A stretch of DNA of 64,000 nt, taken from the IMG/VR virus record IMGVR_UViG_3300010354_020206, positions 1 to 64,000 of that record; one strand, 5' to 3'. A program made the translations under genes and the position numbers. Source of the stretch: a virus. Shown here in pieces: positions 1 through 64,000 of this stretch (the first letter of the stretch is position 1; each line of letters starts with the position of its first letter). The notes below the pieces were generated by a model. The model was not told the DNA's origin. It saw only the letters and a list, made by a program, of their open reading frames with translations, and made no database searches.

Positions 1-78
1 AAGGTATTCTAGAGCTTCAGCATAATTAATCAAGTTGTTGTTCAGCTGCTTTGCAACTTCTACTTTGTAATTTGACAT
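1..78 (-). CDS. Hypothetical protein, N-terminal fragment cut by the window edge
   Basis: An open frame starts at the ATG at 78-76 and stays open to base 1, giving 26 residues that begin MSNYKVEVAKQL. It is the next gene downstream of the recombinase on the same strand, behind the hairpin at 101-130. No strong Shine-Dalgarno is seen; only a GAG lies some distance upstream. The fragment is too short to assign a family. It is called because the frame is open, starts with ATG and continues the direction of its neighbours. It could be a chance frame. Confidence 0.5.
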   Translation of the reverse strand, partial: MSNYKVEVAKQLNNNLINYAEALEYL

Positions 79-100
79 AATCTATTATTGCTCATAAATA

Positions 101-130
101 AAAAATGGGGGCTTGAAGGCCCCCATTTTT
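101..130 (-). terminator. Intrinsic terminator after the recombinase gene
   Basis: A perfect 12-base-pair stem (101-112 with 119-130) has a 6-base loop. Its core is GGGGGC/GCCCCC flanked by A and T runs, so it could also work in the other direction. It starts at the stop codon of the recombinase gene. Confidence 0.85.
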
Positions 131-1431
131 TATTCTTCTTCGAACTTCGGTACTTCTGTTTCTTCGTCAAAACCACCATAGAATTCATCATTCAGGAATG
201 AAGGATCCACTTCAACTTCAGGTTCACCCTCTTCCTTCTTGCCTTCTTTGACAGCTTCAGTTACAGCCTTGATTTGAATGTCCGAAAGCTTAATTCTTCC
301 ACAGACATATTCAAATCCAGTTTTGGATGTGTCTCCCCTAGTTAATACTGAGGGGGCTGGTGAATCCATAAGAATCTTTACAAATTCATATTCGTCTTTA
401 GTTTGACCAAAGATTTCACCTGTGTTCACATCAATGTACTTGTAGACTTTTCTTAAGACAGAAACATAGCCCTTTTCCTTTGTGGAAGGATGGTTAAGAG
501 TTCGGTGTAAGAAATCTTTAACTGGATTGCCTTCAAATTTACCAAAGTAAATTGGAAATTCTGCAATTGTATCAGGCTCGGATTGTCTTGTTTTCTTCAT
601 TAAACACTTGCTCCGACCACCAATTCGTTCGCCATTATCTCCAATAATTTCAGCTGATGCGCCTTTCATCTTAGTAAACCAAAGTCTCATTGAGCTAAAG
701 TAACCAATAGCTTCTCCGCCAGTGGACTTTAGAACAAATTCATGTTGCATTCCGCGCTTTTCAGAACTGTATCTAAGTTGGTTGATCAGGACAACAATTG
801 TTCCTGTTTTACCACAGATTTCAGTTAATTTGGACACAAATCTGGAACAGAATTTAGCATGAGCACCAAGCTTATCAGCATCAGATAATTCCTTATCATG
901 GTTTGCCATAGGAATCATAGCCGTAATTGAGTCAACAATAATTAGGCCATATTCACCAGAATCAGCACATGCCCAAATCCATTTACCCCAATTTTCAGCA
1001 GAGCCTAAATTCTCATAAGTCTCAAAGAGTTCAGCATTTCTTGTGTCAACACCAATAGCTTGTGCTCTTTCGTCAGAATACGAATATTCTACATTCATTA
1101 CAGCTACTCTAAGGCCCATAGCTTGAGCTTGAGCAGCCATTTTTAATGCAGTGTAGCTTTTACCAGATGAGTTTTCTCCAGCAAATTCTGCTACAGTTCC
1201 CTCTTTAATTCCACCGTAAGGTCCCATAAGACCATCAATTTCAACAATGCCAGTTGGAATGTAAACCTTGTCGCTTTCATCTAGATCTTGACCTAAATGT
1301 ACGCCCTCTGGATTTAACTTAAATGCATTTAAGCGAGCCTGAATTTGTTTTCTTCGAGCTGTTGCCCTGTCTTCTGGGCTAATTGATTGCTCTACAACTT
1401 CTTTCTTAGAATCTTTTTTTCTTGCGGTCAT
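130..1431 (-). CDS. RecA/UvsX-type recombinase
   Basis: ATP-dependent strand-exchange protein of the RecA/RadA/UvsX superfamily, which forms filaments on ssDNA in recombination-dependent replication and repair. A Walker A motif GENSSGKS lies near residue 90. It is followed by VAVMNVEYSYS, a Walker B strand (GLIIVDSI) near residue 165 and a loop with INQLRYS near residue 220, as expected of the core. The C-terminal 60 residues are acidic. The ATG at 1443 has no ribosome site, but the ATG four codons later (1431) has GGAG at ideal spacing, so the start is placed there (433 residues). The probable SSB gene lies immediately upstream, which suits a shared role. The superfamily is secure; the subfamily name is less so. 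Confidence 0.9.
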   Translation of the reverse strand: MTARKKDSKKEVVEQSISPEDRATARRKQIQARLNAFKLNPEGVHLGQDLDESDKVYIPTGIVEIDGLMGPYGGIKEGTVAEFAGENSSGKSYTALKMAAQAQAMGLRVAVMNVEYSYSDERAQAIGVDTRNAELFETYENLGSAENWGKWIWACADSGEYGLIIVDSITAMIPMANHDKELSDADKLGAHAKFCSRFVSKLTEICGKTGTIVVLINQLRYSSEKRGMQHEFVLKSTGGEAIGYFSSMRLWFTKMKGASAEIIGDNGERIGGRSKCLMKKTRQSEPDTIAEFPIYFGKFEGNPVKDFLHRTLNHPSTKEKGYVSVLRKVYKYIDVNTGEIFGQTKDEYEFVKILMDSPAPSVLTRGDTSKTGFEYVCGRIKLSDIQIKAVTEAVKEGKKEEGEPEVEVDPSFLNDEFYGGFDEETEVPKFEEE

Positions 1432-1448
1432 TTTATTCTCCATATTTA

Positions 1449-1477
1449 AAAATAGCCCCCTTTTGGGGGACTATTTT
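1449..1477 (-). terminator. Hairpin terminator between the ssb-like and recombinase genes
   Basis: CCCCC (1456-1460) pairs with GGGGG (1465-1469) across a TTTT loop. The stem is extended by AAAATAG and CTATTTT with one bulged A. It overlaps the stop codon of the upstream gene and comes just before the recombinase start, so it probably reduces rather than blocks readthrough. Confidence 0.7.
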
Positions 1478-2459
1478 AGTCCAACATCAAATCAAGATCA
1501 TCTTCTTCAACGAGATTTACATTGAAGTCATCATCTTCCTCTACCTTAGGAGCTGGAGCAGGCTTGGCTGTATACTTGCTCTTAGCCTTAGGAGCTGGAA
1601 CTTCTTCTTCATCTTCGTTAACATCAAGATCTTCAACTGAAGTAGTGTCATTTGCTGTCTTGACTGGAGTTGGCTTGAAGATTTTATTCAATTGATAGCC
1701 ATAATTGAACCACGCTGGATAATTCTTAAGCTCAGGATCCTCAGAGAAGATTTCTTCGAGTTCCTCATCGGTAGGAACTCCTGCTTCCATTAACAGTTGT
1801 ATGTCAGAGTCTGAAATAACATCAGCCTTAGGAACAACTGAGATTGTATAGTCAGGGTTATTAGGTTGCTTAGGATTATAATCAACCTTAATAATAATGT
1901 TATGAGCCTTTTGACCGCCTAAAAATGTGCATGCTGCATCTGGATCATCAGCATCAATTCCAGCATTGTCATTTGCAAGTTCATTCTCTTCTTCCTTCTT
2001 AAGAATGCCTTCAATAAAAAGCATCTTGCCCTTTTGAAGCACTGCAACTTCATTCTCAAAGAAGGTCTTGCCATTGGCATCCTTGTATGGCTTGCGAATA
2101 ATTACATTCTGTGCAAACTTTTGTGTAACACGATAACCTGCGCTCTCCCAAGGGCATACGCCATACTTAGGATTATTTTCGGTGCAGATTCGGTTGAATT
2201 TCTTCTTCTCATAAAGATGATCATCATGGAAACCAGTTTCTACCCAATCCATTTTCTTTGTGGCAGGATTAAGTTTTTGTTGATATCCAGAAGCTTCCTT
2301 GTATGCAAAAGGAAATCCGATTAGACGAAGCATTACTTGCTTTGTTGGGTTGTTCTTATCAACCTTGAGGTCAACCCACTTGATACCTTTATAATTGCCA
2401 CCATTTGATGGCTCGTTCTTCATGTTCTGAAGCTTTTCTCGAGTATAACGAGCTCCCAT
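1476..2459 (-). CDS. Probable single-stranded DNA-binding protein (gp32-like)
   Basis: A 327-residue protein with a basic N-terminus, a central region rich in K, Y and F, a possible metal site (CTEN...GVCPW near residues 90-105) and a very acidic C-terminal tail ending in DLDLMLD. A globular DNA-binding region with an acidic, partner-binding tail is typical of T4 gp32-like SSBs. The neighbour is a RecA/UvsX recombinase, the usual partner of such proteins. The ATG has a good AAGGAG site. The evidence is architecture and context; no family signature is unmistakable, so other DNA-binding roles remain possible. Confidence 0.6.
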   Translation of the reverse strand: MGARYTREKLQNMKNEPSNGGNYKGIKWVDLKVDKNNPTKQVMLRLIGFPFAYKEASGYQQKLNPATKKMDWVETGFHDDHLYEKKKFNRICTENNPKYGVCPWESAGYRVTQKFAQNVIIRKPYKDANGKTFFENEVAVLQKGKMLFIEGILKKEEENELANDNAGIDADDPDAACTFLGGQKAHNIIIKVDYNPKQPNNPDYTISVVPKADVISDSDIQLLMEAGVPTDEELEEIFSEDPELKNYPAWFNYGYQLNKIFKPTPVKTANDTTSVEDLDVNEDEEEVPAPKAKSKYTAKPAPAPKVEEDDDFNVNLVEEDDLDLMLD

Positions 2460-2548
2460 AATTATTCTCCTTGAGTCTTAAATTTAATTTGTCGCTTGGA
2501 CTTTCTGAATGACTCTTTCTTACTCTTTATTATCTTATATTTCTAACG

Positions 2549-2583
2549 AAAAAAGCACTGGGTGGATTAATTTCCACCCAGTG
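2549..2583 (-). terminator. Terminator with the stop codon in its loop (copy 1)
   Basis: CACTGGGTGGA (2556-2566) pairs with TCCACCCAGTG (2573-2583), giving 11 base pairs and a 6-base loop that contains the TAA stop of the gene above it. On the transcript it is followed by a run of six T (A run 2549-2554). The core is identical to the hairpin at 12781-12806. Confidence 0.85.
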
Positions 2584-3247
2584 ATCTTACACGCATTCCC
2601 ATAACTTTTTTTGTATCTTCTTCTATCTCTGTATCAATGTCTTGCATTGATTTGTAATTTAATGAAATGCCTTCATCTTCATAACTGTGATTAACTCGCA
2701 TCAAGTTATCAATATGTTTAAGATTTGCTGACAAGTTTATAAACATAGAATCTAAAGCTCTTGAAGTTTCAGTAAGATAAACTAGAATACCTTCAGCATA
2801 CAGTGCCTCAATTTCAAAAGGTCTAACTCTATAACCTGCATTAGCATTTCTCTCCGAAGCTGTGCCAGTGTATAAGCAGTGGGCTGTTTCTTTTAATGAT
2901 TTAAATGCAGTAGACGCTATTTTTTGATACCTGGAACACTGGCTCAACAATTCTGAAAGTCTATGCCTATAAGCATTTAATCTAGCGTAAACTTTAACAA
3001 TTTCAGCCCGATCAAAACACTCTTTAGTTGGCGTGGCAAAATTCCATGAACCCACTTCCTGATAAATCTCATGCTCTGATGGTCTTTCGCACAAGAGCAG
3101 TTGATCTTCAAAAAGTTTTACATCCAAATCAAAGTTATCATTGTTTAAATTTGATTTTCTCTTTTTGATTTGTGAAAAGATACTCTCGCTCTGAACGGGT
3201 TGTTCTTCTAGTATTTCATCTAAACTAATTTCTTGAAATTCTTCCAT
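2567..3247 (-). CDS. Hypothetical protein between dnaE and ssb
   Basis: A 226-residue protein of unknown function. The N-terminal third is acidic and likely disordered. The rest is predicted helical by eye (AEIVKVYARLNAYRHRLSE, TSRALDSMFINLSANLKHI). No enzyme motif or membrane segment is visible. A longer reading from 3268 exists, but the ATG at 3247 has GAGG six bases upstream and begins right after the dnaE stop (3255), so it is preferred. The position between the polymerase and the ssb/recombinase genes suggests a replication or recombination accessory. That is inference from context only. Confidence 0.75.
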   Translation of the reverse strand: MEEFQEISLDEILEEQPVQSESIFSQIKKRKSNLNNDNFDLDVKLFEDQLLLCERPSEHEIYQEVGSWNFATPTKECFDRAEIVKVYARLNAYRHRLSELLSQCSRYQKIASTAFKSLKETAHCLYTGTASERNANAGYRVRPFEIEALYAEGILVYLTETSRALDSMFINLSANLKHIDNLMRVNHSYEDEGISLNYKSMQDIDTEIEEDTKKVMGMRVRSLGGN

Positions 3248-3254
3248 TTTATCC

Positions 3255-6200
3255 TCACAACAAATCATCAGGGAATAAATCTAATGACTTCATTCGTACT
3301 TTCTTAACGTCCCTTGTTCTTTTGGGAAGCGTATTTTCAAAACCAAACAAATTATCATCGTCTCCAGAAAGCATTTGTTCCATAGGTGAAATAACTTTAT
3401 ACTTTAGCTTTGCTACTCTTTTGGCTTCCTTTTCTTGCTGATTTCTCTTCTCAACAGAAGCATCCCACATTTCCATTATTTGCTCTACTGTTTTACTTTT
3501 GACACCAGGCAAACAATCCAAAGCATTTGCATGAGCTAAAGACTCTATCATACCTCTGTTAGGGCGAGCCCTCATAGCAAGGTCATCTAAGTCTTCATAA
3601 GGCTGATTATCTACAATAGACTTTGAACTGTCACCCACCCCCTTTACAGAATTCAATGGCAAAAGAATGTCTCCACGCTTATTAACTGTAACACTCAAAC
3701 CACTTTCATTTACGTTAGGTGTCTTTACATGAATGCCTTCAGCAGAGCATTCTCTGCGGTATACAGCCATCTTATCCTCATCATCACGGTCACACTGCAT
3801 ACAAGCAGCTAGCCATTCAGAAGGGAAATAAGTTCTAAGATAAGCAGTTGAATAAGCTAATAATGAATAAGCACAAGCATGACTTCTATTGAAAGCGTAA
3901 CCAGCAAATCCTTGTAATCTTTGCAGTACTTCTTCGATAGCAGCATGTGGAATGTTGTTCTTAGTAGCCCCTTTTCTAAACTTTTCACAAATCTCTGCAA
4001 ACTCCTTAGGCATTTTCTTGCTCACAGCTTTACGAAGTTTATCTACATCATTATGATTGAAACTAGCCATTTTGCGACCAAGTTCCATTGCTTGTTCTTG
4101 ATAAACTGGAATACCATAAGTTACACCAAGAATGTCCTTGATGATAGGGTGAGAATACTTTACACTATTTGGATTTTTCTTACCATCTGCATAGTTAGGA
4201 ATAAATTGAAGGGGGCCTGGTCGGAATAGAGCATTGATAGCAATAAGGTCTTCAATACAGTCAGCCTTAACTTCTTTCAAAGCTTTTTTCATTCCAGCAG
4301 AAGCAAACTGAAAAACAGAATCAGTTTTACCTTCTGTGAAAATCCTAAGTACTTTAGAATCTTCATTGCCCTCTAATAATTTAATAAAGTTTGGAATCTT
4401 ATCCGCTCCGTGTCGTGTCTCAATCATATCAAAGCATAAAGCAATCATTGTAAATGTGGCAAGTCCAAGAACATCATACTTGGTGAGACCAACATGAACA
4501 ACATTACCCATGTCAAATCCAGATGCTAACACGCCCTTTGAGTTTTCTAATGGTGCATGTTCTGCAATAGGTTCAGAAGCAAGCAATACGCCAGCAGCGT
4601 GAACGCCAAAGTTTTGAATTACACCAACAAGCTTTTTTGCAATTTTGATTTCTTCGGGCCACTTTGATGCATAAGAAGCAAATTCTGGAGATTCCTCAAG
4701 AGCTTCGTCAATAGTAATTCCTGGGCGAGAAGGAATTGATTTTGAGATGTCCTGCGCGCGATAGTGTGTTTGATCACCATGCTTTGCCTGGAAAGCAGAA
4801 CTTACTTTCAAAGAACCCATCACAGCTGCTTTTGCCTGATAAGTGCCCCATGTGCCGATTTGGGAACATTTGTCATTTCCAAATCGATTTCTCATCCAAT
4901 CAATAACCTTTTCTCGCTTTTGTTTATCAACGTCAGTATCAACATCGGGGAGTTCAGCAATACGAGAAACGACTAATTCAGTTTCAGGTTTTTCATCAGT
5001 GATGCCTAGTGCCCAGGCAGTCCAAAGCTGACAATCATTATTTACACTTTTAATACCCTTGTTTGCCACATCAATGATGTAGTTAGACAAGCCCTGATTT
5101 TCAAGAACCCAAAGTTCTTTATAAATTTGGGGGGCATGCTCAGGATTTTGCTCAGCAACAAGCTCCATCTTTTTTCTTAATTCATTGTTGGCAATGTGTA
5201 AATCTGTATTAGTGCCTTGTTCTCTCCAAGCATCGACAGGAAGATCAGAAATTTCTACTTTATACTGTTCACCACGGCCAGGATTCAAAAATCTTTCAAA
5301 CATAAGATTCCAGCGCAAAGGGTCAACCGTACAAACTTGTAGACAATAGTTAACAAGTGAGCCAACTCCAGAACCGCGTATTCCGTAAAGAATACTTTCT
5401 GTCTTCATGTAATTAGCCATTTCTCTTTCGATAAGGAAGTAGTCAACTACACCCATGTAGCAGATAGTGTCAATCTCATAGCGCAATCTTTCTACATAAT
5501 TTTTCTTAGCAGAATGACCAAGCTTAGCTAGGCCATCAAAAGCCAAATACGCAAGATAGGCTTCATTAGGCTTATGATAAGGATAATACTTGGCCCTGAA
5601 TCTATTAAAACGCTCATCATTTTCTGGGATAATGACTCTGGGCAAGAGATGTGGTACGCCAAGCTTCATGAAATCTTCAACAGATTCACTTAACAATACA
5701 GTATTGGTTAAAGCCTCTGGAATCTTAGTTCCAAAGATCTTTTCCATTTCTTCATATGTTTTGAGATGAAAATTCTTAGTAGAATAAGCTTGAAATTTAC
5801 CACTGACATTATTGTCTTTGTCTTGATCTCTCATGCTTATGTGCAATTTATGAACTTTCCAATCTTCTTGTTCAAGATAATGAACATCATTGGCACAAAC
5901 CATAGGAAGATCGAGTTTACGGGCGATTTCATGGAGGCCAGGAATCAAAATGGTTTTTTGCTCCTCAATACCATGATAGTGCATTTCGATGTAGTACCTA
6001 TCTTGGTATTGACCTTTGAACCATTCCGCAACTTTCAAAGCTTTGTCTTTTTCACCACGAAGCAAGAGCTGAGAAACTTCACTACCCATACAGCCAGACA
6101 AAGCAATCACACCCTCGGAATGCCTTGACAATACATCTCGGTCAATAGTTGGTTCGTAGTAATAGCCTTCTTCAGCACCAATAGAAGCCATCTTAAGAAG

Positions 6201-6545
6201 ATTTCTATAGCCTTTTTCATTCTGGGCCAATAAAGTTAAATGATTGTGCTTGGGCCTTCTTTTTTTGCCGTCAATCACAACTGGGTTTTTATCGAATCTA
6301 TCATGGTAAGTATAAAATTCACAACCCAAAATAGGCTTGATCTTATTCTCTTCGGTAGATTCTTTACGACAAGCAGAGACAAATTCTATAGCCCCTGATA
6401 TTCTGCCATGATCTGTGATTGCTCCAGCTCTGAAACCCATTTCAGATAGCTTTTTAGCATATTGAGATGGAGATGGCAGAGCATCTTGAACTGAGAAATG
6501 AGTGTGTGCATGCAAATGCACGAAATCTTTATTTTTATTGCACAT
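3255..6545 (-). CDS. dnaE: DNA polymerase III alpha subunit (DnaE-type, C-family)
   Basis: Replicative C-family polymerase of 1096 residues. The N-terminal PHP domain keeps the usual metal ligands (H12, H14, D21, H46, E76, H102, then SGC, and NDVH near 220). The palm carries GIRGSGVGSL near 385, FLNPGR near 418, the catalytic PDVDTDVD near 531 and the third aspartate in KYDVLGL near 690. VYQEQAMELGRKMA and FAGYAFNRSHACAYS follow in the fingers. About 105 residues absent from ordinary DnaE sit between FLNPGR and PDVDTD. The protein ends soon after the helix-hairpin-helix region, and no clear beta-clamp-binding tail is seen. The start is ATG with a G-rich site upstream. No separate proofreading exonuclease gene is in this window. 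Confidence 0.95.
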   Translation of the reverse strand: MCNKNKDFVHLHAHTHFSVQDALPSPSQYAKKLSEMGFRAGAITDHGRISGAIEFVSACRKESTEENKIKPILGCEFYTYHDRFDKNPVVIDGKKRRPKHNHLTLLAQNEKGYRNLLKMASIGAEEGYYYEPTIDRDVLSRHSEGVIALSGCMGSEVSQLLLRGEKDKALKVAEWFKGQYQDRYYIEMHYHGIEEQKTILIPGLHEIARKLDLPMVCANDVHYLEQEDWKVHKLHISMRDQDKDNNVSGKFQAYSTKNFHLKTYEEMEKIFGTKIPEALTNTVLLSESVEDFMKLGVPHLLPRVIIPENDERFNRFRAKYYPYHKPNEAYLAYLAFDGLAKLGHSAKKNYVERLRYEIDTICYMGVVDYFLIEREMANYMKTESILYGIRGSGVGSLVNYCLQVCTVDPLRWNLMFERFLNPGRGEQYKVEISDLPVDAWREQGTNTDLHIANNELRKKMELVAEQNPEHAPQIYKELWVLENQGLSNYIIDVANKGIKSVNNDCQLWTAWALGITDEKPETELVVSRIAELPDVDTDVDKQKREKVIDWMRNRFGNDKCSQIGTWGTYQAKAAVMGSLKVSSAFQAKHGDQTHYRAQDISKSIPSRPGITIDEALEESPEFASYASKWPEEIKIAKKLVGVIQNFGVHAAGVLLASEPIAEHAPLENSKGVLASGFDMGNVVHVGLTKYDVLGLATFTMIALCFDMIETRHGADKIPNFIKLLEGNEDSKVLRIFTEGKTDSVFQFASAGMKKALKEVKADCIEDLIAINALFRPGPLQFIPNYADGKKNPNSVKYSHPIIKDILGVTYGIPVYQEQAMELGRKMASFNHNDVDKLRKAVSKKMPKEFAEICEKFRKGATKNNIPHAAIEEVLQRLQGFAGYAFNRSHACAYSLLAYSTAYLRTYFPSEWLAACMQCDRDDEDKMAVYRRECSAEGIHVKTPNVNESGLSVTVNKRGDILLPLNSVKGVGDSSKSIVDNQPYEDLDDLAMRARPNRGMIESLAHANALDCLPGVKSKTVEQIMEMWDASVEKRNQQEKEAKRVAKLKYKVISPMEQMLSGDDDNLFGFENTLPKRTRDVKKVRMKSLDLFPDDLL

Positions 6546-6580
6546 AAGTTCCCCCGCGCCTCTTCAGCGTAATACAAGGT

Positions 6581-6609
6581 TTGATATTAAAGTTATACTT
6601 ATGTATAAT
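6581..6609 (+). promoter_or_regulatory. Near-consensus sigma70-type promoter
   Basis: TTGATA (6581-6586) and TATAAT (6604-6609) are separated by exactly 17 bases. The start of the small zinc-ribbon gene lies 40 bases downstream, behind a perfect AAGGAGG. It is the best host-type promoter seen in the window and suggests early expression by unmodified host RNA polymerase. Confidence 0.75.
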
Positions 6610-6648
6610 CGTTTTAATTCTCGAATTAAATAAGGAGGAAAAAATAAA

Positions 6649-6789
6649 ATGGAAGCTTATTGCGTAAAGTGCAAAACTAAAAGACCAATGAATAATCCTG
6701 AATCTGTGACCATGAAAAATGGTAAGCCTGCTACAACAGGCACATGTTTAGAATGTGGAACAAAAATGTTCAAAATTGGTGGTAAGTGA
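6649..6789 (+). CDS. DUF5679-like small zinc-ribbon protein
   Basis: A 46-residue protein beginning MEAYCVKCKTKRPM and ending with CLECGTKMFKIGGK. Two CxxC knuckles, a central NPESVTMKNGKPA segment and a G-T-C-x-x-C-G-T-K ending match the DUF5679 family of tiny zinc ribbons found in bacteria and phages, whose function is unknown. It is the only + strand gene between two long - strand blocks. It has its own promoter (6581-6609), a strong AAGGAGG ribosome site and its own terminator (6791-6824), so it is an independent, probably well expressed unit. DNA or protein binding is plausible but not shown. Confidence 0.85.
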   Translation: MEAYCVKCKTKRPMNNPESVTMKNGKPATTGTCLECGTKMFKIGGK

Positions 6790-6790
6790 A

Positions 6791-6824
6791 ATAAGGAGTG
6801 CTAAATGCACTCCTTATTTTTTTT
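6791..6824 (+). terminator. Intrinsic terminator after the zinc-ribbon gene
   Basis: ATAAGGAGTGC (6791-6801) pairs with GCACTCCTTAT (6807-6817) over a 5-base loop and is followed by eight T. The stop codon of the convergent - strand gene lies at the edge of the loop. Confidence 0.9.
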
Positions 6825-7799
6825 AGACCATTTCTTTTCATGCTGCCAAACCTCAACAGTATGACCTTGTGGTTTTTCATTTAATTCATCAATTTTTTCA
6901 GAATCAGGATTTACCATTTTCCATACATAAAAGTTTTCATTCGGCGATTTTACTTTTGATAAAATCAAGTCTTTATCAACAACATTTTTAGCTCTTGTAT
7001 AGAAAAACTTTTTACGCTTGAATGTATCTCTGTTGTCTGCATCAATTATTCTAAAAGACTTTGGTCTTTTAGAAATCTTTCCCCTTGAGAAATCTTCACA
7101 AGAATAGCTATTACCCATCTGTTGTGCAACTATGTACTTGCCATCTTTTTGTAATACCCTTATTGCTTTAGCAGATTCTTTGAACATTATCTTTGCTTTT
7201 TTATAATATTCATAAGCTTCATTAATGTTATCAAATTGCTTATCTAAAAAACAGTAATTTTTTTTCTTAGTAATGTTATCAGATGTGGTAATTCTTCTTT
7301 TTATAGTAGAGGAAGATACTCCCAAATTACTTTCAAGTGACTTAATCGTGATAGGTTTATTTTGACCATATCTAGCAATAACAAAACTACACAAGAAAGA
7401 TTTTAATTCACTGGTATTATCATGTTTGAATAAATCTTCCATTTTGATAAGAAAAGGTTGTGTTTTTGAAATTTCAAATGACATAATTTCAATTACTTTA
7501 TTTATGCCATAAAGATAAACAATTTTTGACCCCTTGCTTCCTGTAGGTTCTTGCCAAAATAAATTAATACCCTTTTTGAAAATTTCATAACTGTAATTAC
7601 TATTACATTTAGTGATTTCTCTAACAATTTCTAAACAAGTGTGCAATGTAAATTTACCTGTGCCTTGTTTATGCTTGTCAATTGTTCTAAGAGCAAGCCA
7701 GATCGCACATACGTCCAATTTTTTAATTTTTGATGCTGTTGAAATCAATTCTGGATTTATTTCAACTTGCAATTTACCAACAGGAATTGCCCTAGCCAT
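6801..7799 (-). CDS. HTH-containing protein, possible replication-associated factor
   Basis: A 332-residue basic protein of unknown function. Around residues 150-175, the segment ITIKSLESNLGVSSSTIKRRI has the shape of a helix-turn-helix, suggesting DNA binding. The N-terminal half (IDKHKQGTGKFTLHTCLEIVREITK) could be a second winged-helix region, an arrangement seen in plasmid and phage initiator proteins, but no initiator signature was recognised. It is the last gene of the replication operon and overlaps its upstream neighbour by 8 bases, so the two are probably translationally coupled. It could be an origin-binding protein or a regulator; context alone cannot separate these. Confidence 0.7.
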   Translation of the reverse strand: MARAIPVGKLQVEINPELISTASKIKKLDVCAIWLALRTIDKHKQGTGKFTLHTCLEIVREITKCNSNYSYEIFKKGINLFWQEPTGSKGSKIVYLYGINKVIEIMSFEISKTQPFLIKMEDLFKHDNTSELKSFLCSFVIARYGQNKPITIKSLESNLGVSSSTIKRRITTSDNITKKKNYCFLDKQFDNINEAYEYYKKAKIMFKESAKAIRVLQKDGKYIVAQQMGNSYSCEDFSRGKISKRPKSFRIIDADNRDTFKRKKFFYTRAKNVVDKDLILSKVKSPNENFYVWKMVNPDSEKIDELNEKPQGHTVEVWQHEKKWSKKNKECI

Positions 7800-8079
7800 T
7801 ATTCATGCTTTCTGCTAATTTTTTGAACTGAGCTTCGATTCCAGATTGCAAAATGTAAAGATCAATTTCAGAATCAGGCATACCAAAACTAGACAAAAGA
7901 GTTTTAATAAAATGTAATTTTGCAGCAAAAGTTCCAGTGAGTTTTACTTCAAAATCAATTGAGTCAACATTTGTTTTCAAGGCTTCTTCTGCGAGTTTCA
8001 CTGCTTCTGCTACAGATCTTTCAGGATTCCATTCCAAGCCCTCTACAGGTATTAAAACTTTATTCGGATCTTCAATCAT
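7792..8079 (-). CDS. Small hypothetical protein in the replication operon
   Basis: A 95-residue acidic protein, mostly helical by eye (ERSVAEAVKLAEEALKT, AAKLHFIKTLLSSFG). No known family is recognised. It overlaps the primase-like gene upstream (8072) and the HTH gene downstream (7799) by 8 bases each, so it is embedded in the same translational chain. The ribosome site is an unusual run, AAAGGGGGC, six bases before the ATG. That run is also one of the over-represented GGGGGC hexamers. Confidence 0.7.
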   Translation of the reverse strand: MIEDPNKVLIPVEGLEWNPERSVAEAVKLAEEALKTNVDSIDFEVKLTGTFAAKLHFIKTLLSSFGMPDSEIDLYILQSGIEAQFKKLAESMNNG

Positions 8080-8752
8080 TTATTGCCCCCTTTAATCTTA
8101 ATTTCATGTCATTACCTAAATTTTTCCATAATCTATTGAGATTTTTGTAATCTTCTTTCATTATAAATGAATCAGCTTTTTCATAAATCGTCTCAACCCA
8201 TTGTATTTCTGAAGATTTGAATTCTGTTTTGTTCTCAAAGTTTTTAAGTCTTTCGGCTAAAGATCTTAAAAACTGGACTGGTGAAATTCCTCCTGGCAAA
8301 TCATATTCGACTTGATAATTCAAATAATCATCAGCTACATTATTTATGTCTCTCAATGCTCGGTAGATTTCACCCTCTTCTAAATCAGGATTTATGCCAG
8401 TGATAAGCATAACTCTTTCAACTGCTTGTTTGAAGCCCAAGCCCTCCATTTTTCTGACAAAACTTATCAAATCACCAGAAGCTCCACACCCAAAGCAATG
8501 AAATGAACCTTTATCTCTATTTACTCCAAAAGAAGGGCTAGAATCGTCATGGCCTGGTAAAGGACAATTAGTGTTGAACCATCCATTGGCTTCCTGAGGA
8601 AAGAACAAATCATATTCCTGCTCAAGAATTTGTATGATGTCTATCTGTTGAAGCATTTCTCTTATAGCTTTGATGCTTGAATCATTGAAACTAATTTTTC
8701 TATTATCACCCAATAGATCTTCTTTATAATCTTGCAATGATATTCTAGGCAT
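8072..8752 (-). CDS. DNA primase zinc-binding (CHC2) domain protein without TOPRIM
   Basis: Residues 55-110 form a DnaG-type CHC2 zinc finger: NTNCPLPGHDDSSPSFGV, then SFHCFGCGASGDLISFV and a helix ending in AVERVM. The finger recognises template initiation sites in DnaG/gp61-type primases. The protein is only about 226 residues, and no TOPRIM or RNA polymerase motifs follow; the C-terminal half is helical with no recognised domain. The ATG at 8752 overlaps the helicase stop as TAATG and is preferred to the upstream TTG. It probably forms part of a split primase or a primase-helicase accessory with the adjacent DnaB-like protein. The zinc finger is clear; the absence of the catalytic domain is from reading the sequence. 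Confidence 0.85.
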   Translation of the reverse strand: MPRISLQDYKEDLLGDNRKISFNDSSIKAIREMLQQIDIIQILEQEYDLFFPQEANGWFNTNCPLPGHDDSSPSFGVNRDKGSFHCFGCGASGDLISFVRKMEGLGFKQAVERVMLITGINPDLEEGEIYRALRDINNVADDYLNYQVEYDLPGGISPVQFLRSLAERLKNFENKTEFKSSEIQWVETIYEKADSFIMKEDYKNLNRLWKNLGNDMKLRLKGAIND

Positions 8753-10299
8753 TACCAATCATCTCCCAAATCAATGTCATTTATAGTTAAATCATCAACA
8801 TTAAAACTAAATTCCTCATCATTAATAGACACATTTACATTGCCATTATTATCTTCAGACGTAGTTGTTCGGGTTTGCCTGTCTTCGTCTGACTTTTGCT
8901 TCTCAGAAGGCGATAAACCTTTCATTCTTCTCATGTCAGCTTGTTCTTCCATAGTCAATTCTTGGATTGCGTTAAATTCGGGCGCAACTCTAACACAATA
9001 AGGGGGCACCCAAGCATCACGACCCTTTGCCATATGAACTACAGCAATGTTTGTATCCTTGTCAGGCTCTAAAACAAACACATAATGGGACTGGTGCATA
9101 ATGTGCTGACCACCTGATGCTGCTGACTGGTCATAAGTATGTGCCTTGCCTGAGTCCTTTGACTTACGACTATCCCTGATAGTGTCTCTATTAAGCTGCT
9201 GAGCGGTCAATACAGGAAGATTATGCCTTCTGGCGATCCTCACCAAGCCATCGAATGCCAACTCATGTAATTCCCAAGATTTAGCAGTTTTAGGAGCATT
9301 TCTTGTTCTCATTTCACCAATGTAGTCGGCAATAACAATGTCTGGCTTACCTTTAGTTAAAGTAAGCTCTCTGATTCGCATGTCCACATACTCAGGTGTT
9401 GGATCAGTGTCGGTAAAGTCATACTCAAAATAAGGGCCACCATGCATGCCTTGAAGTTTCTCAGCAAGAGACTTAACTTCATCTAAGTCCAAGCCAGACC
9501 TTTTCAATTCCTGAAATGGTACAGAAAAAGCCAAACTCATGTGGCGAAGTAAACAGTCCCAAAGAGAAAGCTCAAATGAAAAATACAATACATTCTTGCC
9601 TTGTTTGTGTGCATTATAGGCCCAGTTCAGGAGCTGTAATGATTTACCACCACCAGAAGGTCCAAGAACAACTGTCACCTGACTTCCCCTAAATCCAGAT
9701 GTTCTGCGGTCCATTTCATCATAACCTGATAAAATTCCAGGGGGCTTGGTTCTTTGCTTCTCATACTCTCTTAAAAAGAAGTCTGAAGATTCAGAAATAT
9801 CAAGTGTCTTTTTCTCACCAGGCTCAGTAGATAGTTCTGTTTCAATGTCTTTAATGCAATCTAAAACATGATTGACGCCATCTTGCAAGCCTTTTTCGAT
9901 CATCAAGGAGTGGCCAGTAGTATGCATGTCTTGCCAAATTGAAACTGCCCTCCTTTGTTTCAATTGCATGAGTAAATCATGTAATTCATTAGAATCATGA
10001 TCTAGGTCTACAATCTCTGCCCACATGGTAAGGAACTTACCCTTATGAAGATCAGAAATGCCTTTAGAAATCATTCTATTTTCAAGTACAAGCTCAGTCA
10101 TTAAGCTACCATCTGATTCATCAAAATAATTGAAAATAGTTTTGACTAAATTATAAGTATAGCTTGTCTTTGAGCCTTCTTCAGAAAAAGAAAAATGCTC
10201 AGGTGTAATGTTCAAAGCCTTTGCCCTGATAACAGCGGCTTGGTCAGTTATCATGTGTTTGATAACTTGCTTTTCTAATTCTTCTCTAGATAATTTCAT
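8752..10299 (-). CDS. dnaB: Replicative DNA helicase, DnaB-like
   Basis: A 515-residue hexameric helicase that unwinds DNA ahead of the polymerase. A helical N-terminal domain (residues 1-150) is followed by a RecA-type motor. The motor has Walker A GPSGGGKS near residue 213, FSFELSLWDCLLRHM (H1a/H2), Walker B DIVIADYIGEM near residue 325, TAQQLNRD (H3) near residue 365 and a glutamine/histidine-rich H4 segment. A Ser/Asp-rich tail of about 60 residues follows. The order matches DnaB and phage gp41. It is directly followed by the primase zinc-finger gene and preceded by a DnaC-like loader, a classic replisome arrangement. The start is ATG. Confidence 0.93.
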   Translation of the reverse strand: MKLSREELEKQVIKHMITDQAAVIRAKALNITPEHFSFSEEGSKTSYTYNLVKTIFNYFDESDGSLMTELVLENRMISKGISDLHKGKFLTMWAEIVDLDHDSNELHDLLMQLKQRRAVSIWQDMHTTGHSLMIEKGLQDGVNHVLDCIKDIETELSTEPGEKKTLDISESSDFFLREYEKQRTKPPGILSGYDEMDRRTSGFRGSQVTVVLGPSGGGKSLQLLNWAYNAHKQGKNVLYFSFELSLWDCLLRHMSLAFSVPFQELKRSGLDLDEVKSLAEKLQGMHGGPYFEYDFTDTDPTPEYVDMRIRELTLTKGKPDIVIADYIGEMRTRNAPKTAKSWELHELAFDGLVRIARRHNLPVLTAQQLNRDTIRDSRKSKDSGKAHTYDQSAASGGQHIMHQSHYVFVLEPDKDTNIAVVHMAKGRDAWVPPYCVRVAPEFNAIQELTMEEQADMRRMKGLSPSEKQKSDEDRQTRTTTSEDNNGNVNVSINDEEFSFNVDDLTINDIDLGDDW

Positions 10300-10309
10300 T
10301 TCTTTACTT

Positions 10310-11116
10310 TCAAGACGCGAATGGTTGTGGAGGCATTGGTGTTGGCAAAGTAATCTTAAAGCAAGAACTAGTCATACTTGACCAACCAGGACCAGCATCT
10401 ATTTTGTCGTATCCATCATAAGCACTCAGAACAATTGGCTTGCCCGATTTTATTCGTGACCTTCCAATTCTATCTAATTGAATACCTAATGTAGGATTCC
10501 GAATTTCATAATGCGTGATGCCATCAATGATGATTAAATCTTTAGTCGCAAATTCTTCTGCATAATCAGATTGTTTATCTCTATTATCAAAGCCAGAAAG
10601 GTCAGCGTACAAATCTGCGTAGTCATAGTAGGCAACTGTAAGCTTCTTCCTTACAGCTTCTTGAGCAAGAACAGAACAAATTAAGCTCTTACCACTCCAC
10701 TGACCCCCTACTAATAATAAGCTAAGCAAATTGATAGTAGTACCCCTGTTGGGGATAATCTTTATTGGGCGACCTGCGCAAAGAGCTGGAAGAGCATTGA
10801 TGTATTTATCCATTACAGACTTAATCTTAATCTTCTTAGCCAGTGCTGCTTGGGTAAGATTGTTGCCCCAAGGATCTTGTTTTAAGTTCCAATTTTCAGA
10901 TAATGTTTTACCAAAATATTTAGGAGGTACACCAGCTGTTACATACTTATCCCTCCACATTTGTTCTTTTAAACAATGACATAAAACGGCTTTACCGTCA
11001 GTATTCAGCCATGATCCTTTCCCTCCACAAGAAGAACAAGAGCCGCTGGCAACTTGACCTTCGGCCCTCAATGATTCTAAAAAGTCTGACTCATCTCTGG
11101 ATAACTCAAAATTCAC
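10310..11116 (-). CDS. DnaC-like helicase-loader ATPase with N-terminal zinc finger
   Basis: A 268-residue AAA+ protein. Residues 25-50 carry CSSCGG...LCHC, a small zinc site as in DnaC/DnaI loaders. The ATPase core has Walker A GGQWSGKS near residue 138 and Walker B LIIIDGI near residue 195, with SAYDG following. Its position directly upstream of the dnaB-like gene supports a role in opening or loading the helicase ring. The start codon is GTG, overlapping the TGA stop of the upstream AAA gene (GTGA), with AGAGGA about ten bases upstream; this implies coupled translation. Two aspects are atypical: the Walker A has WSGKS, and the C-terminus is Pro-rich. Confidence 0.8.
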   Translation of the reverse strand: MNFELSRDESDFLESLRAEGQVASGSCSSCGGKGSWLNTDGKAVLCHCLKEQMWRDKYVTAGVPPKYFGKTLSENWNLKQDPWGNNLTQAALAKKIKIKSVMDKYINALPALCAGRPIKIIPNRGTTINLLSLLLVGGQWSGKSLICSVLAQEAVRKKLTVAYYDYADLYADLSGFDNRDKQSDYAEEFATKDLIIIDGITHYEIRNPTLGIQLDRIGRSRIKSGKPIVLSAYDGYDKIDAGPGWSSMTSSCFKITLPTPMPPQPFAS

Positions 11117-12765
11117 AATTCTTCATCCTCTTCATTAGATACATTTTCCATCAAAGCTTTAACTGTATCAATTATTTCTTGGTCTTTGATCTTGCGCTTC
11201 TTAATCTTAGAAGCGTGTCTAGCTCTTCTATTCGCCCATGACCTAAGCCCATCAATTTGCTCTTTCATAGTTACAGCAAGCGGGACTGTATCTTCAATGG
11301 CATTCATAATATCTTCGGTCGTAAATTCTCTTTTATTGTCATCAAAAGCTTCATACATAGCCGAAATTATTGCAGCTTCTATTTCAGCTCCAGTGAAACT
11401 TGCTGATTTATCAACTAAATTATCTATGTTGAATTTAAGAGGATCTCGTTTTCTTTTGCTCAAGTGAATTTTGAAGATTTCAAATCTTTCCTCTTCAGTT
11501 GGCAAATCCACAAAGAAGATCTCATCAAATCTACCTTTTCTCAAAATTTCAGGGGGCAATTGCGAAACATCATTTGCAGTTGCAACCACAAGAACAGGAG
11601 ACTCTTTTTCTTGCATCCAAGTAAGAAATGATCCTAAGACCCTTGAAGCTGTGCCGCCATCAGTTTGGTTAGAAGATGCAGAGCCAGACATACCCTTATC
11701 CAATTCATCCATCCATAAAATAGAGGGACTCACGGACTCAGCTAATTTGATTGCAGTTCTAATGTTTTCCTCTGAAGAGCCAACAATCCCACTGAAGATT
11801 TTACCCATATCGAGTCTGATAAGAGGAAGTTGCCAGAATGATGATACACATCTGGCCATCAAAGATTTACCAGCTCCCTGGACACCAACAAATAAAATAC
11901 CTTTGGGGTTACCAGGCAAACCATATTCTTTAGCCTCTGTGGTAAAAGCGAATTTTCTTTGATGAAGCCAATGTTTAATGCCTTTCAAGCCACCAACTTC
12001 ATTAAAATTCTCATTCACTTCGATCCAATCCAAAAGCCCGGTTTTTCTGATAATTTCTCTTTTAACTCCAGCAATCTTAACTGGGTCAAGTGCATTGATG
12101 TTACTTACCATCATGTAAGTACAAAGAAGCTCGATTTCTTGAAGTGTCAAACCTTGAAAAGCTCTGATGATGTCTTGTAATTCAGGTTCTGAATAATCAA
12201 TTCTAAACCCCTTTTTTATTAATTCATTGTTTTTAGAAGCAGAAGCAATTACATTCTTCACCTTTTCTTCAATGTGCTCATATTCTGGCAAAGGCCAATC
12301 TATAACAGCACAAGATTTGTTAAGGTCTTCAGGAAGCATCAATGATGTGCCGAGAAGAATTATTGCCTTATGTTGTGAAACAAATTCCTGTGAAATGTTT
12401 CTAAGCATTCTTACACTTCTTTTATCATCCAATGTGCTTTCATCATGAATTATTTTAAGATAATCTTTTAATACCAATAGATAGAACCCATTGGTTTCAT
12501 CTTTGAGTTCTCTGAACCATTCAAGCACTTGCATGTGGCTCACAATTTTTGATTTTGGTAGAAGATGCTGGAAATCAGGAGTTGTAGTTAATCCAGAGGC
12601 AAGGTCCCAATAAAAAACTCCCCATGCGTCGGTGCCTCTTTTAGCTATAAAGCGAATTGCATCGCAAATTCTAGATTCTTCATGTGACGAAATAAAAATA
12701 AGGGGGCGATTTGATCTGATTTGCCAATCAAGTTCTCGCATTGATTTTTTATGTTCACTATCCAT
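11113..12765 (-). CDS. AAA+ ATPase, Ycf46-like
   Basis: A two-part protein of about 550 residues. The N-terminal region (DWQIRSNRPLIFISSHEE, then WGVFYWDLASGL) resembles the degenerate first ATPase domain of Ycf46 proteins. The second domain is a complete FtsH/Cdc48-like AAA module with GGLKGIKHWL before it, Walker A GVQGAGKS, Walker B ILWMDELDK, sensor VATANDV and arginine finger RKGRFDE. Ycf46 proteins are widespread in cyanobacteria and other bacteria, and their biochemical role is poorly known. A GTG-started longer form would overlap the terminator, whereas the ATG at 12765 has GGAG at good spacing and is chosen. The operon position suggests a role in remodelling replication or recombination complexes, which is inference. 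Confidence 0.8.
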   Translation of the reverse strand: MDSEHKKSMRELDWQIRSNRPLIFISSHEESRICDAIRFIAKRGTDAWGVFYWDLASGLTTTPDFQHLLPKSKIVSHMQVLEWFRELKDETNGFYLLVLKDYLKIIHDESTLDDKRSVRMLRNISQEFVSQHKAIILLGTSLMLPEDLNKSCAVIDWPLPEYEHIEEKVKNVIASASKNNELIKKGFRIDYSEPELQDIIRAFQGLTLQEIELLCTYMMVSNINALDPVKIAGVKREIIRKTGLLDWIEVNENFNEVGGLKGIKHWLHQRKFAFTTEAKEYGLPGNPKGILFVGVQGAGKSLMARCVSSFWQLPLIRLDMGKIFSGIVGSSEENIRTAIKLAESVSPSILWMDELDKGMSGSASSNQTDGGTASRVLGSFLTWMQEKESPVLVVATANDVSQLPPEILRKGRFDEIFFVDLPTEEERFEIFKIHLSKRKRDPLKFNIDNLVDKSASFTGAEIEAAIISAMYEAFDDNKREFTTEDIMNAIEDTVPLAVTMKEQIDGLRSWANRRARHASKIKKRKIKDQEIIDTVKALMENVSNEEDEEL

Positions 12766-12775
12766 AACATTCTCC

Positions 12776-12806
12776 AAAAAATTGGGTGGATTAATTTCCA
12801 CCCAAT
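12776..12806 (-). terminator. Terminator with the stop codon in its loop (copy 2), inside the operon
   Basis: ATTGGGTGGA (12781-12790) pairs with TCCACCCAAT (12797-12806). The loop TTAATT holds the stop of the upstream gene and the T run comes next. The 20-base core is identical to copy 1 at 2560-2579. It sits only a few bases before the AAA gene, so it probably attenuates the downstream replication genes. Confidence 0.8.
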
Positions 12807-13669
12807 AAAGTATAGTATTTAGCTAAAGGATTACCTTTGTAATCTTTATCTCGCCACCAAGTTTCTGTTTTAAAAAATGAAGTTAAGCTTTGGAAAGTTT
12901 CTCTCCATTCTAACCCGAGAAACTCTTCTGGATAAGGAGAATTTATGATAGATGAATTAAACATTCTTTCAAGAATTTCTACATCAGAGCTCTTTTTATC
13001 ACCAAATCTTACATTCAAACTAGCTATAACTTTAGACTGATCGTAGCCTTTAACCTTAACGAGATAGGTTACTGTAATTGGAATTCCAAATCTAGCAAAT
13101 AGTTCTGTTGCTTTCACTTTGTCTTGCAAGGAGTTAATTTCTTCTAACAAGCTTGTATCTGCAGAATCTCTAACAACATCGCCACTTTCAACTTGGGGTA
13201 AGATTTCATCTTGATAGAAGAAATTAATAGAATTGAATACACTAAGCAAAGTTATGTAGTTGTATTTTCTAATAATTTGTTCACTATTGTCGAATGCCCA
13301 ATCGAATAATTTCTTTGTAAATTCATTCCTTTCAAGCCCGTTAGAAGAGAAAAAATCACCGATCTGCTTAATTATTGGTAAATCAGATGTAAATGTAATC
13401 TTATAATTTCCCCCAATAAAAGATTGATATTTTCGTGCAAAATAAGTTACAAAGTTTTTATTTGTCCAGTCAGAAACATTTTCCGGCAATTCTGCTGGTG
13501 CTTTTTTTGTAATCATTTCATCAAGTGTAACTTGAGAATTTTGCCTTCTTTTTGGCTTGAAGGGATTGACTAGCTGGCCCTCTGGCGGAACTTCAATGGA
13601 CATAATATTTGTGACTATCTTGTGAACTGCATCATTCCTATTTTTCATGTGTCTGACACTCGCTACCAT
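12791..13669 (-). CDS. Hypothetical protein downstream of the SbcC C-terminal half
   Basis: A 292-residue protein of unknown function. The first 70 residues are basic and Pro-rich (PPEGQLVNPFKPKRRQNSQ), likely a flexible tail. The rest alternates hydrophobic helices with aromatic patches (NKNFVTYFARKYQSF, LLSVFNSINFFYQDE). No catalytic or metal motif is seen. It overlaps the upstream SbcC-like gene by 7 bases and ends in GGN followed by a stop inside a terminator hairpin, exactly like the gene at 2567-3247. The resemblance is limited to that ending; no overall similarity was seen. A repair or recombination role is suggested only by its position. Confidence 0.7.
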   Translation of the reverse strand: MVASVRHMKNRNDAVHKIVTNIMSIEVPPEGQLVNPFKPKRRQNSQVTLDEMITKKAPAELPENVSDWTNKNFVTYFARKYQSFIGGNYKITFTSDLPIIKQIGDFFSSNGLERNEFTKKLFDWAFDNSEQIIRKYNYITLLSVFNSINFFYQDEILPQVESGDVVRDSADTSLLEEINSLQDKVKATELFARFGIPITVTYLVKVKGYDQSKVIASLNVRFGDKKSSDVEILERMFNSSIINSPYPEEFLGLEWRETFQSLTSFFKTETWWRDKDYKGNPLAKYYTLLGGN

Positions 13670-14367
13670 TCTTCGTTTTCTTTACCTTCCTGGTATGTAA
13701 TTATACCTGCCTGAGCCACACCATCATCCTTAGTAATGTGAACAATATTATCGGCTTCTGGACCGAATTTATCAAACATGTGAGTAACTAAAATTACTTG
13801 TCTGCCAGTAGAGTCAGTGACTTCTCTCAAAAATTGAACAACTTGGTCAATTTTATAATCATTTGACATTGATTTCCAAGCTTCGTCCAAAAGAATTGGC
13901 CCGTTGTATTTTAACCATTTTAATGCTGCTATACGAAGCGCGAAAGATACAACTTCAATTAGGCCTCCACCTCTCTCATTAAGCAAGCCAGTTTCCATCT
14001 CTTCGCCATTGTGTGGACTAACTATTTTAATTTCTATCCTAAAATTATTAACTCCATCTTTTCGCTGTTCTTCAAAAGTATCAAATTTCAAAGAATACTT
14101 GTCACCATAAATTTGCTGTAAAGCAGAAGTTGCTATAGCTTGAATCACATTGAGTTGCGATTGTCTCCTGTCTACAATTTCACTTAACATGAACAAGCTT
14201 GCCTGACTGTTCAGCTTTTGTTCATCTTGTAAATTTACTAAAGCATCTTCTTCTTCTTTAATTTGCTTTTCAAGTTGCTCTTTCACACCTTTGAGTTTTA
14301 TGAGAGATTCTTTTTGTTTTTTGATTTCTTCTGTGAATGATTCAAGCCTGTCGCTTAAAGCTGTCAT
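13663..14367 (-). CDS. Rad50/SbcC-type ATPase, C-terminal half
   Basis: A 234-residue protein that equals the back half of an SbcC/Rad50 ATPase. Residues 1-55 are coiled coil (EEIKKQKESLIKLKGVKEQLE). Then come the ABC signature region (LLNERGGGLIEVVSFALR), Walker B with catalytic glutamate (GPILLDEAWKSM) and the H-loop (QVILVTHMFDKF). There is no Walker A, which lies in the separate gene at 15573-16712. The two halves must pair to make a working nucleotide-binding domain. The start ATG overlaps the stop of the 88-residue coiled-coil gene as ATGA. With SbcD/Mre11 they should form the phage DNA-end-processing complex (T4 gp46/gp47 equivalent). Confidence 0.85.
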   Translation of the reverse strand: MTALSDRLESFTEEIKKQKESLIKLKGVKEQLEKQIKEEEDALVNLQDEQKLNSQASLFMLSEIVDRRQSQLNVIQAIATSALQQIYGDKYSLKFDTFEEQRKDGVNNFRIEIKIVSPHNGEEMETGLLNERGGGLIEVVSFALRIAALKWLKYNGPILLDEAWKSMSNDYKIDQVVQFLREVTDSTGRQVILVTHMFDKFGPEADNIVHITKDDGVAQAGIITYQEGKENEEW

Positions 14368-14630
14368 TCTTCATGGCCCTCATTTATTTTATCTCGTTCT
14401 TCCTCAAGTTCGGTTAGTAGAGTTTCGATTTTAGATTCATTGGTTTTGATAAATTCAGGCAACTGTTTAACTGTGAGTTCAAGTTCTTCTTTGCACTCAG
14501 TTTCTAATTCAGACACTTGATTTTTCAATTCACCAAGTCTTTTTTCGTGAATCTTGATAGAAGTTTCTGCGCTAGAAATGTCTTTTTCCAGCTGCTTAAT
14601 TCTTTCAGCAACGCTATTTACAGTATTCAT
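14364..14630 (-). CDS. Small coiled-coil protein between SbcD and the SbcC C-terminal half
   Basis: An 88-residue, almost wholly heptad-patterned protein (AERIKQLEKDISSAETSIK; KTNESKIETLLTELEEERD). It has one cysteine, no CxxC hook and no catalytic motif. It ends by overlapping the start of the SbcC C-terminal half (ATGA) and begins just after the nuclease stop. It may supply extra arm length to the split Rad50-like complex, so the coiled-coil arm would be built from three polypeptides, or it may be an unrelated coiled-coil partner. The coiled coil is visible in the sequence; the role is inferred. Confidence 0.7.
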   Translation of the reverse strand: MNTVNSVAERIKQLEKDISSAETSIKIHEKRLGELKNQVSELETECKEELELTVKQLPEFIKTNESKIETLLTELEEERDKINEGHEE

Positions 14631-14634
14631 AATA

Positions 14635-15594
14635 TCAATTATCGGTCAAAGCTTTCAATGTTTGGATTGCATGATCTGCAACTTTTTCTTCTATGCACTT
14701 CAATTTTGCAGATTTTTTTAGCGACTCATAAATATCTTCTTCTAAGTCAGTGAGGCTCATCATAGAAATTTGCTTGATGTATTTCTGAGCGTCATGCTTA
14801 TTGTCTTTGATTGCTTGTGCTTCTTCAATTTTGAAGATTTCATCAGCTGGTTTACTGGATTGTAATTTGATGTACTCTTTTTGATAAATTGCGCCAGTTA
14901 AATCATATTCTAAAAATAAAACTTGAGGTTGTTTAACAATGTTTGTATCGTTCAAGCTTTTTCTGCAAACAGAGCCTGGATTCATAAAATGAACTCCATC
15001 TGTTCTGACCTTTTCCATAGCATCATGAATGTGGCCACATACAACGATTTTAGTTTTTTGATTTAATGGAAGATCATCAAATAATACATAGGAACCAAAA
15101 TAGGGGGCTAAAGTGATAGAAATGTGAGCAGCAACTACAGGAAACTCTTTATCAAGTAAAAATCCTTCTACACATTCTTCAACTTTAGTTGCTGTATGAT
15201 GCATAAGGTAAATACCATAGTCGTTTATAGAATCATCAGTTTTTAAAGCTCCAGCTTCAATCAAAGTTCGAATTGATGAAATAGAATAATACTGTTCGAG
15301 ATTGTGCCTGACATCATGGTTGCCAATTAATGTGTACCAAGGAATCTTACTTTGTAACAAGATTTTCAAATAGCCATTTCTTACAAATGGGCCAGGTTCA
15401 ATTCGATGAAATACATCACCAAGATGAAGTACTAAATCACATTGTTTCTCATGTGCGATCTCAACAATTTCTTGCAATTCTTCTAAACAAGCTTCAGCAT
15501 AATTGTCTTTTCTCTTTTCTGGAGTTGTATCGTCTCCATGAGTGTCCCCCACTACTAAAATTTTTATTTTATTTAAATTAGAGGTCTGCTGCAT
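14635..15594 (-). CDS. SbcD/Mre11-type nuclease
   Basis: A calcineurin-fold metallophosphoesterase of about 319 residues with the full set of motifs: GDTHG near residue 18, LHLGDVFHR near 60, IGNHDVRH near 95, an AAHIS histidine near 160 and VVCGHIHDA near 185. The remaining C-terminal region is a capping domain with a final helical segment. It is the nuclease subunit that pairs with SbcC/Rad50 in DNA end processing (T4 gp47). The ATG at 15594 is preferred to a TTG at 15606. The gene overlaps the end of the SbcC N-terminal half by about 22 bases, so expression of nuclease and ATPase is coupled. Confidence 0.92.
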   Translation of the reverse strand: MQQTSNLNKIKILVVGDTHGDDTTPEKRKDNYAEACLEELQEIVEIAHEKQCDLVLHLGDVFHRIEPGPFVRNGYLKILLQSKIPWYTLIGNHDVRHNLEQYYSISSIRTLIEAGALKTDDSINDYGIYLMHHTATKVEECVEGFLLDKEFPVVAAHISITLAPYFGSYVLFDDLPLNQKTKIVVCGHIHDAMEKVRTDGVHFMNPGSVCRKSLNDTNIVKQPQVLFLEYDLTGAIYQKEYIKLQSSKPADEIFKIEEAQAIKDNKHDAQKYIKQISMMSLTDLEEDIYESLKKSAKLKCIEEKVADHAIQTLKALTDN

Positions 15595-16712
15595 GCTTCG
15601 CACCAATTGCCTTTCGCTTTGAGTTCTTCAATTAATCTTTTCAATTCTTTTTTATTATTGACAATTTTCTTTTTTTCAGTTTCAATTAAAACATTTAAAG
15701 AATTCTGCTCTTCTTCTATTTTGCTCAAATTATTAATAAAATTCGATGCTTTGTTGTTGCTTTTATTAATTTCGTTTATTGTTTCTATTTTATCTAAATT
15801 ACTTTGAGATCTAAAAGTTTTCAATTTAGAAATTTCAACTTTAGTTTTGTTAAATTCGTCCGCATAGGATTTATAAGATTTAATAATTCTTTTCGCTGAT
15901 GCTACATTTGAATAAATTTGTTCTAAATTTTTGAATTTAACATTTAAATTTGATAACTTTGAATTCAAATCAATTTTCTTTTTCAAACTTTTTGCTTCTT
16001 GAACAATTTTATTGTTATCAATGATAAATTGTCTTGCTTTGTTAGTTTTTTTGATTTCATTATTGATACTATCTAGCTTTTGCTCAATACTTTCAATTGA
16101 TTCATAGTCTTTATCAACATAAGAATATTTTTCAAGCTCAACATTTAGCTTTTCTATCTTATCATTTTTATCTTTAATAACTCGATCAAAAGACCGGGCG
16201 TTTTTTGATAAAGTTTCAGCAGCGCTTTGAAGATTTTGAATTCCTGTTAACTCCGAAAGAGTTCTAGGCAAATCAGCGGGTGACAAATCTACTAGAAAAA
16301 GGTTAGCCATTTGATCAGCATAAGCTATTGGACGCTTCTTATCATCTAAAGGGGGCTCTCCTAATTGTTTTTTAATTTCTTCTGGAACAGAAGTACCAAC
16401 TTTTGGGAACGAATGATTATTGCCTTCTGAATCTTTGAGATTATAAGAATTAACATCATTGCCTTTTATTCTAGTTACTTCAACACCATCAGAAAATTTT
16501 AAAGTCACTCTACATTCTGTAGTACCATGCCTGATAAAACTGTCGCCTTTTAAATTATTATGAAATACAAAATTAACAGCCCTCAAAATTGCAGACTTAC
16601 CAGCATCGGATGACCCCACTATGAGATTTATCCCATTGGTTAAAGAAACAACAGAATCCTTATGATCCTGAAAATTTTCAAGTCTGATTTCGGTAAGGTA
16701 TCTAGTAGACAT
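15573..16712 (-). CDS. Rad50/SbcC-type ATPase, N-terminal half ending in a zinc-hook motif
   Basis: A 379-residue protein equal to the front half of SbcC/Rad50. It opens with IRLENFQDHKDSVVSL and Walker A GSSDAGKSAILRAVNF, followed by a beta-rich lobe and a Q-loop region (YADQMANLFLV). About 200 residues of coiled coil come next (SIEQKLDSINNEIKKTNKARQ). The protein stops five residues after WCEACSRPLI, a CxxC that fits the Rad50 zinc hook, which normally lies mid-protein at the arm tip. Signature, Walker B and H-loop are absent here and are found in the separate 13663-14367 gene. The start overlaps the upstream stop as TAATG. Confidence 0.88.
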   Translation of the reverse strand: MSTRYLTEIRLENFQDHKDSVVSLTNGINLIVGSSDAGKSAILRAVNFVFHNNLKGDSFIRHGTTECRVTLKFSDGVEVTRIKGNDVNSYNLKDSEGNNHSFPKVGTSVPEEIKKQLGEPPLDDKKRPIAYADQMANLFLVDLSPADLPRTLSELTGIQNLQSAAETLSKNARSFDRVIKDKNDKIEKLNVELEKYSYVDKDYESIESIEQKLDSINNEIKKTNKARQFIIDNNKIVQEAKSLKKKIDLNSKLSNLNVKFKNLEQIYSNVASAKRIIKSYKSYADEFNKTKVEISKLKTFRSQSNLDKIETINEINKSNNKASNFINNLSKIEEEQNSLNVLIETEKKKIVNNKKELKRLIEELKAKGNWCEACSRPLI

Positions 16713-17221
16713 TAAATCGGCTCCAAAAATGTTAAATTGTGCAATGATCTATTAAAGAACTTTGAGTATAAATCATTTCTACAATCATAGCTATCTTCAT
16801 TATCTGTTTTGTTGCTGAACAAATGTACTCCCTCAAGCGTTGCATCCTCTAAAATGTAAAATGGCGCCCCCTTTATACATAGACAAGGTGAATCATTCTT
16901 ATTAAAAAATGATTTGCAAACAGGACACTGAATAACTTTTGGTTCCATGTTCATACAAGCCCAAAAGTCGTTCAAATTCAAAAAGGGCGCAGTGTTTTCA
17001 AAATATAAAAAAATCGAATTTTGATCCTTGTGATGTATAGCGGTTTGAAATCTTCCTACTGTCAGATGGTTATGTTTTAATGCCAAATGATTTTTGTAAT
17101 CAATTCTAGACAAATCATTCGGCATGAATTTACCTGGGTGTACATGGTTGACAGTGAATGCATGAATAACTATCTGTCTTTTGGTATAAATAAGATTAGA
17201 TAAAAGAGGGCGTTTAAACAT
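16712..17221 (-). CDS. Hypothetical zinc-finger protein heading the replication operon
   Basis: A 169-residue protein with VIQCPVCKSFF and a nearby CLC, a likely four-cysteine zinc site near residues 98-115. It is also rich in histidine (HAFTVNHVHPGKF, LALKHNHLTVGRF). No known nuclease motif such as HNH was convincingly seen, although the many His and Cys would suit a small metal-dependent nuclease or DNA-binding protein. It is the first gene of the - strand operon and its stop overlaps the start of the SbcC N-terminal half (TAATG). The function is unknown. A link to end processing is suggested by the coupling. Confidence 0.7.
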   Translation of the reverse strand: MFKRPLLSNLIYTKRQIVIHAFTVNHVHPGKFMPNDLSRIDYKNHLALKHNHLTVGRFQTAIHHKDQNSIFLYFENTAPFLNLNDFWACMNMEPKVIQCPVCKSFFNKNDSPCLCIKGAPFYILEDATLEGVHLFSNKTDNEDSYDCRNDLYSKFFNRSLHNLTFLEPI

Positions 17222-17242
17222 ATTAACATTATAGGTATTTTT

Positions 17243-17425
17243 ATGAACATGATTAGAATTGACAGGGATATGTTAATAGAAGATATTTTAGCTATTCGAG
17301 CCACAGTTGCGTTCGATAACTTAGAGGCAAAAGACAGGATTGATAAATTGATTTCATTAATTAGTAATTTACCAATAGATGAAAAAAAATCTCAATTCCC
17401 AAGAACAAACATTAGAAGATTATGA
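17243..17425 (+). CDS. Small hypothetical protein, first of a three-gene + strand run
   Basis: A 60-residue charged protein, helical by eye (MLIEDILAIRATVAFDNLE, RIDKLISLISNL). No domain is recognised. It begins 21 bases from the divergent zinc-finger gene and ends by overlapping the next gene (ATGA), so it belongs to a small operon of three genes that ends at the 18095-18120 terminator. An upstream segment, TATAAATAAGATTAG (17185-17199), lying inside the opposite-strand gene, may be its promoter. Confidence 0.6.
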   Translation: MNMIRIDRDMLIEDILAIRATVAFDNLEAKDRIDKLISLISNLPIDEKKSQFPRTNIRRL

Positions 17426-17829
17426 ACATTTACAGAAAACTTAGCACATTATTGAAAGATGCATCTACCCTTGAGTTTGAAGACAAGGTTGTCCAAACTG
17501 TCAATAGAATTGCTCAAAATCAAGATGATGTAAGAGTAAATTCAGAAATTATGGGAATGATTTCAGCATTGCAGCAAGAAAACACATTATTGAAGCAACA
17601 ATATACTAAGTTGTTTTTAGAAAATCAACAATTAAAGGGAACAATGCTTGATACTGCATCTGTTCCTAGTGGCGTACAAGTAAGCGAAAGTCCGAACATG
17701 GCTGGAGGCTTAAATGTACAAGTCGATAGTACTAGCCAGCCAGTTTTGGTCAAGAATTTAAATAATCAAGAATCTGGCAAGGCTACCTTGAACGAATTCG
17801 GCTATACTCAAAACTCTAATACAAATTAA
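17422..17829 (+). CDS. Hypothetical protein with central coiled coil
   Basis: A 135-residue protein. Residues 1-45 are helical and charged. Residues 45-75 form a clear leucine-zipper-like coiled coil (LQQENTLLKQQYTKLFLENQQL). The last 60 residues are polar, Gly/Ser/Asn-rich and probably disordered. No catalytic motif is present. The start overlaps the stop of the 60-residue gene, and the next gene follows after two bases. It may be a scaffold, an oligomerising regulator or a minor structural part; nothing in the sequence decides between these. Confidence 0.65.
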   Translation: MNIYRKLSTLLKDASTLEFEDKVVQTVNRIAQNQDDVRVNSEIMGMISALQQENTLLKQQYTKLFLENQQLKGTMLDTASVPSGVQVSESPNMAGGLNVQVDSTSQPVLVKNLNNQESGKATLNEFGYTQNSNTN

Positions 17830-17831
17830 AA

Positions 17832-18095
17832 ATGAAGAAACAAAGATTATTGGAAATTCAAAATAAAGCCAGCTCTGGCAACGCAGAATTGGCTGACTGT
17901 GTTGAAATTTTAAGTGAATTTTTTATTTCACAAAGTCAAAACAATAAAGACATAAAAAATGAATTAATTAGTTTGAACAACAAACTTGATTCTTTGAATA
18001 GAAAATTAGATCATTTAATTAAATTTACTTCAACAGATCCCATTGCTCAAATTCTGATTGAAAACATGGAAGAAGCTGAAGAAGACGAAGAATAA
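17832..18095 (+). CDS. Small coiled-coil protein with acidic tail
   Basis: An 87-residue protein with a heptad-patterned middle (KDIKNELISLNNKLDSLNRKL) and a strongly acidic C-terminus ending in EEAEEDEE. No family is recognised. It is the last gene of the three-gene + strand run and sits right before the bidirectional terminator. Like its neighbours it looks like an oligomeric accessory protein. The acidic tail could mimic DNA or bind a basic partner, but that is speculation. Confidence 0.65.
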   Translation: MKKQRLLEIQNKASSGNAELADCVEILSEFFISQSQNNKDIKNELISLNNKLDSLNRKLDHLIKFTSTDPIAQILIENMEEAEEDEE

Positions 18096-18120
18096 AAAAC
18101 TCCCCTTTCGGGGAGTTTTT
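18095..18120 (+). terminator. Bidirectional intrinsic terminator between convergent genes
   Basis: AAAAACTCCCC (18095-18105) pairs with GGGGAGTTTTT (18110-18120) over a 4-base TTTC loop. The symmetric A and T flanks let it stop transcription from both the + strand run and the - strand gene whose stop lies at 18120. Confidence 0.9.
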
Positions 18121-18803
18121 TATTTTAAGCTGTCTCCAATTTCCATTGGAACTTTAAACTCTTGTTCACATTTGAAACATCCAAATTTATCGTGCATGAT
18201 AAAATAAACATCGGATTCTGAACAATGTGGACATGAAATTTTTTCAATTTCGCCATTCACATTGAAAGTGATTGTTCCGAGTAAATTAGTATCTTCAATT
18301 TTAGGTAATTCCATTCCTTCGCTAAAATTTGAAGGAATAATCAATTTCTTTCTAAGACCCTCTACTGAAAGATCAGATGCATTTAAGTCTTCTAATAAAT
18401 CAATTTCTTCTTCAAAATTTGATCTCAGTTCAGATTCAAAATCATCCACTTTAGCTTGTTCAAGTTTGCCAAATTTTCCTGTAATGTTAGAATTTTCAGG
18501 AACAAAATGATTCTTATTTATGATAACATTTTGAACTTGTGAAAAATACTTCACTAATACATTCGTAGTGACTGTATCGATTGAGCCCTCTTTTTGTTCT
18601 GTTAAATCTGTGTTTAAGATAGCATTGGCTAATCTTCTTGCAGCATAAATGTTGTTATCTTCATCGGGCATGATGGCAACTGAATCTTCAAAGCTTTTTG
18701 CAATCTCTTTGATTCTATTTTGCTCATCCTCTTTAAAATTATCAAGTTCTTTATTGATAGTTTCCCAAAAGGAAATTTTACCTTTGCTAAAATTATAATC
18801 CAT
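18120..18803 (-). CDS. Hypothetical protein with C-terminal zinc ribbon
   Basis: A 227-residue acidic protein. The last 40 residues hold ISCPHCSESDVYFIMHDKF followed by CFKCEQEF, a clear two-knuckle zinc ribbon. The preceding 180 residues are helical and charged, with no recognised domain. The start ATG has a very strong AGAGGAGAA site, so the protein may be abundant. Zinc ribbons of this type often bind nucleic acid or transcription complexes, so a regulator is possible. It may share a transcript with the exported-protein gene upstream (18838-19674), 34 bases away. Confidence 0.7.
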   Translation of the reverse strand: MDYNFSKGKISFWETINKELDNFKEDEQNRIKEIAKSFEDSVAIMPDEDNNIYAARRLANAILNTDLTEQKEGSIDTVTTNVLVKYFSQVQNVIINKNHFVPENSNITGKFGKLEQAKVDDFESELRSNFEEEIDLLEDLNASDLSVEGLRKKLIIPSNFSEGMELPKIEDTNLLGTITFNVNGEIEKISCPHCSESDVYFIMHDKFGCFKCEQEFKVPMEIGDSLK

Positions 18804-18837
18804 AATTTTCTCCTCTATGAATTATACTTTGTTTTTG

Positions 18838-19674
18838 TCAAAAATCTATCAATTTGAATTTCAAATTTATAGGATAGCTGTATCCTCCAGTAGGTACATA
18901 TTGCAAATCAACAGTTTCATTTGCCTCAACTACTTTATGGTAAAACTTTGTAACTTCTCTAGGATTGATTTCGCCGGTAGTTATAATTTTATTATTAACA
19001 TTGAAGACACCAGTAATTTTGCCACCTCTTGGGTCTAGATAGCAAATCAAAACTTTTCTGGAATTTGTCTTATTCTTTATTTCAAAGTTATAATTGAAAC
19101 CATAGTCACCTGGAATTATATCGCTTCTATTATCACCAAGTCTATAATAGTAAGGCTTATAGTTAAGTAAATTAATTTTAAATGATTTATGAAAATTATC
19201 AGTGGTGACAATTTTTATTCCTTTGACAGCTTCGCCTGATCCCATTTCACAATGCCATTTATCTCCTTGTGAAAATGTAGCATCAACTATTCCTGAAACT
19301 GTTGTTTTATTTGGCAAAGTGATAGTTAGTTTAGGATTCTCAATCGGTTTTCTCTTAGCTTTAAAAAAAGTAGAGTTTGCTTTCGCTCCAGCAAATCCTG
19401 GCTCTTTATCAATAGCTATTCCTGATTTAAAATCGTTAAATTTTCCTTCGAACTTTAAATTAAAAACCTGTTCACGCCCCGTTGCATTTAGGTAATGGAA
19501 AAATATTCTTGTATTCGAAGCATTTTTTATTGTTTGTTTTCCTAATTCTCCAGATTGTGTAACTTTTTCTGGAAAGTTTAAAAACACAAGACGCTTAGCG
19601 GTGATATTATTTGCAGACAAACTAGACACAGCTAAGATTCCAAAAAGCAACAGAGCCATTAAGAAATTCTTCAT
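18838..19674 (-). CDS. Exported protein of unknown function
   Basis: A 278-residue protein with a textbook Sec signal peptide: KN, a hydrophobic core (FLMALLLFGILAVSSL), then a SLSA cleavage site before N22. The mature part is beta-rich, with repeated short strands and many K, N and Y (YLDPRGGKITGVFNV, DNRSDIIPGDYGFNY). It has one free cysteine in WHCEMG and one in LICYLD. No family is recognised. The ATG has an AAGGAG site. A phage gene for a periplasmic or secreted protein suggests superinfection exclusion, envelope modification or lysis control; none can be chosen from the sequence. A 14-base palindrome lies just upstream. Confidence 0.7.
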   Translation of the reverse strand: MKNFLMALLLFGILAVSSLSANNITAKRLVFLNFPEKVTQSGELGKQTIKNASNTRIFFHYLNATGREQVFNLKFEGKFNDFKSGIAIDKEPGFAGAKANSTFFKAKRKPIENPKLTITLPNKTTVSGIVDATFSQGDKWHCEMGSGEAVKGIKIVTTDNFHKSFKINLLNYKPYYYRLGDNRSDIIPGDYGFNYNFEIKNKTNSRKVLICYLDPRGGKITGVFNVNNKIITTGEINPREVTKFYHKVVEANETVDLQYVPTGGYSYPINLKFKLIDF

Positions 19675-19688
19675 GGTGCCGCTCCTTG

Positions 19689-19702
19689 TGCAATTAATTG
19701 CA
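19689..19702. promoter_or_regulatory. Perfect 14-base palindrome in a divergent intergenic region
   Basis: TGCAATTAATTGCA reads the same on both strands. It lies 15 bases upstream of the exported-protein gene (- strand) and about 70 bases upstream of the + strand gene at 19773. It could be the operator of a dimeric regulator, or chance in AT-rich DNA. Confidence 0.35.
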
Positions 19703-19772
19703 TTAATTAAAATATTATGGAAAAAACTAAATTTGCCTCTATAAAAGAGATAATGTAAAGAGGGAAATTAAA

Positions 19773-20315
19773 ATGTCAAGAAATGTTCGTTATGATGTTT
19801 ACATCAAGGTTTTAAAAGATTACTTTAGTTCAAATTCTTCATTGGAAGAATTTGGCATTATAGATTCAGAAGCATCATCGAAAGCTTTAAGCCTGCTTAA
19901 AAGCATGCATGATGTCTATGTTGCCAAGGATTCAGATTATTCAGAAAATGACTTGCCAATGGGAAATCTAAGGGAGTCAGCTGAACTTGGAATTAGTCCT
20001 TGGAAGGGTGTTCTTTTGAGAATCGGAGATAAAAAGCGTAGAATCGGTTCTTTTATTAATAAAGAAAGTTATCAAGTTAAAGATGAAGCTGTTGAAGATA
20101 CGTTAGTAGACATGGCAAACTATTCTTTATTGGGGGCAGCTTTATTTGATGAAATCTATCCTTCCTCTTTCAACGAAAGTACATGGATTGAAATGGCAAA
20201 ATTTTGTATTTTGATTAAGTTGTCCTATGAGCACGATAAAAAACTTTGGATTGAAACTTTGTGGCCAAATGTACTAGATAAATACAATCAATTAGCTCGC
20301 ATAGCATCAAGTTAA
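19773..20315 (+). CDS. DUF1599 (Nmad1)-like protein
   Basis: A 180-residue helical protein. The core KDSDYSENDLPMGNLRES, then LRIGDKKRRIGSF and EDTLVDMANYSLL, matches the layout of DUF1599, also called nucleotide modification associated domain 1. That family has been linked by context to modified bases or dNTP handling in phages and resembles MazG-like all-alpha folds. D and E residues in VEDTLVDMAN could bind a metal. It starts after GAGGG and is followed, after a gap, by the 959-residue gene. A role in the phage nucleotide pool is consistent with the RNR genes further along, but a base modification enzyme was not seen in this window. Confidence 0.6.
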   Translation: MSRNVRYDVYIKVLKDYFSSNSSLEEFGIIDSEASSKALSLLKSMHDVYVAKDSDYSENDLPMGNLRESAELGISPWKGVLLRIGDKKRRIGSFINKESYQVKDEAVEDTLVDMANYSLLGAALFDEIYPSSFNESTWIEMAKFCILIKLSYEHDKKLWIETLWPNVLDKYNQLARIASS

Positions 20316-20363
20316 TAGGAAAACACGGGGCAAAACTGTAAAACTGTTTTTAGGAGTTTTGTA

Positions 20364-23243
20364 ATGTCTCGTGTTTTCAATTTATCTAAATTCAATAATT
20401 TAAGAGAAGCAATTAACATAGAATATCCAAGGTCACCAAAAAGTCTTGAACAAATTGAAGACCTTGAGGAGAGACAAAGGCTGTCTCCTTTACCTGTTAT
20501 TCCTTTTCAAGAATTAGTAGAAACAACTTTAGGGAGAAAAGTTGAGCAAATTGATAGACAAACAATTGAAGAATTAAAAAATTATTATTTGTCTATTTTC
20601 AATACTCCCGAATCCATTGGTCCAGCTTTCGAATCTGTCAAGTCTTTATCTGTTGACATTGAGCCGACCAAAAAAATAGAGCAACTTAGAGCAGCTTTAA
20701 AAAATCTGATGAGCGATAAATCATCAGCAGATGTTATTCAAATGGTCAAAGACGCATTTGGTGACAAGCCTGCAGAATTACAAAAATTCAAAGAAGCTGT
20801 TTTTTCTAAGTTTAATTTACAGTATGATGAAAATCTTATAGCAATTTTCAAACAAAGAGTAAATGCCAATACAATACCTAACATAGCCGCTTTATTTAAA
20901 AGAAATTTAGAACAGCAAGAAGATAATACTGCTATCATACTTACAGCTTCTCAAGTCAAACAAGATTATGTTTTTGCTGCAGCTGACATGCTAGCTCCAT
21001 TTATAGATAAATGTAAATCTATTGGCTTAATTGAGGCTCAAATAAACTGGATTTTGTCTCATGGAAGAGATGCAGACATTTCAAAAATGCCTTTTGCAGA
21101 TGAAGAAAAAGTAGATTTTGGAACTATCAAAGAATTGATGTATGAATTTAATACTATCAATACAAGAATAGGTCAAATCTTAAGCGAAAATCCAACAGCT
21201 TTATTTTCAGAAAATGAAGCCAACATGAGAAAAGCTGGTCTATCTGACGAAGAAATTGAAATAATGAAACAAATAGCTTCACATCCAGATGTTGGAGGAG
21301 CTATCATTAGAGAAGATTACTTAGATAAATTAAATTTGAGTAAACTTGAAATACCAATTGACTCTAATGATTTATTTGATTCTCAATATGATCCAAAATT
21401 ACCAGCTTCTAGAGAAGAGCAAATTAGACTGAATCCAAATAACCTTAATCTAATAAAAGGATTGCTTGAAAAAGGCGGTTATGTTGTTGGTGGTAAAGCT
21501 GCAAAACGACTACCCAATTATCTTGCTAAAAGAAAAACAGATTATGATCTATCGCAAGAACAGTGGGAGCAAGTCCAAATGTTAATTGGACAAGGCAAAA
21601 GCTTGAATTTTGATACACAGGAATTTCCATCGGGCAGCTATGTAGATAGGGCATTGTGGTATGCTGCAAATAATCTTTGTGGTAATCAAGAAATTTTTCA
21701 AAGATTTATTGAATCATCGGGTGCTATTTTCGAGAATGATCAAGACGGACAAGAGTTAGTTGATGAAGATGGCGATGCTATCGAATTGACAGGCGATACT
21801 AAATCTCAAATGAAAATTTTGTTTGGAGATGCTCCGCTTACAGATGATAAATACGGAGATTTTAATTTAGAGCACGATTCCATAGATCAAAAACGCGCCA
21901 TTGATACTTTGAGAAATTCATTTGCTTTGGAGGCTGTTCCCTCTTCAATGGGGATACCTGCCTTGGACGATTGTAACATAAATGCAGAGGGTTTCCAAGT
22001 TGATTTTATTGTTATTTGCTCAGCTTTGCGAAATTGGATTGAAAACAATGGACAATTCCATCCACAAATTGATGAGCAAGTAAATTTTGTTGGCGAATAC
22101 TATGGTTTCAATTTTGATTTTAAGAAGTCATTGAAGCTTTTTGATGATGAAGGAAAAATTGCAGATGTGGTTATTGATACTACTACTGGCAAGCCTAAAA
22201 AAATTAAAAGAATTCAGTCAAGTGAAGGCTTGACAATGCCTGATGGTTCTTTGGCAAAAGTAAAACTAAGAAGAAATCCAGGTGATTCTAACAAAGACAA
22301 AATTGAAGTTGATGCTAATTTTGGAACCCCACTTGACGCTGGTAGTGAATATAAAATTCGTGAAGAATGGAAAAAAATGACAGAAGATTTCGCTGCAACT
22401 GTCTTGGGTAACGCTTCTATTCACATTCCACCTGATTTTAATGACACTGATGTTATTCAGGAATTAAACAGATGTAACATTATTTATAGATACAAGGGAA
22501 CAATAGTTGACAAATCGCCTTTTATGTTTATAAACAATCATGTATCTCAATGTCAAGATGAGAATTGTTCTAGTAAAAAAACTATGCCAACTGGCGATTT
22601 ACATTATTTTAGAAACTACAGCGCCAAAGAAGGCATAGTTCTAGCAAAAATAGTTGAATTTAAAATGACGCATGGACTAGTTCCCAAACTCAGAGAAGAA
22701 AAAAATAAAACTGCTCAAGCCAAAATGCAGTTCATGAGAAAAATAGCTGCTGAAGTTAATGCTCCTGTTGCGCAACTCTGGGCAACAATGCCTTATAAAG
22801 AATTTCTAGACAGATTTCATGCGGAACATGATTTATCTGTTAAGGGATTTGGAAGACATGAAATTTATCAATACTATTCAGAAAAAGTAGTTCTTGAAAA
22901 ACAATTAATAGATTTGATTAAATCTCCTCAACATGACTATAGAGCAGAAATAGAACTCAGAACACAAATTATTGAACTTAAAAATAAGCATTTAAAACAT
23001 TTTCAAGAAATGTATGACATGCAAACAAACATTGATGCATCGGAAAATTCCACATACACACAAACTTTACAAAAGTTAGAAGAAATAAGAGATTTGGTGT
23101 CAAGTGGGAAAGACAACATGACAAATCAACAATTGGAAGTATTGCTAGATTCTTTATTTGTATCTTATGTTCCACAAGTAGTTGCACAAAGAAGACAAGC
23201 CATCAATTTTAAAGAATTATTCAGAATAGCAATAAAATCTTGA
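20364..23243 (+). CDS. Large hypothetical protein, possible nuclease-like centre
   Basis: A 959-residue mainly helical protein of unknown function. The first 350 residues are charged helices. Residues 370-430 are basic (VVGGKAAKRLPNYLAKRKTDY). Around residue 545 a hydrophobic strand, GFQVDFIVIC, follows PALDDC and is trailed by FVGEYYG, which loosely recalls the D...E core of PD-(D/E)XK nucleases. A cysteine pair (CQDENC) lies near 735, and long coiled-coil-like helices end the protein. It has a TAGGAG start site and is followed after 10 bases by the next gene. It could be a virion-internal, packaging-related or DNA-processing protein. The nuclease suggestion is weak. Confidence 0.65.
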   Translation: MSRVFNLSKFNNLREAINIEYPRSPKSLEQIEDLEERQRLSPLPVIPFQELVETTLGRKVEQIDRQTIEELKNYYLSIFNTPESIGPAFESVKSLSVDIEPTKKIEQLRAALKNLMSDKSSADVIQMVKDAFGDKPAELQKFKEAVFSKFNLQYDENLIAIFKQRVNANTIPNIAALFKRNLEQQEDNTAIILTASQVKQDYVFAAADMLAPFIDKCKSIGLIEAQINWILSHGRDADISKMPFADEEKVDFGTIKELMYEFNTINTRIGQILSENPTALFSENEANMRKAGLSDEEIEIMKQIASHPDVGGAIIREDYLDKLNLSKLEIPIDSNDLFDSQYDPKLPASREEQIRLNPNNLNLIKGLLEKGGYVVGGKAAKRLPNYLAKRKTDYDLSQEQWEQVQMLIGQGKSLNFDTQEFPSGSYVDRALWYAANNLCGNQEIFQRFIESSGAIFENDQDGQELVDEDGDAIELTGDTKSQMKILFGDAPLTDDKYGDFNLEHDSIDQKRAIDTLRNSFALEAVPSSMGIPALDDCNINAEGFQVDFIVICSALRNWIENNGQFHPQIDEQVNFVGEYYGFNFDFKKSLKLFDDEGKIADVVIDTTTGKPKKIKRIQSSEGLTMPDGSLAKVKLRRNPGDSNKDKIEVDANFGTPLDAGSEYKIREEWKKMTEDFAATVLGNASIHIPPDFNDTDVIQELNRCNIIYRYKGTIVDKSPFMFINNHVSQCQDENCSSKKTMPTGDLHYFRNYSAKEGIVLAKIVEFKMTHGLVPKLREEKNKTAQAKMQFMRKIAAEVNAPVAQLWATMPYKEFLDRFHAEHDLSVKGFGRHEIYQYYSEKVVLEKQLIDLIKSPQHDYRAEIELRTQIIELKNKHLKHFQEMYDMQTNIDASENSTYTQTLQKLEEIRDLVSSGKDNMTNQQLEVLLDSLFVSYVPQVVAQRRQAINFKELFRIAIKS

Positions 23244-23253
23244 GGAAATAAAA

Positions 23254-24087
23254 ATGCCAGTTTTACCATCGATTTATTTGGGTAGTTTACAAAAAATTAT
23301 TTTTGACTCAAAATCTTACATTTTAGAAAAATTCAACCAGACACAAAGAAACTCATTATCAGACAAACAAATGATTCAAGGCTCTTTGGGCGTAAGGGTG
23401 ATGGATGTTGGCGAAATTTTTTGGACAACTCAAATAGATTCGACAGCATTAGTTTATGAAAATGGAGTTAACAATGATGTCTTTAGTCTAATTACATTAT
23501 TATGGGACAACATAAGAAGTGCTAACAATCCTTCAATAACTCCATACCAGCCTCTTTTAGAAAAAGCAACGATCAATATAAGTAAAGATGGGGTTAAATG
23601 TAGTGCCAATCTTAAAAGTGATGGGCCCAGTTATTTTTCAGTAATAACTGGGGGTGCTAATGAACCTATCGCAAGAACTGCCAAATGGTTTGATTGTTCT
23701 TTATTAATTACAAATGGGCCAGTTGGATTTGGCGGCATATCTGAAGTTGTCGCATTAGAAAGTGCTGAAATTGAACTTGAAGCTAAAATAAGCCAAAGAT
23801 ACTTTGTTGGACAAGGCCAAACCCCATTTTTTTCAATTGATTATTTTAAAGTTTCAGGCAAAATGACAGTAATTGCTTCGCCAGGCCAAATGTTCAATTT
23901 ATCTAACTACATCCCTTTTCAAAATAGAGGTTTTTTGGTGCCAACTGGACCAAGTAGTTTGACTTTATTTATTGGAACTGTACCACTTTATATTGGTCTG
24001 GCAGCTATGAAATCAGAATTTTCAAGATCAGTGACAGCTGGCGATGTAAATAAGATTAGTATTTCATTTACTTCATATACATCATAA
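23254..24087 (+). CDS. Hypothetical, possibly structural protein
   Basis: A 277-residue beta-rich protein. It has alternating strands and Gly/Ser turns (ITGGANEPIARTAKWFDCSLL, SLTLFIGTVPLYIGL) and a polar end (SVTAGDVNKISISFTSYTS). This composition is typical of phage tail or neck proteins, but no family was recognised. It follows the 959-residue gene after 10 bases with a TTGAGGAAA ribosome site, so the two are probably co-transcribed. A tail-tube or head-completion role is possible. Nothing specific supports either. Confidence 0.65.
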   Translation: MPVLPSIYLGSLQKIIFDSKSYILEKFNQTQRNSLSDKQMIQGSLGVRVMDVGEIFWTTQIDSTALVYENGVNNDVFSLITLLWDNIRSANNPSITPYQPLLEKATINISKDGVKCSANLKSDGPSYFSVITGGANEPIARTAKWFDCSLLITNGPVGFGGISEVVALESAEIELEAKISQRYFVGQGQTPFFSIDYFKVSGKMTVIASPGQMFNLSNYIPFQNRGFLVPTGPSSLTLFIGTVPLYIGLAAMKSEFSRSVTAGDVNKISISFTSYTS

Positions 24088-24139
24088 TTGTTTTATAATA
24101 ACAGTAAATACCTATTATTTTTGGTATGCATAAATAATT

Positions 24140-24724
24140 ATGACTGTTAAAAGAACTAATAAAGAAAAAAGTATTGCTATCACTGAAAAGTCGCTTTATC
24201 ATGTAATTCATCCAGAAGAATTACTAGAAAATGGAGAATTGATTTTAAAATTTTCCATTCCTGGTCAGCCTGCCACTAAAAAAACGTCTCAAAGAATTTT
24301 CAGAAGACGAATTCTACCATCAAAAGCATATTGTGCTTATGAAATCTATTGCGAACCATTTTGTAAATCAGTGTGGGTAGAAACTGGTAAATCCCCAATG
24401 GATTTTGGTGTAAGCATAAACATGAAAGTCTATTTGAAAAATTGGATAGTAGGAGATTGCACAGGCTATCAGCAATCAATTGCCGACATTATGCAAAAAT
24501 TCGGCATTCTAGCTAATGATAGTTGGATACATTGGGATTGGGAAGGTGATCATTGGTTTGGCGGTGTTGATAAAGAAAATCCAAGAATAGAAATAGTCAT
24601 TAAAAGATTTAGGCATCCAAAAGAAAATTACAGGGAAAATCAAGAAACTGCCAACAGAGAAAAAGAGGAAAGGAAGCGAGCTAAAGCAAATAAATTGCTT
24701 GCTAATACTGATAATGGAAAATGA
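24140..24724 (+). CDS. RusA-like Holliday junction resolvase (divergent)
   Basis: A 194-residue protein whose fold order resembles RusA endonucleases: LKFSIPGQPATKK at the start, a basic stretch RIFRRRILPSK, VSINMKVYLKNW, then GDCTGYQQSIADIMQKFGI, NDSWIHW and PRIEIVIKRF at the end. RusA resolves Holliday junctions and branched DNA before packaging. The usual DxDN motif is replaced here by GDCTGY, and the DD before the last strands is ND, so two of the normal acidic positions differ. The tail is a highly charged helix (EKEERKRAKANKL). It has no obvious Shine-Dalgarno, and CATAAATA lies just upstream. It overlaps the next gene. Confidence 0.6.
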   Translation: MTVKRTNKEKSIAITEKSLYHVIHPEELLENGELILKFSIPGQPATKKTSQRIFRRRILPSKAYCAYEIYCEPFCKSVWVETGKSPMDFGVSINMKVYLKNWIVGDCTGYQQSIADIMQKFGILANDSWIHWDWEGDHWFGGVDKENPRIEIVIKRFRHPKENYRENQETANREKEERKRAKANKLLANTDNGK

Positions 24725-25208
24725 ACTACCAGAAGTGTCAGGGATTAATGTGATAAATGTGTCACAAGACTTATCACCTGAAGAAATTAAAGAATTTATG
24801 GATAATTGGATTGATGAACATCCGCACATTACATCTGATCCCGGTCAAATTGTAATTTTTTCACCTTATGAAATGATTTATGAACTAACTGAAAAAGATG
24901 GAATTAATTACTTGAACTTAACTGGATATATGAGTAGAACTAAATGGGCTACATTATCGGATGCTGATGATTTGAGATCTTTTGCTTTTCAGTTGGAAAA
25001 AAATCATGCAAACTTAAAAGTAAACGTTATACTGGCTTTGAGTGTAAAAGAATTTAGTGAAACAGATGAATCTTATAACTTCGTCGATTCTTACTTTGCT
25101 CATAATCGAGAAGTTCATGAAATGATTACACAGATGCATTTAGATGAAATGAAACAAAATGAAGAACTTAATGAAGATTTGGACTCAGAATTATTTGGAG
25201 AAAAGTAA
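24714..25208 (+). CDS. Hypothetical acidic protein
   Basis: A 164-residue acidic protein with no recognised domain. The N-terminus contains DLSPEEIKEFMDNWIDEHPH, a helix. The middle alternates strands and helices, and the end is an acidic helix (MKQNEELNEDLDSELFGEK). A reading from a TTG five codons earlier exists, but the ATG at 24714, within the overlap with the RusA-like gene, is more likely. The stop overlaps the start of the next gene (TAATG), so three genes are translationally linked. The function is unknown. Confidence 0.65.
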   Translation: MENELPEVSGINVINVSQDLSPEEIKEFMDNWIDEHPHITSDPGQIVIFSPYEMIYELTEKDGINYLNLTGYMSRTKWATLSDADDLRSFAFQLEKNHANLKVNVILALSVKEFSETDESYNFVDSYFAHNREVHEMITQMHLDEMKQNEELNEDLDSELFGEK

Positions 25209-25921
25209 TGTCTAGTGCATACTATTTGCATAAAATTAAACATGAATTATGCTTTGTAAATGATATTACAAATTTAAAAGATCAAATTTATTCAATTGAC
25301 ATGCCTGTCATAGTGCCCATGAACAAATTGAATGCGACTGACGGTAGAACGCTTTTACAAAGAATTATCTTTCAGCATTTCAATTCAAACGCTTCAAAAC
25401 AAATAGGATTTCTCAGAGGCTTAATAACATTACAATCTGAACCTGATCACTTTCAAACACACTTAATGCTTAATTGTACCACTGATCAACTGAGTGAACC
25501 CTCCGAGAGTGAATGGATTTCAGCTATAGAAAACGGGCTAGATACAGGTAATCAAATGTTACCGTTAGCCACAATGAGTTCAGACATAAAATTAAACGCA
25601 TGGGGAATTAAAGATTATGTCTATGAATGTAACATAGAATTTTGGCCCGATAATGAAAACCAAAAAACATTTGTTTGCGAATGTTTAATCAAATATTTGA
25701 AACCAGAAGGAATTGACAACATAAATGTTATCGATTTTGAATCAGGTTTTAACTTTTTGATATTTAGTAAAAAAACAAATAGTTACGTTCCATTTTTGAT
25801 CACTTCAGAAGATAAACCATACTTCTTTTTAACTGACGCTGAAATTATTAGTCATGAAACTCTTGTTTATGAAGATAAAATTGGACATGAACTTTTTGTT
25901 AAATGTAGAGTAACAAAATAA
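25208..25921 (+). CDS. Hypothetical protein
   Basis: A 237-residue protein with mixed strands and helices. It has several aromatic and cysteine residues (KTFVCECLIKYLK, NFLIFSKKTNSYVPF) and no recognised catalytic motif. A GGAG ribosome site and a start overlapping the preceding stop place it at the end of the + strand run that begins at 19773 or 24140. It ends at a strong terminator hairpin. Possible roles include a nucleic-acid enzyme accessory or a minor virion protein. There is no evidence to prefer one. Confidence 0.65.
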   Translation: MSSAYYLHKIKHELCFVNDITNLKDQIYSIDMPVIVPMNKLNATDGRTLLQRIIFQHFNSNASKQIGFLRGLITLQSEPDHFQTHLMLNCTTDQLSEPSESEWISAIENGLDTGNQMLPLATMSSDIKLNAWGIKDYVYECNIEFWPDNENQKTFVCECLIKYLKPEGIDNINVIDFESGFNFLIFSKKTNSYVPFLITSEDKPYFFLTDAEIISHETLVYEDKIGHELFVKCRVTK

Positions 25922-25945
25922 AGCCCCCAATTTAATGGGGGCTTT
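25920..25945. terminator. Bidirectional terminator between convergent genes
   Basis: AAAGCCCCCA (25920-25929) pairs with TGGGGGCTTT (25936-25945) over a 6-base loop. The stem core is GCCCCC/GGGGGC. It lies between the + strand gene ending at 25921 and the - strand gene ending at 25968. Confidence 0.85.
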
Positions 25946-25967
25946 ATTTAAGCTAAGTTTACTAAAC

Positions 25968-26366
25968 TTAAACTTCTTCTGCTGGAATATAATCGTTATC
26001 AGGAGCTTGAGGAGCTGGAACCTGAAGCTCAGAAATAAAGTGTGGTTCTGACTCTTCAATGTTAACAGCGGTTACGCCATCAAATCCGTACTGAGCGATG
26101 ATTTCCTTGAATCTATCCTGGAAGGTAGTATTAGCATTCTGCAGCTCTTCTTCTACCTTGTTCAACTGCTCCTGTGCCTGAGCCTTCTGGGCTTGATAAT
26201 TTCTTGTGATCTCTTCATACTGAGAATCGATCTGCTTAAGAAAATTATAGGCTTGATAGCCTTGTGACTGCAAAAAGGTCTGCTGAGCCTGCATGTTGCG
26301 CAATTCTGCATACTCTTCAGGGCTAACTGCAGGACGATTATCTGTGGTACCAACTTGTTCTTCCAT
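25968..26366 (-). CDS. Hypothetical coiled-coil protein
   Basis: A 132-residue protein. Residues 15-90 are a Gln/Glu-rich coiled coil (QTFLQSQGYQAYNFLKQID; QAQEQLNKVEEELQ). The end is an acidic, Pro-rich tail (VPAPQAPDNDYIPAEEV). An upstream TTG would add six residues, but the ATG at 26366 has AAAGGAAA at good spacing and is preferred. The base composition (more GC, more C/G third positions) is closer to the RNR genes than to the small envelope genes next door, hinting at high expression. A virion scaffold or head-assembly chaperone would fit the architecture, but this is inference. Confidence 0.7.
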   Translation of the reverse strand: MEEQVGTTDNRPAVSPEEYAELRNMQAQQTFLQSQGYQAYNFLKQIDSQYEEITRNYQAQKAQAQEQLNKVEEELQNANTTFQDRFKEIIAQYGFDGVTAVNIEESEPHFISELQVPAPQAPDNDYIPAEEV

Positions 26367-26449
26367 TAATTTTTTCCTTTTCAAAAGAATGATATAAAAG
26401 TAATTACTTGTGTTTTACAACACTATTTTTATACATAAATATTATGTAA

Positions 26450-26827
26450 CTATTTTGAGTTTAAAGGTACTAATTCAGGCAAAATTTCTGATAATTTATT
26501 TTGAATTTTATTTGCCAAACCAAATTTAGTAGACTTATTCAATTTAGCGTCTTCATCAGTAATAGTTAGTAATACTTCATCATTGATTAAAATTACAGCT
26601 TGCCCTTTGATTTTTGAAACAACTATGTCTGATGCCTCTAAAGAAGGAACTAATACATATCTTAGTCTATCATAAATGATTTCAGCTCTTTTTGCGCAAT
26701 TATTCCCTCTTACTGAAAACAAGTGCACACCGCCTAGATTGATAGGCTCTACAACTCTAACTCGCTTGACATCTGAATGATTAGTTGAGAATAAACTAAA
26801 CGCCAAAATCAATAAAAACTTATTCAT
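26450..26827 (-). CDS. Small exported protein resembling the periplasmic part of MscS-type channels
   Basis: A 125-residue protein with a short signal peptide (NKFLLILAFSLFSTNHS). The mature part, VHLFSVRGNNCAKRAEIIYDRL, then a basic strand and VLLTITDEDAKL with a final helix, follows a pattern seen at the N-terminus of some bacterial, notably cyanobacterial, mechanosensitive-channel proteins. There a ring-forming soluble domain precedes the membrane part. Here no channel follows, so only the exported domain is present. The gene lies 11 bases from a small two-span membrane protein gene, and they could act together in the envelope. The family similarity is from memory of patterns and is moderate at best. 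Confidence 0.6.
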   Translation of the reverse strand: MNKFLLILAFSLFSTNHSDVKRVRVVEPINLGGVHLFSVRGNNCAKRAEIIYDRLRYVLVPSLEASDIVVSKIKGQAVILINDEVLLTITDEDAKLNKSTKFGLANKIQNKLSEILPELVPLNSK

Positions 26828-26838
26828 AATAATAACCT

Positions 26839-27051
26839 CTAATTGCGTAGATCTTCAAAATTATCTAACGCATAAGAAAATAAAAATAACGATGAAATCA
26901 TTACAAAACAAATAATTGTTATAGTGAAAATTATACAGGTTATTATCAGATTGGGAATAAGTTGCATTAATGCATAAAAAATTATCAATAGAGGCAGAAA
27001 AACATTTATAAGAAGCAACGCTGAAGCTATGATTGCCAAAATTACTTTCAT
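26839..27051 (-). CDS. Small membrane protein with two transmembrane segments
   Basis: A 70-residue protein that is almost entirely hydrophobic. Segment one covers residues 3-32 (ILAIIASALLLINVFLPLLI) and segment two residues 33-60 (LIITCIIFTITIICFVMI). A short charged tail, DNFEDLRN, ends it. GAGG lies nine bases before the ATG. Size and topology would suit a holin, but the endolysin is far away at 51.3 kb, so this is only a possibility. It precedes the small exported-protein gene on the same transcript and follows a long non-coding leader with a terminator-like hairpin (27071-27102). Confidence 0.7.
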   Translation of the reverse strand: MKVILAIIASALLLINVFLPLLIIFYALMQLIPNLIITCIIFTITIICFVMISSLFLFSYALDNFEDLRN

Positions 27052-27070
27052 GTAAATACCTCAATTTAAA

Positions 27071-27102
27071 TTTAGCCCCCTAATATAAAATAGGGGGCTA
27101 AA
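27071..27102. terminator. 12-base-pair bidirectional hairpin upstream of the membrane protein gene
   Basis: TTTAGCCCCCTA (27071-27082) pairs perfectly with TAGGGGGCTAAA (27091-27102) over an 8-base loop. It lies between the structured element at 27104-27195 and the small membrane gene. It may terminate RNR transcripts or act as a switchable leader terminator. The T runs are short on both sides. Confidence 0.7.
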
Positions 27103-27103
27103 T

Positions 27104-27195
27104 CTTGCTTCGTTGCAAAGAGTATTTGGGCCACAGCTTTGGGGCCTAATAGAGTAAGCTGCTCAACCTTCGCTCGTGAACCCAACGAAAGCAAG
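27104..27195 (-). ncRNA. Candidate structured RNA downstream of nrdA
   Basis: CTTGCTTCGTTG (27104-27115) can pair with CAACGAA, one bulged A and GCAAG (27183-27195), closing a 67-base interior. That interior itself has short self-complementary parts (GGCC/GGCC, GAG..CTC). There is no open reading frame. The - strand is favoured, because it would be transcribed as the 3' region of nrdA or as the leader of the small membrane gene, directly before the 27071-27102 hairpin. It does not match a tRNA. The structure is read by eye only. Confidence 0.4.
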
Positions 27196-27197
27196 CC

Positions 27198-27231
27198 TAA
27201 TAATGTTTGTCTAAAAGCGTAAACATTATTA
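27198..27231. other. 11-base-pair inverted repeat beside the candidate RNA
   Basis: TAATAATGTTT (27198-27208) and AAACATTATTA (27221-27231) are perfect complements around a 12-base loop. A run of seven T follows on the + strand at 27245-27251. It may form a weak AT-rich hairpin at the 3' end of the nrdA transcript. Together with 27071-27102 and 27104-27195 it fills the 245-base non-coding gap. Confidence 0.5.
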
Positions 27232-27296
27232 CATTATGCAATGCTTTTTTTGACAAATGTACTTATCTATTATGTAATTTTGAGGTAAATTCCTGT

Positions 27297-29741
27297 TTAT
27301 CCTGAGCACATGATACAGTCTGGATCAGTTAATGAACAGACTTTTGATGCAAAATCTTCCTCATTAAATTGCTTGATTTGTTCTACCTCTTTAGTTTTTT
27401 CTACTTCAGGAATTGTAGTAGAAGACAAATCGATGCCTAGTCCCTTCAATGCTTGCGCTTTTGGCTTAGTTCTTAGATAATACATGCCGGTCTTCAATCC
27501 AAGCTTCCAACCATACATATGAGCAGAAGACAATCTTGAAGCTGTTGGCTCAGACATAAACATGTTCAATGATTGAGATTGATCAATAAAATAACCTCTG
27601 TCTCTTGCCATCTCAAGTATTGATTTACCCTTCATCTCCCAAACAGTTTTGTAGATTTCTTTGATTTCTTGTGGCACTTCTTCAATTTCTTGAACTGAAC
27701 CATCACCAATAATCAATTTACGTCGTATGTTATCATTCCACACACCCAGATTTACCAAATCCTCAACAAGATGCTTGTTAATGATAGCGTATTCACCGCT
27801 AAGGGTATTCCTCTTGTATAGATTTGCAGTAAAGGGCTCAAAGCATTCATTATTGCCCAAAATCTGAGCTGTTGATGCTGTTGGCATTGGAGCAACTAAT
27901 AAAGAGTTCCTAAGCCCATAATTTTTGATTTCCTCTTTCAGAGACTCAAAATCCCACATACCTGACAAATCAGATTCAGTTAAACCCCAAAGATTATACT
28001 GGAGCAAGCCTTGTGAAGCCGGAGACCCTTGGAATGAACTATAAGGCCCATGAATTTTTGCCAAATCTTTAGATGCCGTGAGCGCAGCAAAATAAATAGT
28101 CTCAAAGATGTCTTTATTAAGCTTTCTGGCTTCTTCAGATTCAAAAGGCAAGCCCATGAGAGCAAATGTATCTGCTAATCCCTGCACACCTAATCCAATT
28201 GGTCTATGCTTCATGTTTGAGTTTTTTGTTTCAGGTGTTGGATAATAATTAATATCAATTACCTGATTCAAATTAACTGTTGCTTGATAAGTAACTTCGT
28301 AAAGTTTCTGAAAATCATACTTGCGTAGTTTTTTATCCTTACTGCGAACATTTCCAGTTGGCACAATTACAAACTTTGGCAAAGCTACAGATGCGAGATT
28401 ACAAACTGCAATCTCATTCTTGTCCGTAAATTCTAGTATTTCTGTACAGAGATTTGAAGACTTGATAGTTCCAAGATTCTTTTGATTGCTCTTGTAGTTA
28501 CAAGCATCCTTGTATAGCATGTAAGGAGTGCCTGTTTCAACTTGAGAATCTAGAATCTTTTCCCAAAGTTCTCTGGCCTTAACAGTCTTAGTTGCCTTAC
28601 CCTCAGATTCATACTTTTCATAGAGTTCTGTGAAAGCTTTGTGCTCTGGAGTATCATAAGCATCAATTAAGCCTGGTACTTGATCTGGTGAAAATAAAGA
28701 CCAGTTGCCATTCTCTTCAACGCGCTTCATGAACAAATCTGGAATCCACAAAGCAAGAAACAAATCTCTGGCGCGAAGTTCTTCTTTTCCTTGATTCTTT
28801 CTCAAGTCAAGAAAGTCGAATACATCACCATGCCATGGCTCAAGATAAACTGCTATAGAACCCTTGCGCTTACCGCCACCCTGATCAACGTATCTTGCTG
28901 TTTCATTAAACACGCGAAGCATTGGGATAATTCCGTTGGAATGGCCATTGGTGCCCTTAATGTAACTACCTTTAGCACGAATTTTATGAATGTTGATGCC
29001 GATGCCACCGGCGCTTTGAGAAATCAAAGCACAATCAGAAAGAGTTTTATAAATGCCAGGAATAGAATCATCATCGATGTCCAAAAGAAAACAAGATGAT
29101 AATTGGGGGCGATTTGTAGAAGCATTAAACAATGTTGGCGTGGCATGGGTAAACAAACCCTGAGACAGCATGTCATAGGTCTTCTGCACCATTTCAAGAT
29201 TTTCGCGCCAAATACCAACAGCGACTCGCATGTAGAGATGCTGTGGTGTTTCAGCTGGCTTGCCGTCAATCTTAAGAAGATAAGACTTTTTCAAAGTCAT
29301 GAACCCAAAATAATCAAAATTGAAATCGCGATCATGAACAATCATAGCATCGAGTTCGGGGGCAAACTTCTGAATAATGTCATAAACTTCATCAGAAATC
29401 ATGCCAGCCTTTTCGCCTGTCTTTGGATTGACATAGTCATAGAGTCTCTTTGCTATAATTGAAAAATCTTTTTCAACATCCTTATAAAGGGATGTGATGC
29501 CAATTCTTGCAGCTAGCTTACCAAAATCAGGATGAATAGTAACCATTGAGGCAGCTGTTTCAGCACTAAGCTGATCAAGCTCTGTACTGCTTACTCCGTC
29601 ATACAAGCCTGAAACAACCTTAGTGCTAACAACATCTGGGTCTACCAACTCATGTAAACCATAAGTTAACTTTTTAATTCTAGAAGAAATTTTCTCTAGC
29701 TTGAGTGCTTCTCTAGAACCATTACGCTTTACAATATCCAT
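27297..29741 (-). CDS. nrdA: Ribonucleotide reductase large subunit, eukaryote-like class I
   Basis: The 814-residue catalytic subunit that reduces ribonucleotides to deoxyribonucleotides. Residues 1-90 are an ATP cone (VKRNGSREALKLEKISSRI). Then come the substrate-site cysteine in PQLSSCFLLDI near residue 218, the loop region with QSAGGIGINIHKIRAKGS, active-site NLCTEI near 428, the second active-site region (MPTASTAQILGNNE) near 605 and a C-terminal redox pair in CIMCSG. The overall pattern and the PDCIMCSG ending are closest to eukaryotic RRM1 and its bacterial and viral relatives. The gene follows nrdB after two bases, with an AAGG touching the ATG and GAGG a little upstream. Confidence 0.95.
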   Translation of the reverse strand: MDIVKRNGSREALKLEKISSRIKKLTYGLHELVDPDVVSTKVVSGLYDGVSSTELDQLSAETAASMVTIHPDFGKLAARIGITSLYKDVEKDFSIIAKRLYDYVNPKTGEKAGMISDEVYDIIQKFAPELDAMIVHDRDFNFDYFGFMTLKKSYLLKIDGKPAETPQHLYMRVAVGIWRENLEMVQKTYDMLSQGLFTHATPTLFNASTNRPQLSSCFLLDIDDDSIPGIYKTLSDCALISQSAGGIGINIHKIRAKGSYIKGTNGHSNGIIPMLRVFNETARYVDQGGGKRKGSIAVYLEPWHGDVFDFLDLRKNQGKEELRARDLFLALWIPDLFMKRVEENGNWSLFSPDQVPGLIDAYDTPEHKAFTELYEKYESEGKATKTVKARELWEKILDSQVETGTPYMLYKDACNYKSNQKNLGTIKSSNLCTEILEFTDKNEIAVCNLASVALPKFVIVPTGNVRSKDKKLRKYDFQKLYEVTYQATVNLNQVIDINYYPTPETKNSNMKHRPIGLGVQGLADTFALMGLPFESEEARKLNKDIFETIYFAALTASKDLAKIHGPYSSFQGSPASQGLLQYNLWGLTESDLSGMWDFESLKEEIKNYGLRNSLLVAPMPTASTAQILGNNECFEPFTANLYKRNTLSGEYAIINKHLVEDLVNLGVWNDNIRRKLIIGDGSVQEIEEVPQEIKEIYKTVWEMKGKSILEMARDRGYFIDQSQSLNMFMSEPTASRLSSAHMYGWKLGLKTGMYYLRTKPKAQALKGLGIDLSSTTIPEVEKTKEVEQIKQFNEEDFASKVCSLTDPDCIMCSG

Positions 29742-29743
29742 CC

Positions 29744-30703
29744 TTAAAAGTCCTCATCAAATGAAATAGTCTTATTATCTGTTTCGCCTACGCCACTCTT
29801 AACGTAGTCAGCTACACGCTTCTCAAAGAAGTTTGTCTTATTAGGCAAAGCGATGTTTTGCATAAAATCAAAAGGATTCTCAGAGTTGTATACCTTACCA
29901 ACACCAAGTTCAACTAATAAACGATCTGATACATACTCAAGATATTGCTTCATAAGATCAGAATTCATACCAATCAAGCTAACTGGAAGAGCTTCTGTGA
30001 TAAATTCCTTCTCGATTACAAGAGCCGAATCAATAATCTCGATAATGCGCTCACGAGAAAGCTTATTCTCGATGTGGTGATTGTATAGATGGACTGCAAA
30101 ATCAGTATGCAATCCTTCATCACGAGAAATCAACTCATTGGAGAAAGACAAGCCAGGCATCTTGCCCTGCTTCTTAAGCCAGAAAATAGAACAGAATGAT
30201 CCAGAAAAGAAAATACCTTCTACTGCAGCAAACGCAATCAGACGCTCTGTGAATGATTCAGAGCCAATCCACTTGAGAGCCCATTCTGCCTTCTTCTGAA
30301 CAGCAGGGACTGTGTCGATTGCGTTGAAAAGATAATTCTGCTCTTCTTTATCCTTGATGTAAGTATCTATAAGAAGAGAGTATGTCTCAGAATGGATGTT
30401 TTCCATCATAATTTGGAAACCATAGAAAAATTTAGCTTCAGTGTACTGAACTTCTGAAACAAAATTTTCTGCAAGGTTCTCGTTAACGATGCCATCAGAA
30501 GCTGCAAAGAAAGCTAAAACATGCTTGATAAAATGCTGTTCATTAGGTTTTAATTGCTCCCAGTCAGCAAGATCTTGTGCTAAATCAATCTCTTCAGCGG
30601 TCCAGAAAACCTGCTCAGCTTTCTTGTAAAACTCCCAAATGTCATGATGTTGCAAGGGGAACAATACAAACCTATTTTTATTTTCTTGTAAAATCTTTTC
30701 CAT
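29744..30703 (-). CDS. nrdB: Ribonucleotide reductase small subunit, eukaryote-like class I
   Basis: The 319-residue radical-generating subunit of class I RNR. It opens with [20 protein letters not shown], followed by [12 protein letters not shown] (first metal ligand). The sequence [13 protein letters not shown] and [17 protein letters not shown] hold the Glu/His ligands and the radical tyrosine, and [12 protein letters not shown] and [13 protein letters not shown] hold the second-half ligands. The acidic, Phe-ended tail (TISFDEDF) should dock on NrdA. It is strikingly like RRM2 of eukaryotes throughout. It is the first gene of the nrdBA operon, with a long leader (30704-31019) that contains a possible promoter and a terminator of the upstream unit. 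Confidence 0.95.
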
Positions 30704-31019
30704 TCTTATCTATCCTTACTCTCTTTATTTAAAACTTTTGATTATCTTATAATACAATCAAGTTGACGCAATAACATAACTATTTTTGTTTGAAACAAAT
30801 TTGTCAAGGGTTTTGCATTGGTCCACTTTACAGTTAATTATGGTGCTATAATTTCTACATTGCCACAATTTAGGCAACAAAAAAAGCCAGCATCTGAATT
30901 GGCTCAGATGTGACTAAGTAAACATCACTGAAGATGCTAATTCGGAACAATTTTTAAACCAGACAACAATACATATTGTACTTGATTTTAAGTATAAACC
31001 CTGCTGATCTATCTGTTAA
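30704..31019 (-). promoter_or_regulatory. Non-coding leader of nrdB, with possible attenuator
   Basis: This is a 316-base gap without a gene. Near nrdB it holds ATTATAAGATAAT on the - strand (30741-30753), similar to the sequence upstream of the ssb-like gene. It has TTGACA on the - strand at 30802-30807 without a clear matching -10. It also contains a terminator-like hairpin (30877-30905) overlapped by alternative pairings: GCATCT at 30890-30895 with AGATGC at 30932-30937, and GATGT with ACATC. Nothing else was recognised. Confidence 0.4.
30877..30905 (-). terminator. Terminator downstream of the nitrilase gene
   Basis: On the - strand AGCCA and TGGCT (30904-30900 with 30889-30885) form a short stem around a 10-base loop, followed by seven T. 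It would end the beta-helix/nitrilase transcript before the nrdBA leader. Competing pairings nearby could prevent its formation. Confidence 0.55.
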
Positions 31020-31910
31020 TTATTTCAAAATTTTGGGTCTTAAGGCTAAGTCTGCATAAAAAATTTTTTGCTTTCCCCAATCTGTTGATTCTGCTAAAAT
31101 TTCGCCAGCCTGTCCAACAATTTGAGTGTGCCCCTGAAAATATAAAGCAGGAAATAACCATCCGCAACAATAAGGTCTAACGATGCTAATTTGATTCTCA
31201 ATGCTTCGTGGAATTTGAGGTTGCTCTTTTTCTTTATCAAAAGGATAATCAGGATAGGGCCTCCATCCACCAGAAGGAGCAACTAAAAATTGAGCACCAT
31301 TGTCTGTCATTTCTTTAATAAAAAGGGGGTCATCGAGATCATAACAAATAACTACTCCGATGTCTACTAATTCAGTTTTGATAGGAGTATTTTGGTTACC
31401 TGATTTTACACCCCATGCTTTTTCTATTGGCACTAATTTTCTTTTTGCATAAGTTCCAGCTAATTTACCAGTTGATTCATAAACATAACACAAATTGAAA
31501 ATTCCAGTAAGCTTTCTTTCATAGACACTACCTGATACAATTATCACCTTGTTTTCGGCGGCAAGTTTTTTAAATGTTCGTTTAATTATGTCTGAAATTC
31601 TTTTTTGAGAAAGCCACTCTCCCATTTTATTTAATTTTATTTTTGATAAAATGAGATCTGCTAATTTTTCAAACCAATTTTTTGCCCCCAAAGATTTAAT
31701 TTGTGGATCAATGTTCTGCCTAATGCATTCAATTCTATAACTTTCTTTAGCCCAAGCTAAACAAAACCCCAAATCTTCTGGGAAACATACAACCTGAGCG
31801 CCGTTGCACACAGATTCTTTGACTAGTCCATCAAGCAAATTATAAAAATCAATCTCTTTAGTGCATTGAACTAAATTTAATTGTATGGCGGCAATTTTTA
31901 AATTATTCAT
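31020..31910 (-). CDS. Carbon-nitrogen hydrolase (nitrilase superfamily)
   Basis: A 296-residue enzyme of the nitrilase/amidase fold, which hydrolyses non-peptide C-N bonds. All three catalytic positions are present: E45 in CFPEDLGF, the lysine in TYAKRKLVP near residue 156, and the cysteine in GVVICYDL near residue 188. The ending GHTQIVGQAGEILAES is also typical. An insert around residues 75-115 is rich in K and may cap the active site. The substrate is unknown. The gene starts one base after the beta-helix spike gene stops, so the two are almost certainly co-expressed. Possible substrates include amides or N-acyl groups on host surface polymers or a metabolite; that is inference. Confidence 0.88.
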   Translation of the reverse strand: MNNLKIAAIQLNLVQCTKEIDFYNLLDGLVKESVCNGAQVVCFPEDLGFCLAWAKESYRIECIRQNIDPQIKSLGAKNWFEKLADLILSKIKLNKMGEWLSQKRISDIIKRTFKKLAAENKVIIVSGSVYERKLTGIFNLCYVYESTGKLAGTYAKRKLVPIEKAWGVKSGNQNTPIKTELVDIGVVICYDLDDPLFIKEMTDNGAQFLVAPSGGWRPYPDYPFDKEKEQPQIPRSIENQISIVRPYCCGWLFPALYFQGHTQIVGQAGEILAESTDWGKQKIFYADLALRPKILK

Positions 31911-31911
31911 G

Positions 31912-34263
31912 TTAAAATAAACTTATTACTGGATTTCTTCTTGGCACAGGCTGGTTTCCATAACTTTGTACTGCACCAATGTCTAGCTTCTGAGTTGAAT
32001 TAGTGCCCTCAAATGAGGTTGGAAGAGCATGGCCAATCAATTGCTCACCACTTCCAGTGGAAGAATTTAATGTAAAGTCTACATAGTCAAGGCCAATGTG
32101 AACAAATGGAGAAGTTGACAATGTAATTGCGCCCACCTGTGATACAACTGCAGGGTTTGACTCAACCTGATTGCCACCGTTATTATAATACGCATTATTG
32201 TAAATTCTGTTCAATCCGAATGCGAATGTTGTATCCATGTCAATTAAGATACCATGATCTGCACCATTTGTAAATAAAGAATTACTTACTACAATGTTGC
32301 CTGATTTTCTGAAATTAACTCCAGATTTTGAACAATCATTAATTGTTAAAAAACTTAATTTTGTATCAGTACATTCATCAGCTATAATCCCATTGCCATT
32401 ATTAGTTAAGCCTCCAAAAATTTTGTGAAAAATTGAATACTCTACCCTTAAAGACATTGAATTTGCGTAAATTCCACAACCTGCAATGTTATCAAAATAA
32501 CAATTATTTACATTTAAATGATTTGCTGAGCCTACATAAATTCCAGCGGACATAGCTGAGTTAGTTAAAATATCACTTACCCTAGTTGATTCGATCCAAA
32601 TAGCTTGGCTGCTGCCAGTTCCAAAATAAAAAGATGTATGAGCAGAATTATGAAACCAACAATTTAAAATAAGAAGACTTTTGTTTGTAGATGTTAATAA
32701 TTTTTCAGCAAAATCATTTCCATCTACTTCAATGTTTATAATTTGTATTTTATCTCCATTGATGTCTATTGCTCCACTGCCAGTTGTATAGTCATAAAGA
32801 GCAGGACTTACACCAGTGTCAACAATCAAAACAGGCCTATTTGCTCTATCGAAACGAGTAGCTTGATACCCTGACAGAGACATGTTTGATAAAACAATAG
32901 GTTCATAAAGAGTATAATTTGCAGCTTTCAAGTGTGCAATAGAATTATATGAAAACTCAGTAGAATGCTCATTAACACTTAGTAAATTATTAGTTGCACC
33001 ACCCAAATAACCATATCCACCAGTTGATCCAATTGCTGCTATAAAATAATCGGAGCAAACAAGAGCTTGATTAGAATTTACATTTAGAATTTCCAATCTC
33101 AAAGAACCTTTATTTTTTAAAAAAGGCGAATAATCTCCATTTCCCCAAATACTAGCAGTATTCCAACTCACGCCGATTGCTACTGCTAAACCAGTATCTA
33201 CATTTGCCCAAGCCAAAGTAGAAGTATTGTATTGGTACAAGTGCATCAAATTTAAATTTTGAAAACCAGTTGACGTTTTACGACCAAGTCGAACATAATT
33301 TGATGCATCAGGAGTTGAATCAAAATTGATTACTATCCAATACCTACCTGGGGACAAATTAGAATTAACAGAAACATCCACCCATTGAGCAGATGAACCC
33401 AAAGTATTAGCATTTATTCCCCCACTAGCCAAAATTGTACTCGAGGGGGCACCTGAGTTATTTGTTCTAAGTTCTAGAAATAAATCTCCTGATGGTGAGC
33501 CTACGGCCCATAGCACTGCAGAAATTTGTTTGATAACTTTTGTCTCTGTGATATCAAACCAAGCCGCAAACAAATAATTATTTGTTTTGCCAATTTCTAC
33601 ATAATTTGAAACATCAACCAAGGAAGCGGCTTTTGATCTGAAACCTATGTTGTTATTTTCTAAATAAATAAAGTTTCCGACGTCATTGGCAACAAAATTT
33701 CTGTCAGTGCTGATAAGCTGAAAAACATTACCTTTGTCCGGCAAAGCTGAAACTAAAATGCTGGTAAATGATGTTGAAAATGAATTTAATGATAAATTAG
33801 TTCCTATGGAAGAAGCTACTTCACCGCCCCCATAATTTTGCAGTTGTGCATAAGTAGATGAACCAGCTAATTCTCTAATAAATACTTGATAGTGATCAAA
33901 TGGATAACCAGGATCTGCAGGTGAGTTTATACTAACTGTTTTTCCATTTGGAATGAAATCTGCATATTCAACTAACTCAGATTTTGCTTTGATTTCACCA
34001 TTGCCGCCAAGCGCTACATAACGGATACCTATGTAATAGGTTCCTCCTGGGAAAGAACCGCCATTCAGCAAACTCCAAGAAGGTATTCCAGGTTTAAATA
34101 AATCAGCATTATCTAATTCTAAATCATCATACGTTATTAACTGATAATTTGAACCATAAGAATAATTTAAGCCTGCATTCTGGTTAGAACTATTAAAGCC
34201 AGCTCCTGATTTTTCTGTACCTGTACTTTTAATTTCCCAGTCTATGTTATGATTAATTGCCAT
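31912..34263 (-). CDS. Tail spike-like protein with right-handed beta-helix
   Basis: A 783-residue virion-type protein. The N-terminal 420 residues are Ser/Gly/Asn-rich beta domains (SWSLLNGGSFPGGTYYIGI), probably for attachment and a carbohydrate-binding-like fold. Residues about 500-720 show the repeated strand-turn pattern of a parallel beta-helix: INIEVDGNDF, LLILNCWFHN, LNVNNCYFDNI, RVEYSIFHKIFG, IVVSNSLFTNG, with stacked Asn and Cys. Such helices form phage tail spikes that bind or cut polysaccharides. No lyase or hydrolase active site was identified. It is transcribed with the nitrilase gene that follows. Confidence 0.82.
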   Translation of the reverse strand: MAINHNIDWEIKSTGTEKSGAGFNSSNQNAGLNYSYGSNYQLITYDDLELDNADLFKPGIPSWSLLNGGSFPGGTYYIGIRYVALGGNGEIKAKSELVEYADFIPNGKTVSINSPADPGYPFDHYQVFIRELAGSSTYAQLQNYGGGEVASSIGTNLSLNSFSTSFTSILVSALPDKGNVFQLISTDRNFVANDVGNFIYLENNNIGFRSKAASLVDVSNYVEIGKTNNYLFAAWFDITETKVIKQISAVLWAVGSPSGDLFLELRTNNSGAPSSTILASGGINANTLGSSAQWVDVSVNSNLSPGRYWIVINFDSTPDASNYVRLGRKTSTGFQNLNLMHLYQYNTSTLAWANVDTGLAVAIGVSWNTASIWGNGDYSPFLKNKGSLRLEILNVNSNQALVCSDYFIAAIGSTGGYGYLGGATNNLLSVNEHSTEFSYNSIAHLKAANYTLYEPIVLSNMSLSGYQATRFDRANRPVLIVDTGVSPALYDYTTGSGAIDINGDKIQIINIEVDGNDFAEKLLTSTNKSLLILNCWFHNSAHTSFYFGTGSSQAIWIESTRVSDILTNSAMSAGIYVGSANHLNVNNCYFDNIAGCGIYANSMSLRVEYSIFHKIFGGLTNNGNGIIADECTDTKLSFLTINDCSKSGVNFRKSGNIVVSNSLFTNGADHGILIDMDTTFAFGLNRIYNNAYYNNGGNQVESNPAVVSQVGAITLSTSPFVHIGLDYVDFTLNSSTGSGEQLIGHALPTSFEGTNSTQKLDIGAVQSYGNQPVPRRNPVISLF

Positions 34264-34351
34264 TTGTGTTTTTTCTAGATTGATTTACTATTTAATTCAA
34301 GCTTAAATGGTTTGAATTCCTTCATTTGTATAAAGCATTAAGGAGTATAAC

Positions 34352-35497
34352 ATGGGTTTATTATTTTTAGATTCATTTGATGATAGATATTTTGCAGCAG
34401 GTTCTTCCTATGCATCTTACCACGCAAAATGGGATGATATTTCAGAAGATGCGGCAGGTGGTTATTTATTAGAACAAGTTACGGGTAGAACTGGTAAAGC
34501 TTGTAAATTAGGGGGCAATTCTTATCTTAATAAAACTGGACTCAATATCGTATTTCAAGCTTTGACTTGGGGTGTAGCATTAAAAGTAACATCTGCTCCC
34601 GTATCGGAAACATCAATTGTAACAGTCAAAATAACATCAGGGCTAGATACATATTACATAACATACAAGCTTTTGGCAAGCTTATATGTTAAAGTTTATG
34701 ATACAACTGGATTGGAATTGGCAACATCATCATCGGCATTAAGCTTAAATACTTTTTATTACATTGAATCTTCGGTTGACATTAGTGGCTCGACTATTAC
34801 CTTATATAAGGATGGTTCCAATTGGTTTTCTGTGCCAAATGTAGCTCCTGCTGCTTTGGTCGAAGCAACTATTGATGCAATTAAATTCAGTGGTGGAATT
34901 ACTATTGATGATCTTTATTTAACCAATAACAACTCTTCAAGATTAGGCTCAATTAAAATAGACGCAGTGGTGCCAAATGCAAATACTTCACTTACAAGAG
35001 CAAATCCATGGACCGCAAATTATACAAATGTAGATGAATGTTATCAAGCTAACCACGATGGAACGACAACTTATGATGTTAGCAATACAGCTTCTCCAAG
35101 TAGTGTTTCATATAATTTCACTGATGCTTCATCAATGAACTTGTATGGAATACAATCATGTTGTTGGGTTTCTTCCTATAAAATTACTGGATCTCCCGGC
35201 AACATTACTTTTAGTGCAATCACAAATGTTTCAGGCACAGATTACGAATACGCAACAACAAAGATTTTGGCCCCTAGTAGTCCTGCTGTGTGGTCATTAT
35301 TGAGGGGAGTTTGGGAAAACAACCCAGCAACTTCCACATCTTGGACAACTTCAACTTACAATAGTGCGGAATTTGGAGTAAAATCATCAGGACATGTATC
35401 AGGACAAAGTTCTGGCTATTTGACTGCAATTACATTAGAAATGGGTTACATAGCTACAGCACCTGAAGCAGGCTCCAGAGTATTCATTATCTCTTAA
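34352..35497 (+). CDS. LamG/concanavalin-like virion protein
   Basis: A 381-residue beta-rich protein. The start GLLFLDSFDDRYFA followed by GRTGKACKLGGNSYL, then YYIESSVDISGSTITLYKDG and IDDLYLTNN is the common pattern of phage structural proteins with a LamG-like jelly roll. The second part (NANTSLTRANPW...) is another beta domain also seen with it. These proteins usually decorate tails or capsids and bind glycans. An AAGGAG site precedes the ATG. The gene is convergent with the giant fibre gene, and their stop codons share the bases TTAA at 35494-35497. Confidence 0.8.
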   Translation: MGLLFLDSFDDRYFAAGSSYASYHAKWDDISEDAAGGYLLEQVTGRTGKACKLGGNSYLNKTGLNIVFQALTWGVALKVTSAPVSETSIVTVKITSGLDTYYITYKLLASLYVKVYDTTGLELATSSSALSLNTFYYIESSVDISGSTITLYKDGSNWFSVPNVAPAALVEATIDAIKFSGGITIDDLYLTNNNSSRLGSIKIDAVVPNANTSLTRANPWTANYTNVDECYQANHDGTTTYDVSNTASPSSVSYNFTDASSMNLYGIQSCCWVSSYKITGSPGNITFSAITNVSGTDYEYATTKILAPSSPAVWSLLRGVWENNPATSTSWTTSTYNSAEFGVKSSGHVSGQSSGYLTAITLEMGYIATAPEAGSRVFIIS

Positions 35498-38400
35498 TCA
35501 TAGAATACAGTAATGTGAACTTCTGTGACACTTGTTTGAGTACTCATTTCTAACCATATGAAACTGTTCGCAGCAGCATTAGCATTTGCAAATGTTGTTG
35601 TTACATTGCCGGTGGTAGTACTCGTTGTAGATTGCGTAGCACTAAATACTGCAGTTCCCGAAGTTCTATCTGTTCCGTAATAAAGCTGCCAAGAAGATGT
35701 GGCTGAAGTTCCTCTAATCACTGAAACAACTTTAGTGAATTTGATTGCAGTATCTGTGTAAAACATAGTAATTCTATCCGAGCTTGTAGGACTTAAGATA
35801 GTAACAGATTTGCTATTTGGTTGGACAGTTACAGAATAATCACTTGTTATAGAATCTGGAGCCTTTAACGTTACACTATTCGAGCCGTTTGCAGCCAATT
35901 CAAAGAATTTAATTCCATAAGTATTTCCAGCACTAGCACCATAGGGCTGCAAATTCATAGATGTAGTGCCCACAGTTAGCAAAGCTGTGGCAAATGTGGA
36001 ATAAACTTCAAATAAATTTACAGACTGTGATGTAGTTCCTACAACTCTGAGTGGAGTTACAGTTGCCCCCTGAGCAGAAATTGTTAAATGCTGGCCTGAT
36101 GCAGAATAGTCCATTGCAGTTGCTGTAGTTATTGCACCAGTGGTTGAACTAGTATTACTAATTAAAATTTTACTAGTTGTAAATGAAGTTGCTCCTGTAC
36201 CTCCATTAGATACAGACAAAGTGCCAACACTAACAGTGCCAGAAGATGCTGATAGTGCACCTGATGCCGATCCTAATACTAAGCTTCCTGGAATTGATAC
36301 AACGCCAGAAGAATCTATTTTAAATCTATCTGTGAAAGATGCTGTACCAGTATCAACAGAAGACTTCCAAACTAAAGTCGCTAAAGGAGAAGCTCCACTC
36401 GTTACCTGAACTTCTTGTCTAAATCTTGCAGTGTTGTCAGCAGCAGCTGGTGTGGTATTCCAAACATGTCCAATAAATTCAAGAGCTGGTGAATGTTGAG
36501 CGGTTACCAAATTAGTAGCTGAAGAATTATTGGCTATCTGTAGGCCTAAGTAAGAATTTGTAGCTATATTATTTTTTGTTATTGCTAAATTGGAGGTTGT
36601 AGTATTAGATGATTGTAAGGTTAATCTTTGATCAGCGCCAACCCATGTAAAATTATTATCTGTACCAATGTTACCGGTATTATTGCCATACATAATTCTA
36701 TTAGCACCGATGGATGAAACACCAGTGCCACCATTGGCAACTGATAATGTTCCGACACTAACAGTACCTGATGAAGCTGACAATGCTCCGCTTGCAGAAC
36801 CAACTACCAATGACGAGGCAGTAATTGTTGCTGCACTAAAATTACCAGAACTGTCTCTTGAAACAATTGTGCTAACAGTGTTAGCACTAGTAGCGTTACT
36901 GGTGACAGTGAACGTCGTATTTACTGATGTATTAGCTGAAAAACTTGCAGATCCCGATAATCCAACTCCTGAGACTGCCAGAGTCAATGAAGCATCTTTG
37001 ATGTCGCCTGCAACCGCTATAGTATCAGTTGATGTTGGCAATGTTAGAGTATTGCTGGAAGGAGTAGATGATGCTTTGATTAAAGTTGTACCACTAGTTG
37101 TGCCACTGAAAATCAATCCTCCTGTTCCAATTGTTTTATTTGCAAGTGTTTGAGTATTGCTTAAAGTTGCCACTACAGTAGTGTCTACAGAGAAACTTGT
37201 ACCTGTTAAAGTAATACCAGTGCCATTGGTGTAAGTAGTATTGGTATCAGTGGCTGAAAGAGTTCCTGCTGAGAATGTTAAATTTGATCCAATAGTAACA
37301 CTGCTGAAGCCACCAGAACCATTTCCATATAAAATTGATGTGCCACTAGTGACAGGAGCATATAAAGATGACAAAGAAGGAATGTCATTGGCGACAAGAG
37401 CCCTGAAAGATGGCGCAGTTGCTGAACCTGTAGTTGGGCCCGCAAATACATAATTAGCAGTTGCTGTAGTAGTTCCAATTCCACCACTAGAAATAGCAAG
37501 GGCATTTGTTAAACTTAAAGTTGTAATGTTGGTAGTTGATAGGTAAGAGGTTGAACCAACTCCTAAGCCACCTGTAACAACTAAAGCGCCAGAGGTTGTT
37601 CCAGATGAAGTCTGAGAAGAGTTTATAGTTACTATACCAGAACTAGAAATTCCAAACTGGCTAGAATCAGAACTATCTACTATTGATAATAGGGGTTGTG
37701 ATTGTGATACAGCCCCCTTTAATTTTAATGGGGTAACAGTAGCGCCACTCGCAGTGATTGTTAAATTGTTTGAAGATGTTGAATAAACTACTGCGGAAGC
37801 CGACAACAAAGAACCAGTTGTGGTTGAACCGCTAATTATCATAGTACTGGTATTAGAAAATTCGGATGTACCTGTGCCGCCGTTTTCTACAAGTAACTGA
37901 TTAGTAACTGCTGCTGATTTTGATAAATCTATAGCTCCAAAAGCTGGCGCTCCTCCTGCTCCTGGTATTCTCAGAATTTGATCAGCAGTGCCTGATGTTG
38001 TAATGAAGGCACTTGTACCATTCCCTAAAATAACTGAATTTGTAGTAAATGTAGTTGCACCAGTTCCACCATTTGCCACCGTTAAAGCTGTGGATAAACT
38101 AACTGTTCCATTAATAGTTATGTTACTTGTTCCAGAAGTTGTGCCAACGACAATTGTTACAGAGCCTGTACCAAATGCTCCAATGTTAATGAATTTAGTA
38201 GCTGAACCAGAATGAGAGAACAAATTTAACGTTGAAGTGCCACTTGCACTATTATTTGCAGCCGTGGTCCCAATGTTAAAAATCGAAGTGGCATTAGTTC
38301 TGTGTAATAAATCAATTTGTTGGGCCGAAGTGCCAAAAGTAATAGTGCCTGTACTAGTATCTAAAAATGCAACATTCGCAACACTTGATCTTATTCTTCC

Positions 38401-41400
38401 AGAATTCAAATTTATTATAGTACCGGATCCAGCCGCTCCAGATGCTAATGTAATTGTTGTTGCGTTGGAAGCTGTAAAAGCAGTGCCGCTGAAAGCGAAT
38501 GAAGGATTTTGTATCGTTGCGGTTCCAGAAGATGTAGTTCCTAAAGTAACAGTTGTAGCTGACGAAGCAACTAAACTAGTTCCTGTAACATACACATCTT
38601 CTAAATAAGAATCTGAGCTTACTCCTATGCCCCCTGTAACTACTAAAGCTCCTGTAGAAGTGCTTGATGCAGCAGTTGAATTGGATAAAGTTAAAATACC
38701 TGTAGATGAGATAGTAACTAGAGAAGCATCAGAAGAATTTGTTATCTTCATCAATGGATCTGACTGTGAAGCTATTCCTTTCAGAACTAAAGGGGTAGCT
38801 GTTGTTGAACCAGCAGTAATTAATAAATGGGGGCCTGTAGATGAATAAGTTAAGTAAGTAGCATCATCTACTACAGTTGAACCATTAGAATCTTTATAAT
38901 AAGCTAATTTATATTGATCGCCTGCACTGACGGTTCCAGAACCAGAACCAGATGCGTCGTTGGCCCATGATAAAGTGACAACTCCAGAAGTTGGAGCAGA
39001 TGCAGATAAAACTTGCCCGCTTGTTGGGGCCGATGATGGTAAAACATAAGTATAAGATGTTGTTATTGAATCTGGGGCTTTCAATCCAATATATTCAGAA
39101 CCTGACAATTCTCCAAATCTTAATTCAAATGTGTTCCCGGCGCTTACACCATGTGGTGAGAATAAAAGATTTGATGTTGAATGAATTATGTTAGCAGATG
39201 TTTCTATAACGCCAGTAGTAGACAAAGAATTACTGATCAAAAGTCTGCTGGTTACAAAAGATGAAACACCAGTGCCACCATTTGTAACAGAAAGAACACT
39301 AGTACCCACTGTAGCAGATGAAGCTAAATTGATACTTCCAAAGCCAATACTTGTGCCACTTCTTCTTAAAATTTGATGATCTGTAGCAGCAATTATTTCG
39401 CCAAAATTTCCAGCACTATCTGTATTTCTGCCAACAACTGACAGACCAGACGCGTTTGAATTAACGATTTTAGCAAACGTTATTGCATTGCTAGAAATTG
39501 TAGCCGCGAATGAACTAGTTCCTGAGCCTGTGACATCACCTGTCAAAGTAATTGTTTGATCGCCTGAGTTAGTTCCTGAAATTATTGAAGTTGTAGAAAC
39601 AGTTAAGTTTCCTGACAAAGAAATAGTTCTATTTTCATTATTAACACTTAAATTAAGTGTCCTGTCCTCTGTAAGATTTTCCGAATCAGTAATTTTTAAA
39701 TAATGAGATGATAATGTGTCATCCCTTAAATGTATGTCACCAAAATAAGCATTTTGCGTAGAAGATGTAGAATTTGATAAAGCATCAGTGATTCCATAGC
39801 CAGATAACGTAGTAGGTTTAGAAGTTATGTTTGAAAAAGCAGGCGAAATAGTAGAAGCAACACCAATTGAAGTAATTCTGCCCTTGGAATCAACAGTAAA
39901 CGGGGTAATAGAAGTTGTGCTGTTATTGTATGTTCCAGCAGTTACACCAGATGCTGCTAATGTAGCAGCAAAAGAAGAGGTTCCTGAGCCTGTAACATCA
40001 CCTGTCAAAGTAATTGTTTGGTCACCAGTGTTAGTACCAGATAACGTTGTATCACCACTCAAAATTATTGTTCGATTAAAGTCTCCTGTGTTTATACTAA
40101 GAGTTCTAGTTGTTGATAAATCTGCTATATTTAAAATCTGCAAATAATTGCTTGGATTAGTAGTTGTATCGTATAAATTAACATTCCCAAAATATCCAGA
40201 TTGAGTTGAAGAAGTGGAATTTGACAAAGCGTCAGTAATTCCATACCCGGATAGTGTAGTAGGTTTAGAAGTAATACTTGAAAAAGAAGGAGTCAATGTT
40301 ACAGTGCTTCCTGTAGAAGTTATTCTACCTTTTGAATCCACTGTAAATGGAGTAATCGAAGTTGTACTATTATTATACGTTCCAGCAGTTACTCCCGAAG
40401 TTGATAAAGTTGCGGCAAAAGAAGTCGTTCCCGAACCTGTAACATCACCTGTTAAAGTAATTGTTTGGTCACCAGTGTTAGTACCTGAAATTTCAGAATT
40501 AGCTGCAATTGTTAAAGTTCTATCTCCATCATTTGTTTTTATGTTCAAAGTTCTAGAAGTAGAAAGATTATCAAAATTTACTATTTGAAGATAACGTCGT
40601 GTAGCATTAGTATCACTTTCTAAAAGATAAATGCTGTTAAAATAACCATCTTGAGTAGAATTTATGGCACTTGATAAAGCCCCCAAATTTGTTAAAGCCT
40701 CAGCAGCTGTAGATGCATTAGTGCCTCCACTTGCTATTGGAAGTTTACCAGAAATTGCTGCAGCTTGATCTAAACTAACAGTCCCCCATGTGGGAGTTCC
40801 GCCTGAGCCTGACACAAATACTTTGTATTGACTTGAAGTAGCAGTTAATGTTACTGCAGACGTACCTGTGCCAACTAGCACAGCATTGGATGTTAGAGAT
40901 GAAGTGCCTGTGCCCCCTTTACCTACAGTGAGCGCATCGCCTGAAATGTCTGTAAATGTTAAAGCCCTAAATGTTGGTGCAGCAGCAGCGCCTGTAGTTG
41001 GCCCAGCTAATACTGTGTTGGCGTTTTGATTTGCTAATGTGACTGTTAGAGTGCCTGATGTTGTTACTGGATTATTGCTGACAGTAAAAATATTAGGCAT
41101 ACTTAAATCTACACTAGTAACAGTTCCATTGCCAGTTCCAGCCCCAATGGCAGTTCTAAAAGCAGCGCCAGTAAGCAAGTTAACAGATGTTGTGCTTATC
41201 TGTATGTATCTAATTGCAGTTGTAGACAATGTAAATAAAGCATCACCAAGAGCTGAAACTCCCAAATCTGTTCTAAAATCAGAGGCAGATCGTGCCGTTA
41301 CAGTATTGTCAGAATTAATTCGAATGAATGTTGTTGCGCCTGGGTTGCTAAGAGTAAAAATGTTAGAGCCTACGGTATTTGCACCTAAATCAGCTCTAAA

Positions 41401-44247
41401 ATTACTAGCGCTTTGTGCTGTGACAGTATTGTCTGCATTGATTCTTATAAAACTAGTAGATCCTGGATTACTAAGAGTAAAAAGAGCAGAACCAACAGTT
41501 GTTGCTCCGAGATCAGATCTAAATTCAGATGCTGATCTAGCAGAAACTGTATTCGCCGAATTTATAGTTATAAAACTGGTAGAATTAGGATCTGTCAATT
41601 TAAATAAATTTGCGCCTACTGTTGTAGCTCCAAGATTTGTCAATGCAGCTGCGGCAGTGCTTGCATTTGTACCGCCATTGGCAATGGCTACTATTCCAGT
41701 GACATTAGTAGCATTGCCAGACAAATTCGCAGTAATAGTACCAGCATTGAAATTACCAGATGCATCTCTGGAAACGATCGTGCTAACTGTATTTGAACTT
41801 GTGGCATTACTAACCACAGTAAAAGTTGCATTACTCGACGCATTTGCAGAAAAACTTGCAGAACCAGTAAGGCCTACTCCAGAAACAGCCAGAGTCAGAG
41901 AAGCATTATTAATGTCTGATGTAATTGCAATAGTACCACTAGACGTTGGCAATGTAAGCGTATTACCAGAAGGAGTTGAAGAAGCGACTATTAAACTAGT
42001 ACCACTAGTGGTACCTGCAAAAATTAATCCACCAGTTCCAATAGTTTTATTAGCTAATGTTTGAGAATCTGAAAGAGTAGCTACTGTAGAAGTATTAATT
42101 GAAAATGTAGTTCCAACCAAATCAATTCCAGTGCCATTAGTATAAGTTGTATTTGTGTCAGTGGCTGAAATTGTAAAAGTTGGATAAGTTCCTGTTATTG
42201 TAACATTTGTCGATGCATTCAAAGTAACTGTCTGGTCGGGCGACGAATTGCTTAATGTGCCACCTGAAAATGACAATCCAGATCCTACATTTACACTGCT
42301 AAATCCGCCAGTGCCATTGCCATAAAGTATTGAAGTTCCAGAAGTCAATGGAGCGTAGTTCAAAGGCGGAATGTCATTGGCAACTAAAGACCTGAAAGTT
42401 GGTGTAGTTGCAGTGCCTGTTGCTGGACCAGCAAAAATTGTATTAGCATTTTGTGAGGCGAGGAGTGCGGTTAGCGTACCTGAAGTTGTAACTGAAGAAG
42501 TAGTCAAAGTAAAAATGTTAGGCAAACTTAAACTTACATTTGTAACAGTACCATTGCCAGTACCAGCTCCAATAGCTGTTCTGAAAGCAGAACTATTTAG
42601 TGTAGAAACTGAATTATCGGCATTTATTCTTATGAAAGTTATGGCACTCGGGTTTGTTAGAGTAAACAAATTTGCACCAACTGTAGTAGCCCCTAATGCT
42701 ACCCTAGCTGCAGCTTGAGTTGTTGCTCCTGTGCCTCCATTGGCTATCAAAACAGTTCCAGTGACATTAGTAGCATTGCCAGAAACATTACCAGTAAGAT
42801 TTGCAGTTATGGTATTAGCACTAAAATTACCAGATGAGTCTCTAAAAACAATTGTACTTGATGAATTCAAACTAGTGGCATTGCTGTCTACAGTAAAAGT
42901 AACATTACTAGTTGTATTTGCAGAGAAACTAGCTGTACCAGATAATCCATTACCAGAAACTGAAAGTGTTAGCGTTCCATCTTTAATGTCATCTGTGATA
43001 GCTAAAGTTCCAGTGCTAGTTGGAAAAGTTAAAATGTTACTAGATGGCGCCGATGACGCAATAATTTTTGTAGTACCGCTTGTTGTGCCATCAAATATTA
43101 AACCAGTGGTACCAATTGTTTTATTAATTAAATTTTGAGATCCTGTTAATGTAACAACCGATGTATTGATCGAAAATGTGGTCCCAACTAAGTTTAAACC
43201 TGTCCCATTAGTATAAGTAGTATTAGTGTCTGTGCCTGAGATTGTAAACTCAGGATAAGTTCCTGTAATAGAAATACTTCCACTAGCATTTAAAACAACA
43301 GTTAAATCTGGAGCGGAATTGGAAAGATTTCCTGCTGAAAAGCTTAAACTTGTTCCAATTGTTACGTTGCTGAAACCGCCACTGCCGTCTGCATAAAGAA
43401 TTGAACTGCCAACAGTTTTAGGCGCATATAATGACAATAATGATGGTATGTCATCTTCAACCAAGGCTCTAAAAGCAGGTGTAGTTGCAGAACCAGTAGT
43501 CGGCCCTGCAAAAACATAATTTGCATTTTGGGAAACCAAAGTGGCAGTTAAAGTTCCAGAAGTAGAAATTGAAGATGTAGTAAGAGAAAAAATGTTAGGT
43601 AAACTCAACCCGACTGTAGTTACTGTACCATTGCCTGTACCAGCTCCTATAGCCGCCCTAAAATCTGAATCATTTAAAAGCTCAGCAGTATTATCTGCTT
43701 TTATTTTAATAAATCTTATTGCACTTTCGGGAGTTATGCTGAATAAGGACGCGCCAGTTGTTGAAGCTCCAAGATTTATAATTGCAGTGGTTGCTGTTGA
43801 TGCTCCAGTTCCACCATTGGCAATTGCAACAGTTCCAGTGACATTAGTAGCATTACCAGAAACATTACCAGTTAGGTTGGCAGTTATGGTATTAGCGCTG
43901 AAATTACCAGACGAGTCTCTAAAAACAACTGTACTAGATGAATTCAAACTAGTGGCATTGCTAGCAACCGTAAAAGTAACATTACTAGTTGTATTTGCAG
44001 AGAAACTAGCTGAACCAGACAATCCATTGCCAGAAACATTTAATGTCAATGTTCCATCTTTTATGTCTGTTAAGATTGCTAGTGTTCCAGATGTAGGTAG
44101 TGTTAAACCTGTACTTCCTGTAGAAGTAAATGTTACACTGTGCCCTCCTGAAAAACTCAACTCCGAACCAGAAGAACCAATATTTAATAGGGTTTTACTA
44201 TTATTATCTAAGCCATTTTTTGCTACGAAACGAGATGTTGTTGCCAT
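35494..44247 (-). CDS. Giant repetitive tail fibre protein 1
   Basis: A 2917-residue protein built from repeated modules very rich in T, S, G, N and A, with almost no Cys, His or Trp. Recurrent pieces include FRDSSGNFSANTITANL, VAIANGGTGAST, IGAGTGNGTVT, FAGPTTGSATTPAFRAL, YTNGTGL and TLTLPTSSGTIAI. A full module is about 340-360 residues (roughly 1.08 kb), and neighbouring copies are nearly identical at the DNA level (for example at 42833 and 43910). A second, 149-residue repeat occurs in the middle. The composition and the NGGTG pieces are typical of long, trimeric phage tail fibres. The C-terminal 150 residues are non-repetitive and probably form the receptor-binding tip. It is preceded by the second giant fibre gene. 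Confidence 0.88.
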   Translation of the reverse strand: MATTSRFVAKNGLDNNSKTLLNIGSSGSELSFSGGHSVTFTSTGSTGLTLPTSGTLAILTDIKDGTLTLNVSGNGLSGSASFSANTTSNVTFTVASNATSLNSSSTVVFRDSSGNFSANTITANLTGNVSGNATNVTGTVAIANGGTGASTATTAIINLGASTTGASLFSITPESAIRFIKIKADNTAELLNDSDFRAAIGAGTGNGTVTTVGLSLPNIFSLTTSSISTSGTLTATLVSQNANYVFAGPTTGSATTPAFRALVEDDIPSLLSLYAPKTVGSSILYADGSGGFSNVTIGTSLSFSAGNLSNSAPDLTVVLNASGSISITGTYPEFTISGTDTNTTYTNGTGLNLVGTTFSINTSVVTLTGSQNLINKTIGTTGLIFDGTTSGTTKIIASSAPSSNILTFPTSTGTLAITDDIKDGTLTLSVSGNGLSGTASFSANTTSNVTFTVDSNATSLNSSSTIVFRDSSGNFSANTITANLTGNVSGNATNVTGTVLIANGGTGATTQAAARVALGATTVGANLFTLTNPSAITFIRINADNSVSTLNSSAFRTAIGAGTGNGTVTNVSLSLPNIFTLTTSSVTTSGTLTALLASQNANTIFAGPATGTATTPTFRSLVANDIPPLNYAPLTSGTSILYGNGTGGFSSVNVGSGLSFSGGTLSNSSPDQTVTLNASTNVTITGTYPTFTISATDTNTTYTNGTGIDLVGTTFSINTSTVATLSDSQTLANKTIGTGGLIFAGTTSGTSLIVASSTPSGNTLTLPTSSGTIAITSDINNASLTLAVSGVGLTGSASFSANASSNATFTVVSNATSSNTVSTIVSRDASGNFNAGTITANLSGNATNVTGIVAIANGGTNASTAAAALTNLGATTVGANLFKLTDPNSTSFITINSANTVSARSASEFRSDLGATTVGSALFTLSNPGSTSFIRINADNTVTAQSASNFRADLGANTVGSNIFTLSNPGATTFIRINSDNTVTARSASDFRTDLGVSALGDALFTLSTTAIRYIQISTTSVNLLTGAAFRTAIGAGTGNGTVTSVDLSMPNIFTVSNNPVTTSGTLTVTLANQNANTVLAGPTTGAAAAPTFRALTFTDISGDALTVGKGGTGTSSLTSNAVLVGTGTSAVTLTATSSQYKVFVSGSGGTPTWGTVSLDQAAAISGKLPIASGGTNASTAAEALTNLGALSSAINSTQDGYFNSIYLLESDTNATRRYLQIVNFDNLSTSRTLNIKTNDGDRTLTIAANSEISGTNTGDQTITLTGDVTGSGTTSFAATLSTSGVTAGTYNNSTTSITPFTVDSKGRITSTGSTVTLTPSFSSITSKPTTLSGYGITDALSNSTSSTQSGYFGNVNLYDTTTNPSNYLQILNIADLSTTRTLSINTGDFNRTIILSGDTTLSGTNTGDQTITLTGDVTGSGTSSFAATLAASGVTAGTYNNSTTSITPFTVDSKGRITSIGVASTISPAFSNITSKPTTLSGYGITDALSNSTSSTQNAYFGDIHLRDDTLSSHYLKITDSENLTEDRTLNLSVNNENRTISLSGNLTVSTTSIISGTNSGDQTITLTGDVTGSGTSSFAATISSNAITFAKIVNSNASGLSVVGRNTDSAGNFGEIIAATDHQILRRSGTSIGFGSINLASSATVGTSVLSVTNGGTGVSSFVTSRLLISNSLSTTGVIETSANIIHSTSNLLFSPHGVSAGNTFELRFGELSGSEYIGLKAPDSITTSYTYVLPSSAPTSGQVLSASAPTSGVVTLSWANDASGSGSGTVSAGDQYKLAYYKDSNGSTVVDDATYLTYSSTGPHLLITAGSTTATPLVLKGIASQSDPLMKITNSSDASLVTISSTGILTLSNSTAASSTSTGALVVTGGIGVSSDSYLEDVYVTGTSLVASSATTVTLGTTSSGTATIQNPSFAFSGTAFTASNATTITLASGAAGSGTIINLNSGRIRSSVANVAFLDTSTGTITFGTSAQQIDLLHRTNATSIFNIGTTAANNSASGTSTLNLFSHSGSATKFINIGAFGTGSVTIVVGTTSGTSNITINGTVSLSTALTVANGGTGATTFTTNSVILGNGTSAFITTSGTADQILRIPGAGGAPAFGAIDLSKSAAVTNQLLVENGGTGTSEFSNTSTMIISGSTTTGSLLSASAVVYSTSSNNLTITASGATVTPLKLKGAVSQSQPLLSIVDSSDSSQFGISSSGIVTINSSQTSSGTTSGALVVTGGLGVGSTSYLSTTNITTLSLTNALAISSGGIGTTTATANYVFAGPTTGSATAPSFRALVANDIPSLSSLYAPVTSGTSILYGNGSGGFSSVTIGSNLTFSAGTLSATDTNTTYTNGTGITLTGTSFSVDTTVVATLSNTQTLANKTIGTGGLIFSGTTSGTTLIKASSTPSSNTLTLPTSTDTIAVAGDIKDASLTLAVSGVGLSGSASFSANTSVNTTFTVTSNATSANTVSTIVSRDSSGNFSAATITASSLVVGSASGALSASSGTVSVGTLSVANGGTGVSSIGANRIMYGNNTGNIGTDNNFTWVGADQRLTLQSSNTTTSNLAITKNNIATNSYLGLQIANNSSATNLVTAQHSPALEFIGHVWNTTPAAADNTARFRQEVQVTSGASPLATLVWKSSVDTGTASFTDRFKIDSSGVVSIPGSLVLGSASGALSASSGTVSVGTLSVSNGGTGATSFTTSKILISNTSSTTGAITTATAMDYSASGQHLTISAQGATVTPLRVVGTTSQSVNLFEVYSTFATALLTVGTTSMNLQPYGASAGNTYGIKFFELAANGSNSVTLKAPDSITSDYSVTVQPNSKSVTILSPTSSDRITMFYTDTAIKFTKVVSVIRGTSATSSWQLYYGTDRTSGTAVFSATQSTTSTTTGNVTTTFANANAAANSFIWLEMSTQTSVTEVHITVFYD
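36750..44110 (-). repeat. Approx. 1.08-kb fibre module repeats in giant fibre 1
   Basis: The block that reads GTCTCTAAAAACAA on the + strand recurs near 43913 and 42836 with an offset of 1077 bases and long identical stretches. More diverged copies are at about 41760 and 36850. The in-frame modules carry the same peptide pieces. Slippage or recombination between them could change fibre length. Confidence 0.8.
39773..40498 (-). repeat. Pair of 448-base in-frame repeats in giant fibre 1
   Basis: The segment beginning near 39773 recurs near 40221 with an offset of 448 bases and many identical runs (for example GTAGTAGGTTTAGAAGT, and the ACATCACCTGT block near 40000 and 40445). It encodes the module with SSTQSGYFG, GYGITDALSNS and GDVTGSGT. 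A third, partial relative precedes it near 39540. Confidence 0.75.
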
Positions 44248-44281
44248 TATAGATTCACTATCCTCTATAAATTATTTATTT

Positions 44282-47200
44282 TTATGTTCTGATTGCTGTT
44301 GCAGCAGCTTTATAAACAGTAATTGCATTAGCTGGAGTAACTTTTAATCTCAAATTTCCACTTGAAATATCAGCGTCAAAGGTGGACAAAGATCCGCTTG
44401 TCATAATTCGTCCATACTCCGAAATAATTACTGATGTTCCATCATGTACTAATACTATTTCTACTACATGATAACTTCCACCTGAAGTAACTTGCATAAA
44501 GTATTTAACACTTCTATAAGTAGAGGCGCTTATTGAGTGTAAAATTTGATCAGCTGTTGTAGCACTAGTAGTCAAATTGCAGGACAAAAGATCAAAAATG
44601 CTATCAATAACAGGTGAATTTAAAGTTTTATTTTGAAGTGTTTGAGTTGAACTCAAAGTAGCTACAACAGAAGTATCTACGCTAATAGTGCCTGCCGCAG
44701 AGCCATTATAGGATGTTGAGCTAATTGTCAAGCCGCCACCAGAGGAGGTAGATAAACTATTCAAATTATTGCCCAAACTAACACCACTAATAGTTGAGGC
44801 AGCCAACTTTGTTATTGCAATTGCCGCTGATGTATTTATGTCTGCATTAACAATTGTATTATTGGCAATCATGTTACTTGTAATAGTGCCATTGTCACCA
44901 GTGGTAACAATCGTGCCATTGTTGTTAGACAAAGTTATAGTATTATTGCCAGCTGTTGAATTTGCAATAATTTTAGTAGTGCCTGTTGAACCATTGAATG
45001 TTATTCCGGCAGACCCAATAATTCCAGTATTAATTGTTGGGGACGTTAAAGTTTTATTTGTAAGTGTTTGCGAATCTGAAGTACCTACTATGTCTCCCGA
45101 TGGCGCTGTTACAAGTGAAGCTGTACCAGTGGTAAATTTTAAAATACCAGAAGATGCACTGAAATTTACACCTGTTCCACCATGGTTCACGGGTAAAGGA
45201 TTACCATTGTTTAAACTAATCACAGTTCCATTGATAGTAATAGGATCTGAATCAGTGTATGTTGTACTGCCTGAAAATTGAGAAAATACAATACTAGATG
45301 TGCCAACGTCAATTGCACCAGAACTTGACATAACCCAGCCAGTAGCTGAATTAGTATCTCCAGAAGTCACAAATACAAACAAACCGGATGTTACTTCACT
45401 GTCTTCATCAGCATCTGTAGTTCTAGTTAACACCCAGTTTGTGGTCGCACTTCCTATGTGAGAGGTTGATGCAATGTAATAGATGCCATTTTGTAATTGT
45501 GTCGATTGATCTTTGACTAAAACTCTGTCCAGATAAGCTAAACTTACATTGTCAATCGATAATGCAGATTGAGAACCATTATTTGTTAAAGTTGCACCTA
45601 CACCATTGGTGCCATTGCTATAGGTACCAGATAAATTTGCAGTGGATGCAACTCTCACCGAATCTTTTACGATCAAGCCCTGAGATACACTATCAACATA
45701 TCCTTTAGTTGCTGCATCTTGGTCGTTATCTGGATTAGCAAGATTAATAATCTTCTTACTACTTACATCAACAAAAGCAGATGAACCGGGTACTAGAGTT
45801 ATGTTACTCGAAGTTCCAGTTGCAGTAAATGTCAAAGCGCCAGTGCCTGTTATAGAGCCGTCTACAGTCCCGGTGCCACCATTTGCGATAGGCAAAGTAC
45901 CAGTAACATCATTTGTTAATCTGACAGTTAAAGTATTGCTAGTTCCTGTAATTGTTTTATTTGTTAAAATTTGAGTATCATTTAATGTGGCTACAACGGT
46001 TGTATCAATAGCAAAAGAAGTTCCAGTAAGAATAATTCCAGTGCCATCGGTGTAAGTTGTGTTATCAGTAGAGATTGTAAAATTTGGGTATGTACCTGTT
46101 ATTGTTACGTTTGCATTTCCTGTACTTAGCGACACTGTTTGATCAGGAGCAGAATTACTTATCTCTCCAGCAGAAAAACTTAAGCCAGTTCCAATTGTAG
46201 CATTGCTAAAACCACCACTTCCATTGCCATAAAGAATAGAAGTACCTGTTGTTTGTGGCGCATAATTTAAAGCCGGGATGTCAGAAGATACAAGAGCTCT
46301 GAAAGTAGGAGTTGTAGAAGCGCCCGTTGTGGGGCCAGCGAATACATAATTAGCAGTTTGAGAAGCAAGAGTAATTGCAAAAGTGCCCGATGTTGAAATT
46401 GATGAAGTGCTGACATTTAAAATGTTAGGTACTGTTAAACCCACACTGGTGACTGTACCATTGCCAGTTCCTGCACCAATAGCAGTTCTAAAATTTGTGT
46501 CATCTAATAATTCAACCGTGTTATCGGCTTTAATTTTGATAAATCTTATTGCACCTGGAGATGACACAGTAAATAGAGAGGCTCCTGTAGTAGTTGCCCC
46601 CAAATTTATAATTGCAGTGGTTGCTGTTGATGCTCCAGTTCCACCATTAGCAATCGCAACAATTCCTGTTACATTAGAAGCATTACCACTGACATCTCCA
46701 GTAAGATTTGCAGTAATTGTATTAGCACTGAAATTACCAGATGAATCTCTAAAAACGATTGTACTTGTTGAATTAGAGCTTGTAGCATTACTATCAACCG
46801 TAAAGGTAACATTGCTTGAAGTATTAGCTGAAAAACTTGCAGAACCAGAAAGCCCATTGCCTGAAACGGCAAGAGTTAATGTTCCATTTTTAATATCCCC
46901 TGAAACGGCAATCGTATCTGTGGCAGTTGGCAATGTCAAGGTGTTACTAGAAGGGGTCGCTGATGCAATGAGCAAAGTTGTACCACTAGACGTTCCACTA
47001 AATCTCAACCCAGAACTACCAATTGTTGAAGTATTAATAGTTGAAGTATTAATAGTTGAAGTATTAATAGTTGGCGAGTTTATTGTTGGAGATGTAAGTG
47101 TTTTATTCGTTAAAGTTTGGTTGCCTGTTAAAGTTACAACAGTATTATTTATGGAAAATGATGTACCTGTTAAGGTGAGGCCTGTACCATTTGTGTATGT

Positions 47201-50200
47201 AGTGTTTACAGTTGTAATACTAAAGCTAGGATAAGTTCCACTTATAGTTACATTTGCATTTCCCGCTGTCAAACTTACAACTTGATCTGGCGAAGTATTG
47301 CTTAAGGTGCCTGTAGTCGAAAAGCCAAGACCTGTGCCAATTGTTACACTGCTAAAGCCCCCACTTCCATTGCCGCTCAAAATGCTAGTTCCACTTGTTA
47401 CAGGGGCATACAAGCTAGATAATGAGGGAATGTCAGCAGCTACTAAAGATCTAAAAACAGGTGTGGTTGCTGATCCAGTGGTAGGCCCTGCGAATACCGT
47501 ATTGGCATCTTGAGATGCAAGAGTAAGAGTAAATGTCCCTGAACTTGTTATTGACGAAGTGCTTGAATTTAAAATACTAGGAACACTCAAGCCAACATTT
47601 GTTACAGTACCGTTGCCAGTACCAGCGCCAATAGCAGTTCTGAAATTTGTTGCATCCAATAAATCTGCAGTATTATCGGATTTGACCCTTATAAAGGTCG
47701 TAGAACCAGGTGGTGTAATTTTGAATAATGAGGCACCGGTGGTAGTAGCCCCCAAATTTATTATTGCCTGATTTGTATCACTTGTACCAGTGCCGCCATT
47801 TGCAACAGCAACTATTCCTGTGACATTTGTTGCATTACCATCTAGCGATGCTGTTATGGTACCGGCGCTGAAATTTCCTGAAGAATCTCTAAAAACAATT
47901 GTACTTGTTGAATTTGAACTTGTAGCATTGCTATTTACTGTGAAAGTAATATTGCTAGATGTGTTGGCAGAAAAGCTTGCTGATCCTGATAGTCCATCAC
48001 CTGAAACTGCTAAAGTTAAAGTACCATCTTCGATGTCTGAAGTAATTGCAAGAGTTCCAGTTGAAGTTGGAAATGTCAAAGTGTTCCCGGATGGAGATGC
48101 CGAAGCTATTAAAGCAGATGTTCCGCTTGTTGTGCCAGTAATAATTAGGCCAGAAGAACCTATTGTAGTAGTATTTAATGTTGCAGAATTTATAACCGGG
48201 CTTGTAAGTGTCTTATTGGTCAAAATCTGATTGTCTGATAGTGTGACAACCACGGTATTATCAATTGCAAAAGTAGTACCAGATAAATTAATTCCTGTTC
48301 CATTTGTGTAAGTGGTGTTCTGTGTTGAAATTGTGAAATTTGGATAAGTTCCTGTTATTGTAACATTTGCATTGCCAGTACTTAAACTTACAGTTTGATC
48401 TGGAGCAGAATTACTTAATGTGCCAGTAGAAAAACTTAAACCTGTACCAATTGTTACACTTGAAAATCCACCGCTGCCGTTGCCCGAAAGTATGCTTGTA
48501 CCAGTGGTCAAAGGTGCGTAGCTTAGTGAAGGAATGTCTGAAGCGACCAAAGCTCTAAAAGCAGGTGTAGTTGCCGACCCGGTCGTCGGGCCTGCAAATA
48601 CATAATTTGCAGAAGTAGTTTCGAGAGTTATTGCAAAAGTACCAGATGTTGAAATCGATGATGTACTCAACACAAAAATTGATGGTACAGACATACCAAC
48701 ACTTGTGACTGTACCTCCACTAGTTCCACCTGTAGAAGCTGAAATAGTAATTGTGCCATTGCCATTTGTAATAGTCACATTAGTGCCAGCTGTTAAGGTG
48801 GATTTTGATAGTGAGCCCGTAGAGCTGTTGCCAATTAAAAGTTGTCCATCTGTGTATGATGTATTGCCAGTTCCGCCATATGATGGTGCCAATGGCACAT
48901 TATTTAAGGACAAAGTACCATTTATGGAAACATCACCTTCCAAAGAAATAGTTCCAGCACCATCAATTCTCATTCTCTCAGTTGAAAAATCTTCTGCTTC
49001 TGAGTCGGTGTAAAATACAATGTCGCCATAAAGATAGCCAGACCCCAAAGTAGGGCTCACTTTTTCTTCAACCTTTATCCCAGCAAATCTGCTTAGAGAA
49101 TCATCTTTCATGATTCCAAACAATACACTGCTAGTGGTTCCGCCAACCGTAAATACTGTTGGGTCACCGCCAAAGTAACCACTCAATCCTGTAATGAACT
49201 CTTGTGATTTGGCCCCATTATTAAATGTTTTGAGACCCCCTATTGTTTGTGCAGTTGTGCTTATAACTCCTCTGGCGGTAGTTGATGCATCTGGCAGTGC
49301 AAAAGTATGTGTTGAAGTTGAGGATGTTATAGTGAAATCTGTACCTGAAGTTGAGGTTGCAAATGTTTGACTTGTAGTTGTCAAGCCATTCAATGAATTT
49401 AATCTATCATTGGAAATTGTAATGCTTCCGTCACCATTAGTAATAGAGATTCCATTTGAACCTGTTAGAGTTGACTTAGTAAATGTGCCTGAAGTATTAC
49501 CAATTAACAACTGACCACTTGTGGCAGTAGTAACACCTGTTCCTCCATTACTTACAGATAAAGCAGTACCTAAATTTAAAGCTCCTCCTATACCTACACC
49601 GCCTGGTACCACCAATGCTCCAGTAGTAGTACTTGTTGAGGCAGAGGCTGAAGTTAAACTTATAGTTGATGCTGAAACAGCTCCAGTGTAATCAATTGAG
49701 AACTTGCTTGAATTATTCAATTGAAAATCAATAAAATTACCAGTGAATACTGGTGTAGATGGAACATTAACTGCTATAACTGTTCCATTAGCACTGCCAT
49801 TTGCAAATGTACTTGTTCCAACTAATAAAGAAATTGCAGATGTATCCCATGTAGATGGAACAGCAGTAATAGAAAGTTTTTTACCAACATTGTTCCAAAG
49901 AAGATTACTTACACCCGAAACTGTTGTTCCGGTTGAAGCATAATAAGTTAATTCACCAGCATTGCCAGAATTAACAGTTCCCGCTCCTCCACCACCTGCC
50001 AACCCAGTGTAAGAAACAGTGATAGTTCCTCCAACTTCAACACCGCCAGATAAAATGGGAGCTGAAACAATGCTAATACTTGTTCCAGCAACTAGTTGTT
50101 TGTAAATTAATTTATCTGCATCTTGGCCAACAGTTAATACTGTATTAGCAGCTCCAATAGTTGATCTTCCAGTTCCGCCCATAGAGATTGGAACTACTCC

Positions 50201-51202
50201 AGAAGGTTGCTCATATAATGAAACGGCAGAACCTTCGAGCTGAACTGTCCAATTTTCAGCGCCAGTGCCTATTTCATCAATTACTAAACGCAATCTTTGA
50301 CCACTTGAAACACTTACATTAAATGATGGATCTGTTCTGTTGATAAAAACTTCAGTATCGCCCGCTGGCACTGTCAATTCTGCAATAAAAACAGCAGCTG
50401 GGTCGGTAGGATCAGGGAAAGCTGTATTTGCATTTACTCTTTGAACTCGAATAGTGCTATCGCCTGATGAGGCAGTATTTTCTATCTGTAAAGTAATTCT
50501 TGTTACCAAAAAAATCAAAACACTAACACCATCAGATGGTTCATATGGTACTGTAGCAATTTCTTGATCTGCCCCCAAAGTAACAGGTGTTGAGCCATTC
50601 AAAAATCTTATTATTAATGTTCTGTCAGGCAATGGGACATTTGCATTTTGCCATTTGCTCAACCCAGCATTATATTTTAAAAATTGATTATTTGAAGGTG
50701 AAGATAATTGAACATCTTGCAGATCATTGAGTCCAGATGATCCACTTACCAAGCCAGATGATGCTTTGAGAACACCGTTGAGCGAACCGATGTTAAGAGT
50801 GTTTGTAGTTGTTGTTCCTACATTTAAAGCATTACTCCAAGTGATTGATGTGCCTGTAGATTGAAGCACTGCACCAGATGTAGTTGAAATACCCTGTCTG
50901 GTCCAAGTGGTACCATTAAAATAAATTAAATCGCCTGCAGTTTGTCCGGCAATGTAAAGTGAATTAATGTTGAATGATTGATCACCATTGAAAATTACAT
51001 TGTCATTGAATGTAACAATATTATTGAAAACATGTTGTCCTGTCCAAGTTGGTGCGAAACCCTGATCTAGCTGTAATGCACCTGCGCTAGTAATTGGGGC
51101 GTTATTTGGTAAATTAGTCTTGATACCAAAAATACCAGAAATACTAATTCCAAATTCGCCTAATTGTGTTTTTCTTGGCGGAACAATGTAAAATGTAGGC
51201 AT
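44282..51202 (-). CDS. Giant repetitive tail fibre protein 2
   Basis: A 2306-residue fibre with the same module types as fibre 1. The N-terminal 200 residues (FYIVPPRKTQLGEFGISIS...) look like a unique virion-attachment part. Then come a non-repeated beta region and NGGTG-containing modules, including two close copies near 46.7 and 47.9 kb. Around residues 1880-2050 a well-known fibre segment appears: NPDNDQDAATKGYVD, then QGLIVKDSVRVAST, RVLVKDQSTQLQNGIYYI and WVLTRTTDAD. The C-terminus (AANAITVYKAAATAIRT) is short. It lies upstream of fibre 1 on the same strand, 34 bases away, so both are probably made together as parts of one fibre or as alternative fibres. Confidence 0.88.
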   Translation of the reverse strand: MPTFYIVPPRKTQLGEFGISISGIFGIKTNLPNNAPITSAGALQLDQGFAPTWTGQHVFNNIVTFNDNVIFNGDQSFNINSLYIAGQTAGDLIYFNGTTWTRQGISTTSGAVLQSTGTSITWSNALNVGTTTTNTLNIGSLNGVLKASSGLVSGSSGLNDLQDVQLSSPSNNQFLKYNAGLSKWQNANVPLPDRTLIIRFLNGSTPVTLGADQEIATVPYEPSDGVSVLIFLVTRITLQIENTASSGDSTIRVQRVNANTAFPDPTDPAAVFIAELTVPAGDTEVFINRTDPSFNVSVSSGQRLRLVIDEIGTGAENWTVQLEGSAVSLYEQPSGVVPISMGGTGRSTIGAANTVLTVGQDADKLIYKQLVAGTSISIVSAPILSGGVEVGGTITVSYTGLAGGGGAGTVNSGNAGELTYYASTGTTVSGVSNLLWNNVGKKLSITAVPSTWDTSAISLLVGTSTFANGSANGTVIAVNVPSTPVFTGNFIDFQLNNSSKFSIDYTGAVSASTISLTSASASTSTTTGALVVPGGVGIGGALNLGTALSVSNGGTGVTTATSGQLLIGNTSGTFTKSTLTGSNGISITNGDGSITISNDRLNSLNGLTTTSQTFATSTSGTDFTITSSTSTHTFALPDASTTARGVISTTAQTIGGLKTFNNGAKSQEFITGLSGYFGGDPTVFTVGGTTSSVLFGIMKDDSLSRFAGIKVEEKVSPTLGSGYLYGDIVFYTDSEAEDFSTERMRIDGAGTISLEGDVSINGTLSLNNVPLAPSYGGTGNTSYTDGQLLIGNSSTGSLSKSTLTAGTNVTITNGNGTITISASTGGTSGGTVTSVGMSVPSIFVLSTSSISTSGTFAITLETTSANYVFAGPTTGSATTPAFRALVASDIPSLSYAPLTTGTSILSGNGSGGFSSVTIGTGLSFSTGTLSNSAPDQTVSLSTGNANVTITGTYPNFTISTQNTTYTNGTGINLSGTTFAIDNTVVVTLSDNQILTNKTLTSPVINSATLNTTTIGSSGLIITGTTSGTSALIASASPSGNTLTFPTSTGTLAITSDIEDGTLTLAVSGDGLSGSASFSANTSSNITFTVNSNATSSNSTSTIVFRDSSGNFSAGTITASLDGNATNVTGIVAVANGGTGTSDTNQAIINLGATTTGASLFKITPPGSTTFIRVKSDNTADLLDATNFRTAIGAGTGNGTVTNVGLSVPSILNSSTSSITSSGTFTLTLASQDANTVFAGPTTGSATTPVFRSLVAADIPSLSSLYAPVTSGTSILSGNGSGGFSSVTIGTGLGFSTTGTLSNTSPDQVVSLTAGNANVTISGTYPSFSITTVNTTYTNGTGLTLTGTSFSINNTVVTLTGNQTLTNKTLTSPTINSPTINTSTINTSTINTSTIGSSGLRFSGTSSGTTLLIASATPSSNTLTLPTATDTIAVSGDIKNGTLTLAVSGNGLSGSASFSANTSSNVTFTVDSNATSSNSTSTIVFRDSSGNFSANTITANLTGDVSGNASNVTGIVAIANGGTGASTATTAIINLGATTTGASLFTVSSPGAIRFIKIKADNTVELLDDTNFRTAIGAGTGNGTVTSVGLTVPNILNVSTSSISTSGTFAITLASQTANYVFAGPTTGASTTPTFRALVSSDIPALNYAPQTTGTSILYGNGSGGFSNATIGTGLSFSAGEISNSAPDQTVSLSTGNANVTITGTYPNFTISTDNTTYTDGTGIILTGTSFAIDTTVVATLNDTQILTNKTITGTSNTLTVRLTNDVTGTLPIANGGTGTVDGSITGTGALTFTATGTSSNITLVPGSSAFVDVSSKKIINLANPDNDQDAATKGYVDSVSQGLIVKDSVRVASTANLSGTYSNGTNGVGATLTNNGSQSALSIDNVSLAYLDRVLVKDQSTQLQNGIYYIASTSHIGSATTNWVLTRTTDADEDSEVTSGLFVFVTSGDTNSATGWVMSSSGAIDVGTSSIVFSQFSGSTTYTDSDPITINGTVISLNNGNPLPVNHGGTGVNFSASSGILKFTTGTASLVTAPSGDIVGTSDSQTLTNKTLTSPTINTGIIGSAGITFNGSTGTTKIIANSTAGNNTITLSNNNGTIVTTGDNGTITSNMIANNTIVNADINTSAAIAITKLAASTISGVSLGNNLNSLSTSSGGGLTISSTSYNGSAAGTISVDTSVVATLSSTQTLQNKTLNSPVIDSIFDLLSCNLTTSATTADQILHSISASTYRSVKYFMQVTSGGSYHVVEIVLVHDGTSVIISEYGRIMTSGSLSTFDADISSGNLRLKVTPANAITVYKAAATAIRT
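46250..48600 (-). repeat. Approx. 1.15-kb fibre module repeats in giant fibre 2
   Basis: Two neighbouring modules share the same order of pieces (FAGPTTGSATTP, IGAGTGNGTVT, NGGTG, FRDSSGNFSA) with closely matching DNA around 46630-46880 and 47790-48030. They are also clearly related to the modules of fibre 1, so homologous recombination between the two genes is possible. Confidence 0.75.
47025..47069 (-). repeat. 15-base tandem repeat, three perfect copies
   Basis: GTTGAAGTATTAATA occurs three times head to tail (47025-47039, 47040-47054, 47055-47069). On the coding strand it encodes NTSTI repeated in frame within fibre 2. Copy-number change would alter length without a frameshift. Confidence 0.9.
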
Positions 51203-51336
51203 AATGTTATTTTTTTCTTTAATTGTTTGAGTTAATTCTAATCATTAATTTTACAATTAGAATTTGCTTAAACCTGCGATTTTGAGATAGAAAGAGTGGC
51301 TTGAAATACTAAAGTTACTCAAAAAGGAGTAGGATT
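51203..51336 (+). promoter_or_regulatory. Divergent gap before the endolysin with a possible promoter
   Basis: This 134-base gap separates giant fibre 2 (- strand) from the endolysin (+ strand). TTGAGA (51282-51287) and AATACT (51305-51310) are 17 bases apart, a weak sigma70-like pair. AAAAAGGAGTAGG then precedes the ATG. A self-complementary pair, TCTAATTGTAAAAT and its partner TTTTACAATTAGA, lies near 51236-51262. Confidence 0.3.
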
Positions 51337-52002
51337 ATGCCAATCGAATTTGAAGATGCCCTAAAATTTGTTCTTAAGTGGGAAGGCGGGTTTACGAATC
51401 ATCCTAAAGACCCAGGTGGTGCAACAAATAAAGGCATAACACAAAGAGTTTATGATTCATACAAAAAATCTAAAAAACACCCCGCGATGAGTGTGAAACA
51501 TATTTTGGATTATGAAGTAAAAGAAATTTATGGAACCCGTTACTGGGACTTGGTTAGAGCAAAATGGCTTAAAGCCCCCCTTGGATTAGTTATGTTTGAT
51601 ACAGCTGTAAATTTTGGACCAGCAGGAGCAATCAGAAGATTGCAAAAAGCTTTGAAACTTAACATCACAGGCACTTGGACACAAGAAATTAGTGATGTTA
51701 TTCATGAATGCGATGCTGGTAAAATTGCTTTAGAAATTTGCAAATTAAGAAAAATTTGGAGAAATTACCGAGTAAAACAAAATCCATCACAAAAAGTTTT
51801 CTTAAAAGGTTGGCTCAATAGAGATAATGATTTAATGAATGAAGTTAATAAATTATTGGGGGCTGGGATTTTTGAATTAAACGAAGAAGTGTATACCGAA
51901 TCAAATTCAGAAATAGAATATGATGAAAAAGAATTAATCGAAATTGCTGAAGAGGATTGGGATGAACACAGAAAACTTGATAGCATTGAAACTATTGATT
52001 AG
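51337..52002 (+). CDS. Endolysin, GH108-type N-acetylmuramidase
   Basis: A 221-residue peptidoglycan hydrolase of glycosyl hydrolase family 108. Near the start FVLKWEGGFTNHPKDPGGATNKGIT contains the family's EGG motif with catalytic E16. RYWDLVRAKWLKAPLGLVMFDTAVNFGP and RLQKALKL then follow the family order, including the C-terminal peptidoglycan-binding-like part. An unusual acidic extension of about 40 residues (SNSEIEYDEKELIEIAEEDWDEH) is appended. It has no signal peptide or membrane anchor, so release to the cell wall needs a holin or another exit route. Alternatively it is virion-bound and used at entry, being next to fibre genes. The ribosome site is strong. Confidence 0.92.
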   Translation: MPIEFEDALKFVLKWEGGFTNHPKDPGGATNKGITQRVYDSYKKSKKHPAMSVKHILDYEVKEIYGTRYWDLVRAKWLKAPLGLVMFDTAVNFGPAGAIRRLQKALKLNITGTWTQEISDVIHECDAGKIALEICKLRKIWRNYRVKQNPSQKVFLKGWLNRDNDLMNEVNKLLGAGIFELNEEVYTESNSEIEYDEKELIEIAEEDWDEHRKLDSIETID

Positions 52003-52540
52003 ATTATCAGAACAAGTTGGCAATTATAAGTTGGCTGATTCTATTGCTAGAAAAACAATAAAATTAGCTCAAGCCCAACAATTTTTGCCTGGCACCGAAC
52101 TTCAACCGGGTCAAATGTATGAAGTTCCAACAAATGACAATTCTGTCTTTGATAAAGTTGCTCAATCAGGAATTCCTGACTACGCAACTGTCGGAGGAGA
52201 GAAAGTTCTCGTCACTCATGGATCATCTGATGGCATGTGGCTAGTACCAGATTCTGTGGTTGCAAATTTCTTTAATAATAATCCTGATTTTAAAGAAAAT
52301 GGGCAAATTGGTGAAGGCGATAAATCGGCAGGAATCAACGCAAATTTTGAATCAGGCAAAAATAGATTATGGTTAAACGCACAGGGCATGCAGAAATATG
52401 CTGGAGCAAAATGGGTTGGCTGCTATGATTACATTTCAGGTAAAAACTTTGGGGCTTATGGAGGCTCCAAAGGAGCAATTGAAGTTGTAACTCAAACTGG
52501 CCCTGAAGGCCAAAAAACTTTCGTACAAACAGAATCTTAA
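51962..52540 (+). CDS. Hypothetical protein downstream of the endolysin
   Basis: A 192-residue protein of unknown function that starts inside the end of the endolysin gene (overlap about 40 bases). The ATG at 51962 has AGAGG and is preferred to an upstream TTG. Residues 1-35 are a helix (NLIALKLLIRLSEQVGNYKLADSIA). The rest is polar and Gly-rich with YDYISGKNFGAYGGSKG near the end. It could be an accessory to the endolysin or a small virion part. No membrane segment is strong enough for a holin. The coupling to the lysozyme gene is the best clue. Confidence 0.65.
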   Translation: MNTENLIALKLLIRLSEQVGNYKLADSIARKTIKLAQAQQFLPGTELQPGQMYEVPTNDNSVFDKVAQSGIPDYATVGGEKVLVTHGSSDGMWLVPDSVVANFFNNNPDFKENGQIGEGDKSAGINANFESGKNRLWLNAQGMQKYAGAKWVGCYDYISGKNFGAYGGSKGAIEVVTQTGPEGQKTFVQTES

Positions 52541-52592
52541 TCAACAAAAAACAAAAATGGTTTGATTATTTCAAATTTAGGAGGAAATAATC

Positions 52593-53051
52593 TTGAAGAA
52601 CCATTTATTCAAATTAACTTTATTCGTTGTTTTAGTTTTAGGTATTTATTTATCACCTTTCAAAATTATAGTTGTAAGTGGCAATTCGATGTACCCAACA
52701 TTGAAAAATAAACAAATTTTGATTGGAATGGAAGCTAACAAATTTGATAAAGAAGATGTCGTAGTTGCATATTTTGAAGATAATTACATTATCAAAAGAG
52801 TTAAATTTTTAGAAGGCGATGAATATTATTACTGGCTTAATAATAATTCAATTTTGCCAATTTTAGTTAACAAAGATTTTTATGATCACTTTAATAAGCA
52901 CAATAAAGTGGAAATGGTATATAAATCAAAAATAGAAAAAAATAGAGTTTATCTTTTGGGTGATAATTCAAATAATTCTGATGATTCTAGAAGATTTGGA
53001 AGTTTAGACATTTCATCTATCAAGTATAAAATAATTTTTCCGAGGTTATAA
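52593..53051 (+). CDS. Type I signal peptidase-like protein (S26 family)
   Basis: A 152-residue membrane serine protease. One N-terminal transmembrane segment (FKLTLFVVLVLGIYLSPF) is followed by SGNSMYPTL with nucleophile S32, and the general-base lysine K68 lies in NYIIKRVKF. GDNSNNSDDSRRFG is the conserved box E of the family. Signal peptidases cut signal peptides from exported proteins on the outer face of the cytoplasmic membrane. The start is TTG, supported by a perfect AGGAGG eight bases before it; the next ATG is only at codon 33, inside the active site. It is shorter than host enzymes and has only one membrane span. It lies between lysis and virion genes. Confidence 0.85.
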   Translation: MKNHLFKLTLFVVLVLGIYLSPFKIIVVSGNSMYPTLKNKQILIGMEANKFDKEDVVVAYFEDNYIIKRVKFLEGDEYYYWLNNNSILPILVNKDFYDHFNKHNKVEMVYKSKIEKNRVYLLGDNSNNSDDSRRFGSLDISSIKYKIIFPRL

Positions 53052-53052
53052 A

Positions 53053-54297
53053 ATGGATAATTCTGGTTGTGGTGATTCCGCTAGCATTCTGAATGCAATA
53101 AATGGCAATAGCAACATAGCTACATTAGATGCTTTTGGAAGGAATAGAGTTTCTGAACCTTTTACAATATTTGATAGTTTTCATAGGTATAGAGAAAATG
53201 AAAAATTTAGCTATTCAACTAATGGATCTGGATCAAAAACCTACAGTGCCAATGAAAGTGTAGTTAACCTGAATGTCACAAATGCTTCAGGAGATTATGT
53301 TTATCAAGAATCTAAAAGAGTTATGCCTTATCAACCTGGTAAATCTTTTCTGGTTATGAGAACTTTTGCAATGGCTACTCCTAAAGCAAATTTACGACAA
53401 AGAATTGGTTTTTTTAGCACTCAAAACGGGGTCTTTCTTGAACAAGATGGTACAACACTTTATTTAGTTTTAAGAAGCTATGTAGGTGGTTCTGTAGATG
53501 ATTCGAGGAAAGTTGCACAGTCAAGCTGGAATGGCAACAAATTTGATGGCTCAGCATTTTTCCCAAGACAATTAGACGTTACCAAAGCAAACATTTTTTG
53601 GATGGATGTTGAGTGGCTAGGTGTAGGAGATGTTAGATGTGGCTTTATAGTTGACGGGGTGCCAGTAATTGCTCATACTTTTCATAATGATAACTTAAAT
53701 TTAACAACTTACATGACCACAGCAACTCTGCCATTAAGAGAAGAAATCGAAAATACTGCAGGAACAAGCGGATCTTCAACCATGAAAGTTATTTGTTCTA
53801 CAGTAATTTCTGAAGGTGGATATCAAGGTGCAAGCGAGGTTCGTACTGTTTCAAGTACAATAATAGCATCTGATTATAAAATGTTATCAACTGCTGGAAC
53901 TTTATACCCTATGGTATCAATAAGACTCAAAAGCTCAAGACTCGATTCTGTAGTTTTACCTGTGCAAATTGATTTTTTAGGACACACTGCAGATAATTTT
54001 CAATGGAGACTTTTATTAAATCCAACTTTAAATTCAACAGGTGGGTTTACAGATTTTAGTTCATATAGTTCTGTTCAATATGATACTAGTGCTACTAGCA
54101 TGTCAGACATTGGAACGGTCATTCAGGGTGGAATAGTTTATCAAAAAACAACAGCAGAACTTGGCGGAGTTCAAAATTTCAATTTGCAACTTGGAAGGAC
54201 AATTCAAGGCACTAGTGATATTATTACTTTAGCAGCCTCAGGTTCTAACACAAATGCCAAATGTATTGCTGGAATTGGATGGATGGAATTAGTTTAA
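53053..54297 (+). CDS. Phage structural protein (type common in cyanophages)
   Basis: A 414-residue beta-rich protein. ATLDAFGRNRVSEPFTIFDS, RVMPYQPGKSFLVMRTF, RQRIGFFSTQNGVFLEQDG and TLYLVLRSYVGGSVDD are hallmarks of a widespread virion protein family known from cyanophages and other marine phages, whose exact place in the particle is not settled. It starts one base after the signal peptidase stop, with GAGG at proper spacing, so the two are co-translated. Its stop shares TTAA with the convergent epimerase gene at 54294. It is the last virion gene before the glycan cluster. Confidence 0.85.
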   Translation: MDNSGCGDSASILNAINGNSNIATLDAFGRNRVSEPFTIFDSFHRYRENEKFSYSTNGSGSKTYSANESVVNLNVTNASGDYVYQESKRVMPYQPGKSFLVMRTFAMATPKANLRQRIGFFSTQNGVFLEQDGTTLYLVLRSYVGGSVDDSRKVAQSSWNGNKFDGSAFFPRQLDVTKANIFWMDVEWLGVGDVRCGFIVDGVPVIAHTFHNDNLNLTTYMTTATLPLREEIENTAGTSGSSTMKVICSTVISEGGYQGASEVRTVSSTIIASDYKMLSTAGTLYPMVSIRLKSSRLDSVVLPVQIDFLGHTADNFQWRLLLNPTLNSTGGFTDFSSYSSVQYDTSATSMSDIGTVIQGGIVYQKTTAELGGVQNFNLQLGRTIQGTSDIITLAASGSNTNAKCIAGIGWMELV

Positions 54298-55319
54298 TAT
54301 TTAGTTTTCATCCAATTAAAGGTTGCTAACATACCCTCAAATAGTGGCTGGGAAACTTCCCAGCCAATTTTTTCTTTAAATAACTTATTATCAGAATTTC
54401 TACCTTTGACACCAGTAGGGCATTTAAAACCATATTTGTCATAAAATTCTTGACCCCAAATAAATTTTAAATCTATTTTTTTGCCTGAAATTTTACAGGC
54501 CATTCTTGCCAAGTCTCCAATTGTAATCATTTCTTCAGATCCAATGTTCACCGGGCCGCTAAAATCAGAATCCATTAATCTAAAAATTGCTTCTACACAT
54601 TCGTCAACATATAAAAAAGATCTTGTCTGAAAACCATCCCCCCAAACTTCGAATGTGCCACCATCTGGAGTTTCAATAGCTTTTCTAATCATAGCAGCGG
54701 GGGCTTTCTCTTTGCCCCCTTTATATGTACCATAAGGTCCAAAAATGTTATGGAATCTTCCAATTTTAACATTCAAATTATAATTTCTATTAAAAGCTAA
54801 ATATAATCTTTCAGAAAATAATTTTTCCCAACCATATTCTGAATCGGGATTTGCTGGATATGCACTTGACTCTTCACAATTTGGATTATTAGGATCTAAT
54901 TGATTGTGCTCTGGATACATACACGCAGATGAAGAATAAAAAATCTTTTTAACACTTTTTCTCACTGCCTCATGTGCAACATTTAAATTAATGAGGGCTG
55001 AATTATGCATCACATTTGCATCATTGTTACCAGTAAAAATATAACCTGCGCCGCCCATGTCTGCAGCCAATTGGTACACTTCATCAAAGCTATTTTCTTT
55101 ATCTGATTCTGAATGCTGTCCTGGTGCAAACATAATTGTGCTTACTAGACCTGGATCTCTCAAATCATCTACAATAAATTCATCACAAATTTCATCATGA
55201 TCAAAGTATTCATGGGTCTTGATGTCAACAATTCTAACAAAGTGGCCCTCATTTTTCAATCTTTTAGCCAAATGCCCACCAATAAAACCGCCGCCGCCCA
55301 AAATTAATACTTTTTTCAT
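54294..55319 (-). CDS. GDP-mannose 3,5-epimerase-like enzyme
   Basis: A 341-residue short-chain NAD-dependent epimerase. It has the Rossmann motif GGGGFIGGHLAKRL, QLAADMGGAGYIF, the catalytic region SSSACMYPE and YGWEKLFSE (Tyr/Lys pair), followed by RFHNIFGPYGTYKGGKEKAPAA, RSFLYVDECVEA and KGRNSDNKLFKEK. This order is that of GDP-D-mannose 3',5'-epimerase, which converts GDP-mannose to GDP-L-galactose-type sugars and is known from plants, bacteria and phages. The ATG at 55319 is used because the longer reading starts with TTG and overlaps the upstream gene. It is the last gene of the long - strand glycan operon. Confidence 0.9.
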   Translation of the reverse strand: MKKVLILGGGGFIGGHLAKRLKNEGHFVRIVDIKTHEYFDHDEICDEFIVDDLRDPGLVSTIMFAPGQHSESDKENSFDEVYQLAADMGGAGYIFTGNNDANVMHNSALINLNVAHEAVRKSVKKIFYSSSACMYPEHNQLDPNNPNCEESSAYPANPDSEYGWEKLFSERLYLAFNRNYNLNVKIGRFHNIFGPYGTYKGGKEKAPAAMIRKAIETPDGGTFEVWGDGFQTRSFLYVDECVEAIFRLMDSDFSGPVNIGSEEMITIGDLARMACKISGKKIDLKFIWGQEFYDKYGFKCPTGVKGRNSDNKLFKEKIGWEVSQPLFEGMLATFNWMKTKY

Positions 55320-55329
55320 AATTTGTAAC

Positions 55330-56169
55330 TCACTTAAAATCAATATAGTTTAATAACTCTTTCATTCTTTGTTTATAAGTATGCTCTTTGGAAAACTCTA
55401 TTGAATTTATCCTTAAATTTTCATAATCGAAAACATTTAATGATTCTAAAATTTCAAATAAATGTTTCTCATCATTATAAATTAAACAATTTTTATTATG
55501 TTCAAATCCTAAATAATCGTATTGATGATTGTGATTAGTTATTAATACAGTTCCACATCCCATTGTCTCAAAAGATCTGTAATTTACATCGATTCCTATG
55601 TTTTTATTGAAATGGTACTTGTAGGAACAAATACAATTTATCATTTCTTCACCAATTTTCCAGATATCTTTTTTCAAATAAAACTTTTTGTGTAATTCAT
55701 CTATTATTTCTTTTCTATTATTATAGTTACCACAAAAACCCAATGTAAATCTTTTATTATTATGAGCTGGATAAATTAAGTCATCATCATAGCCATGTGG
55801 TAACCAAACATGGTAACTCTCTTTCACGAAATCTATAGTAGCATGAACTAGATAATTATAACCTTTGTCTAAAAAATGTTTCTCAAATACTTTTGTCCCA
55901 AGACAATGAGCGTCTCCCGCTGATAAAAGTTTAATAGGTCTATAGATAGATTTTAAATCAGGAAGCCACCAAGTGTTATAATTTTCATATGTGTAAATTA
56001 GATCATAGTTATTAAAATCTATAATGTCATTAAAATTATTATGCCCAAATCCCCAAACATCAGCAACATAACCCAAAGATTGAAAAGCTCTTTGAAATGA
56101 AAAACATTCTCGAAAATGTTTATTTTTCTCATGCTCGCCAGCACTTTGAATTATTAAAATTTTTTTCAT
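55330..56169 (-). CDS. Glycosyltransferase, GT4/CgeB-like
   Basis: A 279-residue protein with a Rossmann-like N-terminus (KKILIIQSAGEHEKNKHF) and YDLIYTYENYNTWWLPDL, then a C-terminal nucleotide-sugar binding region: GFCGNYNNRKEII, GIDVNYRSFETMGCGTVLITN and NCLIYNDEKHLFEIL. The last pattern (Phe-Glu-x-Met-Gly-Cys-Gly followed by a segment ending in Tyr) is the signature of CgeB-type and related GT-B glycosyltransferases. The donor and acceptor are unknown. It begins two bases from the end of the upstream gene and is part of the same operon. Confidence 0.82.
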   Translation of the reverse strand: MKKILIIQSAGEHEKNKHFRECFSFQRAFQSLGYVADVWGFGHNNFNDIIDFNNYDLIYTYENYNTWWLPDLKSIYRPIKLLSAGDAHCLGTKVFEKHFLDKGYNYLVHATIDFVKESYHVWLPHGYDDDLIYPAHNNKRFTLGFCGNYNNRKEIIDELHKKFYLKKDIWKIGEEMINCICSYKYHFNKNIGIDVNYRSFETMGCGTVLITNHNHQYDYLGFEHNKNCLIYNDEKHLFEILESLNVFDYENLRINSIEFSKEHTYKQRMKELLNYIDFK

Positions 56170-56170
56170 T

Positions 56171-57640
56171 TTATTCTAGCCAAAACTCATTCGGAGTTTC
56201 ATCAAGTTTATGCAAAAATTGATAAACATTATTAGATTTTTTTCTAAATAAACAAATCCACAAGCCAACATTACCACTGTTCAAAATTACTTTACTTGAA
56301 TCAGAAATTATTGACATCACTGCTAAAAAAAGTTGAGCACTGTAAACTCTTTGACCCTTTTTTATAGTATATTGCACTGAATTTGTACTTTTATTTATTT
56401 TTGTAGTTTCTTCAATTACTATGCAATCATTAAATTTATTAGTTACTAAATCAATAAATTCTTTTTCATCTGTTTGAATTAAAATTTTATGATCAGAAAA
56501 TTCATTTTTTATTTTTTCAATTTTATTCATCAAAATTTCGTAACTTGGCAAATTAGTCTCTAAAAATTTATCATTGCCTCTGAAGCAAACGGCTATTATC
56601 TTAGATGTTTCGATTTTATATTTTTTAATCAAATGTTTTTTAATGCTTAATACTTCTTCTGATAGATCAAAATAAATATCCGTTATTTTATTTACATAAT
56701 CATAATTAATTTTGTGGTAATTTATAAATTGATCTTCATTACAAACTTTTGGATAATTAGAAAAATCAGAAAAGTTTTGAAAATCAAAATCATAAATTTT
56801 ATTATTTTTAAAAAATTTATCAGTTATGTCATTTTGATTGAAAACGTCTACTGTGCCACCCCACCATTGTTGTATTTCATCAATTCCATCGTCTTTATAA
56901 AGTTCCCATTGTTCAGAAGAATCCACATTTGGTAAAATGTTATTTTTATGATGAAATTCGAGTATGCCTCGCAATTTAACAGTACAACAGCTGAAAAAAC
57001 CAGAATTCCATGTAGTTTTTAGTACTGGGCGGTCGTTAAATAATTTAAAGAACTCTTCAACAGAAATTAAATTTAAAAGATTTTTTCTATTTAAATCAAA
57101 ATAATGCCAGTCATTCAAAGCTAAATCATAATTTTTGGGAGCGTTCCAATCAAGTTGTTTTTTATTTTTTACAATGATACCAACACCCCAATCTGTATCC
57201 ACAGTAAAAAATGAATGTTTTGTATTTATTTTTCTAAATTTAAGAATTGACTTATATACATCTCCATTCCATTGAACAGTTTCACGAGGAATCAAAGTCA
57301 TTTCGAGATTTGTAGGATTGCAGTCATGCAAAATTACCATGCCATTATCTTTGGTTTGTCTAAGAGAATTTTCTATATCTACATCAACCTGTTCACTCAA
57401 ATGTAACCCATCAATAAAAATTATATCATAAAATTTATCTTTATTTTGTTCAAAAAAATCATTTGAAGTTAATTTATAGTTTACGCCAATTGCTAATCCA
57501 TTTTCAACACCAGGATCTACACCATCTTTATTTTGGCAGTTTATTCGATTGATGCACTCACCATCAAAAATTCCAATTTCTAAGTAATTTGTAAAATTAT
57601 AAATTTTAATTAAATGATTAATAATGTCAAATCTAAACAT
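56171..57640 (-). CDS. Bifunctional methyltransferase-glycosyltransferase fusion
   Basis: A 489-residue protein with two parts. Residues 1-190 resemble a class I SAM-dependent methyltransferase (NYLEIGIFDGECINRI for the SAM loop; YDIIFIDGLHLSEQV; NGMVILHDCNP), of the type often acting on sugars. Residues about 215-489 hold SCCTVKLRGILEFHH, IAVCFRGNDKFLETN, KILIQTDEKEFI and ILNSGNVGLWICLF, resembling fucosyltransferase-like enzymes with an R-G-N-D acceptor/donor loop. The fusion would both decorate and methylate a glycan. The gene is very AT-rich and is followed after one base by the next gene. The methyltransferase half is clear; the transferase family is a moderate call. Confidence 0.75.
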   Translation of the reverse strand: MFRFDIINHLIKIYNFTNYLEIGIFDGECINRINCQNKDGVDPGVENGLAIGVNYKLTSNDFFEQNKDKFYDIIFIDGLHLSEQVDVDIENSLRQTKDNGMVILHDCNPTNLEMTLIPRETVQWNGDVYKSILKFRKINTKHSFFTVDTDWGVGIIVKNKKQLDWNAPKNYDLALNDWHYFDLNRKNLLNLISVEEFFKLFNDRPVLKTTWNSGFFSCCTVKLRGILEFHHKNNILPNVDSSEQWELYKDDGIDEIQQWWGGTVDVFNQNDITDKFFKNNKIYDFDFQNFSDFSNYPKVCNEDQFINYHKINYDYVNKITDIYFDLSEEVLSIKKHLIKKYKIETSKIIAVCFRGNDKFLETNLPSYEILMNKIEKIKNEFSDHKILIQTDEKEFIDLVTNKFNDCIVIEETTKINKSTNSVQYTIKKGQRVYSAQLFLAVMSIISDSSKVILNSGNVGLWICLFRKKSNNVYQFLHKLDETPNEFWLE

Positions 57641-58837
57641 TTACATTTCCCATGGATTGATTATGATTTTATTTTCTACATTTAAATCAATTTTTACTGG
57701 ATGTGTTATAACGATAACTTCACATTCATCTATTAAAGATTGTAAATCTTTATAATTTGATAAAATCAAATTGTCAAAATAAGAAACTTCAAAATTTTCT
57801 TTTAATAATCTTTCATAAAGAATGTTGCCTGGAGACTCAACAGTTACATAAGTATTAGGCTTGAATGATAGTCCAAAGATGCCAATCCTTTTGTCTTTGA
57901 AATTTTTCACTTTACTATATAATAAATCATTTTGATGATCGTTTATTTTTTGTGTAGCTTTAATATGACAAGCGTCTAAACCTAAATTATCAGCTAACTT
58001 AATAAAAGCCCAAGTATCTCTTGGGAAACAAGTACCACCAAATGCTAGGCCGCTTCTAAAATAGTAAGGAGAGATTCTTTTGTCAAAACCTAAAGCTTTA
58101 GTAATGTTATTTGGATTAGCATTTAACTTTTCTGAAATGTTTCCGATAAAGTTTGCAAAACTTATCTTCATTGTTATGAATGCATTCAAGCTGACTTTAG
58201 AAATTTCAGCCTCAATTAATGACATTCTTACTATAGGAGGGCAATTCTTGAAAATTTTAGAATAAATTTCAACCGCAACATCACCATATTTACTATTGCT
58301 TTCTCCCAAAATAACAACATCTGGATTCTCAAAATCTTTAATTACCGAACCGAGAGCTACTAAATCAGGAATATAGACTAAACCAAAATTTTCATTCAAT
58401 TTTTTATTTGTACATTCTTCAATTTTTGATATGAATTTATCCAAACTTGTTGGCATTACTGTTGAACTTATGATAAATAAGAAATCGTTCTTCTTTGTAT
58501 TATTCAAAGCAAAGCAAATGTCATCAAGCGCATCGTAAATGTACTTATTTGAAAATTCTCCATTTTCATCAGATGGAGTATTAACCAAAATTATGGCTAC
58601 ATCTGTAGATTCTACCACTTCTTCAAAACTGAAAGAATATTCTATGTTGTCTCTACCTGCAATTAAATATTCTTTCAAATTTGATTCATAAAATGGTAAT
58701 TCATTATTCTTTAAAAGTTTTATTTTATTTTGATCAACATCAATTCCAATTATTTTTTGCCCATTATACGCAAAAGTACTCAATAAAGGCAAGCCCAATT
58801 TGCCAAGGCCAATGATAGAAATTTTTTCTTTAGTCAT
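57641..58837 (-). CDS. UDP-glucose/GDP-mannose dehydrogenase
   Basis: A 398-residue NAD-dependent sugar-nucleotide dehydrogenase, which oxidises the C6 alcohol of UDP-glucose, GDP-mannose or a related sugar to a uronic acid. It has the Rossmann motif GLGKLGLPL, IGIDVD, ILVNTPSDENGEF, ISSTVMP, EISKVSLNAFITMKISFAN (lysine), GGTCFPRDTWAF with the catalytic cysteine, and GLSFKPNT near the C-terminus. The ATG at 58837, not the upstream one, has a proper site (GAGTG) and overlaps the upstream gene's end by 8 bases. The exact substrate cannot be told from the sequence; with an epimerase of GDP-mannose type in the operon, either is possible. Confidence 0.92.
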   Translation of the reverse strand: MTKEKISIIGLGKLGLPLLSTFAYNGQKIIGIDVDQNKIKLLKNNELPFYESNLKEYLIAGRDNIEYSFSFEEVVESTDVAIILVNTPSDENGEFSNKYIYDALDDICFALNNTKKNDFLFIISSTVMPTSLDKFISKIEECTNKKLNENFGLVYIPDLVALGSVIKDFENPDVVILGESNSKYGDVAVEIYSKIFKNCPPIVRMSLIEAEISKVSLNAFITMKISFANFIGNISEKLNANPNNITKALGFDKRISPYYFRSGLAFGGTCFPRDTWAFIKLADNLGLDACHIKATQKINDHQNDLLYSKVKNFKDKRIGIFGLSFKPNTYVTVESPGNILYERLLKENFEVSYFDNLILSNYKDLQSLIDECEVIVITHPVKIDLNVENKIIINPWEM

Positions 58838-60167
58838 TTTTACACTCTGATAAAACACAACGTATTTTTCCAGTTGTTTTATCTCTTTCAATGTCATCAA
58901 CAAAAATTATTTCAGTAGGTAAAATACCAACTCTCTTTTCAACTTCAAATTTTAATTTATTAAACATTTGTATACTTCTATCTTCTGATACTGCCTTGAA
59001 TGTAATTGATTTATCTTTATGTTGTAAAATTTGAAACATCTTTATTTCCTTAATGTTTGCCATAGCTGTGTAAAAATTAACCGAAGGTATTTTAGCTCCA
59101 TTTTTTGCAAAAATCATGTCATCAGCTCTGCCAAAAATTTCTTTAACGGTGAATGGCCTGGAATTATTCTTAACGACATCAAAATTCAAATCAGCTTGAT
59201 CATTTGTTTTATATCTTAAAAAAGGCATGACGTAATTCAAAAAAGGAGTACCTATTATAAAACCTTCTTCATCAAATTCTGTATATGAATAAGTTAAATC
59301 TTCATGATAGTAATTACTCAAATTTGATTGATACATAAAAGATGCTTTTTCAATCAAACCATAATGCATTTTGATTTCGAAACCAAAATAATTTTTTACC
59401 TTATCGTTCCAAGAAGGCAAACATTTTTCAGAAGCACAGTGTATCGACGTTATATTATTTAATTTCAAATTAAATTTTTCTAACAAACAAGTAAGCCAAA
59501 AAGCTGTAGAAGGATAAGTTACAATTACTCTGGCTGGTAATGAATTTATAATTTCAACATATTGTTGAATAAACTTTTCATTTAGATGAAAAGGAGACAT
59601 GTAAATTCTTTTAAGCTCATAATCTTTTACGAAAAGTTCGCTTTCATCACGGGGCGAGTGTCTCCTTATCCAAACAGACCATTCATCATACAAATTTGCA
59701 CCGTGAGATCTGAAACTGTGAAGGATGTAAGCAGCTTCCTTTTTATAAATTGAATCATCGCCATAAAATCTTAATTTTTCACCTGTAGATCCAGATGTTT
59801 TAAACAAAGTTCTAGGCCCATTATAATTTGTTGCTATTAAAGAATCAAAATTATCATTTATAGTTTTCTTGTTCATTAATGGCAATTTGTTCATACAGTC
59901 AAATGATTGGATGTTAACATCAAATTCATAATCTGCAAATAATTTAGAATAGTATGGCACATAATTTTTGCAATGCAATAAAATTCTTTTAGTTTCTTCA
60001 AATTGGTAATCTTTTGCTCTATCATAAGACCAATTATCAACTTGGCCAAGAAAATCTAACGTTTCACCAAATAATCTGCCATACCTATTACGGAATGGGA
60101 CGATGTTGTAATAAAGCTTTTTTATAGTTGTCGGCTGCTTTTTAATTATTCTACTAATTATTCCCAT
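58830..60167 (-). CDS. Adenylate-forming enzyme, CapK/PaaK-like
   Basis: A 445-residue protein resembling the CapK/PaaK (phenylacetate-CoA ligase, coenzyme F390 synthetase) branch of adenylate-forming enzymes. LFKTSGSTGEKLRFYGD is the ATP-binding P-loop-like motif. TYPSTAFWLTCLLEKF, CASEKCLPSWNDKV, MHYGLIEKASFMYQ and GRADDMIFAKNGAKIP are the following core motifs. Members found in capsule and O-antigen loci (CapK) are thought to activate an acid for attachment, but their chemistry is mostly unproven. It is coupled with the dehydrogenase gene (8-base overlap) and follows the HAD phosphatase gene closely. Its presence in a phage is unusual. Confidence 0.82.
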   Translation of the reverse strand: MGIISRIIKKQPTTIKKLYYNIVPFRNRYGRLFGETLDFLGQVDNWSYDRAKDYQFEETKRILLHCKNYVPYYSKLFADYEFDVNIQSFDCMNKLPLMNKKTINDNFDSLIATNYNGPRTLFKTSGSTGEKLRFYGDDSIYKKEAAYILHSFRSHGANLYDEWSVWIRRHSPRDESELFVKDYELKRIYMSPFHLNEKFIQQYVEIINSLPARVIVTYPSTAFWLTCLLEKFNLKLNNITSIHCASEKCLPSWNDKVKNYFGFEIKMHYGLIEKASFMYQSNLSNYYHEDLTYSYTEFDEEGFIIGTPFLNYVMPFLRYKTNDQADLNFDVVKNNSRPFTVKEIFGRADDMIFAKNGAKIPSVNFYTAMANIKEIKMFQILQHKDKSITFKAVSEDRSIQMFNKLKFEVEKRVGILPTEIIFVDDIERDKTTGKIRCVLSECKND

Positions 60168-60474
60168 TGAAAAAATCTTCCGAATTTATTGCTTTGTCAT
60201 CAACAAAATAATCTGCATTGAATTTGACACCTGTTCTTAGTTCATGAAATTTTAAACCAAAATCAATCAATTGATTATAAGTTTGTTCATACCAATTCTT
60301 TTTAGAAACACAACCTCTAGCAGTTTCTATTATTATATAATTACCTTTTTCAAATAATTGATTTATTTTATTAATTCTTTCTTCGAAAGGTTTGGCATTC
60401 AAATAATCCCAATTGCCGTCTTGGTCTTTAATTGTATCGCAAATTGTATTATCTAAATCAAAAACAAATCTCAT
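60154..60474 (-). CDS. HAD-superfamily phosphatase-like protein
   Basis: A 106-residue small HAD-fold protein. FVFDLDNTICDT holds the nucleophile and acid aspartates of motif I. IIETARGC is the motif II position (Thr then Arg). NADYFVDDKAIN holds the DD of motif IV. This short form is known from capsule and LPS loci, where such enzymes act as sugar-phosphate phosphatases. It overlaps the upstream glycosyltransferase gene by 4 bases and the downstream CapK-like gene by 14 bases. The specific substrate is unknown. Confidence 0.85.
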   Translation of the reverse strand: MRFVFDLDNTICDTIKDQDGNWDYLNAKPFEERINKINQLFEKGNYIIIETARGCVSKKNWYEQTYNQLIDFGLKFHELRTGVKFNADYFVDDKAINSEDFFNGNN

Positions 60475-61244
60475 TGTAAATCTCTATCCTCATTAGGAAT
60501 TGCACCACATGACATCAGATGGCCATGTCTTGAAATCATTATTTGCATGTTCTTTAAAAAAGAATTATAATGAATGTTTTGATTAACTCTAGTGCTTACA
60601 GCCCATTCCCGCTCAGAATCAAAATCAATCCAATAAAGACCACTTACTTTTCCAAATTCATTGAAAGCCTTATATGATAAATCATGATCATCAAAATTAT
60701 CAGGTGCCAATTCTTCGTCAAAGTAATTTAGCTTTACTACATCTGAAAAATCATACATTAAAGGACCTCTGATTGCAACTTCTCTAACACCAAATTGATT
60801 TCTAGAATAGCCTGTCCTTCTATCTGCGCCCATTGGAAATACCAATTCGTTTTCAAAAATAAAATTATTATGAGCAGTTTGTGCAGAAACTGCAAACACA
60901 TCTTTGAATTCAAGAAATGGCTTCAACATTCTTTTGTCAAATTCTTTTTCTTTTATTACCATGTCATCCTGAATTATTATTACATAATCATTTTCTACTC
61001 TTTTGAACCCAGCATTATTTGCTTTGGTTTCAAACACATTGTCAGTAAAAACATAATCTATCTTAATTTTTAAATTTTTGAATTTATTTTTGATTATTGA
61101 TTCACTATTATCAATACATCCATCTAAGACCACGACTATCTGTTTAACATTATCTGAAATGGAATTTACAATTCCTTCACAAACCATGTCTATGTATTTT
61201 TCTTGATTATGCACATTCAATAAACAACTAACACGATTATTCAT
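60471..61244 (-). CDS. Glycosyltransferase family 2
   Basis: A 257-residue GT-A fold transferase. RVSCLLNVHNQEKYIDM opens the domain, and QIVVVLDGCIDNSE is the nucleotide-binding region. NNAGFKRVENDYVIIIQDDMVI has the DxD-like acidic motif (QDDM) for metal and nucleotide-sugar binding. NYFDEELAPDNFDDHDLSYKAF holds the ED-type catalytic acidic cluster. No membrane anchor is seen, so it is a soluble cytoplasmic enzyme. It lies in the long glycan operon, overlapping its neighbours by 4 bases on each side (61241-61244 and 60471-60474). The sugar transferred is not known. Confidence 0.85.
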   Translation of the reverse strand: MNNRVSCLLNVHNQEKYIDMVCEGIVNSISDNVKQIVVVLDGCIDNSESIIKNKFKNLKIKIDYVFTDNVFETKANNAGFKRVENDYVIIIQDDMVIKEKEFDKRMLKPFLEFKDVFAVSAQTAHNNFIFENELVFPMGADRRTGYSRNQFGVREVAIRGPLMYDFSDVVKLNYFDEELAPDNFDDHDLSYKAFNEFGKVSGLYWIDFDSEREWAVSTRVNQNIHYNSFLKNMQIMISRHGHLMSCGAIPNEDRDLQ

Positions 61245-61957
61245 TTTTTTAACCTTTGAAATACTCTGTTATGACCCACACAAATGACTTCGACAAAATC
61301 GGCATCAAATTCTATAGTATCTTTGATAGCATTGCACACATCCAAATGACCCTTAAAATTATCAGGAGGTAAATCTTTAAAGCAAGCCGAATCATCAAAC
61401 ACAATTATAGCGCCAGATTTGCAAACTCTCTTCATTAATTCAATGTCAGAAATTACAACTTCATAATCATGGCTGCCATCAATGTACATTAAATCAAAGT
61501 ATTTAAGCTTTTCAATTTTATTCATAACTTCTTTGTCATTAGAACTTCCAATAATTAAATTTTTATCAGCATCAAATTCTAAATCAAAATAATTGAAAAT
61601 ACCACCTATTATTTGCTTGTAATCTGCTTGTTCATAATTTGAGAATTTATCACCTAGCCCAATCAATGGGGTTACTCCATAAAATTCAACTTTTTTATCC
61701 ATAGAATTAGATAAAAGCTTGACTAAACTTAAAACTTGACCTTTATAAACTCCGATTTCTATAAATTTAAAAGAAGGGGGCATTAAATTTATAATTTCAC
61801 GCCACATAGCATGAAATGGCCTTTCTCCAAAGCCCAAATTATTGCTTTCTACATAAAATCTATGAGATTTTAATAAATCATCTTCTTCAAACTTATTGCA
61901 AAAGTGATCATAAATTTGAGTCAAATTATAATTAGAGAATTCTATAAAAGGTTCCAT
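61241..61957 (-). CDS. Class I SAM-dependent methyltransferase
   Basis: A 238-residue methyltransferase of the Methyltransf_24 kind. FKFIEIGVYKGQVLSLV is the SAM-binding loop. YFDLMYIDGSHDYEVVISDIE is the D-x-H motif following strand 4. GAIIVFDDSACFKDLPP is motif IV/V. Many such proteins methylate sugars in phage and bacterial surface-glycan loci. It overlaps the upstream fucosyltransferase-like gene by 16 bases and ends overlapping the GT2 gene by 4, so it is coupled to both. A second, related methyltransferase domain is fused to a transferase at 56171-57640. Confidence 0.87.
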   Translation of the reverse strand: MEPFIEFSNYNLTQIYDHFCNKFEEDDLLKSHRFYVESNNLGFGERPFHAMWREIINLMPPSFKFIEIGVYKGQVLSLVKLLSNSMDKKVEFYGVTPLIGLGDKFSNYEQADYKQIIGGIFNYFDLEFDADKNLIIGSSNDKEVMNKIEKLKYFDLMYIDGSHDYEVVISDIELMKRVCKSGAIIVFDDSACFKDLPPDNFKGHLDVCNAIKDTIEFDADFVEVICVGHNRVFQRLKK

Positions 61958-62793
61958 GAATTAGGTATGTCTTCTGTCCAATGATGTGATTTCCAAATGT
62001 AAGGCACAAAGATGTTTTCTTGTTCATCCTTTAAGTAAGCAGACCAAGCAGAAAGTGTAGATGGCGCAATTATTAATATTTTACATTTACTCAGAATAAT
62101 TAAGTCAATAAACATAGGTTCATTTTCTATAAATTTTATTGGCTTGTCTATTTCTAAATCTTTAATGAATTCTTTTGCCCTTTCTGTATTGTCAGAAATT
62201 ACATAAACTTCATCATAATCATTACTTTTATTTTTTAAAATTGATAAGTAAAAGTCTTTGGGCACTTCTACAGCTGGAGTATTATCAGTTTCTATGCCCA
62301 GCCTGAGGTGTAAACCTAAAATGTTTTTTTGATTTAAATCTGAATAAAATTCATTCACATAATCATATATTTTTGAATTGAAACTATTTTTTACACTATT
62401 GATAAAGTCTTTGATAAAAAAATAATGAAAAAAATATCCCATTACCACAGTATCAAACTCAGGGTCTATTTGTAGAACATTGTGTTCAAAAACCAATTTT
62501 TTATTTTCTATAATTTTATTTAAACTAGATTCTGATAAATTCCAATTCAAATTAGGGAAAATTTCATCAATAGACTGAGGCAGCCCCTCTTTTTTTAATA
62601 ACTTGTGACCACCAAATTGATCTAAATCAGAATCTTTATGAATTAACATTCTAAATTTTTTGAAATCATTTTCCTGGGGCTTTACAACATGAAATTGCAA
62701 ATCGCATTCGTATAAATCTTGCAACCTGAAAGCATTTGCCAATTGATATAATCTATTGCCAAAGCCCCCTATAAAAATTGGATTAATAGCCAT
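61942..62793 (-). CDS. Alpha-1,2-fucosyltransferase-like glycosyltransferase (GT11)
   Basis: A 283-residue transferase of the GT11 kind. FIGGFGNRLYQLANAF is the family's first motif, ILGLHLRLGIETDN corresponds to the H-x-R-x-G-D nucleotide-binding loop, EVYVISDNTERAKEFI is the third motif, and APSTLSAWSAYL is the final one. GT11 enzymes add fucose from GDP-fucose in alpha-1,2 linkage. A GDP-mannose-type epimerase in the same operon supports GDP-sugar use, but a complete GDP-fucose route is not in the window. It sits between the second transferase (62794) and the methyltransferase (61957) with short overlaps. Confidence 0.85.
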   Translation of the reverse strand: MAINPIFIGGFGNRLYQLANAFRLQDLYECDLQFHVVKPQENDFKKFRMLIHKDSDLDQFGGHKLLKKEGLPQSIDEIFPNLNWNLSESSLNKIIENKKLVFEHNVLQIDPEFDTVVMGYFFHYFFIKDFINSVKNSFNSKIYDYVNEFYSDLNQKNILGLHLRLGIETDNTPAVEVPKDFYLSILKNKSNDYDEVYVISDNTERAKEFIKDLEIDKPIKFIENEPMFIDLIILSKCKILIIAPSTLSAWSAYLKDEQENIFVPYIWKSHHWTEDIPNSWNLL

Positions 62794-63519
62794 TTAATAT
62801 GTGTAATCCTTTTTTCTATGATGTAAGAACATCTGGGGGTAAAGCCTGTCTAAACAAGAATTACCCCATTCTGAAGGGTCTACCAAAGGCTCTATCCCTT
62901 TATTTATTGCTAATAAAGAAAGAACGCTTTGATCATGCCTGTGATCATAGTAACCTGGATAATTATCTCCAAATTTATTAGGAGTATCTGTTAAAATGAA
63001 TTCATCTCTGCACAGCTCCAAATACTGCCTTGCAAATTCCAATGAAAAATCATTCTTCTTATAAATTTGATAAGATGCATTTAAATGCTTACCATAAACA
63101 TACTTGTCTTCATCGCAATTCATTAATACAAAAGAGTCTCTTTTGCATGAAATGTAATTTTGAGCACAAACCCCATTTTCCATGCCATCTCTATTATCAA
63201 AAAGAATAATTCCTTTTTCATCAAAATAATCATAGAGTAAATTTGGATCATTTAAAAAGATGTTACCAGCATCTACATAAAATATAATGTCACCATCTTT
63301 TACACAACTTAATACATCATAAATGAAATAAGGCTTCCACAACCAATAACCGGCGCCTCTTTTTTGATCTAAAATCTTACTATTGGCTTGATAAAATTCT
63401 TCTTCTATGTCTTCCTTTGAAAAGCTGAAACAATGATCAAAATAAGAATTAGCACTCTTGATTAAAGATTGCTTTGCCAATTCGTAATCTGCAGAGCCAA
63501 AAACAATCAAATACTTCAT
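62794..63519 (-). CDS. Putative glycosyltransferase (uncharacterised phage/bacterial type)
   Basis: A 241-residue soluble protein. The opening KYLIVFGSADYELAKQSLIKSAN, followed by RGAGYWLWKPYFIYD, GDIIFYVDAGNIFLND (a D-x-D-like acidic site in YVDAGN) and YYDHRHDQSVLSLLA near the end, is typical of a glycosyltransferase family often found with capsule and phage glycan genes. The acidic D-A-G-N site would bind a metal and nucleotide-sugar. The donor sugar is unknown. It starts just after the TPR gene and ends one base before the fucosyltransferase-like gene start, so it is co-transcribed with both. Confidence 0.78.
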   Translation of the reverse strand: MKYLIVFGSADYELAKQSLIKSANSYFDHCFSFSKEDIEEEFYQANSKILDQKRGAGYWLWKPYFIYDVLSCVKDGDIIFYVDAGNIFLNDPNLLYDYFDEKGIILFDNRDGMENGVCAQNYISCKRDSFVLMNCDEDKYVYGKHLNASYQIYKKNDFSLEFARQYLELCRDEFILTDTPNKFGDNYPGYYDHRHDQSVLSLLAINKGIEPLVDPSEWGNSCLDRLYPQMFLHHRKKDYTY

Positions 63520-63521
63520 TT

Positions 63522-64000
63522 CTAATCCTTGAATGATTCCAATTTGCTTTTAGCCTTCACATCATTGGGAAATCTTTTTGTGCATTCAAGCAAAGTTTTA
63601 ATTGCATCATTCACTCTATTTGTTTTTTCATAACACAGAGCTAATAAATGAAATGTAATATTATCACAGTTTTCTTTTTTGATAGCTTCTTCAAAATAAG
63701 GAATTGCAGAATTAAAGTCTTTAGATTTATAAATAAAAAATCTTCCCAGTTCGTCAACCATGTATGATGATTCAGGATTATTCTTGACCCCTAATTTTAA
63801 ATAATTGAGGGCCTTGGCTTTGAATTCTTCACTTCTAGCCTTATTATCCACCGCCATAGACCAATAGTAATAACCTAAATCAGAGTAAGCTTCTAAATCT
63901 TTAGGATTGTACTTTACCTTTTGTTGCACATGGTACAGCATTTCTGGATAATTACCTTCGTGAAAATAATAATCAGCTTTCAAATGATGAAATTTCCAAG
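63522..64000 (-). CDS. TPR-repeat protein, N-terminus beyond the window edge
   Basis: At least 159 residues of tetratricopeptide repeats: DLEAYSDLGYYYWSMA, ALNYLKLGVKNNPESSY, FNSAIPYFEEAIKKENCDN and AIKTLLECTKRFPND, spaced about 34-38 residues apart. The frame is open through to base 64000; the codon at 63983 is TTG and the reading continues before it, so the real start is outside the window. TPR proteins in glycan loci are often partners or fused modules of glycosyltransferases, and the missing N-terminal part could be one. It is the first visible gene of the glycan cluster here. Confidence 0.85.
   Translation of the reverse strand, partial: WKFHHLKADYYFHEGNYPEMLYHVQQKVKYNPKDLEAYSDLGYYYWSMAVDNKARSEEFKAKALNYLKLGVKNNPESSYMVDELGRFFIYKSKDFNSAIPYFEEAIKKENCDNITFHLLALCYEKTNRVNDAIKTLLECTKRFPNDVKAKSKLESFKD

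Follow-up and report, generated by a model that had tools for sequence, protein, structure and literature searches.

A phage operon that very probably encodes a Rad50/SbcC divided at the zinc hook, together with SbcD

We report that a 64,000-nucleotide stretch of viral DNA (positions 1 to 64,000 of IMG/VR record IMGVR_UViG_3300010354_020206, hereafter the window) holds an operon that very probably encodes a naturally split, three-piece Rad50/SbcC acting with SbcD. The textbook view of Rad50/SbcC is of a single chain which has to double back at its hook. In the arrangement proposed here, the Walker A lobe and the long arm would belong to the N chain, whose extreme C-terminus would form one half of a zinc hook, and the C chain would contribute a returning arm, which is short, and the lobe bearing signature, Walker B and H-loop. 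The two lobes would pair non-covalently into one ABC ATPase head, two heads would dimerise on ATP, two hook ends would join via zinc, and SbcD, seated at the head or at the base of the arm, would cut DNA ends or hairpins in phage replication and recombination. The small coiled coil most likely packs on the arm and would supply the missing stretch of the returning strand. The proposal draws on the observed gene structure, motifs and homology, on a cut that is widely conserved, on accompanying genes that stay constant, and on the joint loss of hook and coiled-coil gene in arm-less fusions. The split Rad50/SbcC is a real and apparently undescribed form of the machine: the literature searched (mostly open-access journals) contained no description of a split SbcC or Rad50.

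All four open reading frames were verified at the coordinates in the table and form one overlapping operon on the minus strand. As the original prediction held, an SbcD/Mre11 gene and an 88-residue coiled-coil gene do lie between the two halves. The N half runs through Walker A and the arm and ends in GNWCEACSRPLI-stop; the five-residue tail that had been predicted is there, counted from the CxxC and not from WCEACSRPLI, the string at which the chain itself stops. Judging by relative L002, which begins at the equivalent ATG, SbcD likely starts at the ATG at 15594 and not at the TTG at 15606 called by the ORF finder; this ATG shares bases with the codon for the second cysteine of the hook. The C-half gene begins inside the coiled-coil gene via an ATGA overlap. 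A gene for a DnaC-like helicase loader is also present in the operon.

Table. Features of the putative split Rad50/SbcC operon in the window
Feature	Coordinates	Strand	Details
N half, split Rad50/SbcC: Walker A-bearing N lobe and long helical arm, with CxxC at the C-terminus	15573..16712	-	379 aa
Walker A GSSDAGKS, N-half residues 33-40	16593..16616	-	Sequence; G33, G38 and K39 invariant in 22 N halves
N-half helical arm, residues 158-366	15615..16241	-	AF2 helices 158-195, 197-300, 303-366; pLDDT mostly 73-90
Half zinc hook C371-E-A-C374	15591..15602	-	both cysteines invariant across 22 N halves
SbcD/Mre11-like nuclease gene	14635..15594	-	319 aa from ATG 15594; Metallophos 3.4e-17; phrog_100 SbcD-like 1.9e-16
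N/SbcD gene overlap, 22 nt	15573..15594	-	Sequence; matching overlap in L002 at 6001-6022
Coiled-coil protein, candidate third arm piece	14364..14630	-	88 residues; nearly all N/C pairs have a counterpart gene next to them
C half, split Rad50/SbcC: short arm, then C lobe	13663..14367	-	234 aa; phrog_15167 1.8e-24
C-half arm, residues 1-67	14167..14367	-	AF2 helix 2-87; invariant R68 marks head side
Signature-like motif ERGGGLIEVVSFALR, C-half residues 131-145	13933..13977	-	G133-G135, L144 and R145 invariant in 21 C halves
Walker B PILLDE, C-half residues 157-162	13882..13899	-	D161 and E162 invariant
H-loop histidine H196, C half	13780..13782	-	T195 and H196 invariant

Profile searches of both halves agreed with the predicted kinship. 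The N half matches Pfam AAA_23 above the cut-off, phrog_16465 (1.8e-40) and, under the equivalog cut-off, the Rad50 model PRK03918 (4.1e-19), and its profile aligns to the Rad50 hook structures 6zff (E 4.5e-5) and 1l8d (7.7e-4), ending mid-hook. The C half matches phrog_15167 'ATPase' and had no match in the Pfam search. The NCBIfam Rad50/SbcC equivalog cut-offs and that of TIGR00618 were not reached, the Rad50 models matching far below cut-off. AlphaFold2 single-chain models resemble the corresponding parts of Rad50, namely the N-terminal chains 1f2u_C and 9a9j_A for the N half, and the C-terminal chains 9a9j_B, 1f2u_D and 1ii8_B for the C half, which is modelled as a helix (residues 2-87) followed by the head. 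Because PDB entries such as 1f2t/1f2u and 1ii8 record the N- and C-terminal parts of the Rad50 head as two separate chains, a two-chain Rad50 head is physically possible. Among the motifs predicted for the C half, Walker B and the H-loop stand, whereas the signature position is occupied by an RGGG-type motif (RGGG..V.S..LR, conserved in 21 C halves; NERGGG in the window) that differs from LSGGQ/E and is kept in relatives along with Walker B ILLDE and H196. The SbcD protein, whose Metallophos match lies above the cut-off, has D17, H19, D60, H93, D94, H157 and H190 conserved in six relatives, and its C-terminal tail of ~60 residues, a candidate position for the Rad50-binding helix-loop-helix, is kept in the fusions.

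The split at the hook proved real, with the same cut conserved in divergent relatives: it is common to phages of Bacillus, Microcystis and Tunturiibacter and occurs in 27 of 27 IMG/VR relatives, and it recurs in 65 of 398 genomes sampled from a single bacterial phylum. A CxxC was found in 84 of 85 collected N chains and lies at most 28 residues from the C-terminus in 83 of those; phage Magritte has both halves, its N half without CxxC. The two halves co-occur in all genomes examined in full, even though the C half sits ~100 kb away from the N half in Tunturi_5 and the Magritte halves are also far apart. In almost every locus of sufficient length the SbcD gene is a direct or near neighbor, and the coiled-coil gene directly precedes the C half in nearly all loci, with 18-25% identity retained. 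At least three gene orders share the cut (N-SbcD-coiled coil-C; N-other gene-coiled coil-C-SbcD; SbcD-N-coiled coil-C). As very divergent relatives with different gene orders keep the split, we regard it as an old, selected architecture. Comparison with L002 (IMGVR 3300016476_001169), which has an equal gene order and whose four proteins are 56, 75, 60 and 74% identical, revealed that third codon positions vary most and that dN is far below dS (NG86 dN/dS 0.38/1.67 for the N half and 0.17/1.93 for SbcD; dS is saturated for the coiled coil and the C half). To judge from these sequences, the split operon is a product of neither chance nor decay. A scan of IMG/VR with the C-half pair of the window and L002 and with a hook-plus-stop DNA pattern returned nothing beyond the already known relative. 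A full-length SbcC elsewhere in the genome, which the original prediction had held to speak against a split, was not found in the window record or in the 104 kb relative, both of which may be incomplete; in the window record phrog_77 matches the N half only and PF13558 matches nothing.

Split sets also occur on chromosomes, in the order recA-[recX]-sbcD-N-coiled coil-C-rny in at least nine Bacillota genomes. Conventional SbcC was undetected in most chromosomal carriers, and a genuine SbcC accompanies the split set in two genomes (G107 and G396). Large SbcC_Walker_B proteins of these carriers were considered as SbcC candidates; the three inspected are not SbcC, because all lack CxxC and resemble other families (one matches TIGR02680 above cut-off, two are weakly like TIGR02680 or MukB/SMC). 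This suggests that several Bacillota lineages without a detected conventional SbcC carry one in pieces beside recA. Within the same tree, three proteins (L092-L094) are single-chain, arm-less fusions of SbcD, N lobe and C lobe that have neither the CxxC hook nor a nearby coiled-coil gene, both having been lost together, which supports joint assembly of the separate pieces.

The lengths of the arm pieces bear on the role of the small coiled coil. In Bacillota the N arm measures 254, 301 or 348 residues, in exact 47-residue steps, and the partner pieces are constant; coiled coil and C arm together come to ~140 aa, so that the N arm is about twice as long. A one-to-one length match of two arm strands was ruled out (correlation -0.14), nor do the lengths suit a simple antiparallel pairing of one strand with one, because the Bacillota N arm far exceeds coiled coil plus C arm. 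The coiled coil is nonetheless a plausible third arm piece. It is possible, though we hold it rather unlikely, that N half, C half and SbcD form the Rad50-like complex and that the coiled coil is a separate regulator or adaptor (a clamp of the hook or arm, or a tether to DNA or recombinase), a role compatible with its merely generic coiled-coil matches in profile searches and with a length (75-117 aa) that stays unchanged as the N arm moves in 47-residue steps. Its retained place before the C half and its absence exactly where the arm is absent argue instead for a piece of the arm. More tentatively, the N arm might be a ruler of 47-residue helical modules, each possibly recruiting one copy of the small coiled coil, whose first helix is about as long as one module; the result would be a rod of several subunits, adjustable in length and tipped by a zinc hook, in place of a folded-back chain, and the 5, 6 or 7 modules of Bacillota would set the bridging distance.

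Other readings concern the complex as a whole. A Lamassu-like SMC system for defence or inter-phage conflict, as opposed to repair or recombination, is very improbable. LmuB profiles are among the best PADLOC matches for both halves (PDLC03859, LmuB, 611 positions, is covered collinearly by the halves of relatives, N then C), and many LmuB have a zinc hook (PMC10586767); yet the partner is SbcD, no PADLOC effector (LmuA) was found among the proteins tested, Walker B Glu162 is intact where LmuB generally has glutamine (PMC10586767), chromosomal copies lie in the recA operon and the phage copy shares an operon with the helicase loader gene. We attribute the PADLOC matches to common ABC/SMC heads. 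It is very unlikely that the halves work as separate, unrelated enzymes, labelled 'exonuclease' and 'ATPase' in databases, even though PHROG treats them as separate families and they lie far apart in Tunturi_5 and Magritte: no single half carries a complete ABC site, both map collinearly onto one Rad50 profile (in the relative L105, positions 3-458 and 681-876 of the 878 of PRK03918), natural single-chain fusions exist, and the halves always occur together in fully examined genomes. Rejoining by RNA splicing, protein splicing or frameshift has nothing in its favor, being ruled out, as had been predicted for the frameshift, by the whole gene between the halves, by an intron search without a family match, by the absence of any RNA element, shared frame or intein-like extension in either chain, and by gene orders that vary among relatives, one with its halves 100 kb apart. 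That the arrangement is an artefact of sequencing or assembly, or a gene in decay, is hardly conceivable given purifying selection and its recurrence in independent assemblies, those of isolate phages and bacteria among them.

Counting against the split-Rad50 reading are the RGGG signature, the missed equivalog cut-offs, the arm arithmetic of Bacillota, the Magritte N half and the gap in Tunturi_5. If the reading holds, the conserved split means that two polypeptides can make up the head and that a hook need not lie within a chain but may form its end. It would also offer a ready system for probing the purpose of arm continuity and of the hook, by exchange of pieces and with arms of 5, 6 or 7 modules, and would bring together in one complex three phage protein families that are now scattered.

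These families are phrog_16465 'exonuclease', phrog_15167 'ATPase' and phrog_18563 (unknown), among whose members are the N half, the C half and the coiled coil from phage vB_BboS-125 and its relatives; PHROG lists them as unrelated single proteins, the split Rad50 being unrecognised there. With Rad50/SbcC-Mre11/SbcD (archaeal Rad50 profiles PRK03918 and PRK01156; PDB 1f2u, 3qkt, 1l8d, 6zff) the split set has in common the Walker A lobe, the Walker B/H-loop lobe, the long helical arm, the CxxC hook and the SbcD partner gene. It differs in having two or three polypeptides, a hook that is a chain end (every split relative is divided at this point), an RGGG signature and a returning arm that is either short or supplied by another protein. 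Phage SbcCD such as T4 gp46/gp47 (phrog_77, phrog_100) likewise pair a phage ABC ATPase with a nuclease in a replication and recombination setting, but gp46 is one chain, whereas here separate genes match phrog_77 in pieces. Mre11/Rad50 fusion proteins such as Mimivirus R555 (PMC3175470) indicate that the subunits tolerate re-partitioning; such fusions join subunits, while the split set divides one subunit, and L092-L094 are of the fusion kind, additionally without arm and hook. Lamassu LmuB is likewise a short-armed, often hooked Rad50-like ATPase whose profile is collinear with both halves, but it is a single chain with an LmuA effector and a Walker B glutamine, whereas the split set has an SbcD partner and an intact glutamate.

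The Walker A lobe of Rad50/SbcC with its long arm (N half) and the signature/Walker B/H-loop lobe (C half) are separate genes in the window, and the original prediction that SbcD and an 88-residue coiled-coil protein lie with them stands, all four being distinct ORFs in a minus-strand series from 17221 down past 13663 in which successive genes overlap or almost abut. The N half stops five residues past C371-x-x-C374, the codon of the second hook cysteine is overlapped by the SbcD start codon, and the C half begins in an ATGA overlap with the coiled-coil gene; these overlaps suggest translational coupling. Because a gene downstream of the split set matches a DnaC-like helicase loader and a RecA-like protein is encoded at 130-1443 (bacterial RecA matches at 6e-23), we place the operon in a replication/recombination setting. 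The 292-aa protein and AAA+ ATPase encoded directly downstream of the C half are possible functional partners of the split set. Elsewhere in the window, two giant ORFs (35494-44247 and 44282-51202; 2917 and 2306 aa) with internal Ser/Thr/Gly-rich repeats are tail-fibre-like, and a block at 54294-63983 resembles sugar-nucleotide enzymes, glycosyltransferases and methyltransferases.

Split and fused Rad50/SbcC genes in the window and in other loci (L-numbers; cc, coiled-coil gene)
Locus	Positions	Strand	Feature	Remark
Window	16712-17221	minus	169-aa gene	Cys-rich CPVC...CLC segment; overlaps N-half start; conserved in L002
Window	15573-16712	minus	N half	ORF
Window	ATG 15594 to 14635	minus	SbcD	ORF
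Window	14364-14630	minus	88-aa coiled coil	ORF
Window	13663-14367	minus	C half	ORF
Window	12791-13669	minus	292-aa protein	just downstream of C half; same order in L002
Window	11113-12801	minus	AAA+ ATPase	next after 292-aa gene; same order in L002
L092	5652-7754		SbcD + N lobe + C lobe fusion	single chain
L093	4764-6818		SbcD + N lobe + C lobe fusion	single chain
L094	5583-7670		SbcD + N lobe + C lobe fusion	single chain
L105	3951-7303		recA-(recX)-sbcD-N-cc-C-rny-(ymdB)	Bacillota operon
L119	6541-9928		recA-(recX)-sbcD-N-cc-C-rny-(ymdB)	Bacillota operon
L120	4148-7532		recA-(recX)-sbcD-N-cc-C-rny-(ymdB)	Bacillota operon
L121	6908-10277		recA-(recX)-sbcD-N-cc-C-rny-(ymdB)	Bacillota operon
L122	6171-9506		recA-(recX)-sbcD-N-cc-C-rny-(ymdB)	Bacillota operon
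L123	6174-9609		recA-(recX)-sbcD-N-cc-C-rny-(ymdB)	Bacillota operon

Profile searches with both halves bore out their predicted Rad50 assignment. The N half matched AAA_23 above cut-off and Rad50 PRK03918 at 4e-19, under the equivalog cut-off; the C half, too divergent for a Pfam match, matched the phage protein family phrog_15167 at 1.8e-24, and its relatives match the C-terminal ends of Rad50 models. Single-chain AF2 models based on 21-22 homologues (N half, mean pLDDT 78.6 and pTM 0.36; C half, 80.0 and 0.61) also had Rad50 heads among their best PDB matches, the N model matching N-terminal chains (9a9j_A, 1f2u_C, 1ii8_A) and the C model C-terminal chains (9a9j_B, 1f2u_D, 1ii8_B). Entries 1f2t/1f2u and 1ii8 list the N- and C-terminal parts of Rad50 as separate chains, which makes a head of two chains physically possible. 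At its tail (positions 413-471 of 474), the N-half profile can be aligned to the Rad50 zinc hook of 6zff and 1l8d, ending halfway into the latter, at residue 61 of 112.

The split order, sought in other phages, recurs in an independent 104 kb viral contig (L002), which carries all four genes in the order of the window, and in Microcystis phage Mvi-JY20 (N - SbcD - 94-aa coiled coil - C). In Bacillus phage vB_BboS-125 the order is N - AP2-domain gene - 78-aa coiled coil - C - small gene - SbcD, and the database record leaves this SbcD (7424-8404 of locus L003; NC_048735 22423-23403) unannotated; in Tunturiibacter phage Tunturi_5 it is N - coiled coil ... SbcD, the C half being ~100 kb distant. 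Phage LR745208 (485 kb) shows N ... SbcD ... coiled coil ... C. For the vB_BboS-125 C half, 27/27 relatives in IMG/VR carry all four genes, as do nine bacterial contigs, and the C-half profile (E < 1e-15) found 65 of 398 genomes drawn evenly across the phylum of Moorella stamsii. CxxC occurs in 84 of 85 collected N chains, many of them close relatives, and in 83 the C-terminus lies <=28 residues from it. There are two exceptions: the N half of Microbacterium phage Magritte (L006 6007-7059) has no CxxC, the hook being either lost or carried elsewhere, and that of L110 is interrupted, falling into two ORFs of which the second ends in the hook. Magritte's C half lies far from its N half (record 431-922). 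Past the CxxC, many N chains have extra Cys/His (GGGC, HSH, HTH, GACC; e.g. L009, L012, L032, L034), possibly additional zinc ligands; the window chain has none.

In bacterial chromosomes, the order recA-(recX)-sbcD-N-cc-C-rny was found in nine loci (L105, L108, L110, L111 and L119-L123), with recX detected only in some of them; in further loci too, rny lies next to the C half. TIGR00618, positive in 14/14 control genomes, gave a strong if not absolute negative for full-length SbcC in the searched recA-linked carriers (best 25 candidates per genome scored), so the split set probably serves these bacteria as their SbcCD. The same model finds full-length SbcC alongside the split set in two sampled genomes, G107 and G396.

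Measured from the invariant head glycine to CxxC, Bacillota N arms (L009-L045, L074-L111) cluster at lengths of 254, 301 and 348 residues, spaced exactly 47 apart, and autocorrelation of the arm sequence peaks at shifts 47 and 94. The unit comprises one ~42-residue run with a heptad-like pattern, Gly/Pro enrichment being highest at phases 27-30. Because neither the coiled-coil protein (median 78 aa) nor the C arm (median 63 aa) changes as the N arm steps, one returning strand cannot match the extra modules residue for residue; these either fold on themselves or are covered by at least two coiled-coil proteins. The window arm is shorter (213 residues) and its 47-residue period not clear; one AF2 N model has long consecutive helices.

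Three fusions (L092-L094) are arm-less single polypeptides of 684-700 aa, with no CxxC in the chain and no coiled-coil gene nearby. They support the view that SbcD and the two lobes function as one unit, and that the zinc hook and coiled-coil protein are parts of the arm. In the N+C lobe tree they fall among the split proteins, with L074 (81/75), and the whole set separates from canonical SbcC at 100/100, in a tree that has only two canonical rows and several long branches and does not fix the direction of change.

By analogy with established Rad50/Mre11 biology, the N and C lobes would likely pair into one ABC head, ATP would close two heads together, zinc would join two hook ends, and SbcD would sit at the head, trimming or cutting DNA ends. 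The company of recA in bacteria and of replication genes in the phage fits recombination-dependent repair or replication, and one possible gain from the split is exchangeable or multiple arm pieces. Our literature search found no paper on Rad50/SbcC divided at the hook; database families exist for the separate pieces (phrog_16465, phrog_15167, phrog_18563), and Mre11/Rad50 fusions have already been described (PMC3175470).
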